Positions 1 through 32,536 of a DNA stretch of 32,536 nt are shown here, piece by piece. The stretch spans positions 1 through 32,536 of the forward strand of contig JASJDX010000012.1 in assembly GCA_030064975.1 (NCBI GenBank). Direction: 5' to 3'. Numbering within the stretch: position 1 is the first letter of the stretch; each line of letters starts with the position of its first letter. The notes below the pieces were generated by a model that was not told the DNA's origin, ran no database searches, and worked only from the letters and a program-made list of their open reading frames with translations. This stretch comes from Pleurocapsa sp. MO_192.B19. Its GTDB lineage: Bacteria > Cyanobacteriota > Cyanobacteriia > Cyanobacteriales > Xenococcaceae. A program made the translations under genes and the position numbers.

Positions 1-120
1 GTTCGAGAAAAAAATCATAACTCCGTTGCGTAGCTTTTCGCGTTCGCGTAGCGGAGGGGCTGTGTGCGTCACCTGCGGGCGCACTTTATAAGCCCCGTTG
101 TCCGAAGAACATAGCGAAAA
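1..120. other. GC-rich repeat-like intergenic segment
   Basis: This stretch is richer in G and C than its surroundings and contains short inverted segments, for example GTGCG and CGCAC flanking about 66-85. No convincing reading frame was found. Similar GC-rich blocks with small hairpins lie at 21935-22034 and 23930-24120, so a dispersed cyanobacterial repeat is the best guess. The family was not identified. Confidence 0.3.
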
Positions 121-165
121 CTCCTAACTCCTAACTCCTAACTCCTAACTCCTAACTCCTAACTC
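121..165. repeat. Heptamer tandem repeat (CTCCTAA)
   Basis: Six perfect copies of CTCCTAA occupy 121-162, followed by a partial copy. This is a short tandemly repeated repetitive (STRR) element of the kind known in cyanobacteria. It overlaps the 3' end of the minus-strand gene at 159-701, and the stop codon of that gene lies inside the last full copy. Confidence 0.9.
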
Positions 166-701
166 ACGTTAAAACCCAGTTTTTTAAGATTTTCTTGGTG
201 CTGATTAACTCTAAATTTGTACATTTCTATTAATTCTCTATGAGAAACTTTTAGCAGATCGGGTATGTGTTCCTCCCAAATTATTTCACCATGATAAAAG
301 AACTTAATTCTCATAGAGTTTCTATGAGTTTCATAAGCGATCGCTCTAAAGAAATTAATCTCCCCTAATTTTTCTCTGATAGCGAGCTCAAAAGGGAATA
401 AACCAACTTCCATTAACTTTTCTTTTTGAAATTCAGTAGGATACCATTCTTCTCTCAAAGCTTGTACTAAGATTTCATTGGCATCTGGAAGAATTAGTTT
501 TTCATTTTCCATTGAAGCACGATATTCTAAACTCAGAAACCACCCAATAAAAGCCTGTATCTTGCTTTCTAAATCCTTGTGACAATTTTCAATTAAATCA
601 CAAGTCTCTTCGTTGAAACAAACTTCATATCTTCTAAGAATTGGTAAATATTTGCGAAGAATTTCTTCTTCGACAAAAGATAGTTCCATACCCCATAACA
701 T
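159..701 (-). CDS. Hypothetical protein, 180 aa
   Basis: I do not recognise this protein. It is acidic to neutral and mostly helical in appearance, with no signal peptide, no membrane segment and no known catalytic motif. Charged residues and aromatics are mixed as in a soluble globular protein. The first ATG is preceded on the minus strand by AAGGAAG about ten bases upstream, which supports this start; a second ATG four codons in is possible. The TAG stop lies within the CTCCTAA heptamer array, so the last residues border repeat DNA and the C-terminus may differ between relatives. The gene stands alone, divergent from purH across a 245-bp AT-rich gap. That it is a real gene rests on its length and start context. 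Confidence 0.65.
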   Translation of the reverse strand: MLWGMELSFVEEEILRKYLPILRRYEVCFNEETCDLIENCHKDLESKIQAFIGWFLSLEYRASMENEKLILPDANEILVQALREEWYPTEFQKEKLMEVGLFPFELAIREKLGEINFFRAIAYETHRNSMRIKFFYHGEIIWEEHIPDLLKVSHRELIEMYKFRVNQHQENLKKLGFNVS

Positions 702-946
702 ATTGTTTAAACTTCCTTAGCCTCTTTTATTTTGGTATTTTTAGGCAGAAATAATCTTCTATTTCCTCTTCTTATAAGCATAATATTAAGTGATTGTTTC
801 GAGAGTGATCGCTTCTTCCTAAGCTGATTTTAAATATTTTTATCCTACTGTCAGCGTTACTACAAAAATTCCTGTAAAAATATTTCTTAAAATATCGAAA
901 ATATCATAAGGTAAATATTGCCTATCCTTTGAAGTAAGAGCAATTT

Positions 947-2491
947 ATGAGCCGTCTAGCACTTTTAAGCGTTTCCGATAAAACTGGTATCGTTGAATTA
1001 GCCAGCCAGTTAGTAGAAAAATTTCAGTTTGAGATTATCAGTAGTGGTGGTACAGCTAAGACTTTACAGGATTCTGGAATCACCGTAACTAAAGTTAGTG
1101 ACTACACAGGCTCGCCTGAGATTTTAGGGGGAAGAGTCAAGACTTTGCATCCCCGTATTCATGGAGGGATTCTTGGTCGGAGAGATTTAGCAGAAGATCA
1201 AGCTGAGATGGAGGCTAATGATATTCTTCCTTTGGACTTGGTTGTAGTGAATCTTTATCCATTTGAGCAAACAATAGCCCAACCTAATGCCACTATACCA
1301 GAAGCGATCGAAAAAATCGACATCGGCGGTCCAACTTTAATTCGTGCAGCAGCGAAAAATTTTAAGTACTTGACTGTTTTATGTAACCCTAGTCAGTATG
1401 ATGAGTATTTAGCAGAATATGAACAGTCTAACGGGGATGTGTCTTTAGAATTTCGGCAACAAATGGCTGGGTATGCTTTTTCCCATACTAATAGTTACGA
1501 TCGCGCCATCTCTGCTTATTTTGCTAAGCTCAACCCGCCAGAGGATTTAGAAGATAGTTATAGCATTACCGGCAATAAAGTTCAGTCCTTGCGTTATGGC
1601 GAAAATCCCCATCAACCAGCAGCTTGGTATCAAACTGGTACAGTAGCATCAGGTTGGGCAGCAGCGACTAAATTACAAGGAAAAGAATTAAGCTACAATA
1701 ATTTGGTTGATTTAGAAGCAGCAAGACGAATTATTACAGAATTTGACCCTACTGAACCTGCAGCAGCTGTTTTAAAACATACTAACCCCTGTGGCGCAGC
1801 AGTGGGAAGTAGCCTCGCAGAAGCCTACGAAAAAGCCTTTAATGCTGATAATGTTTCTGCTTTTGGCGGTATTGTAGCTTTAAATCAGCCTATCGATGCT
1901 GCAACGGCTCAAGCTTTAATGAAGACCTTTTTAGAATGTGTTGTCGCCCCTGGTTGTGATCAAGAGGCTCGGGAGATATTAAAAGCTAAATCTAAATTAA
2001 GAATATTATTGCTACCAGATTTAGCTACAGGACAACCAGAAACTATAAAAGCGATCGCTGGGGGATTTTTGGTTCAAGCCAGCGATGACAAAATTGAAAA
2101 TCCCAATGACTGGCAAATCGTTACCGAGAAGCAACCTACTCTAGAACAAACTGCGGAAATGCTGTTTGCTCAAAAGTTAGTCAAGCACGTTAAATCCAAT
2201 GCTATTTTGGTTAGTCGAGATCGCACTACTTTAGGTATTGGTGCAGGACAAATGAATCGTGTTGGTTCAGTTAAAATCGCCCTAGAACAAGCAGGAGAAA
2301 AAGCCCAAGGAGGAGTTATCGCTAGTGATGGCTTCTTTCCCTTTGATGACTCTGTGCGTACCGCTGCTGCTGCGGGAATTAGTGCTATCATCCAGCCAGG
2401 AGGTTCAATTAGGGACAAAGATTCCATTGCTGCTGCTAACGAGTTGGGTATAGTAATGGTATTAAGCGGTATTCGTCACTTCTTACACTAA
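947..2491 (+). CDS. purH: Bifunctional AICAR formyltransferase / IMP cyclohydrolase
   Basis: PurH catalyses the last two steps of de novo purine synthesis in the cytosol: formylation of AICAR by 10-formyl-THF, then ring closure to IMP. The N-terminal cyclohydrolase (MGS-like) domain, about residues 1-150, shows SSGGTAKTL, GGRVKTLHPRIHGG and DIGGPTLIRAAAKN. The C-terminal transformylase domain shows RYGENPHQPAAW, KELSYNNLVDLEAARRI, LKHTNPCGAAVG and FGGIVALN. The 514-residue length is normal for the family and nothing appears broken. No strong Shine-Dalgarno sequence precedes the ATG, which is common in cyanobacteria. It appears monocistronic. IMP is also the expected substrate of the GuaB3 protein at 16009-17172. 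Confidence 0.97.
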   Translation: MSRLALLSVSDKTGIVELASQLVEKFQFEIISSGGTAKTLQDSGITVTKVSDYTGSPEILGGRVKTLHPRIHGGILGRRDLAEDQAEMEANDILPLDLVVVNLYPFEQTIAQPNATIPEAIEKIDIGGPTLIRAAAKNFKYLTVLCNPSQYDEYLAEYEQSNGDVSLEFRQQMAGYAFSHTNSYDRAISAYFAKLNPPEDLEDSYSITGNKVQSLRYGENPHQPAAWYQTGTVASGWAAATKLQGKELSYNNLVDLEAARRIITEFDPTEPAAAVLKHTNPCGAAVGSSLAEAYEKAFNADNVSAFGGIVALNQPIDAATAQALMKTFLECVVAPGCDQEAREILKAKSKLRILLLPDLATGQPETIKAIAGGFLVQASDDKIENPNDWQIVTEKQPTLEQTAEMLFAQKLVKHVKSNAILVSRDRTTLGIGAGQMNRVGSVKIALEQAGEKAQGGVIASDGFFPFDDSVRTAAAAGISAIIQPGGSIRDKDSIAAANELGIVMVLSGIRHFLH

Positions 2492-2731
2492 AATTCGCGG
2501 CAGGCGGTTACAGATTAAATTACCATTGACCAGATGATATAATCTAATTTTTGAGATTGTAACATTATGATAGGAAGCTAATTTTGCTGTCAAACAATGA
2601 GTGGCAAAAATTAGTTCTAACTATTTTGGTTATTAATCTATACTCTTTTAAGCGATACTGAGAAAGCTAAGAAATAATAATTTAGAATCTCGTATTTGAC
2701 ACTAGATCGATCGAGCTGTTTGTGACAAGGC

Positions 2732-2737
2732 TATAAT
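2732..2737 (+). promoter_or_regulatory. Possible -10 box for rpsU
   Basis: A perfect TATAAT lies 82 bp before the rpsU start, in the 328-bp gap after purH. No good -35 hexamer is found at 16-18 bp spacing; TTGACA at 2696-2701 is too far away. A promoter without a -35 box is possible in cyanobacteria. The rest of 2492-2819 shows nothing else I can name. Confidence 0.3.
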
Positions 2738-2819
2738 AAAAAGCTCAACAGCAATAAGCTGATCAACAATAAACAAAATACTAATAATTGTCGTAATCAA
2801 ATTTGGAGGATGATTTTTA

Positions 2820-2996
2820 ATGACCCAAGTGGTTGTTGGACAAAACGAAAACATAGAATCTGCACTACGTCGATTTAAACGCCAAGTATCTAAAGCAGGT
2901 ATCTTTGCCGATATAAAACGCCGTCGTCACTACGAGACACCGATTGAAAAGCGTAAACGCAAAGCAATTGCTCGTCGCAAAAAACGTTACCGTTAA
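2820..2996 (+). CDS. rpsU: 30S ribosomal protein S21
   Basis: This 58-residue protein is small-subunit ribosomal protein bS21. It begins [20 protein letters not shown], has the conserved [16 protein letters not shown] segment, and ends in a strongly basic tail rich in Arg and Lys, as expected for an rRNA-binding protein. GGAGGA at 2805-2810 sits nine bases before the ATG and is the best ribosome binding site in this part of the window. The gene is followed by a strong intrinsic terminator at 3120-3161 and appears to be its own transcription unit. Confidence 0.96.
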
Positions 2997-3119
2997 ACTA
3001 ATAATTTCCCTCACTTAGTTACATCAGGATAATTTTGATTCATCTCAATAATAAGCAGATGAGAAAAAAATATTTAACCAGTAACATAAGCGCACAGTGG
3101 GATGACCATATCTTAAAAT

Positions 3120-3161
3120 AAACGATCGCTACTTCAAGATATAATAGTAGCGATCGTTTTT
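3120..3161 (+). terminator. Intrinsic terminator after rpsU
   Basis: A perfect 14-bp stem pairs 3120-3133 with 3146-3159 across a 12-base loop, and the right arm runs into five T residues. Each arm contains CGATCG. The hairpin lies 123 bp after the rpsU stop. An A-rich left flank means it could also work on the other strand. The remainder of the 331-bp gap 2997-3327 has no other feature I can support. Confidence 0.8.
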
Positions 3162-3327
3162 CATTATTTAGTAATTATCTTCAACTAAAATTTAGCACCT
3201 ACAAATCAATCAAGCAAACAAGACTCAGCAGTTTTAAGTAGTTAATTTTGTTGAAGTTATAGATTTAATTTTGTTCGGAGTATCTCCATAAATGTACCAA
3301 TAAAGCTAGTAGTAATAAAATTAGATC

Positions 3328-4803
3328 GTGGATTCAGTACCAATTATCGACAACCAAGACTATTTAATAGTTGACCAAGACTTTAGTATTGTACAGTTTT
3401 CATCCAATAGTCATACCTATGCTATCAGAAATGAAACTATTACCATTGGTAAAGATGTTAGAACTATTTTTCCTGAAATAGTTGGTTTAGAATCTACCTG
3501 TGTCGAAATATTATCAGGACAACAAGAAAGCTTGGTCTTAGAAAATATTACTCGTGAGAAAGAACAAGACGACACTTTATATTTTGATCTACATATTAAA
3601 CTCTTTGACAACCATTTAATTATTTTATTAAAAGATGTCACTGAGTTGACGATGCTTAAACAATCCTCAATCCAAAGGATTAATGAAGCCGAAATTGCTC
3701 TAAATAAGTTACAAAGATTTGAATATTGTACTAATAAAATCATAGCGTCTATGAAAGACGTTTTATTAATTACAACCCCTTCAGGAACAATAGAACGAGT
3801 AAATAAATCAACAGCACAATTATTTGGGCACAAAAAATCAGATCTAATTAATCAATCAATAGATAATCTTATACAAGATAAAAATTTTAATCACCAAAAA
3901 ATATATAATTTCCTCTTATCTTCCCAAGAGTCTGTCAGCAAAATTGAAGTTGATTTTAAAACCAAACAAAATCACGAAATACAAATAGAATTTGATTGCT
4001 TTCTTGCTCCCACGGAAATCGCAGATTTTTTTAGCTGTGTCTATATAGGTAGAGATATTACTGCTAGAAAACAAGTAGAGGCAGAAATTCGTAGATCCCT
4101 AGCCAAAGAAAAAGAATTAAGACAATTAAAGTCTGGATTTATTTCTATGGCTTCCCATGAATTTCGTAATCCCTTAAGCAGCATTTTACTTTGTGTTCAA
4201 AATCTTAGTGATGAAAATAATCTGGAGCATTCAGAGCGGGAATTTTATTTACAATCAATTAAAAGTGCTGCTTTAAATATGAATTCTTTATTAGAAGATA
4301 TTCTAGTTTTAAGCAAAGCAGAATCAGGCAAGCAACAACTCCAACTCGTGCCACTAGATTTAGAAAGCTTTTGCTTACAAATGATTCAACAATTAGCATC
4401 AATTTATACAGATAAGCCAATCAACTTTAATTATCTAGTAGAAATTGAGCCCATTTATTTAGACCAAAAAACTTTAAGACATATTTTGAGCAATTTATTA
4501 TCCAATGCTATTAAATATTCCCCCCCAGGAGAAACTATAGACTTGATAGTGTCTTACTCTGATGAGCCAGCAGAAATTATAATTGAGGTATGCGATCGCG
4601 GTATTGGTATTCCTGAAGAATCTCAAAAGCACATATTTGAATCTTTTTATCGTGCTAGTAACGTTGATAGTATTCCTGGTACTGGGTTAGGGTTATCTAT
4701 TACCAAAAAGGTAGTAGAACTATATCAAGGTTCAATAACTATTGACAGTAAAGTGAACCAGGGGACTAACATTCTCGTTAAATTACCAATCAAAAACAAA
4801 TAA
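3328..4803 (+). CDS. Soluble PAS-domain sensor histidine kinase
   Basis: This is a 491-residue two-component sensor kinase without membrane segments, so it likely acts in the cytosol. Residues 1-110 look like a divergent PAS-type sensor. A short helical linker precedes a clear PAS domain at about 136-250. HisKA follows with the H-box SHEFRNP, phospho-acceptor His277. The HATPase domain shows the N-box around LSNLLSNAIKYSPPG, the G1 box DRGIGIP and the G2 box GTGLGLSI. All catalytic boxes are intact. Translation starts at GTG with no clear Shine-Dalgarno site. No response regulator is adjacent, so it is an orphan kinase; the partner and signal are unknown. The coiled-coil gene at 5010 follows on the same strand after 206 bp. 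Confidence 0.92.
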   Translation: MDSVPIIDNQDYLIVDQDFSIVQFSSNSHTYAIRNETITIGKDVRTIFPEIVGLESTCVEILSGQQESLVLENITREKEQDDTLYFDLHIKLFDNHLIILLKDVTELTMLKQSSIQRINEAEIALNKLQRFEYCTNKIIASMKDVLLITTPSGTIERVNKSTAQLFGHKKSDLINQSIDNLIQDKNFNHQKIYNFLLSSQESVSKIEVDFKTKQNHEIQIEFDCFLAPTEIADFFSCVYIGRDITARKQVEAEIRRSLAKEKELRQLKSGFISMASHEFRNPLSSILLCVQNLSDENNLEHSEREFYLQSIKSAALNMNSLLEDILVLSKAESGKQQLQLVPLDLESFCLQMIQQLASIYTDKPINFNYLVEIEPIYLDQKTLRHILSNLLSNAIKYSPPGETIDLIVSYSDEPAEIIIEVCDRGIGIPEESQKHIFESFYRASNVDSIPGTGLGLSITKKVVELYQGSITIDSKVNQGTNILVKLPIKNK

Positions 4804-5009
4804 TAAACTAGCTTTTTATAGAGACATTAAACCCATACAAAGCTAAACTAATAGTTGGAGCAACTTCTTATGGGGTTTTGTTATTGCCTGCTCAATTGAT
4901 TAACTAAAAAAAGAGTGAGTGTAAAGCCCTAAACAAGCAGATCTGCTGGAGATACACATTTAAATTAGTCAAAAAGTTGATTCTGATTTAGTTTGAGAAG
5001 AGATTAATC

Positions 5010-5639
5010 ATGAACAAAATAACCAAAGCTGAAATGAGTGAGAGATTGGGTAATATTACTCAGCTACAAGAACTTCTGTTTGGTGAACAAATTAAAAAGT
5101 ACGACAGTAGGTTAGAGCAACATCATCAACGATTACATCAACTTGAATCAGACACCAAAAAATTTCAATTAGTTATTGAAGAACGAATACAGCAACTAGA
5201 AAAATCTCTATTAGACAAAATTAACTCTGTTGCTAGTTCTTTAGAAAAAAAAATCAAATATCTGGATATAAATACTCACGAAGAACAGGTTAAAATTCAA
5301 CAAGAGATTGATGTTTTATCCCAAAATAGCTACGACAATCTAGACTTCCTACAAAACAGTCTTAACTCTCATGCCAACAGTCTTAAAACAGAAATTACCC
5401 AATCTAAAGTTAGTTTAGATCGAGACTTGCAGTTGGTTAAGAAACAAATGTTAGAGAAACTAGAAAGCAGTATAGCAGAATTGTCAGCGAGGAAAGCTTC
5501 TCGCAGTGATTTGGCAGAATTATTATTTGAATTGTGCCTCAAAATAAAAGGAACAGACTTGAGTTTACCTCCAGAAAAGACTCCCTCAAAAGAAACAAGT
5601 GTTGAGCTAATCCTGCCTGAAAACAATGGATCTAGCTAA
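5010..5639 (+). CDS. Coiled-coil protein of unknown function, 209 aa
   Basis: I do not recognise a family. Residues about 15-165 are rich in Glu, Lys, Gln and Leu with heptad-like spacing and almost no Pro or Gly, which indicates a long coiled coil. The segment ARKASRSDLAELLFELCLKIKG near residues 155-178 looks like a compact terminal helix and could be a contact site. The tail is Ser/Pro-rich. There is no signal peptide or membrane segment. The gene lies downstream of the orphan histidine kinase on the same strand and could be its partner or a structural scaffold, but the 206-bp gap makes cotranscription uncertain. Confidence 0.75.
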   Translation: MNKITKAEMSERLGNITQLQELLFGEQIKKYDSRLEQHHQRLHQLESDTKKFQLVIEERIQQLEKSLLDKINSVASSLEKKIKYLDINTHEEQVKIQQEIDVLSQNSYDNLDFLQNSLNSHANSLKTEITQSKVSLDRDLQLVKKQMLEKLESSIAELSARKASRSDLAELLFELCLKIKGTDLSLPPEKTPSKETSVELILPENNGSS

Positions 5640-5824
5640 CCTGTCGTGTAAAACTATTAACCAATTAATGCTTGGAAGCTTTGCAATGCAAGACTTTAAG
5701 TTTTGATAGTTTAATTTTGTTTATTTTTATTGACTTTTGGCCAAAGCCGTTTGCTGCTCGGCATTGTACCCAAATTCAACATCGTAATTTAACATTGTAA
5801 GTTTGGTAAAACCAAAAAAGTAAA

Positions 5825-5866
5825 CTCCAGTAGTTAATTAGTTAATTAGTTAATTGTCTACTGGAG
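5825..5866. repeat. Hairpin with octamer repeats in its loop
   Basis: CTCCAGTAG at 5825-5833 pairs perfectly with 5858-5866. The loop consists mainly of three copies of GTTAATTA (the last one base short) from 5833. No T-run follows the stem on either side, so a standard intrinsic terminator is unlikely. It lies in the 544-bp gap 5640-6183, about 185 bp after the coiled-coil gene. Confidence 0.6.
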
Positions 5867-6187
5867 CAACAGTTACTCAATTTATCGATTTAATTAATGC
5901 GGCAATTGAATAATCAAGGTTTAGCAAATATTTCTGGTTGAGAAATAGCTACCTATCCTAAATTTAATACTTGGCTAGAATGAATACAATCTTACATCTT
6001 TGTTGTACAACTTACCAAGCAGGTAAAATCTTCTTGATTAGTTTGCCAACCTATTGCAGACTATCTGTTTTTGAATGTACTTTTGCTCGCTATATGGGTT
6101 TGTGGGTTCAAAAGTCCATTTTGTACCTTAGTTCTCTCTAGCAAATATACTTTGCCAGATGATGTATTTATTAATATTGAACTATGA
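5860..6187 (+). pseudogene. Possible decayed ORF upstream of the secreted protein gene
   Basis: The frame starting at ATG 5897 reads protein-like to 6187 apart from three internal TGA codons, the first at 5939. Its final TGA overlaps the ATG of the next gene in the compact ATGA arrangement typical of translational coupling. A second frame just upstream (5860-5913) also reads protein-like and would join by one frameshift. I recognise no family. The pattern fits a decayed gene in which TGG codons became TGA, but chance cannot be excluded in AT-rich DNA. Confidence 0.2.
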
Positions 6188-6750
6188 AGGGATACAGCAA
6201 AGTAATATACCTGGTTGGATTATCATCTCTATTGATTGCTAAATCTGCGATCGCCTCTGAGATAGCGCCAAGTGCGATTGGACAGGAAAATACCTCAAAC
6301 ATGGTCAAAACCTGTGAGAAACCACAAGCTCAAGTCTTCTCATCGGTAAATAAAACTAAAAATAGCGAAAAAGTTTCTCCCCATGCATCTGTAACCAGTA
6401 ACAAAAATTCTCCCTCAAACAACACCCCAGAAAGCTTTTGGTGGGCAGCCTCACAATTCGATCCCTTTGGGGGAAAATTAATTCAAAACTGGCTAACTTA
6501 TCCTCAAAAACAGCAGATTAATCTGATTGTTAACTGGCAATTATGGACTCTCCTAGACTATTTAGGACGCTATCGATTTGTCAATCAGTTTGGTACAGTA
6601 GCCAGAAAATATGGCTATAATCTTAATGTTTTTAATCAAAAAGAACAGTGTCTAGCGGCTTATCAATATAACGCCCTAGGCAATCCTCCCAAATGGGAAC
6701 TTACTTTAGAAAAATTAGGACAAGATAGCCTACAAATTAACACAAATTAA
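6184..6750 (+). CDS. Secreted hypothetical protein, 188 aa
   Basis: The N-terminus is a typical Sec signal peptide: two Lys residues, a hydrophobic core around YLVGLSSLLIA, and a likely signal peptidase I site after AIA at residue 24. The mature protein should be periplasmic or extracellular. A Ser/Asn/Lys-rich linker (about 30-85) leads to a compact, Trp- and Tyr-rich domain with FWWAASQFDPFGGKLIQNWL and RFVNQFGTVARKYGYN. I recall similar domains in cyanobacterial hypothetical proteins, but I know of no assigned function. The gene is convergent with the nucleotidyltransferase gene, with only 20 bp between the stops. Confidence 0.8.
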   Translation: MKGYSKVIYLVGLSSLLIAKSAIASEIAPSAIGQENTSNMVKTCEKPQAQVFSSVNKTKNSEKVSPHASVTSNKNSPSNNTPESFWWAASQFDPFGGKLIQNWLTYPQKQQINLIVNWQLWTLLDYLGRYRFVNQFGTVARKYGYNLNVFNQKEQCLAAYQYNALGNPPKWELTLEKLGQDSLQINTN

Positions 6751-6770
6751 ATCATCAGTATAGCCTATAG

Positions 6771-7523
6771 CTATTTTTTGCAGCGTAGTCTAACTAAAAG
6801 ATCGTTAAGAGCTTCTTTGGCAGAAGGATTGTCGGGTAGGTGGCTATTTTCTGCCGCGGTAGTTAACTTTTCCCTCAAGCGATCGCATTCTTGTTGATGA
6901 AATTCCCAATCCATATTTTGCACTGTCGCTTTTTCTCCCCCTGATACTTTTTGTGCGATTAAATCAGGCAGGTAAGACAAATTAAATTCTTGATTGAGAT
7001 GATTTAGATTGGCTTCAACTTGTCCAGTTTCCATTAGATAAATGCCTGTTAATAACACCCGATAGACATAAAGTAAAGGTTTTACCCTTGGGGGTGTTTC
7101 CTGGGCAAATAATCGCCATTGAGTTCTGGCAAAACCCAAATAATGATAACTGTGGTAACGGGTAATACAGTTGAGAGCGATTTCTTTTAGTTCTTGATGT
7201 TCGCAAGTACTGTGAACAATTAAAGGAGAATATAATTGCTCCAAAACATAGCCGTTTTTCTTTAATAGTAAAGTAAAAAACTTTTTAACGTCGTGGGTAA
7301 CTAAATCTAGTTCTAAGTCTTTGATGATTTTTGACACTTCGATAGTTTCTGTTGGGGGATCAAGTCCTACAACTTCTGAAATTGGCAAAAGGTGACAACC
7401 TCGAAGATCATAGTCAGAATCAACTGAAGCAAAACCATACAGATGTGCGCCGCTTACGGTAGCAAACAAAAGCTCATATGGTTGAGAAGCCGTGATTTCC
7501 TGGAGTTTTTCTAAATTATTCAT
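6771..7523 (-). CDS. Predicted nucleotidyltransferase, RlaP-like
   Basis: The 250-residue protein has the signature of the minimal nucleotidyltransferases of the DNA polymerase beta superfamily: ATVSGAHLYGFASVDSDYDLRG near residues 22-43, where the DSDYD carboxylates should bind metal. The family (Pfam Nuc-transf_2 / RlaP) has been linked to RNA repair, although most members lack a tested substrate. The G-S pair usual in this superfamily is G-A here, followed by the otherwise normal HLYGF. The rest is helical and aromatic-rich, in line with the family. No RNA ligase or other repair gene is adjacent, so the role here is open. The start ATG is followed by Asn-Asn-Leu-Glu and lies 125 bp from the divergent flavoprotein gene. 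Confidence 0.82.
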   Translation of the reverse strand: MNNLEKLQEITASQPYELLFATVSGAHLYGFASVDSDYDLRGCHLLPISEVVGLDPPTETIEVSKIIKDLELDLVTHDVKKFFTLLLKKNGYVLEQLYSPLIVHSTCEHQELKEIALNCITRYHSYHYLGFARTQWRLFAQETPPRVKPLLYVYRVLLTGIYLMETGQVEANLNHLNQEFNLSYLPDLIAQKVSGGEKATVQNMDWEFHQQECDRLREKLTTAAENSHLPDNPSAKEALNDLLVRLRCKK

Positions 7524-7648
7524 GGGTAAGCCTAATTAAGGTGGTTTGTCACAAAACTACGTAATTTTGACCATAATATTTGTAACCAGACCCAATGCAG
7601 ATGTATCCTGAATACATATAGTTTAACAATCAACTGGGGATTGGCATT

Positions 7649-8608
7649 TTGGATACATACGAATTTGATGTCGTCATTATTGGAGGAGGTCCAGCGGGCT
7701 GCACCTGTGCGCTGTATACATCAAGAGCCAATCTCAAAACCGTTATTATAGATAAGAATCCTGCGGTGGGGGCATTGGCTATTACCCATAAAATCGCTAA
7801 CTATCCTGGGGTAACTGGCGAAATAAGTGGGGATGAGTTGCTCAATAGTATGAGAGAGCAAGCCGTTGAGTATGGTACTTCCTACCAACGCGCTCAGGTT
7901 TTTGGCATTGATGTCAGTGGCGACTTGAAAAAAGTTTACACCCCAGAAGGTACATTTGTAGGTAGAGCTTTGGTGCTAGCTACAGGGGCGATGGGTCGTA
8001 GTGGGCCATCTTTTGAAGGCGAATCAGAATTTTTAGGTCGTGGTGTTAGCTACTGTGCTACCTGCGATGGAGCATTTTATCGCGATCGCGAAGTGGCGGT
8101 AGTTGGTTTAAACCAAGAAGCAGTAGAAGAAGCTCAATTTTTAACCAAGTTTGCGTCTAAGGTTCACTGGGTTACCTTCAAAGATCCCAAAGAAGAAGAT
8201 TATCATGCTCAAGACTTACTTAGTATGTCTAATGTTAAACATTGGCGACGTTCCCGTTTAGCATCTATTGAAGGTAATGATGCAGGAGTGACTGGAGTTA
8301 AACTTAAGACCAAAGATGCAGGTGAACCTTTATCTTTAGAGGTCGAAGGAGTCTTTGTGTATCAAAATGGTTCTCAACCCATTACCGATTTTGCTGGGGA
8401 TCAGGTTGAGTATAAACCTGATGGTGGTGTCAAAGTAGATGAATCGATGTCTACTAGCGTTGCAGGCGTTTGGGCGATTGGCGATATTCGTAATACTCCA
8501 TACAAACAAGCTGTTGTAGCTGCGGGAGACGGATGTATTGCTGCTATGTCTATTGACCGCTATCTCAATCATCGCAAGTCAATTAAACCTGACTGGGATC
8601 ACTCGTAA
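7649..8608 (+). CDS. Thioredoxin-reductase-like flavoprotein, probable diflavin-linked disulfide oxidoreductase
   Basis: This 319-residue protein has the thioredoxin reductase fold. The FAD-binding GGGPAG lies at residues 12-17, the redox-active CATC at 136-139, and the C-terminal FAD motif AIGDIRNTPYKQAVVAAGDG is present. The second Rossmann segment, VVGLNQEAVEEAQF from 151, lacks the GGGDSA motif, and no HRR-type motif for the NADPH phosphate follows. That loss is known for the cyanobacterial DDOR group (Synechocystis Slr0600 is, as I recall, a member), which binds a second FAD instead of NADPH. I infer the same here; the electron donor is then not NADPH. Translation starts at TTG. It is likely a soluble single-gene unit, convergent with eda. 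Confidence 0.9.
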   Translation: MDTYEFDVVIIGGGPAGCTCALYTSRANLKTVIIDKNPAVGALAITHKIANYPGVTGEISGDELLNSMREQAVEYGTSYQRAQVFGIDVSGDLKKVYTPEGTFVGRALVLATGAMGRSGPSFEGESEFLGRGVSYCATCDGAFYRDREVAVVGLNQEAVEEAQFLTKFASKVHWVTFKDPKEEDYHAQDLLSMSNVKHWRRSRLASIEGNDAGVTGVKLKTKDAGEPLSLEVEGVFVYQNGSQPITDFAGDQVEYKPDGGVKVDESMSTSVAGVWAIGDIRNTPYKQAVVAAGDGCIAAMSIDRYLNHRKSIKPDWDHS

Positions 8609-8676
8609 AGAAAGCCGTTAGCTCTTAGCTCTAAAAATTGTTTTTTCAGGCACAATCGAGATTGCTTTTGCCAAAT

Positions 8677-9354
8677 TTAGGTTAATTTCTGGATCAAAGC
8701 TTTAGTTCTAGCAGTAATACTTGACCAGTCTTGATTGGCGATCGCTTGTTGAGGAAATAAACTGCTCGAAATACCTACCGCGATCGCTCCAGCATCTAAC
8801 ATAGCCTTGGCATTATCTAGAGTAATTCCTCCCGTGGGAATTAGGTTGACCTGGCTCAGGGGACCTTGTAAACATCTAATATATTCTGCTCCCCCAAGAG
8901 ATTTAACAGGGAAAACCTTGACTGTGCTTGCTCCTTCCTGCCAAGCATTAACTATTTCAGTAGGAGAAAAAGCTCCTGGTACGAACGGTATTTTATAGCC
9001 CATTATGGCAGCTTTTAGTAATTTTCGCTCAAAATGAGGAGAAAAAGCAAACTGCGCTCCTGCGGTGACTGCTTGCTCTAAGTGATCTAAATTTAAGATA
9101 GTCCCCACACCGATAGTACAGTGTGGTAATTCTGCTCTAAGTTTAGTAATTAGCTCCCCTGGGCGATCGCTATTCCAAGTGATTTCCAGTAAATTTATTC
9201 CTCCTGCGGCTACAGCATGAGCCATAGCATGAGCAGTTTTTATCTCAGAACAACGAATAATGGCGATCGCTTTATTGATTCGCAAAAGCCCCAGCCATGA
9301 TTCTGGGAACGCTGAATTGGGCGAAGATTGAGTGCTTAATATTCGGTTGGACAA
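8677..9354 (-). CDS. eda: KDPG / KHG aldolase
   Basis: The protein is the class I aldolase that splits 2-keto-3-deoxy-6-phosphogluconate into pyruvate and glyceraldehyde 3-phosphate (Entner-Doudoroff pathway), and many homologues also cleave 4-hydroxy-2-oxoglutarate. Family marks are AIIR near residue 31, NLLEITWNS with the conserved Glu57, GVGTIL, FVPGAFSPTEI, the Schiff-base Lys146 in TVKVFPVK and the phosphate-binding IPTGGI. The length of 225 is normal, with a short variable N-terminal extension. No edd or sugar kinase gene is nearby. It is convergent with the flavoprotein gene upstream in the window; the two stops are 68 bp apart. Confidence 0.92.
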   Translation of the reverse strand: MSNRILSTQSSPNSAFPESWLGLLRINKAIAIIRCSEIKTAHAMAHAVAAGGINLLEITWNSDRPGELITKLRAELPHCTIGVGTILNLDHLEQAVTAGAQFAFSPHFERKLLKAAIMGYKIPFVPGAFSPTEIVNAWQEGASTVKVFPVKSLGGAEYIRCLQGPLSQVNLIPTGGITLDNAKAMLDAGAIAVGISSSLFPQQAIANQDWSSITARTKALIQKLT

Positions 9355-9478
9355 AATAATACCTGAGCAAAATTAATTACACGTAATTACACATTTAACG
9401 CCTTAGACATATCTCTAATCTAATACCCAATTCCCTAAAGCCTCGAAGTCGAGCAATATTTCCCTTAACTAGCATAGT

Positions 9479-10330
9479 TTATAATGAGCGAATACGATTT
9501 TTGTAAGCTCGATTATCTAAACCATCACCATTATTAGCAGTTGCAGGGTCAATATTATTCTGTAAAATTCTAATACGTTCCGAAGTAGCAGGGTGGGTAC
9601 TTAAAAAACTAGGGACAGAGCCGCTTCGTTTAAGTAATTTGTTCATAAAGCCTAGTATTCCCGCAGGAGCATAATTAGCCTGAATTATATTTTTCAAACC
9701 AAAACGATCTGCTTCTAATTCATCAGCGCGACTATTAGGACGACTAATAGCTAAATCCATACCAATCTGGATCGCATTGCTACGATCTAATCCTGCTGCG
9801 GAAAGTAATCCTTGAGAAATTGCTCTCTGCTTCATCTGTTCGAGGGCGTGACGAGCAACAATATGACCGATCTCATGTCCAATAACGCTAGCCAATTCCG
9901 CTTCGTTATCTGCTGCTGCAATCAAACCTGTGTGGACATATACATAACCCCCCATAGTAGCAAAGGCATTAATACTATCATCATCAACTACTTGAAAGGT
10001 ATAAGGAATGTTTGGACGTTGGCTAGTTTTGGCGAGTCGCTGTCCAATTTGGTTTACATAACTATTAATTGATTGATTTTTGTATATTTTTGCTCGACCC
10101 GAACTTATTAGTTCTTGGTTGATTTCTTTGCCCAACTGTACTTCCTGAACATTAGATATATTAGACAGTTGGACGACTTGTATCCCCCGAATCACTAAAT
10201 CTAACCAGGAAATACCATAGCTAGGCTGAATATTGCCCAAACTAATAGCTATAGTCAATAGTAAGCTAATAAAACCGTAGAGCCAACGGCGAAAATAACA
10301 ATTAGAGAAGCAAAATAACTTCCGGAACAT
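9479..10330 (-). CDS. M48-family zinc metalloprotease, exported
   Basis: A basic N-terminus and a hydrophobic stretch (about residues 17-39, ending in PSYG) form a signal peptide or membrane anchor, so the enzyme acts in the periplasm or at the membrane. The zinc site is HEIGH with His152, Glu153 and His156, and the second motif DELEADRFG (203-211) supplies the third ligand. The C-terminal LSTHPATSERI is typical of the BepA/LoiP-like M48 group, which in other bacteria takes part in outer-membrane protein quality control. No TPR domain follows, unlike BepA itself. The length of 283 fits single-domain M48 proteins. The substrate is unknown. It stands alone between eda and a small membrane protein gene. 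Confidence 0.92.
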   Translation of the reverse strand: MFRKLFCFSNCYFRRWLYGFISLLLTIAISLGNIQPSYGISWLDLVIRGIQVVQLSNISNVQEVQLGKEINQELISSGRAKIYKNQSINSYVNQIGQRLAKTSQRPNIPYTFQVVDDDSINAFATMGGYVYVHTGLIAAADNEAELASVIGHEIGHIVARHALEQMKQRAISQGLLSAAGLDRSNAIQIGMDLAISRPNSRADELEADRFGLKNIIQANYAPAGILGFMNKLLKRSGSVPSFLSTHPATSERIRILQNNIDPATANNGDGLDNRAYKNRIRSL

Positions 10331-10404
10331 ATTTATCGATAATAATCAATTGAAATAAGATTTTATAGTGTAATAGGACGGTTAATGACCCAATTAAGTT
10401 GCCT

Positions 10405-10488
10405 ATTACTCATTGATTATTACTCATTGATTATTATCTCGATTTTAGAGGTCCAATTCAGGCGATCCTTAGGCTAGGCGGAGCCTAA
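10405..10488. repeat. 14-bp direct repeat and small hairpin
   Basis: TACTCATTGATTAT is repeated head to tail at 10407-10420 and 10421-10434, which reads as two alternating heptamers. Just downstream, TTAGGCT (10469-10475) pairs with AGCCTAA (10482-10488) as a 7-bp hairpin. These are the only structures I see in the 368-bp gap 10331-10698. Confidence 0.6.
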
Positions 10489-10698
10489 TCACACCCTAGA
10501 AAGACAAATCAAATCGCGCAGTATACATTTAAACTAAACTATATCTAATTAGAGATAGGATCAATAGAGAAACTTTTATACTTCATAGTCTTAAACTCCA
10601 GTTTTGAATGTCGGTACAGTTTTAGACAATTACTTTTCAGTAAAAATTACTACAAAATTTCTAATTGATAGTTGAAAAATAATGTAACCAACTATTAA

Positions 10699-10989
10699 CT
10701 AAAATCTTTCATCTTGTAGACTTTGATAACGATAAATGTTTAAAAGATCTAGCAAAATTCCCACAATACTAACAGTAAAGCCAAGAGTCAAAATACCTTG
10801 AAGTGGTTTACCATTACCAAATACAGCTAAAAAATTTAGGACTTGAATAAATAACTGATCACCCAAGTTAAAAAGACCAGGTAAATAGCCAATTAGAGTT
10901 GAAAAAACTAGAATAAAGCCAATGAGAATAACTGGGGCAGCAAAACTCATGAAAGCGGCAAGAAACAGGGAAAGAAAAAAATTAGACAC
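10699..10989 (-). CDS. Small membrane protein with two hydrophobic segments, 96 aa
   Basis: The protein has two clear hydrophobic segments. One covers about residues 4-36 and may be one long or two short helices. The other is near 64-84 (GILTLGFTVSIVGILLDLL). They are joined by a loop with GNGKPLQG, and the protein ends in a charged tail, RYQSLQDERF. The size and pattern fit an inner or thylakoid membrane protein. I do not recognise a named family and no catalytic motif is visible. The gene is divergent from rph across 348 bp. Confidence 0.7.
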   Translation of the reverse strand: MSNFFLSLFLAAFMSFAAPVILIGFILVFSTLIGYLPGLFNLGDQLFIQVLNFLAVFGNGKPLQGILTLGFTVSIVGILLDLLNIYRYQSLQDERF

Positions 10990-11337
10990 AATTCCTAGAC
11001 AATTTCTTGTGAAAGTTATTATTCGATCAGGACCTATTTAAACTGTCCTCATCAATTTATACAATAAAGGTAAAAATCGGCTTGGGAAAATAATTTTAAA
11101 AAACTTAAATAATGACAAACAATCTTGGTGAACATCGATTAAGTTTAGATCTTTTTTGCCAAAACTTTCAAAAATCAAGCAGAATTACAACGTTTCTGGC
11201 GACAAATGTAAACAATCTTCAATTTCATTCTTTACTTAGTTAAGAACTATATCAACCAGGTAAACTGTTTATTGTGTCTTATTTATCATTTACCCAACTT
11301 TATTTTTTTTATTTTTAATCAATTTAGGAGTGTTATT
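10990..11337. other. Divergent intergenic region before rph
   Basis: This 348-bp AT-rich gap separates the small membrane protein gene (minus) from rph (plus) and must hold both promoters. I found no convincing -35/-10 pair, operator palindrome or riboswitch. A 43-codon frame at 11112-11243 exists but is not supported by any motif. Confidence 0.4.
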
Positions 11338-12066
11338 TTGTCCTGGGAACGTTTAGATAACCGCCAAGCCAATCAACTCCGTCCTCACAAGTTTCAATTA
11401 GATTTTATTGATCATCCACTATCATCGGTGATTATTGAGTGTGGCAAAACCAAAGTTCTCTGCACCGTCAGTATTGAAGATCAAGTCCCCAAATTTTTGC
11501 TCCAAAGTGGTCAAGGTTGGTTAACAGCAGAATATCGAATGCTGCCTGGGGCGACTTCCACCCGTCATCGGCGGGAGTTAATGAAACTTTCAGGACGTAC
11601 CCAAGAAATTCAGCGATTGATTGGTCGTAGTCTAAGAGCAGCAATTGATTTAACAGGGTTGGGAGAAAGAACTATTACAATTGACGCAGATGTATTACAA
11701 GCAGATGCAGGAACTCGTACCGCTTCTATTACAGGTAGCTATGTTGCTTTGGCTCATGGAATCAATAAATTAGTGGCAACAGGAGAACTAAAAAAATCAC
11801 CTTTATTAAATCCAGTGGCGGCGGTTTCGGTAGGATTAATTGAAGACGAAGCATTGCTAGATTTAGACTACCCAGAAGATGTTGCAGCAGATGTAGACTT
11901 AAATGTGGTGATGAATGACAAACTAGAGTTAATTGAGATCCAGGGGACGGCAGAATCTAATTCTATGACGCGATCGCAATTAAACCAAATGCTCGATTTA
12001 GCTGAAAAGGGAATTGAAGAATTACTCACAGTACAACAAGCAGTTTTAAAAATGAATCAAATCTAA
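11338..12066 (+). CDS. rph: Ribonuclease PH
   Basis: RNase PH is a phosphorolytic 3'-to-5' exoribonuclease that trims tRNA precursors. The family marks are all present: a start near [66 protein letters not shown] and the catalytic region [18 protein letters not shown] chose the TTG at 11338 because AGGAG at 11326-11330 lies seven bases before it and because homologues begin at about this point. An in-frame TTG at 11272 would add 22 mostly hydrophobic residues without support. The resulting 242 residues match the usual family length. The protein should form a cytosolic hexamer. Confidence 0.95.
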
Positions 12067-12161
12067 ATCAAATCTGTGAAAATTTTTGATTTTTGGCAGT
12101 TGGGCTAAACCTTGTAATAGGCTAAATGAAGAAAACCACCACAAAATGAGATTGTGACACC

Positions 12162-12782
12162 ATGGCAGAAAGCTCTATTGTCGAAGAACGCGACTATACA
12201 TTGATTATTGATAAAAGCGGCAGTATGTCGATTAACGATCGCCCAAATGACAAGACTCGTTGGGAGTCTGCTCAAGAATCTACCCTAGCTTTGGCGCAAG
12301 AGTGTGAAAAAATCGACCCTGATGGCATTACAGTTTATTTGTTCTCTGGTCGTTTTCGTCGATATGACAATGTTACTGCTGATAAGGTCAGTAACATTTA
12401 TGAAGAAAATGATCCTATGGGACGTACCGATTTAGCTAGCGTTTTATCTGATGCTTTAAATAATTATTTTGAACGCAAAGCAGCAGGAGAAGCTAAAACT
12501 AATGGCGAGACTATTTTGGTGATTACTGATGGTGAGCCTGATGACTATAAAGCAGTCATGCGGGTAATTATTGATGCCTCTCGCCAGATCGATCGAGACG
12601 AGGAATTAGGTATTTCTCTAATTCAAGTTGGTAACGATCGCAAAGCTACTCAATTTCTCAAGGCTTTGGACGATCAATTAGAATCGGCTGGGGCTAAATT
12701 TGATATTGTCGATACGATTACCATCGATGATATGCAGGGTCTAACTTTGGCAGAAGTATTACTTAATGCGATTACAGGATAG
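12162..12782 (+). CDS. Stand-alone VWA-domain protein
   Basis: The whole 206-residue protein is one von Willebrand factor A domain. The metal-binding (MIDAS) site is complete: DKSGS at residues 17-21, Thr89 in GRTDLASVL and Asp123 in ITDGEPDD. There is no signal peptide or membrane segment, so it is likely cytosolic, unlike surface adhesins with this fold. Soluble VWA proteins of this type often pair with MoxR-type ATPases or tellurite-resistance-like proteins, but none is next to it here. It follows rph by 95 bp on the same strand. The role is unknown; a metal-dependent scaffold is the safest description. Confidence 0.88.
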   Translation: MAESSIVEERDYTLIIDKSGSMSINDRPNDKTRWESAQESTLALAQECEKIDPDGITVYLFSGRFRRYDNVTADKVSNIYEENDPMGRTDLASVLSDALNNYFERKAAGEAKTNGETILVITDGEPDDYKAVMRVIIDASRQIDRDEELGISLIQVGNDRKATQFLKALDDQLESAGAKFDIVDTITIDDMQGLTLAEVLLNAITG

Positions 12783-12936
12783 TTTTAAGAGATGAGAGAT
12801 GAATTTATCTAAATCCTGGTTAACAAATTGCACTTCGAATACTTTTATGCTTCAATGATTATGTAGAGTTAATTGGAATTGCTAATTAAGCCAAAAATCC
12901 TCACACTAATGACAGACAAACTATTAGGATGTAAGA

Positions 12937-14058
12937 GTGAGAGTTCAATCCTACCCTTTACATTCATTAATAGATGGTAGCTGGTTCAAGTTAATTTGTG
13001 GAGCTAGCTATCAACATCTTCCTGCGGTTCGCAGTTTGGCTTTGGTATATAGTATGGCTGGTGCTGACTGCATAGATGTAGCGGCTGATGCTGCTGTAAT
13101 TGCAGCTGCTACCGAAGGTATAAAAGTAGCCAGAACACTACAAGCAGAATCATCAAGTAAATCCCCCTGGTTGATGGTCAGTATCAACGATGGAGAAGAC
13201 CCTCATTTTCGTAAGGCAGAGTTTGATTTTACTCAGTGTCCCAGGACTTGTCCCCAACCCTGTGTACAGGTATGCCCTGCTGAGGCAATTGATCTAAGCT
13301 TCGGGGGAGTTTTAAATAGCCTTTGTTATGGCTGCGGTCGTTGTATACCGATTTGCCCAGAGGAGTTGATTACTGCTCGTTCTTATAGATCAAGTCCAGG
13401 GGCGGTTTTGCCTTGGATTGAATCAATGGCAATAGATGCAATTGAAATTCATACTCAAGTGGGGCATTATGATGATTTTAAGCGGGTATGGTCAGATATT
13501 TACCCTGTGGTGAGACAGCTTAAATTACTAGCAATTAGCTGTACTGATGCGCCTAATATTATAGATTATTGGCGATCGCTTTATGAATTAATTAGTCCTT
13601 TACCCTGTCCCTTAATTTGGCAGACTGATGGGCGTTCCATGAGTGGAGATATTGGTAAGGGAACAACCCACGCAGCGATCGCTTTAGCTCAAAAAGCTTT
13701 ACAGACAAAATTACCTGGATACATTCAACTAGCGGGAGGGACTAACGATTATACAGTAGATAAACTGAGGCAGGAAAAAATGCTGCGGCGACCAAATCTT
13801 GTCTCTGATACTCATAGTGCTGCTAGATTCAACTCAATTTCTGGGGTTGCTTATGGTAGTTATGCTCGTGCTATCTTGTCGCCCATATTAACTCAGTTAG
13901 AAACAACTGCACTGCAAAATATTCAAAATATTCAACTAAATTCAACTAAAAATAAACCAATGAACCAGCTGGATTTAAAGCTAGAACAAGATAGAGAATT
14001 ATTAAAACAAGCCGTGGCTATTGCTAGTCAATTAGTTAACCAAATTAAGAGTAGCTAA
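12937..14058 (+). CDS. ldpA: Light-dependent period protein LdpA, iron-sulfur protein
   Basis: LdpA is a cyanobacterial iron-sulfur protein that links redox state (light intensity) to circadian period length in Synechococcus elongatus. The sequence has the characteristic N-terminus with WFKLICGASYQHLPAVRSL and two ferredoxin-like Cys clusters: Cys101, 105, 109 and 113 (CPRTCPQPCVQVCP) and Cys130, 133, 136 and 140 (CYGCGRCIPICP). These could hold two 4Fe-4S clusters. The C-terminal domain includes IWQTDGRSMSGDIGKGTTHA and LAGGTNDYT. The last 40 residues look variable. GTG is the start; no strong Shine-Dalgarno site is visible. The R3H ATPase gene follows after 58 bp, so the two probably share a transcript. 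The stop codon lies in an 18-bp palindrome. Confidence 0.93.
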   Translation: MRVQSYPLHSLIDGSWFKLICGASYQHLPAVRSLALVYSMAGADCIDVAADAAVIAAATEGIKVARTLQAESSSKSPWLMVSINDGEDPHFRKAEFDFTQCPRTCPQPCVQVCPAEAIDLSFGGVLNSLCYGCGRCIPICPEELITARSYRSSPGAVLPWIESMAIDAIEIHTQVGHYDDFKRVWSDIYPVVRQLKLLAISCTDAPNIIDYWRSLYELISPLPCPLIWQTDGRSMSGDIGKGTTHAAIALAQKALQTKLPGYIQLAGGTNDYTVDKLRQEKMLRRPNLVSDTHSAARFNSISGVAYGSYARAILSPILTQLETTALQNIQNIQLNSTKNKPMNQLDLKLEQDRELLKQAVAIASQLVNQIKSS

Positions 14059-14070
14059 TAGCTATTAGCT
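14053..14070. repeat. 18-bp perfect palindrome over the ldpA stop
   Basis: AGCTAATAG is followed directly by its reverse complement, and the TAA stop of ldpA (14056-14058) is inside it. The same AGCTAATAGCT core recurs at 15979-15989 and 24060-24070, and lacking its first base at 22041-22050. Confidence 0.7.
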
Positions 14071-14116
14071 CGATCCAGCCAATCAATATTATTAGCCAAA
14101 TATTTATATCTAAAAA

Positions 14117-15874
14117 ATGCAGTCAGAAATACCTTCCCATAGGATGCAAGTTACCGACAACTTAGATCAACTCTTAACAATTTTTCCTGACTCCATTCGT
14201 TCTAAGTTAGAAGAATATCTACAACAGGATAGCGATAACCTAATTGAAGTAGTTATGGATTTGGGCAGACTACCAGAAGCTCGCTTTAGCGATCGCGTTA
14301 GTTATATTCGTGATGAAGTCGTAACCAAAGAAGAAATTCAACACTGTATCGAGCGAGTGGGGATGTTTAGCAGTGATAACCGTGCAGGGATAGAACGAAC
14401 TCTGCACCGTATTAGTGCAATTCGTAATCGTACTGGAGATATTATCGGTCTTACTTGTCGTATTGGTCGGGCTATCTTTGGTACGATCGTGATGATTCGT
14501 GACCTAGTAGAAACAGGAGAATCAATTCTACTTTTAGGTCGTCCCGGGGTGGGTAAAACTACTGCCCTGCGAGAAATTGCCAGAGTTTTAGCAGATGATT
14601 TAGAAAAGCGAGTGGTGATCATCGATACTTCTAACGAAATTGCAGGAGATGGTGATATTCCTCATCCTGCTATTGGTCGCGCCCGTAGAATGCAAGTAGC
14701 TCGTCCTGAACTACAACATCAGGTGATGATCGAGGCGGTAGAAAACCATATGCCCGAAGTAATTGTCATTGATGAAATTGGTACAGAACTAGAAGCCTTA
14801 GCCGCCAGAACCATTGCCGAAAGAGGAGTACAGCTAGTGGGAACGGCCCACGGTAATACCGTCGAAAATTTAATCAAAAACCCTACCTTATCTGATTTAG
14901 TTGGGGGGATTCAAAGCGTTACCTTAGGAGACGACGAAGCTCGCCGCCGTAGAACCCAAAAAACCGTTTTAGAACGGAAAGCTCCTCCTACCTTTGCGAT
15001 CGCTGTAGAGATGCTAGAGCGTCAGCGTTGGGTAGTTCACGACGATGTGGCAGCCACTATAGATACCCTACTACGGGGTATTGAACCACCTGCTCAGGTA
15101 AGAACCGTTGACGACAGTGGTGAAGTTACTGTAATTCATGAAGAACCCCAGCGATCTTTTGGTGGTTTAGGGAATTCTAGGGGGACTACGGCAGTTACTC
15201 CCCTACATCCCCAAGGCTTAAGAGCATCGGGAAAAATGACTCCTGTATCTATCACAGGAGGTCAATCTAAACCAGGCAATTCAGAATTCGAGAGCATGTT
15301 GGAACGGTCCTGGCAAACTAAAGACCCTGGTAGCACAAAAATTCGTACCCCTGGCCCTAATGGTGAAGATTGGCCTGTTTATATTTATGCTTATGGCATT
15401 GGCCGTTCTCAGTTAGACCAGGTAATTGAGGTCTTAGATTTACCTGTGATGTTAACTAAAGATTTAGATGAAGCAGATGCCGTAGTGGCATTGCGATCGC
15501 AAATAAAGCATCATTCAAAATTACGCAATATTGCTAAAGATCGTCATATACCAATTTATACGGTTAAATCTAATACGATTCCTCAAGTTACTCGCATTTT
15601 TCGCCAAATTTTAAATTTAGATGACCCAAATATTCCCGAACCAACAGACTTGCGGCTGTTTAGTAAGGCGGGTAGCGATGACGAAATAGAAGCTTTAGAA
15701 GAAGCCAGACTAGCCGTCGAGCAAATCGTGATTCCTCAAGGGCAACCTGTAGAATTACTGCCGCGATCGGCAAAAGTCAGAAAAATGCAGCATGAATTGA
15801 TAGAACACTACCGTTTACAGTCTGATAGTTTTGGTGACGAGCCTAATCGCCGTCTCAGGATCTATCCCGCTTAA
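14117..15874 (+). CDS. ycf45: R3H-domain AAA-type ATPase, Ycf45-like
   Basis: This 585-residue protein combines a SpoIIIAA-like P-loop ATPase with a C-terminal R3H single-stranded nucleic-acid-binding domain. Walker A is GRPGVGKTT at residues 141-149 and Walker B is VIVIDE at 215-220, followed by TAHGNT (sensor-like). Residues about 340-420 are a low-complexity linker. The C-terminal part ends with SAKVRKMQHELIEHYRLQSD, which has the RxxxH core of R3H. The family is encoded as ycf45 in red algal plastids. Its molecular role is not settled; ATP-dependent handling of RNA or ssDNA is inferred from the domains. It follows ldpA by 58 bp, which suggests an operon and perhaps a shared redox or clock link. 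Confidence 0.92.
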   Translation: MQSEIPSHRMQVTDNLDQLLTIFPDSIRSKLEEYLQQDSDNLIEVVMDLGRLPEARFSDRVSYIRDEVVTKEEIQHCIERVGMFSSDNRAGIERTLHRISAIRNRTGDIIGLTCRIGRAIFGTIVMIRDLVETGESILLLGRPGVGKTTALREIARVLADDLEKRVVIIDTSNEIAGDGDIPHPAIGRARRMQVARPELQHQVMIEAVENHMPEVIVIDEIGTELEALAARTIAERGVQLVGTAHGNTVENLIKNPTLSDLVGGIQSVTLGDDEARRRRTQKTVLERKAPPTFAIAVEMLERQRWVVHDDVAATIDTLLRGIEPPAQVRTVDDSGEVTVIHEEPQRSFGGLGNSRGTTAVTPLHPQGLRASGKMTPVSITGGQSKPGNSEFESMLERSWQTKDPGSTKIRTPGPNGEDWPVYIYAYGIGRSQLDQVIEVLDLPVMLTKDLDEADAVVALRSQIKHHSKLRNIAKDRHIPIYTVKSNTIPQVTRIFRQILNLDDPNIPEPTDLRLFSKAGSDDEIEALEEARLAVEQIVIPQGQPVELLPRSAKVRKMQHELIEHYRLQSDSFGDEPNRRLRIYPA

Positions 15875-15977
15875 TAATAGTATGTTTGTAAATAATAAAT
15901 TATTGAAGATTTATCACTAAAGAATCACAAATTTTAGTTTTTACCAATTTCCCAAGAAGTATAAAATTTGATAGCCT

Positions 15978-15990
15978 AAGCTAATAGCTT
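15978..15990. repeat. AGCTAATAGCT element before guaB3
   Basis: AAGCTAATAGCTT is an imperfect dyad (arms AAGCT and AGCTT around AAT) located 19 bp before the guaB3 start. It shares its core with the palindrome at the ldpA stop. Confidence 0.45.
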
Positions 15991-16008
15991 TGGGAACGAA
16001 TCAAGAAA

Positions 16009-17172
16009 GTGGAAATATCAATAGGTCGCGGAAAACAGGCTCGTAGAGCCTACGGATTTGATGAAATAGCACTTTCACCTGGAGTGCGTACTTTAGATCC
16101 CAGTTTAGCGGATACTACCTGGGAAATTGGCGGAATTACCCGCGAAATCCCGATTTTGGCTAGTGCTATGGATGGTGTTGTAGATGTCAAAATGGCAGTG
16201 TTACTGTCGCAGTTGGGTTCAATTGGGGTTTTAAATTTAGAAGGGGTACAAACCCGCTATGATAACCCTGAACCAATTTTGAATCGAATTGCCTCTGTGG
16301 GAAAAGAAAAATTTGTCGGTTTAATGCAGGAACTCTATGCAGAACCAGTTAAACCAGAACTAATTACTAAAAGAATTAAAGAAATTAAGAGTCAAGATGC
16401 GATCGCGGCGGTGAGTTTAACTCCCGCAGGAGCAAGTAAATACGGCACAATCGTAGCTGAAGCTGGAGCAGATCTTGTTTTTGTTCAGGCTACCGTAGTG
16501 TCTACAGATCATCTTTCTCCAGAAGCGATAGCGCCTCTGGATTTGGCTTCGTTCTGTCAAGAGATGCCTATGCCAGTAGTTTTGGGCAACTGTGTTACTT
16601 ACGAAGTAAGCATGAATCTCATGAAAGCTGGAGCAGCGGCGGTTTTAGTCGGAATTGGCCCTGGTGCTGCTTGTACTTCTCGTGGAGTTTTAGGTGTGGG
16701 TGTTCCTCAAGCAACTGCTACTGCTGATTGTGCTGCGGCTAGGGATGATTACCATGCCGAAACTGGCAAATATGTTCCTGTAATTTCAGATGGTGGAATT
16801 ATTACTGGGGGAGATATTTGTAAATGTCTTGCCTGTGGTGCGGATGCGGTGATGATTGGTTCTCCAATTGCCCGCGCTGCCGAAGCTCCTGGAGGAGATT
16901 TCCACTGGGGGATGGCAACACCTAGTCCCGTACTGCCTCGTGGTACTCGCATTAAAGTGGGAACAACAGGAACAATCAAGGAAATTCTAGTAGGTCCGGC
17001 GAAGTTGGATGATGGTACTCATAATTTACTGGGGGCAATCAAAACGAGTATGGGAACTTTGGGCGCAAAAGACCTCAAAGAAATGCAACAAGTTGACGTG
17101 GTAATTGCTCCTTCTCTATTAACTGAAGGAAAAGTTTACCAAAAAGCCCAACAATTAGGGATGGGTAAATAA
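16009..17172 (+). CDS. guaB3: GuaB3-family IMP dehydrogenase-like protein
   Basis: The protein belongs to GuaB3, a branch of the IMP dehydrogenase / GMP reductase superfamily common in cyanobacteria and actinobacteria. It is a single TIM-barrel of 387 residues without the CBS regulatory module of classical GuaB. Family marks are ILASAMDGVVDVKMA near residue 49, the catalytic loop GIGPGAACTSRGVLGVGVPQ with Cys222, ISDGGIITGGD and ADAVMIGSP. A cyanobacterial GuaB3 has been reported to convert IMP to XMP, so a role in guanine nucleotide synthesis is likely. GTG is the start. It follows the R3H ATPase by 134 bp and appears to have its own leader. No guaA is nearby. Confidence 0.93.
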   Translation: MEISIGRGKQARRAYGFDEIALSPGVRTLDPSLADTTWEIGGITREIPILASAMDGVVDVKMAVLLSQLGSIGVLNLEGVQTRYDNPEPILNRIASVGKEKFVGLMQELYAEPVKPELITKRIKEIKSQDAIAAVSLTPAGASKYGTIVAEAGADLVFVQATVVSTDHLSPEAIAPLDLASFCQEMPMPVVLGNCVTYEVSMNLMKAGAAAVLVGIGPGAACTSRGVLGVGVPQATATADCAAARDDYHAETGKYVPVISDGGIITGGDICKCLACGADAVMIGSPIARAAEAPGGDFHWGMATPSPVLPRGTRIKVGTTGTIKEILVGPAKLDDGTHNLLGAIKTSMGTLGAKDLKEMQQVDVVIAPSLLTEGKVYQKAQQLGMGK

Positions 17173-17174
17173 AA

Positions 17175-17202
17175 AGGATGAAGCTGGAAGGATGAAGGAT
17201 GA
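17175..17202. repeat. Heptamer array (AGGATGA) after guaB3
   Basis: Four heptamers in a row: AGGATGA, AGCTGGA, AGGATGA, AGGATGA, beginning two bases after the guaB3 stop codon. This is a degenerate STRR element. Confidence 0.7.
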
Positions 17203-17267
17203 GGAATAAATAGTAGTTAACTATTGCTCCCTCTTTTATCCTATCCAAATTCTCTATCTACTCTTTT

Positions 17268-17684
17268 TTACTGGGGAATAAGACCATCGAGAAACTGCTG
17301 ATCGTAAGCAGGACTTTGTATATTAATCTGAGTTTCGGGAGTGACCTCAATTACAGGACTAGTTACACCAGTATTATTAATATCACTACCGCCTACAAAG
17401 TAATCGCTTTGGTTGATTTGTTGCTGGGGTGCTGAACCAATTCCCACTTGAGTAGTTGTGCCAACTGCGGCATTACCTAAGCAATTATCATCGCTGGCTG
17501 TATTGACGGTATTTTGTTGTGTAGCAGGAGTCGCTGAACCATGCAATGCAACTTGAGTTGTAGCATCAACGATCGCACAAGCATTCGCTGAAGAAGTTAT
17601 TCCAGGTAACAATGCTAACAATGGTGACAACCCAACCAAAGACAATAAACAATAAGAACAACTCCTCGACTTAAGATTAAACAT
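17268..17684 (-). CDS. Secreted small protein with internal repeat, 138 aa
   Basis: A signal peptide is clear: a basic N-terminus, a hydrophobic core (LLSLVGLSPLLALLPG) and a likely cleavage after SSANA, so that mature residue 1 would be Cys36. The mature chain is rich in Thr, Gln, Asn and Ala. It contains an imperfect duplication, with one unit starting at Cys36 (TTQVALHGSATPATQQN) and the other at Cys68 (TTQVGIGSAPQQQIN). The signal region holds two more Cys, at 9 and 12. The site does not match a standard lipobox, so I do not call it a lipoprotein. I recognise no family. The two mature Cys could form a disulfide in the periplasm. Confidence 0.7.
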   Translation of the reverse strand: MFNLKSRSCSYCLLSLVGLSPLLALLPGITSSANACAIVDATTQVALHGSATPATQQNTVNTASDDNCLGNAAVGTTTQVGIGSAPQQQINQSDYFVGGSDINNTGVTSPVIEVTPETQINIQSPAYDQQFLDGLIPQ

Positions 17685-17741
17685 AGCTTTTAGACCTCAT
17701 TTAAAACAAACTAAATTTATGCTGAAAATAATTTACCAACG

Positions 17742-17802
17742 GTCACAGATTACCCTATCGTCTTATTTATCCTCGAATGGGGACGGCGAAGTAATCTGTG
17801 AC
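17742..17802. other. 12-bp inverted repeat with 37-base loop
   Basis: GTCACAGATTAC at 17742-17753 is perfectly complementary to 17791-17802. The loop contains a further short CGTC/GACG pairing. No T-run follows on either strand. It lies 57 bp upstream of the minus-strand secreted-protein gene and 72 bp beyond the stop of the microprotein gene, so it could be in the leader of the former. Confidence 0.6.
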
Positions 17803-17874
17803 TCTCCTCAGCAAATTAGTACGTTGATGATGTCTAGTTTATGCAATCGGAGCAATTCTCGAATCAGATATCCT

Positions 17875-18048
17875 CTAAGCTATAAATACTTTGATATAGG
17901 GGATGATTGTGCCCAAATCATCTAGGGAGACTGGAGCAGGAGCAGCCATATCTGAAGGTAAGAAAATGCGCGCGCTTACTGCTAATAAAGCCAGTAAGAA
18001 AATCGTGACTACAACCAAAGGAGCTATATACTGGCGAAGAAAGTTCAT
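17875..18048 (-). CDS. Single-membrane-span microprotein, 57 aa
   Basis: The minus strand encodes a 57-residue protein. It starts MNFLRQYIAPLVVVTIFLLA and has one transmembrane helix at about residues 8-30. A segment SARIFLPSDMAAPAPVSLDD follows, then a short hydrophobic end. The layout (basic start, one helix, Pro/Ala-rich stretch after it) resembles the small membrane proteins found around cyanobacterial thylakoid complexes, but I cannot assign it to a known subunit. A plus-strand frame overlaps part of it (17719-17925) but looks like chance. The gene is divergent from the kinase gene, with a perfect 14-bp inverted repeat between them. Confidence 0.65.
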   Translation of the reverse strand: MNFLRQYIAPLVVVTIFLLALLAVSARIFLPSDMAAPAPVSLDDLGTIIPYIKVFIA

Positions 18049-18109
18049 GATTTAATGCTATCTAAACAATAATATTGATAGTGTTATTCAAGTAAAAAAT
18101 AATCTAAAT

Positions 18110-18148
18110 ATAAGTACAGTTTATAATCTTATCGTAAACTGTACTTAT
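18110..18148. promoter_or_regulatory. Perfect 14-bp inverted repeat between divergent genes
   Basis: ATAAGTACAGTTTA at 18110-18123 is an exact reverse complement of 18135-18148, separated by 11 bases. There is no adjacent T-run. Its place, 62 bp from the microprotein start and upstream of the kinase gene, suits an operator or a structured leader. The rest of 18049-18337 is AT-rich with no other clear signal. Confidence 0.55.
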
Positions 18149-18337
18149 GTTGAAAATTTTAAAAATAGTATTCAGATTGAAAGTTTGTATCTAAACTATA
18201 GCGGAAAAATAACCGGGATTTTAGCTAGATAATATCTCTATATGCTTACGATTAGCTGCTTTCAAAGTAACCTTGATGTAGGCTCAATGCCCCTTCAATG
18301 TTCGCTACAATTTAAAAATCTTGTGTCCAGATATGTC

Positions 18338-20914
18338 ATGTCAGACTCAGACTTTACCATTCCCATTTCTCAATCCGAAGATTCTAGCTCTGAATGTAAT
18401 ACTGAGTATGGCTATAAAGCTCTCAAACCAGGGGATATACTTAATCGAAGATATTACATTCTTAACGAATTAGGTAGTGGAGGATTTGCCACCACTTATT
18501 TAGCCATAGATAAACAGTCTGCTAAACAGACTAAATGCGCGGTCAAACAACTACAGCCAAGATTCAACAGTCCTGCGATTTGGGTAAGTGCCAAAGAACG
18601 TTTGGCAACCGAAGCTATGGTATTACAATGGTTGGGAAAACATGACCAAATCCCCAACTTTATTGGTTATTTTGAAGAGCATCAACAATTTTACTTAGTT
18701 CTAGATTTTATCGAAGGAGAAGAATTTGAGCAAGAAGTTCATCAACAAATATTAAATGAAACCCAAGCTATTGACTTTCTAGTTGATATTTTGGGTCTCC
18801 TCAAATCAGTTCATGAACAAGGTATTATTCACCGTGATATTAAGCCCTCTAATTTAATTCGACGCAAGCAAGATGGCAAAATAATTCTGATAGATTTTGG
18901 TGCAGTAAAAGAAATTGGCACTATGGCTTTTGACGCCAGCAAGCAACAGGTTAAAACCCAAGTTATTGGTACTCCAGGATATATGGCTCCTGAGCAAAAC
19001 AATGGCAAGCCCTGCTATAGCAGTGATATTTATGCTTTAGGGAAAACTGTTATTTTTGGCATGACTAATAAATCTCCTATGGAATGGGAGGAGAATGAAT
19101 CTGGTGAAATAATTGCTTGGAATAAAAAAATAGCAATTAGTGAAGCCTTCTTAAATATCATTAATCGCATGACTGCTAAGAACACAGCAGAGCGTTATAG
19201 TAGTGCCGAGCAAGTATTGTGCGATCTACAACCTTTACAGAAAATTGGTAAGACTATTGCTGATAAATATCAAATAGTGCAGTATTTAGGTGGCAGCACA
19301 AAAGGAATAAGCTCTTATGTGATCAACAGTTTAGGAGGAGAGAGCAAACATAGATATTATCTGGAAATATTAAAGCCCCAAAACGAAGAATCCGTATATT
19401 TATCTAACGCTATCAAAAAGATAATGACAGGATTAAATAGGCTTGTAATGATTGACAATCATAATATAATTCCTACCGTTATTGAATATTTTATACATGA
19501 ATCAAAAATATACATAGTTCAAGAATATATTGAAGGTAAAAACTTAGCTCAGATCATCGAAGATCAGTTTATTCTTTCCGAAGCAGAGGTAATTGAGCTT
19601 TTAATCAACACTACTATAGCTTTAAATTCTATTCACAAACGGCAAATTATTCACGGAAATATTAAACCTTCTAGTTTAATTAAACGTAGCCGAGATAATA
19701 AAATCAGTTTAGTTGATTTTAGCTTAATTAACGAAGCAATTAACTTACTTCCTCAGGGAAAAACAGGCTATGTTCCTCCAGAGCAAATTGCAGGAAGTCC
19801 TACCTACGTCAGCGATATTTATGCTCTGGGAATGACGGCGATTCATGTATTAACTGGTACTTCACCACAAAATCTAGAAAAAAATCCTCGCACAGGAGAA
19901 GTACTATGGCATCGTAAAGCGAGAATAAGTCCTAGCTTTGCCAAAATTTTAGATAAAATGATCCGTTTGGATAAAAGCCAGAGGTATCAGTCACTTAACA
20001 AAGTAATTAAAGACCTCAAAAAAATCAAATCTAAATCGAGATTTAGAGGGTGGCATAAATATTTAATCATTCCACCTGTTTTGTTTGGTGCTATTTTGAT
20101 CGGACTAACTCAATGGGCGCAAAGAGTTGCTATTTTAGAATTTTATAAAGCAGATCTTAAATTAGAAGCTAACCAATATCGAGCAGCAATCGATTTCTAC
20201 AACAATGGACTGAAAAAATTACCTAATACCAGGGGGCAAGTTAGAAATTTTGAACAGGTTTGGTTAAAAAAAGCCAAAGCTGAAAGACAACTGGGAAATT
20301 ATGAAGCAGCTTTAGTAACCTGTAGTACTGCTTTAAAACATTATCAAAGTTATCAATTGTGGAATTGTAAGGCATTAACTTTATACAGTCTAAAGAGATA
20401 TGAATTAGCGATCGCCGCTTATGATCAAGCGATCGAGATTGCTCCTGAAAATTTATGGGTATGGAATAATCGTGGAGAAGCTTATATTCGTCTGGGACAA
20501 GTAGAGCAAGCAATCTTCGATTTTCAAAAAGCGATTGAACTTGACCCTAGTAGAAGTTTTGTTCCCTGGAATAATCTTGGTAAACTCTATTATCAACAAC
20601 AAGATTATCAAAAGGCAATTGAAGCTTATGAGCAAGCATTAGGGAGCAAAAAAGATTATCTTCCTGCACTAGTGGGATTAGGTAATGCGCAAAAAGCGAT
20701 TAAATTATATTCTCAAGCAACAGAATCTTACGATCGAGCTTTAGTTAAAAATCCTGATTATCATGATGCTTGGTATGGCAAAGGCTCTGTTGCTGAAAAT
20801 TTGAGACAATATCAAACAGCAAAAGAGTATTATCAAAAGGCTTTTGAATTAAAACCAGATTGGCAAGCAGTGATGCAAGCTTTGGAAAGGATAGATCGTA
20901 AATTGGGTCTTTGA
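18338..20914 (+). CDS. Ser/Thr kinase-pseudokinase with TM helix and TPR domain
   Basis: With ATG 18338 the protein has 858 residues. Kinase 1 (about 34-300) is complete: G-loop GSGGFA at 46-51, Lys70, HRDIKPSN with Asp167, DFG at 186-188 and APE at 217-219. A second kinase-like domain (about 308-560) keeps Lys346 but has HGN with Asn441 in place of the catalytic Asp, and DFS for DFG at 460-462, so it is probably a pseudokinase. One TM helix (about 574-594) follows, then a TPR region of several repeats to the C-terminus. The kinases should face the cytosol and the TPRs the periplasm or lumen. An upstream ATG at 18242 would add 32 unremarkable residues; I prefer the later one, but neither has a clear Shine-Dalgarno site. 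The substrate is unknown. Confidence 0.9.
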   Translation: MSDSDFTIPISQSEDSSSECNTEYGYKALKPGDILNRRYYILNELGSGGFATTYLAIDKQSAKQTKCAVKQLQPRFNSPAIWVSAKERLATEAMVLQWLGKHDQIPNFIGYFEEHQQFYLVLDFIEGEEFEQEVHQQILNETQAIDFLVDILGLLKSVHEQGIIHRDIKPSNLIRRKQDGKIILIDFGAVKEIGTMAFDASKQQVKTQVIGTPGYMAPEQNNGKPCYSSDIYALGKTVIFGMTNKSPMEWEENESGEIIAWNKKIAISEAFLNIINRMTAKNTAERYSSAEQVLCDLQPLQKIGKTIADKYQIVQYLGGSTKGISSYVINSLGGESKHRYYLEILKPQNEESVYLSNAIKKIMTGLNRLVMIDNHNIIPTVIEYFIHESKIYIVQEYIEGKNLAQIIEDQFILSEAEVIELLINTTIALNSIHKRQIIHGNIKPSSLIKRSRDNKISLVDFSLINEAINLLPQGKTGYVPPEQIAGSPTYVSDIYALGMTAIHVLTGTSPQNLEKNPRTGEVLWHRKARISPSFAKILDKMIRLDKSQRYQSLNKVIKDLKKIKSKSRFRGWHKYLIIPPVLFGAILIGLTQWAQRVAILEFYKADLKLEANQYRAAIDFYNNGLKKLPNTRGQVRNFEQVWLKKAKAERQLGNYEAALVTCSTALKHYQSYQLWNCKALTLYSLKRYELAIAAYDQAIEIAPENLWVWNNRGEAYIRLGQVEQAIFDFQKAIELDPSRSFVPWNNLGKLYYQQQDYQKAIEAYEQALGSKKDYLPALVGLGNAQKAIKLYSQATESYDRALVKNPDYHDAWYGKGSVAENLRQYQTAKEYYQKAFELKPDWQAVMQALERIDRKLGL

Positions 20915-20950
20915 GTAATAAGTAACCAAGACATTCTTTTTGGCGCAGGT

Positions 20951-20985
20951 AGTAATGAGTAATGAGTAATAAGCAATAAGTAATT
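20951..20985. repeat. Heptamer array (AGTAATG/A) before a start codon
   Basis: Five consecutive heptamers (AGTAATG, AGTAATG, AGTAATA, AGCAATA, AGTAATT) end six bases before the ATG at 20992. They occupy the place of a ribosome binding site. Two related units also follow the kinase stop at about 20914-20927. Confidence 0.8.
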
Positions 20986-20991
20986 TAGTAA

Positions 20992-21927
20992 ATGAAACAA
21001 ATTCTTGCCCAAATTAAGCCTTATCTACGTTGGTTTATTTGGGGGGGGATATTATTTTTTCTGATTAAAACTATCAAGGATCGTTTTGTAGAGGTAGCGG
21101 CGGTTAGGATTGATGCCCAAGGCTGGTTGATGTTAACACTAGCATTAATAGTTACAATTTGCGCTCATGTTTGGTCTGGTTGGGTGTGGACATGGATTTT
21201 AGCAGTTTTTAAACAGTCTTTAGGAGTAAAAGAAGGTATTAGAGTTTATTTAGTAACTAACATCGCTAAGTATTCTCCAGGCAATATCTGGCATTTTTAC
21301 GGCAGAATAGCGGCGGTAGCTCGAAAAGGGGGTTCAAGGGGGGCAGCTACTCTCAGTGTTTTATTAGAACCATTATTAATGGCCGCCGCTGCATTATTGA
21401 TTGGCCTGGTTAGTAGTGGATTAGGTTGGTTAGAAACTGATTTTGATGCTCGAATTGTCTTATTACAGATAGTCAGCTTAGTTGCTGTGGGGGTTGGGAT
21501 ACAACCTCGCATTCTTAATCCTTTGATGCACCGTTTAAGTCGTAGTAAAAATAAAGCTGATGCCATCGCCGCTGAAGCTATTGAGTTACAGGGATATCCG
21601 ATTATTCCTTTTTTGGGAGAGATGGGATTTGTGATCTTTAGAGGAATTGGATTTATGTTAACTTTTATGGCGTTGCAGTCTGTGACGGGGCAACAAATTC
21701 CTCAGTTGCTTAGTGCCTTTAGTTTTGCTTGGTTATTAGGTCTGATTGTACCTGGCGCACCAGGAGGTTTAGGAGTATTTGAAGTTACTGCCTACAGTCT
21801 GTTGGATAATTCTCAGTTTCCCACAGAGATCGCTGCTGTTGGTTTATACCGTTTGGTAAGTATTTTGGCAGAAGCGATCGCTGCAGGGATAAGTTTTAAA
21901 AGGATAAGAGATCAATCTAATGGCTAA
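20992..21927 (+). CDS. Flippase-like / LPG-synthase TM-domain membrane protein
   Basis: The 311-residue protein is an integral membrane protein with about seven to eight hydrophobic helices. It belongs to the family named for the transmembrane domain of lysylphosphatidylglycerol synthase (YbhN/UPF0104, AglD-like). Marks include NIAKYSPGNIWHFYGR, LLEPLLMAAAALLIG, and a late VPGAPGGLGVFEVTAYSLL. The soluble aminoacyl-transferase half of true MprF is absent, so it does not synthesise LPG itself; a role in lipid or isoprenoid-sugar translocation is usually proposed. It follows the kinase gene by 77 bp on the same strand and is preceded directly by heptamer repeats. Confidence 0.85.
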   Translation: MKQILAQIKPYLRWFIWGGILFFLIKTIKDRFVEVAAVRIDAQGWLMLTLALIVTICAHVWSGWVWTWILAVFKQSLGVKEGIRVYLVTNIAKYSPGNIWHFYGRIAAVARKGGSRGAATLSVLLEPLLMAAAALLIGLVSSGLGWLETDFDARIVLLQIVSLVAVGVGIQPRILNPLMHRLSRSKNKADAIAAEAIELQGYPIIPFLGEMGFVIFRGIGFMLTFMALQSVTGQQIPQLLSAFSFAWLLGLIVPGAPGGLGVFEVTAYSLLDNSQFPTEIAAVGLYRLVSILAEAIAAGISFKRIRDQSNG

Positions 21928-21934
21928 GGCTAAT

Positions 21935-22034
21935 GGTGAGACAGTTGCGTTGCGGAGGTTCCCGACCTTGAGCCCTAAAGGACTAGCTGAGTCCTTTGGA
22001 CTTGCTTCGCAACCGCGTCGCAAACTGTCTCACC
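21935..22034. repeat. 100-bp hairpin repeat element
   Basis: The ends GGTGAGACAG (21935-21944) and CTGTCTCACC (22025-22034) are perfect inverted repeats, and the pairing extends further inward with one bulge. An inner 8-bp hairpin joins AAAGGACT (21977-21984) to AGTCCTTT (21990-21997). It fills most of the gap between two convergent genes and contains no coding frame. A non-autonomous mobile element or REP-like element is the likely nature. It might also serve as a bidirectional transcription barrier. Confidence 0.65.
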
Positions 22035-22076
22035 TGAAGGGCTAATAGCTTGGATGAGCGAAGCAAGTTTTAATTT

Positions 22077-23819
22077 TTAATAGTGTGTTCCCGATTTACG
22101 ATGATGAATCGCTGTGACCCCCTCAGACTGAATAACTTTTCCTTGTTCGGCAACGGCATATACTAACCAGTGATCGCCACATTCCATACGATTGGCAACA
22201 GTACATTCTACATAGGCTAGGGAATCACTCAGAATTGGACAGCCATTGCTTGCTTCTTCTGTATTTACACCTTCAAAACGTTCTTCCCCTGGGGCAAAGG
22301 GTTTAAGGAAGTGCTTCATTAAGCCGATATGTTTACCTTCTGGCAAAACATTTAGTACAAAATTATTACCTGTGTATAGTAGAGATTCGATCGCTCTTTC
22401 TTTGGCAACAGCTACAGTTAAACCAGGAGGATTAAACGTCGCTTGAGATACCCAAGAGGCTAACATCGCTCCTGACAATTCTTCTTTTTTGGTGGTGACG
22501 ATACACAATGAACCTACTAGTCTACCTACAGCTTGTTCTGTGCGGTCAAGATCGGAAGCGATTCCTTGGGCTTGTCTAACTTTTTTGCGCTCGCGTTTGG
22601 CTTTTTTCAGGGCTTGGGCAAAATCTGTCCCCGCTTCTTCACAAGTTTTTAGCACTGCGTCGGTAGGAGTAAACTTAACTCTAATAGGTTCAAAGCCGAA
22701 TTTATAGCCAGCGTTGCGGAATTTATTTTCTAATAAGTCTACTGCTTCTCCACTCCAGCCAAAAGAACCAAATACTCCGGCTAACTGTGTTTTCGCTGCG
22801 TTTGCTAAGACAATACCTAGGGCTGACTGAATTTGAGTTGGGGCGTGTCCTCCCAAAGTAGGTGAACCCATAATAAAGCCCGTAGATTTTTCCACTGCGG
22901 TTTTGATTTCTTCGGATTTAGCAGATTCGGCATTGATTGACTCTACCGCAACTCCCGCTTTGGTAATTCCTCTGGCGATCGCCTGAGCAATAGTGGCGGT
23001 GTTACCATAAGCTGAAGCATAGATCAAAGCTACATTAAATTCGCGATCGCCCTGACTTTTAGCCCAGGTACGATAATCAGCCGTTAATTCAAGTATACTG
23101 TAGCGTACTAGAGAACCATGTCCCGTAGCGTAAATACGGGCTGGTTTAGCGGCAATTTTATCTAAACTAGTTATTATTTGACGAGCATGGGGAGCCATTA
23201 GGCAATCAAAATAGTAGCGGCGATCTTCAATGTCGGTAGTCCAGCCTTCATCAAAAACGCGATCGCCACAGACATGAGAACCAAATAGTTTATCGGTGTA
23301 CAGAACTTCTGTTTGGCGATCGTAGGTACAAAGATGATCTGGATAGCGTGGGTTTGGCGTCAGTATAAATTCTAAAATATGTCCCTTACCCAAATCTAAA
23401 GTTTCTTCACTTTTAATGATCTCGATGTTTAAGTCTATCTCGGTTTCTGCCAGAATCTTACGCAGAGAGAGCGCCCCAGGATTAGAACAAACTAGCGTAA
23501 TTTGAGGCGCGATTTCCAATAAGGCTTTGAGAGTGCTAGCTCGATTAGGATTAGTATGTCCTAAAATGACATAATCTATTTGTTGAGGATCGATACGTTC
23601 TTGGAGAGCATCTAAGAAAATTGTGCTAAAAGATTCCCCTGGTGGATCAAATAGAGCCGTTTTATCCCCTTCAATCAGGTAAGAATTAGCGGTAGTACCT
23701 TTTTGCAGAGCATATTCAATTTCAAACTTGAGCCGATCCCAAGTACGCGATCGCAATACACGAGTATCAGCAGCAACGGGAAATACTTGAACATCCTTGG
23801 CTTTATTTGCAGGAGACAT
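22077..23819 (-). CDS. flv1: Flavodiiron protein with flavin reductase domain, Flv1-type
   Basis: This 580-residue protein has the three-part layout specific to oxygenic phototrophs: a metallo-beta-lactamase-like domain (about 30-250), a flavodoxin domain (from about 262, YASAYGNTATIAQAIARG) and a flavin reductase domain (about 430-580). Such proteins reduce O2 to water behind photosystem I or II. The usual iron motif HxExDH is replaced by HTNPNR at residues 88-93, so the di-iron site should be absent or altered. This is the pattern of Flv1 and Flv2, which pair with the complete Flv3 or Flv4. I prefer Flv1 because no flv4-type operon partner is adjacent, but Flv2 is not excluded. No partner gene lies in this window. 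Confidence 0.9.
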   Translation of the reverse strand: MSPANKAKDVQVFPVAADTRVLRSRTWDRLKFEIEYALQKGTTANSYLIEGDKTALFDPPGESFSTIFLDALQERIDPQQIDYVILGHTNPNRASTLKALLEIAPQITLVCSNPGALSLRKILAETEIDLNIEIIKSEETLDLGKGHILEFILTPNPRYPDHLCTYDRQTEVLYTDKLFGSHVCGDRVFDEGWTTDIEDRRYYFDCLMAPHARQIITSLDKIAAKPARIYATGHGSLVRYSILELTADYRTWAKSQGDREFNVALIYASAYGNTATIAQAIARGITKAGVAVESINAESAKSEEIKTAVEKSTGFIMGSPTLGGHAPTQIQSALGIVLANAAKTQLAGVFGSFGWSGEAVDLLENKFRNAGYKFGFEPIRVKFTPTDAVLKTCEEAGTDFAQALKKAKRERKKVRQAQGIASDLDRTEQAVGRLVGSLCIVTTKKEELSGAMLASWVSQATFNPPGLTVAVAKERAIESLLYTGNNFVLNVLPEGKHIGLMKHFLKPFAPGEERFEGVNTEEASNGCPILSDSLAYVECTVANRMECGDHWLVYAVAEQGKVIQSEGVTAIHHRKSGTHY

Positions 23820-24232
23820 AGTTTTGTATAGTTACTTTATGATTCTTAGTTTTAGTTTACCAAGTTAGGAAAATTCTGATTGTCCCTGTATTTGCTCATA
23901 ACTAATGATTAGGCTTACGCTTAGAAGTGCGCGATTGAACTCTGTTCATGCTACGCGATTGGCTCTGCCACCTCCCTACGGGAGATCTCGATTGTAACTA
24001 TTCGATAATTAAAATCGGAGTTACTGCGCTTTTGAGTTGAGTAGAACACAGAACTAAAAAGCTAATAGCTAATAGCGCACATCGCGTCGCAATGAAAGCG
24101 ACTTGGCTGCTTTGCAGCCTGCAGCTGATAGCTAAAAACTAGTTAATCAACAACGTAGTCTATCAAGCGTGAAAACTGCTGTAAATATACGACTGTTAAA
24201 TATACTACTTAAGTAATAGGTAATAGATAATT
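23820..24232. other. Repeat-rich divergent intergenic region
   Basis: The 413-bp gap holds no gene I can support. It contains small hairpins: CTCCC/GGGAG at 23972-23984, GTCGC/GCGAC at 24086-24102 and GGCTGC/GCAGCC at 24105-24119. It also carries an AGCTAATAGCTAATAGC run at 24060-24076. It should also hold the promoters of flv1 (minus) and the SDR gene (plus), which I could not pinpoint. Confidence 0.5.
24212..24232. repeat. Three heptamers touching the SDR start codon
   Basis: AGTAATA, GGTAATA and GATAATT run without a gap into the ATG at 24233, taking the place of a Shine-Dalgarno sequence. The unit matches the array before 20992. Confidence 0.65.
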
Positions 24233-25042
24233 ATGACCGAATTAAATAATGCTGTTGTCTTAATCACTGGGGCAGCAGGAGGTTTTGGTCAGGAACTGAC
24301 TAAACAGTTATTGGCCAAGGGAAGCCGTTTAATTCTGACAGATCTCGACCTCAAAATTCTCCAAGAACAAGTTACAAATATACAATCTGAGGTAACTACA
24401 GGAGAAGTAATTCAATGCTTCGAAGCTAATTTAGCGAGTCGGACTGGTTGTCACCATCTCTATCAGCAAGTTAAGACGTTAAATATGCCCCTGGATATTT
24501 TAATTAACAATGCGGGGATTGGCTTATTTGGTCGGATGGATGAAGTTCCCGCAGAGAAATGGGAACAATTGATGGAAGTCAATTTAATGACTCCGATGCG
24601 TTTAAGTTCTTTGTTTGTCGCTGATATGATTGCTCGTCAACAGGGACATATCGTTAATATTTCTTCTTTGGCAGGTTGGATTGCCCCAGCGGGTATGGCT
24701 CACTATTGCACTAGTAAATTTGGTCTTCGGGGTTTTAGTGAAGGTCTGTTTAACGAGGTAAAACCTTATAATATAAAAGTTACAGCGGTTTATCCTTTTT
24801 TTAGCCGTACTCCAATTTTGCAGTCAGCAAGATATGGCACTCTCGCGCAAAATTCTGACGGGTTCAGTAACAAATTTGTCACCGAACCTGGGAAAGTTAT
24901 GGCAAAAGCGATTCAAGGGATTGTTCGCAATCAACTTCATGTGTTTCCCGATCCGATGGCAAACAGCATCCATTTACTCAAACAATATTTTCCTTCATTA
25001 TTAGATTGGATTGGCGATCGCGCTTCGAGACGGGGCGTATAA
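24233..25042 (+). CDS. Short-chain dehydrogenase/reductase
   Basis: This is a classical SDR of 269 residues, a cytosolic NAD(P)-dependent oxidoreductase. The cofactor motif TGAAGGFG lies at residues 12-19, NNAG at 92-95, the catalytic Ser in NISSLAG near 144, and Tyr158 and Lys162 in YCTSK. After the active site it has the PFFSRTPIL region typical of the substrate loop. The substrate cannot be read from the sequence. The flavin monooxygenase gene follows after 92 bp on the same strand, which suggests a functional pair. The biosynthetic genes from 26523 converge on this pair. Confidence 0.92.
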   Translation: MTELNNAVVLITGAAGGFGQELTKQLLAKGSRLILTDLDLKILQEQVTNIQSEVTTGEVIQCFEANLASRTGCHHLYQQVKTLNMPLDILINNAGIGLFGRMDEVPAEKWEQLMEVNLMTPMRLSSLFVADMIARQQGHIVNISSLAGWIAPAGMAHYCTSKFGLRGFSEGLFNEVKPYNIKVTAVYPFFSRTPILQSARYGTLAQNSDGFSNKFVTEPGKVMAKAIQGIVRNQLHVFPDPMANSIHLLKQYFPSLLDWIGDRASRRGV

Positions 25043-25102
25043 ACTAACAAAGTTTCTTCTCAAGAGTAGCTATTTGATAGCAAAACAAATCTCTTTCTCT
25101 CA

Positions 25103-25126
25103 AATAATTCAATAATTCAATAATTT
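25103..25126. repeat. Octamer repeat (AATAATTC) before a start codon
   Basis: Three consecutive octamers, AATAATTC twice and AATAATTT, end eight bases before the ATG at 25135. Confidence 0.6.
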
Positions 25127-25134
25127 AATTTTTC

Positions 25135-26505
25135 ATGTATACCTCTGACAACAACCAAAAGACAACTACAACAAGCCACAAGCAATTAATTATCGGGGCT
25201 GGTTTTGTCGGCTTAGGTATAGCTCAGGCTCTCAAAGAAGCTGGTATTGATTACGATCAAGTTGATGCTAGCGATCGTATCGGTGGCAATTGGTATCATG
25301 GGGTATACGAAACAGCCCATATTATCTCTTCCAAGAAAGTTACCCAGTTTGGTAATTTTCCGATGCCAGAGGATTATCCCGATTTTCCCAGTGCGCAAAA
25401 TATGCTGGACTATATTAATTCTTTTGCTACACATTTTGATTTATATCAGCATATTGAATTTAACCTCAAAGTTAACTATGTAAGACCGATAAAAAATAAT
25501 CTCTGGGAAGTAACCTTTGATAACCAAGAGCAACGCATCTACAAAGGTATAGTAATGTGTAATGGTCATCACTGGTGTAAACGGTTTCCAGAATTTGAGG
25601 GAGAATTCAAAGGCAAAATTATTCACTCTAAAGATTACAAACGACCAGAACAACTACGGGGTAAGAAAGTTTTGGTAATTGGTGGTGGTAATTCTGCCTG
25701 TGATATTGCTTCAGAAGCGGCGAGGGTAGCAGCTAAATGTGTTTTGAGTATGCGCGAATCTGTTTGGTTTATTCCCAAAACATTTGCTGGGATACCAGTT
25801 GCCGATTTAAGTATCAAGAAAAAAGGTAGAACTCCTGCATGGTATCAGCGTCTGATGACTTACTTGCTGATCCGCTTGACTTTTGGCAAGCATGAAAATT
25901 ATGGTCTTGCCAAACCTCAGCATCGGATTTTTGAAAAACATCCCACGATCAATAACGAAGTTCCTTACTATATTAAACATGGTCGCATCATTGCCAAGCC
26001 TGGGGTAAGTCGTTTAAACGGTTGGTCAGTAGAATTTACCGATGGTAGCCAGGAAGAATTCGATCTGATTGTTTGTGCCACTGGTTATTATGTAGCCTAT
26101 CCTTTTCTCCCTCCAGAATTACAGCGCGTCCAAGGTTCAGTAGTTCAATGTTACGGCGGGTCTTTCCTGGATGATTATAAGGGATTATATTATGTTGGCT
26201 GGTATCAACCTCGAAGTGGATTAGGGGCAGTTATTACTCCTTTTGCTCCTGTTTTTGCCCGTTACCTTAAACTTCAAGATCAGATTGGCGTGCCTATTGG
26301 CTTAGTTCTCAAAGAAATGGGGCAAAAGATCCCGCCAACCCATCTTATCGATCCTCAGGAAATTTTTGAGGAATTAAGACGTACTAACCTCAACTTTAAT
26401 TCAATTGTCAACAAAGCTACTCAACTGGATACTAAATATCCTAATTTTAGTAATCAGCCTTTAACTGCTGCATCTCATAAAAATCAAGCTGAGTATTCAC
26501 ATTAA
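25135..26505 (+). CDS. Flavin-containing monooxygenase-like protein
   Basis: The 456-residue protein is a class B flavoprotein monooxygenase. The FAD motif GAGFVG is at residues 21-26, followed by the typical GGNWYHGVYE. The FMO fingerprint FxGxxxHxxxYK appears as FKGKIIHSKDYK at 158-169, and the NADPH-binding GGGNSA is at 183-188. The fingerprint favours FMO over Baeyer-Villiger monooxygenases, which end the motif in W[PD]. It should oxygenate a soft nucleophile (N or S) or another small substrate using NADPH and O2. It follows the SDR gene and ends 17 bp before the convergent NRPS-like gene. A tailoring role for that cluster is possible, but a separate metabolic role is equally open. Confidence 0.9.
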   Translation: MYTSDNNQKTTTTSHKQLIIGAGFVGLGIAQALKEAGIDYDQVDASDRIGGNWYHGVYETAHIISSKKVTQFGNFPMPEDYPDFPSAQNMLDYINSFATHFDLYQHIEFNLKVNYVRPIKNNLWEVTFDNQEQRIYKGIVMCNGHHWCKRFPEFEGEFKGKIIHSKDYKRPEQLRGKKVLVIGGGNSACDIASEAARVAAKCVLSMRESVWFIPKTFAGIPVADLSIKKKGRTPAWYQRLMTYLLIRLTFGKHENYGLAKPQHRIFEKHPTINNEVPYYIKHGRIIAKPGVSRLNGWSVEFTDGSQEEFDLIVCATGYYVAYPFLPPELQRVQGSVVQCYGGSFLDDYKGLYYVGWYQPRSGLGAVITPFAPVFARYLKLQDQIGVPIGLVLKEMGQKIPPTHLIDPQEIFEELRRTNLNFNSIVNKATQLDTKYPNFSNQPLTAASHKNQAEYSH

Positions 26506-26522
26506 TTTTTAGTCAACAAAGG

Positions 26523-29156
26523 CTAGCCATCCAAACAATCTCTTAACTTAGCAGCTAAAACCCCTACATGAGGTTCTTGATCGATCGTACCGTGACTACC
26601 GCCGATGAAATGGCAATCAATTCCTTCTGTGGCTAATTCCTCCCAACTTGCTTGCTGATCTAGTCTTAAAGTACCGCTAGCAAAAATCGTGATCTTGCCT
26701 GGGTAACTACTTGATGGTGCATAAATCGCTCTTGCTTTCAGGTGACTTTGAAAAACCCGTTGCACATTTGCCATCATTGGATCTGGGGTAGTTGGGCTGG
26801 GTAGAAATCTCGCTTTCAGTTTTCGTAACTGCTGCCGATATCGATATCCAAGGATGGTTAACAGTTGACCACTGCGGCAAAAATAAACAAAACTTTGCCA
26901 ATATTCAGCTAGAGATTTCGCTTTCTTGCTACCATCAGCATTTCTCAACTTTGAGTAGATATTGGGAGGCATTCCACCATCAATCAACGCCAACAGAGCC
27001 ACCTTTTCTCCTTGCTCTGAAAGTTGTCGTGCCATTTCAAAAGCGACAATCCCACCAAAACATCTTCCTCCCAGATAATACGGTCCGACAGGTTGAATCG
27101 TTTGAATTTCCTTGATGTAGTGTGCCGCCATGTCTTCTACCCTTTCATGGGGTTCAGTTTCTCCTTCTAAGCCCAGTGGTTGAGGAACGTAGAAAGGCTG
27201 ATCTGCACCGAGATGATGTACTAAATTGGCAAATCCCAGTAGGCTATTCCCAGCAGGAGGAATACAAAATAAAATTGGACGAGAACTTCCTGGTTGCGGG
27301 GGATTTAACCAAGAACTAGAATTAGTCTCTCCTTCCTCGCTAATTAGCTTGGCTAACTTTTCAATTGTCGGTGCTTCTAACAAGGCAGATAGAGGCAACT
27401 TTTTGCCGAAGGAGTTCTCAATTTCCCCGATTAAGCGAAAGGCAAGTAGGGAACTACCTCCTACCTCAAAAAAGTTATCTTGAAGATGAATTTGTTGGTT
27501 GTCTAAAATTTCTGACCAGAGTTTAGTAAGTCTTAGTTCTAAGGCATTTCTGGGCTTTAGATTGGTCGCTTTAGATTTGGATTGAGATTGATGAGAACCC
27601 GACAAATGATTTGCTTGTTTAGCTCGTAGTTGTTGGCGATCGCGCTTACCTAGCACCAATAAAGTGTCAATTGATTTTGTAGGATCGGCTACAATTTTTT
27701 CCAGCACTGCTTGCCAATGCTCTGCCATTTTTGTGATAGATTCGGCAGAAAATAAATCAGTATTATATTTCCAGACTCCAATTAGTTGCTCTTGACACTC
27801 GGTTAAAGACAGCGACAAATCAAAATCAGCCGTACCGTTATCGACTTCTAATTCTTCAACAGTTAAACCAGATAGAGTTGGTGTAGTCCTATCATTATTT
27901 TGTAGAACAAACATAACTTGGGATAAGGACGTTTGTCCTAAACCGAGATCTTGGACTAACTGTTGCAGGGGAAAATCTTGGTGAGCATAAGCACCAGATA
28001 CAGTTTTACTCACTCGACCTAGTAATTCTTTAAAACTAGGATTGCCAGATAAATCGCTGCGCAAAATCAGGAGATTTACAAAGTAACCCATAAGCTGCTT
28101 GAGTTCTGGGCGATTGCGGTTGGCAATAGGACTACAGACAAACAGGTCATTTTGCTCAGTGTAGACATAGAGCAGAATCTTAAAGGTAGTTAGCAAAGTA
28201 GCAAAAAGAGTTGCCCGCGATTGATAACTAAGCTGTTTTAATTTCTCGGTAAGTGAGGTTGAGAGAGTTAACGTGTAGGTAGAACTTTTACGGGTTGGTA
28301 CTGCTGGCGCTGGATAGTCTGTTGGTAAGGCTAACTCTTGCAGATTTGTGCCCAGTTTATTTTGCCAATATGAATTTAAAGCAGCTAAAAAATCGTTTTG
28401 CAACCACTGGCGTTGCCAAACTGCAAAATCAGCATACTGAATAGATAATTCTGGTAGAGGTGAGGATTCACCCTGAGTAAACGATTCGTACAGTGCAGCT
28501 AATTCTCGCCAAAAAATTCCTTCAGACCAACCATCAAATGCAATATGATGAATGGTTATCAGCAATAGATGTTCTGTCGGCTCAAGCTGAACTACGCAAG
28601 CTCTCAAAAGATATTTGCCAGTAAGATCGAAAGGTTGTCGGGCAACTTCTCGTATAGCTTGCTCGATCGCCGTTTCTCGTTCTGGGGGAGTTAACACTGA
28701 GGGGAGCTGCTTTATCGTTAAACTCCAGTCATCTTCAGTCTCGGTAACGATCTGAACTGGACGACTATCCACGGTAGCCAATTGCGTTCTCAAAGCTTGA
28801 TGGCGACGCAAGATTTCCTGAAAACTTTGTTCTAAGGCAGTAACATCTAGTTGACCTTGCAAACGGAGCGCAAAAGGAATATTGTAAGCCGTATTTCCCG
28901 ACGATAGTTGCTCTAACAGCCAAAGTCTTTCTTGGTTAAAAGATAGAGGTAAATCGCGATCGCGATCGACAGGTACTAAAGGCGGTGCTTGATTTTGTAG
29001 ACCGATAATAATTCTAATTGCTTGCCAAAGATCGTTTGGTGCTGCGACAGATTTAGCCTCGGCTTTAACCTCCGCTGGTTGAGAATGGTTGGCGGTCGTC
29101 TCGTTGTTCTCAGTCTGAGATGGCACGCTAGGCAAAGTGGTTTCGATAGGTTTCAT
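26523..29156 (-). CDS. NRPS-like protein: condensation, carrier and thioesterase domains
   Basis: This 877-residue protein is a terminal nonribosomal peptide synthetase module without an adenylation domain. A polar N-terminal linker (1-60) leads to a condensation domain (about 65-500) with the active site HHIAFDG at 203-209. A carrier domain (about 540-610) has the phosphopantetheine site GGSS, Ser569. A type I thioesterase follows (about 625-877). Its nucleophile motif is GGRCFGG, so Cys699 replaces the usual Ser; Asp726 and His855 are likely triad partners. The carrier must be loaded in trans or receive its acyl group by condensation. It is the last gene of the operon that starts beyond the window edge and follows the ACP gene by 39 bp. 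Two AGTAATA-type heptamers precede its start. Confidence 0.93.
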   Translation of the reverse strand: MKPIETTLPSVPSQTENNETTANHSQPAEVKAEAKSVAAPNDLWQAIRIIIGLQNQAPPLVPVDRDRDLPLSFNQERLWLLEQLSSGNTAYNIPFALRLQGQLDVTALEQSFQEILRRHQALRTQLATVDSRPVQIVTETEDDWSLTIKQLPSVLTPPERETAIEQAIREVARQPFDLTGKYLLRACVVQLEPTEHLLLITIHHIAFDGWSEGIFWRELAALYESFTQGESSPLPELSIQYADFAVWQRQWLQNDFLAALNSYWQNKLGTNLQELALPTDYPAPAVPTRKSSTYTLTLSTSLTEKLKQLSYQSRATLFATLLTTFKILLYVYTEQNDLFVCSPIANRNRPELKQLMGYFVNLLILRSDLSGNPSFKELLGRVSKTVSGAYAHQDFPLQQLVQDLGLGQTSLSQVMFVLQNNDRTTPTLSGLTVEELEVDNGTADFDLSLSLTECQEQLIGVWKYNTDLFSAESITKMAEHWQAVLEKIVADPTKSIDTLLVLGKRDRQQLRAKQANHLSGSHQSQSKSKATNLKPRNALELRLTKLWSEILDNQQIHLQDNFFEVGGSSLLAFRLIGEIENSFGKKLPLSALLEAPTIEKLAKLISEEGETNSSSWLNPPQPGSSRPILFCIPPAGNSLLGFANLVHHLGADQPFYVPQPLGLEGETEPHERVEDMAAHYIKEIQTIQPVGPYYLGGRCFGGIVAFEMARQLSEQGEKVALLALIDGGMPPNIYSKLRNADGSKKAKSLAEYWQSFVYFCRSGQLLTILGYRYRQQLRKLKARFLPSPTTPDPMMANVQRVFQSHLKARAIYAPSSSYPGKITIFASGTLRLDQQASWEELATEGIDCHFIGGSHGTIDQEPHVGVLAAKLRDCLDG

Positions 29157-29160
29157 GGCT

Positions 29161-29174
29161 GATTACTTATTACT
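29161..29174. repeat. Two heptamers before the NRPS-like gene
   Basis: On the minus strand AGTAATA and AGTAATC lie four bases before the ATG at 29156. They are the same unit as the arrays before 20992 and 24233. Confidence 0.5.
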
Positions 29175-29195
29175 AATTTCGTCTGTATGCCGTCT

Positions 29196-29456
29196 TTAAA
29201 TCTCTTGCTTAATTCCTTGTTTTTTCTCAATTAATTCGACGATTTTGGTAACGGTTTGAAAATTATCAAAGCTGATTTCATCAGTCTCAAACTTGACATC
29301 AAAAGCATCTTGCAGGCTGAAAATTAGAGACATAGCATTGATTGAATCTAATCCCAGACTAAAAATATCAGTTTCATCGCCGAGGTTTTGACGCTCGACA
29401 TTGGGTAATAACTCCAAAATTACATTTTGGGTTTTCTGTTTCAATTGTTCGGTCAT
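29196..29456 (-). CDS. Free-standing acyl carrier protein
   Basis: This 86-residue protein is a discrete acyl carrier protein of the secondary-metabolite type. The phosphopantetheine attachment site is LGLDSINAMS with Ser38, preceded by DETDIFSLG, and the four-helix pattern and acidic character fit the family. I chose the ATG at 29456. A TTG at 29477 would add seven residues and has GAAGG six bases upstream, so it is a real alternative. The gene lies between the DAHP synthase and NRPS-like genes on the same strand. It is the natural partner of the AMP-ligase two genes upstream, which would acylate it, and of the condensation domain, which would take the acyl group. Confidence 0.9.
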   Translation of the reverse strand: MTEQLKQKTQNVILELLPNVERQNLGDETDIFSLGLDSINAMSLIFSLQDAFDVKFETDEISFDNFQTVTKIVELIEKKQGIKQEI

Positions 29457-29539
29457 AGTTTTAATTGTGCTTGACAAATTTTACCTTCAAAAATTATGGC
29501 TAATTTCGCCATCTTTACTGTTTAAAGAATTAGCAACTT

Positions 29540-30670
29540 CTAACCTTTTGTAGTTAGGAGATTACGGACGGGTATTCCAGATACTACCGTTCCACAGGCA
29601 TGAATAGTAACGTTTCTGTCTGTATTAAGTCGTTCGTAAGCAGATAAAATAATTTGTTCTGTCTCCTCCCAACCTATGCATCGATCGGTCACGGAAACGC
29701 CATATTTTAATTCTGCTAAATTTTGCGGAATTTTTTGATTCCCTTCAGACAAATTAGATTCCAGCATCATGCCGACTATCGATCGATTGCCGTCGGCGAT
29801 TTGTTGCAAAATATTCTCCAACACCGAAGCCTGTAATTTATGGTCTTTATTAGAATTTCCGTGGCTGCAATCAATGACAATATTCTGGGGTAAATTTAGC
29901 TCTTTTAACTTATGTTCTGCTCTCGTTACCGTTGCTGCATCAAAATTGGACTGGCGATCGCTACCTCGCAAAATAAGATGACCGTAATGATTACCTTTAG
30001 TTTTGAAAGTGCTTACTTGCCCCTGGTGATCGAGTCCGAGAAAATTATGAGGCAACCTGGATGATTGAATGGCATTTAAAGCTACTTGAAAGTTGCCATC
30101 AGTATTGTTTTTAAAACCTACTGGCATAGACAGTCCACTTGCCATCTCCCGATGAGTTTGCGATTCAATGGTTCTTGCGCCAATAGCCGACCAAGAAATT
30201 AACTCGGCTAAATACTGGGGAGTTATGGGATCTAATGCTTCGGTAGCAGCAGGTAAGCCAATTTCGGCAATTTTAATTAGTAAACTACGTGCCCTAAACA
30301 GGCCTTTCTGCATGTTAAAAGAATCATCTAGATCGGGATCGTTAATTAATCCTTTCCAGCCTGTAGTCGTCCTGGGTTTTTCAAAATAAACCCGCATCAC
30401 AACTAACAATTTATCCTTAACTTTTTCAGCCAAGGCTTTTAGCTGATGCGCATAATGTTCCGCAGCATCTGGATCGTGAATCGAACAAGGACCGACAATA
30501 ATAAATTTTCTGGCATCTTTTCCCGCCAGAATATCTTGTAATTCCTGCCTTCCTCGCACGACAGTCTCGATCGCAGTTTCTGTTAGAGGTAATCGATTTT
30601 TGAGTTGAACTGGAGTCAATAAAGCCTTAGAAGATTCAATGTTGACATCTAGTATGGTTTCGAGATTCAT
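29540..30670 (-). CDS. 3-deoxy-7-phosphoheptulonate (DAHP) synthase, class I
   Basis: DAHP synthase joins PEP and erythrose 4-phosphate in the first step of the shikimate pathway. The 376-residue protein is of the AroF/G/H (type I alpha) class. It shows IIVGPCSIHD with metal ligand Cys62, RVYFEKPRTTTGWKGLINDP for PEP and sugar binding, GFKNNTDG, and the later metal ligands in CSHGN, MLESN and VTDRCIGW. The N-terminal arm that carries feedback control in this class is present, so it may still be inhibited by an aromatic amino acid; which one cannot be told. The AMP-ligase gene ends 12 bp upstream, so cotranscription is near certain. Its place inside a biosynthetic operon suggests a dedicated copy that supplies chorismate rather than the housekeeping enzyme. 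Confidence 0.95.
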   Translation of the reverse strand: MNLETILDVNIESSKALLTPVQLKNRLPLTETAIETVVRGRQELQDILAGKDARKFIIVGPCSIHDPDAAEHYAHQLKALAEKVKDKLLVVMRVYFEKPRTTTGWKGLINDPDLDDSFNMQKGLFRARSLLIKIAEIGLPAATEALDPITPQYLAELISWSAIGARTIESQTHREMASGLSMPVGFKNNTDGNFQVALNAIQSSRLPHNFLGLDHQGQVSTFKTKGNHYGHLILRGSDRQSNFDAATVTRAEHKLKELNLPQNIVIDCSHGNSNKDHKLQASVLENILQQIADGNRSIVGMMLESNLSEGNQKIPQNLAELKYGVSVTDRCIGWEETEQIILSAYERLNTDRNVTIHACGTVVSGIPVRNLLTTKG

Positions 30671-30682
30671 AACTGGTTGCTT

Positions 30683-32218
30683 CTAAACTAGAGCTTTACG
30701 GAGAACTTTACCCAGCGGACTTTTGGGGATTTCATCGCGGAATTCAATAATTCTGGGTACCTTGAATTCAGCCAATCTGGCTTTACAGTAGTCGGAAATT
30801 TCTCGTTCTTCACAGGTCTGCGATTCCTGAGGCACGATGACAGCTTTAATTATTTCTCCCGCAAAAAAGCCTTTCACCCCCACGACTACAGCTTCTTTGA
30901 TGTTCGGGTGAGTCAGTAAAACATCTTCTATTTCAATGGGATCGACCTTACGACCTCCCGTATCGATTAATATTTTCTTCCTGCCAGTAATATAAAGACG
31001 ACCCGACTGATCAATTTTTCCCAAATCACCAGTAAAATATGAACCATTGGCAAAGGCTTTTTGATTTAGTTCGGGCATATTGTGATACCCGCTGGTTAGA
31101 GTCTTGCTTTTAATAACTATCTCGCCAACCTCTCCAACAGGCAATTGAGTTCCGCGATCGCTAATAATTTTAATCTCGACATTTTGCATCGGACGACCCA
31201 CCGAACCATAGGGTTTGTCTGCTTCGTCTAAGTCGATCGTCACCGAACCTGCCTCAGTACAACCATAAAGTTGTTTAACACCGATGCCAAATCTTGCCCG
31301 AAATCGCTCAAAGGTATCTTGAGGGAGAAAATTACCAGCAGAGAAACATAATCTTAAAGATGTTAGATCGGCTTGAGTATCCCTAGGTGTTTCCGCCAAA
31401 GTATTAAAGATATAAGGCACTGCGGGCAAAATAGTAATTTGTTCTTGTTCGATCAGTTCTAAAACTCTCAAACGTCTAAAAATAAAGGGAACTTCCATCG
31501 GCGTTCCATTTTGTCGAAACTGTTCTAAGATAACTAACGTCGCACCGTTATGGAGCGAAGCTAGCAAACAATTTCCCAAGCCATGAGCATGGTACATAGG
31601 AACTAAGCACAAAATCTTGTCTGACTCAGTGATGTTGGCGGTTTGAGTAAAATTATTTACCTCGTGGTATAAATTCTGTTGAGTTCTGCCGACTCTTTTG
31701 GGTCTGCCTGTAGAACCAGAAGAATATTGATACAAGAAATTTTCCTGAGCCAAAGCGATCTCGTCTTCGGTTTCGGCTGCGGTTTCTTCTGGCAGGATTA
31801 AATCGTAAAAATAGGTTGAGGAGGGAACGGCTGCGTCAACTGTAATTAACTCGATTTTTCGCTCCGATTTTGAGATAATTTGCTGGCAAAGCTCCGCTCT
31901 GGTAGTGTCGGTAATAACTACTTTGGCATCACTGTCATTGATATAGTAACCAAGCTCCTCTTCCTTAAACAGATGGTTTAGGGGCAAGAAAACAGCATTT
32001 AGTTTGGCAGCAGCATAAAAGCTAATTACAAATTCGGTGCAGTTGGGCAAAACTACGGCAATACAGTCAGCACGACGGACTCCTAAAGAACGAAGACCGT
32101 TACTAAATCCTCTAACTAGATCCTGTAGCTCTTGATAAGTGATATTTGAGCGATCATCAACAATAGCAGTCTTTTCTGGATATTTTTGAGCAATCTTAAC
32201 TAAATTTTGTTCTAGCAT
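30683..32218 (-). CDS. AMP-dependent acyl/aryl ligase (ANL superfamily)
   Basis: This 511-residue adenylating enzyme activates a carboxylic acid as an acyl-AMP and transfers it to a thiol. The P-loop SSGSTGRPK lies at residues 166-174, YGCTEAG at 318-324, FTGDLG near 396, the hinge region GRKKILIDTGGRKVDPIEIE after it, and the catalytic C-terminal Lys504 in PKSPLGKVLRKAL. The protein is complete. I prefer the ATG at 32218 because GAGG lies six bases upstream; the ATG at 32230 would add four residues and lacks such a site. With an ACP gene in the same operon and chorismate-related enzymes on both sides, I infer that it loads an aromatic acid such as 4-hydroxybenzoate on the ACP. A CoA-ligase or fatty-acid role cannot be excluded. 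Confidence 0.92.
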   Translation of the reverse strand: MLEQNLVKIAQKYPEKTAIVDDRSNITYQELQDLVRGFSNGLRSLGVRRADCIAVVLPNCTEFVISFYAAAKLNAVFLPLNHLFKEEELGYYINDSDAKVVITDTTRAELCQQIISKSERKIELITVDAAVPSSTYFYDLILPEETAAETEDEIALAQENFLYQYSSGSTGRPKRVGRTQQNLYHEVNNFTQTANITESDKILCLVPMYHAHGLGNCLLASLHNGATLVILEQFRQNGTPMEVPFIFRRLRVLELIEQEQITILPAVPYIFNTLAETPRDTQADLTSLRLCFSAGNFLPQDTFERFRARFGIGVKQLYGCTEAGSVTIDLDEADKPYGSVGRPMQNVEIKIISDRGTQLPVGEVGEIVIKSKTLTSGYHNMPELNQKAFANGSYFTGDLGKIDQSGRLYITGRKKILIDTGGRKVDPIEIEDVLLTHPNIKEAVVVGVKGFFAGEIIKAVIVPQESQTCEEREISDYCKARLAEFKVPRIIEFRDEIPKSPLGKVLRKALV

Positions 32219-32393
32219 ATCTAACCTCATGAAGAGAACAATGGGTTTTACTATTTGATTTCAGTGATCGGCTTTTTTAGTTGAGAGGAAGCGCAGTAAG
32301 GAGTCGCGCAGAGTAAATCAAGTCCCTCTGCCAATTTTTCTCGTTCTTTTGCCTTGTTAAAAGAAAATTATTTGCTTTATATTGCCACTGAAT

Positions 32394-32536
32394 TTAAAAC
32401 CCTGCTTGAAAATAACTGGCAGGGAATTTTTCAGTAATCGTCATAATCGGCTGGCGTTGAGAAAAAACACGATATGTACGAGAAAAAACCTTGTCTTCTG
32501 GTTGAAGCGGAAAATAAGCTAATAGTTTATCTGCAG
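32394..32536 (-). CDS. C-terminal fragment of a chorismate-lyase-like protein
   Basis: The minus strand is open from the window edge to a TAA at 32394-32396 and encodes the last 46 residues of a protein. The segment FSRTYRVFSQRQPIMTITEK followed by FPASYF resembles the C-terminal end of the chorismate lyase family (DUF98 / UbiC-like), where an R-x-Y pair, a polar turn and an IxE-x-FP motif occur. These enzymes release pyruvate from chorismate to give 4-hydroxybenzoate. The assignment is from memory of the family pattern on a short fragment, so it is tentative. It would be the gene before the AMP-ligase; the 175-bp gap between them may hold a promoter, but none was recognised. Confidence 0.55.
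   Translation of the reverse strand, partial: ADKLLAYFPLQPEDKVFSRTYRVFSQRQPIMTITEKFPASYFQAGF

Follow-up and report, generated by a model that had tools for sequence, protein, structure and literature searches.

The window analyzed here, a stretch of 32,536 nucleotides from Pleurocapsa sp. MO_192.B19, is an entire contig (G000:C225) of a genome assembly that is 82% complete, and between positions 26523 and 32536 it carries five genes, all on its minus strand, for a chorismate lyase C-terminus, an AMP-ligase, a DAHP synthase, an ACP and a C-PCP-TE protein (Table 1). This set had been proposed in a first-pass annotation and is present with its domains matched and on one strand, and the gaps of 12, 83 and 39 bp given there between the last four genes are correct. 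The 83-bp gap fits an ACP start at the ATG at 29456, for which a TTG at 29477 is the alternative. The term NRPS-like, also used there, applies to the domain make-up only, as the operon showed no A domain for amino-acid activation. Since the window is the whole contig, the break in the lyase is the contig end; the remainder of the gene lies beyond it, and the missing N-terminus was not found on the other contigs of this genome. The 46 residues that are present share 78% identity with the full-length lyase of contig C265 from the same genome, which matches PF01947 (Rv2949c-like chorismate pyruvate-lyase) with an E value of 5.4e-20, above the family cut-off, and the NCBIfam cyanobacterial lyase model below its cut-off. 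The flanking gene can thus be assigned as a chorismate lyase, as had been supposed. The part of the C-PCP-TE gene 3' of about 28174 comes after an 89-nt exact repeat that is shared with C265, and its assignment to the window copy is therefore uncertain. An FMO gene (25135-26505) and an SDR gene (24233-25042) were considered as cluster members and rejected: both lie on the opposite strand, the FMO has no close homologue at the other tabulated loci, and homologues of the SDR, in two tabulated loci, are only 26-32% identical.

Table 1. Genes and motifs of the aryl-loading operon, in window coordinates
Feature	Position	Strand	Evidence
Chorismate lyase (Rv2949c-like), C-terminal 46 residues and stop	32394..32534	-	In frame from 32534, stop at 32394; identity to C265 lyase
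Aryl AMP-ligase, stand-alone adenylation enzyme, 515 aa	30683..32230	-	AMP-binding E 2.5e-88; predicted substrate 4-hydroxybenzoate
Dedicated DAHP synthase, AroFGH type, 376 aa	29540..30670	-	E 9.2e-87; NCBIfam aroFGH
Free ACP	29196..29456	-	PP-binding E 6e-11; motif LGLDSIN
C-PCP-TE protein, 877 aa	26523..29156	-	Condensation E 2.3e-105, PP-binding 2.6e-14, Thioesterase 1e-26
Motifs of the C-PCP-TE protein			Condensation HHIAFDG; PCP GGSS; thioesterase Cys nucleophile GGRCFGG

The five genes are found together at 14 of the 34 other tabulated loci, and G405, a genome of the same genus, has them in identical order, with 84-88% protein identity for the four complete genes. This grouping is hence not a matter of chance, and the expectation that relatives would keep the set together is borne out. 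The ligase was detected at an E value of 1e-100 or better in 26 of the 388 genomes of an order-level draw (own genome included; four-row profile A2) and at the same limit in 4 of the 386 genomes of a phylum-level draw (two-row profile A1), two counts that are not directly comparable, as genome samples and profiles differed. A search for plasmid-borne copies gave no match at E 1e-90.

The window ligase carries the pocket motif HAHGLGN at residues 214-220. In a comparison that set aside ligase L034 and three outgroups, both the ligase tree and this motif sort by aryl source, with HAHGLGN accompanying a chorismate lyase and HAYGFGE a chorismatase; the lyase class comprises 21 ligases, 18 of them from read stretches that also contain a lyase, and three (L124, L127 and L129) that were placed by the tree. 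Motif and tree agree in predicting that the window ligase activates 4-hydroxybenzoate and loads it onto the ACP. That the pocket motif shifts with the aryl source would also speak against a ligase preference for fatty acids and CoA, and the motif difference could serve as a code of residues, open to testing, that tells 3- from 4-hydroxybenzoate ligases.

A paralogous cluster with a Hyg5-like chorismatase lies on contig C265, so that there, as in the genome G400, sources of 3- and 4-hydroxybenzoate stand beside a single ligase. Aligned to the structure entry 5ag3, which we take to be Hyg5, the C265 chorismatase carries the CH-II (Hyg5-type) residues that were compared, namely the subfamily glycine of SGTAS, the subfamily cysteine (Cys320) and the catalytic glutamate (Glu327), a comparison that covers these three positions out of a set with one further subfamily glycine. 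The matching Hyg5 positions, counted along the alignment, are Gly-240, Cys-327 and Glu-334. The roles of these CH-II residues are described in the accessible text of PMC7170507. The match of the C265 protein to the NCBIfam chorismatase model is below its cut-off, and according to the accessible part of PMC3949708 the product of a chorismatase is not decided by sequence alone.

In the tree of the C-PCP-TE proteins, the copies of the window, G405, C265, G400 and G395 form one clade (support 100/100), the ligases of which fall in both ligase classes, and all ten halogenase-linked copies form a separate one (support 100/100). The latter clade has the condensation motif HHxxxDA/F and a serine thioesterase; the window clade, whose proteins of 867-878 aa are encoded by the last gene of the operon, has HHxxFDG and, in all four complete copies, a cysteine as thioesterase nucleophile. 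A model of the window thioesterase (mean pLDDT 79) places this cysteine at the nucleophile elbow and the Asp and His in their canonical places. G394, of the same family and with a polysaccharide context, has a thioesterase with serine.

In several relatives the cassette lies among genes of polysaccharide formation. One strand in G405 reads BNR-BNR-sulfotransferase-RmlC-DRL-SGNH/RTX-CL-ligase-DAHPS-ACP-C-PCP-TE, such that a sulfotransferase, RmlC, a DRL oxidoreductase and a GDSL/RTX esterase-like gene lie directly upstream of the cassette, at the point where the window contig stops. Farther upstream follow RfbF, HepA, PssD, three more sulfotransferases and glycosyltransferases, and the locus also holds two hexapeptide-repeat transferases and a PssE-like gene with a match below the cut-off. 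With sulfotransferases, glycosyltransferases, nucleotide-sugar genes and an exporter it has the gene set of an exopolysaccharide locus. In the genome of the window itself, contig C211 includes the first part of RmlC together with a sulfotransferase and an NTP transferase, and DRL and SGNH genes lie on C265; no exporter was seen in either stretch read. RmlC, DRL and SGNH genes also accompany a cassette in G400 and G395, where two other gene orders are seen. Polysaccharide genes lie beside six of the seven other loci that have a lyase and neither chorismatase nor halogenase (L117, L024, L123, L025, L128 and L132), and the seventh (L131) is on a 9-kb contig without flanks. This context is seen in both f1 and f3, two families of the genome set. 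The DRL, SGNH and RmlC genes of G393 occur without the cassette ligase, which indicates that these sugar genes do not need the cassette.

Flank proteins with a length of 150-1299 aa, those of the cassette excepted, were also scanned, and the listings cover the 25 most frequent families out of 140 and out of 83. The scan took in 69 control proteins, drawn from the halogenase and chorismatase loci (15 of 17, as L029 and L134 gave none), and 51 proteins from seven loci of group E, the window's own 19 proteins and locus L009 being left out. Group E is not an independent label, as it was defined after the neighbourhoods were known and takes in L119, which has lyase and chorismatase, for its sugar genes. 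A closer look at ten chosen proteins revealed carbohydrate genes at control loci that the scan had masked: a WecG glycosyltransferase (L036) and a GH57 glucan branching enzyme (L030), and in L027 and L134 short glycosyltransferase fragments below the size limit of the scan. At L028, which has both lyase and chorismatase, no flank protein was recognized as a sugar gene; one of them was looked up individually.

Taken together, we give a probability of about one half to the reading that the operon is an ambigol-type (ab5-ab9-like) cassette for loading and release of a 4-hydroxybenzoyl group that serves a sulfated exopolysaccharide locus. The additional DAHP synthase would increase the shikimate flux, the lyase would convert chorismate to 4-hydroxybenzoate, the ligase would adenylate this acid and load the ACP, the C domain would move the aryl group from the ACP to the PCP, and the cysteine thioesterase would free it, all without the carrier-acting halogenase of ambigol-like loci. 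The route from chorismate via aryl-ACP to release by the C-PCP-TE protein had already been suggested in the first-pass annotation and is supported, including the dedicated nature of the DAHP synthase, as two further AroFGH-type copies, 51-52% identical to the C265 copy, are encoded elsewhere in the genome. The cassette would be an add-on within a locus with a HepA-family exporter and a PssD-type glycosyltransferase, and from this position the final acceptor of the aryl group is most likely a sugar or else some other exported molecule that offers a hydroxyl. We infer a transfer to sugar, in which the cysteine thioesterase would act as acyltransferase rather than hydrolase and is a candidate sugar aroyl transferase. 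Further candidates are the two hexapeptide-repeat transferases of G405, which could acylate sugars without the thioesterase, and an Acyl_transf_3 protein of L025. The serine thioesterase of G394, the cassette-free sugar genes of G393 and the carbohydrate genes at some control loci also speak against this reading. A more specific version remains doubtful: a sulfated exopolysaccharide decorated with hydroxybenzoyl groups by a cassette that occurs twice in this one genome (with a 4-hydroxybenzoate source in the window and a 3-hydroxybenzoate source on C265), the cysteine thioesterase acylating the hydroxyls of sugars and a GDSL/RTX esterase, once secreted, trimming the ester outside the cell. The carbohydrate genes of the control loci and the rival transferases of G405 lower its odds.

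The product may instead be a small diffusible ester or amide, for which the C domain would couple the aryl group to an amine, an alcohol or a second hydroxybenzoate before release by the thioesterase. The retained HHxxxDG motif of the C domain and the two aryl sources beside one ligase in C265 and G400 make this a serious, if unlikely, contender, but neither an amino-acid A domain nor an obvious acceptor-forming gene was seen in the operon or the flanking stretches of G405, G400 and G395. That the cassette merely frees 4-hydroxybenzoate, to be used as a chelator, a signal or a precursor of quinones, and lies in the sugar locus by chance, is improbable. Ab9 reportedly releases 3-chloro-4-hydroxybenzoate as free acid, and the position of the cassette within the sugar locus varies, but forming a thioester only to hydrolyze it unmodified would be futile where the lyase alone suffices, and the recurrence of the polysaccharide context in two families argues against chance.

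An ambigol-like halophenol cluster, with its halogenase encoded upstream beyond the contig end or at another site, appears very improbable. The gene order equals that of L125 and L126, which both have a halogenase adjoining the C-PCP-TE gene, and the window contig is broken at the lyase in an incomplete genome. However, the window provides the 3' side, with the convergent FMO gene next to the C-PCP-TE gene, and G405 the 5' side, and no halogenase of the halogen-linked type was found on either side, nor in the C265, C211, G400 and G395 stretches (the 3' side of G405 itself ends at a contig end). A partner elsewhere in the genome was rejected, as the proteins on its four PF04820-matching contigs (C128, C62, C144 and C490) are only 23-26% identical to ten halogenases of that type, and the condensation and thioesterase motifs of the window also differ from the halogen type. 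Use of the aryl-ACP to prime a polyketide or NRPS assembly line whose genes lie elsewhere has the slightest chance: the ligase heads large multidomain proteins in L037-L039 and adjoins NRPS-size proteins in L127, L129 and L131, but the C-PCP-TE gene closes the operon in the window's clade, and no additional ligase or A-domain match adjoins it in L117, L119 and L123.

The ambigol-type aryl-loading core thus emerges as a recurrent cyanobacterial module in varied settings, with halogenases, with NRPS-size proteins, with chorismatase and a luciferase-like monooxygenase, or in sulfated sugar-coat loci. If the exopolysaccharide is indeed the target, bacteria would have an equivalent of the ferulate or hydroxybenzoate esters of plant walls, and bacterial esterification of exopolysaccharides with aromatic acids becomes a directly testable question; one may speculate that aryl groups alter how the sheath absorbs UV, adheres or is cross-linked by oxidation. 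Neither a hydroxybenzoylated exopolysaccharide nor a cluster of the window type was found among the literature matches listed, but subscription papers were largely beyond reach and the absence is unproven.

The ambigol cluster of Fischerella ambigua 108b / Symphyonema bifilamentata encodes Ab10, a carrier-acting FAD halogenase, and the P450s Ab2 and Ab3 for biaryl coupling. Its ab5-ab9 genes were reportedly assigned by Kresna et al. in 2021 as chorismate lyase, stand-alone A domain, DAHP synthase, ACP and C-PCP-TE. Compared by gene set and order, the window has the same five genes in the same order, so that the earlier remark that its enzyme set differs from that of the ambigols is not supported. 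The true differences are the absence of halogenase (Ab10-type or Ab1-type) and P450s, none of which were seen, and the polysaccharide context. No match to the P450 of contig C12 was found at the 35 tabulated loci, window and G405 included; the C12 lyase locus of the same genome holds one P450. The halogenase-linked relatives (L019, L020, L026, L027, L029, L030, L031, L125, L126 and L134) share the core of lyase, ligase, ACP and C-PCP-TE with the window, and nine of the ten stretches contain a DAHP synthase. Unlike the window they have a halogenase, mostly a PobA-like hydroxylase and a cupin protein (9/10 each) and in half of the cases a GST (5/10), and their C-PCP-TE proteins belong to the other clade described above.

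In xanthomonadin and arcuflavin starter loading (XanB2/ArcB chorismatase, ArcT AMP-ligase), as described in the accessible part of PMC3949708, a chorismate-derived hydroxybenzoate is likewise activated by an AMP-ligase for assembly. The window differs by its use of a lyase, and no polyene ketosynthase was recognized beside its operon; by its chorismatase, C265 is the closer analogue. The NRPS thioesterases ObiF, SulM and AB3403 also have a cysteine nucleophile, and thioester acyl-enzymes are credited, for ObiF, with better reactivity toward hydroxyls (PMC6668435 and PMC11298585, accessible parts). The window thioesterase resembles AB3403 in that its triad Asp occupies the position usual for NRPS enzymes and not that seen in ObiF and SulM, and it differs from all three in its motif GGRCFGG and in the expected aryl instead of peptide substrate. 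The sulfated exopolysaccharide loci xss/synechan (PMC8205485, main text) combine sulfotransferases with glycosyltransferases as in the relatives of the window, but have a Wzx/Wzy system where the cassette-linked locus has a HepA-family exporter, and that main text contains neither the word "aromatic" nor the word "benzo".

The window is the entire contig C225 of a 6.79-Mb assembly (606 contigs, 82% complete). On its minus strand the end of a chorismate lyase gene is followed by genes for an AMP-ligase, DAHP synthase, ACP and a C-PCP-TE protein, and this five-gene set was found where the first-pass annotation had placed it. The C-PCP-TE gene is the last of the run and is followed on the opposite strand by FMO and SDR genes, for which no close homologue was found in the other 34 tabulated loci. 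The chemistry that had been proposed, in which the cassette makes 4-hydroxybenzoate, activates it and loads it onto the carrier, holds as a well-supported prediction, as protein families, gene order and phylogeny agree on it.

Ligases of this clade, counted at E 1e-100 or better and with the own genome included in every count, occur in 4 of 386 genomes drawn from the phylum, in 26 of 388 drawn from the order and in 6 of the 27 genomes of the family, and no plasmid record was found among the plasmid sequences searched. Scanning named genomes yielded 56 loci; by best segment, identity is at least 45% in 18 of them (L024-L041) and at most 33% in all others. We tabulated 35 loci, which include the window and a paralogous cluster on contig C265 of the same genome, omit second copies of the same contig and cover, by matching places, all 26 ligase genomes of the order draw. 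All five genes (lyase, ligase, DAHP synthase, ACP and C-PCP-TE) occur together in 14 of the 34 other loci. Ten loci are halogenase-linked (PobA-like hydroxylase in nine, cupin protein in nine), and seven are chorismatase loci (luciferase-like monooxygenase in four, chorismatase-ligase fusion in two). The E group, with sugar genes and no halogenase, consists of L117 (from G405, the nearest relative, of the same genus), L024, L119, L123, L025, L128, L132 and C265, and of the window by its orthology to L117. The remaining loci have NRPS-size proteins or a gene of the carnitine-acyltransferase family as neighbours; two loci with such a gene, L124 and L034, might possibly make aryl choline-type esters.

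Coordinates of the operon and of related features in other loci
Locus	Positions	Strand	Feature
Window	26523-32536	-	Five-gene operon
Window	28174-28262		89-nt exact repeat
L009 (C265)	8836-8924		Same repeat, at the very end of the contig
L117	8563-9885	-	DRL-family oxidoreductase tied to RmlC (also in orthologues); closest solved sequences 3upl/3upy
L018 (C12, own genome)	3317-14833		FMO, P450, chorismate lyase, TauE, second DAHP synthase type, GST, FAD aromatic hydroxylase, cupin/RTX/GDSL protein
L021	9001-11529	-	Chorismatase and aryl ligase in one protein; luciferase-like monooxygenase adjoins
L035	9011-11521		As L021
L124	6841-11459		Choline/carnitine O-acyltransferase family gene near aryl ligase; ACP, sulfotransferase
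L034	3459-20726		Choline/carnitine O-acyltransferase family gene near aryl ligase; two proteins with chorismate-binding and glutamine-amidotransferase domains
L028	15596-18223		TE nucleophile and catalytic histidine apparently both lost
L035	13327-16047		As L028

A tree built from 34 ligases has a group of 21 with moderate support (88/83), which contains all 18 ligases from lyase-bearing, chorismatase-free loci and none of the nine chorismatase-linked ligases. Nine alignment columns split the nine from the 21 (85% conservation within each), and columns 216, 218 and 220 all lie within a stretch of seven residues that reads HAHGLGN in the lyase class and HAYGFGE in the chorismatase class (exceptions are HAYGLGT in L128 and L132, V at 220 in L033, L at 218 in L035 and S at residue 215 in a few). 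These positions presumably line the acyl pocket, going by an alignment with DhbE. We read the two motifs as marking 4- versus 3-hydroxybenzoate ligases; the window ligase has HAHGLGN and the C265 ligase HAYGFGE.

The cluster on C265 comprises a cut DRL oxidoreductase gene, an SGNH/RTX protein, a chorismatase, ligase, ACP, a chorismate lyase that is complete, DAHP synthase and a C-PCP-TE of which the 347 N-terminal residues are present, with identities to the window of 60% (ligase), 62% over 77 residues (ACP), 84% (DAHP synthase) and 75% over 327 (C-PCP-TE). Its chorismatase matches 5ag3, which we take to be Hyg5, better than FkbO, and the Hyg5 glycine, cysteine and glutamate are all present in the alignment to 5ag3, which makes 3-hydroxybenzoate its likely product. 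As C265 stops right after the exact repeat, the assembly broke in a stretch common to both C-PCP-TE genes, and the 3' part of the window gene is therefore assigned with less than full certainty. Past the repeat, identity of the window is 83-87% with G405 and 81-87% with the family genome G400, which does not decide the assignment; a cysteine thioesterase (TE) is present in both.

Among the C-PCP-TE proteins, the ten halogenase-linked copies form one clade (100/100), and the window, G405, C265, G400 and G395 form a second (100/100), in which C265 and G400 have ligases of the other class than the rest. The C-PCP-TE thus appears to sort by context, the ligase by aryl source. All ten halogenase-linked copies have HHxxxDA or HHxxxDF and the TE motif GGNSMGG; the window clade has the C motif HHI[AV]FDG (5/5) and, in its four complete copies, GGRCFGG. 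HHxxFDG is also present in L025, L128, L032 and L033, so that it is the halogen type whose C motif stands apart. Cysteine at the nucleophile place is absent from all other complete copies outside the window clade; L025, from the same family, has a Ser-TE. In L028 and L130 the C domain has HQ instead of HH. A TE model (mean pLDDT 79, pTM 0.76) places the cysteine between strand and helix, as a predicted nucleophile elbow, with an Asp past the next strand and a His in a later loop. Its closest folds are NRPS, PKS and fatty-acid synthase thioesterases, Pks13 included, a weak pointer since many thioesterases score alike. Pks13 hands its acyl chain to trehalose. In passages of the ObiF and SulM papers cysteine thioesterases are described as rarer, and in the ObiF paper the thioester acyl-enzyme as reacting better with a hydroxyl (PMC6668435, PMC11298585).

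In G405, the genes upstream of the lyase on the same strand encode an SGNH/GDSL protein with RTX repeats, a DRL oxidoreductase, RmlC, a sulfotransferase and BNR proteins, next an apiosidase-like protein, a hexapeptide transferase, branching-enzyme-like and polysaccharide-lyase-like proteins and an epimerase-like protein, also an L-2-hydroxyglutarate-oxidase-family protein, glucose-1-phosphate cytidylyltransferase, PssD and a PssE-like protein (below cut-off), as well as an ABC transporter of the HepA family, glycosyltransferases and three sulfotransferases. DRL, RmlC and the apiosidase-like gene further upstream possibly serve an unusual branched sugar. G400 has NTP transferase, RmlC, DRL and SGNH genes and then the chorismatase version of the cassette; in G395 the cassette lies between sulfotransferase and RmlC. 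In the own genome, contig C211 has genes for two BNR proteins, a sulfotransferase and an NTP transferase, as well as an apiosidase-like fragment and the first part of RmlC, consistent with its running on to C265. Of the 27 family genomes, five have DRL and the same five have SGNH; four of them are among the six ligase carriers (P = 0.004, hypergeometric, kinship uncorrected), and in the fifth, G393, the sugar locus lacks the ligase, which argues that the cassette is an add-on. Other polysaccharide genes are found at L025, L128 and L132, and a sulfotransferase and a BNR protein at L024; altogether, polysaccharide-type genes occur at six of the seven other lyase-only, halogenase-free loci, the seventh, L131, having no flanks. 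Sulfotransferase genes of cyanobacteria lie mostly in putative exopolysaccharide clusters, according to a passage in PMC8205485.

As a control, no glycan family was among the 25 commonest of 140 for 69 flank proteins taken from 15 loci with a halogenase or a chorismatase, whereas for 51 from seven E loci, a group defined after the contexts had been viewed, the 25 commonest of 83 include RmlC, polysaccharide lyase and polysaccharide pyruvyl transferase as well as glycosyltransferases and sulfotransferases. As single carbohydrate genes occur at four control loci (WecG in L036, GH57 branching enzyme in L030, glycosyltransferase fragments in L027 and L134), the two sets of loci differ in the density of such genes and not in whether they have any.

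The ambigol halogenase Ab10 reportedly acts on the carrier-bound acid, which would give the carrier step a purpose in halogenase loci. Without a halogenase, a thioester made just for hydrolysis would be futile, so the simplest explanation would be that the aryl group is transferred to an acceptor. The recurrent sugar context and the cysteine TE suggest that this acceptor would be a sugar hydroxyl. Hydroxybenzoates are tied to exopolysaccharide in the title of a paper on Xanthomonas oryzae.

The lyase cluster L018 has accessory genes similar to those of halogenase loci; neither a ligase nor a halogen-type halogenase was found in it. That the enzyme set of the window differs from that of the ambigols, as had been stated, was mistaken, since lyase-ligase-DAHPS-ACP-C-PCP-TE is reportedly also the order of ab5-ab9. 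The window shares this order with G405, G395, G623 and G634, and in the last two a halogenase comes next, which is reportedly the order of ab5-ab10. The window operon is not a member of the ambigol cluster, as no halogenase or P450s were found in it, but it would work like the building-block half of that cluster.
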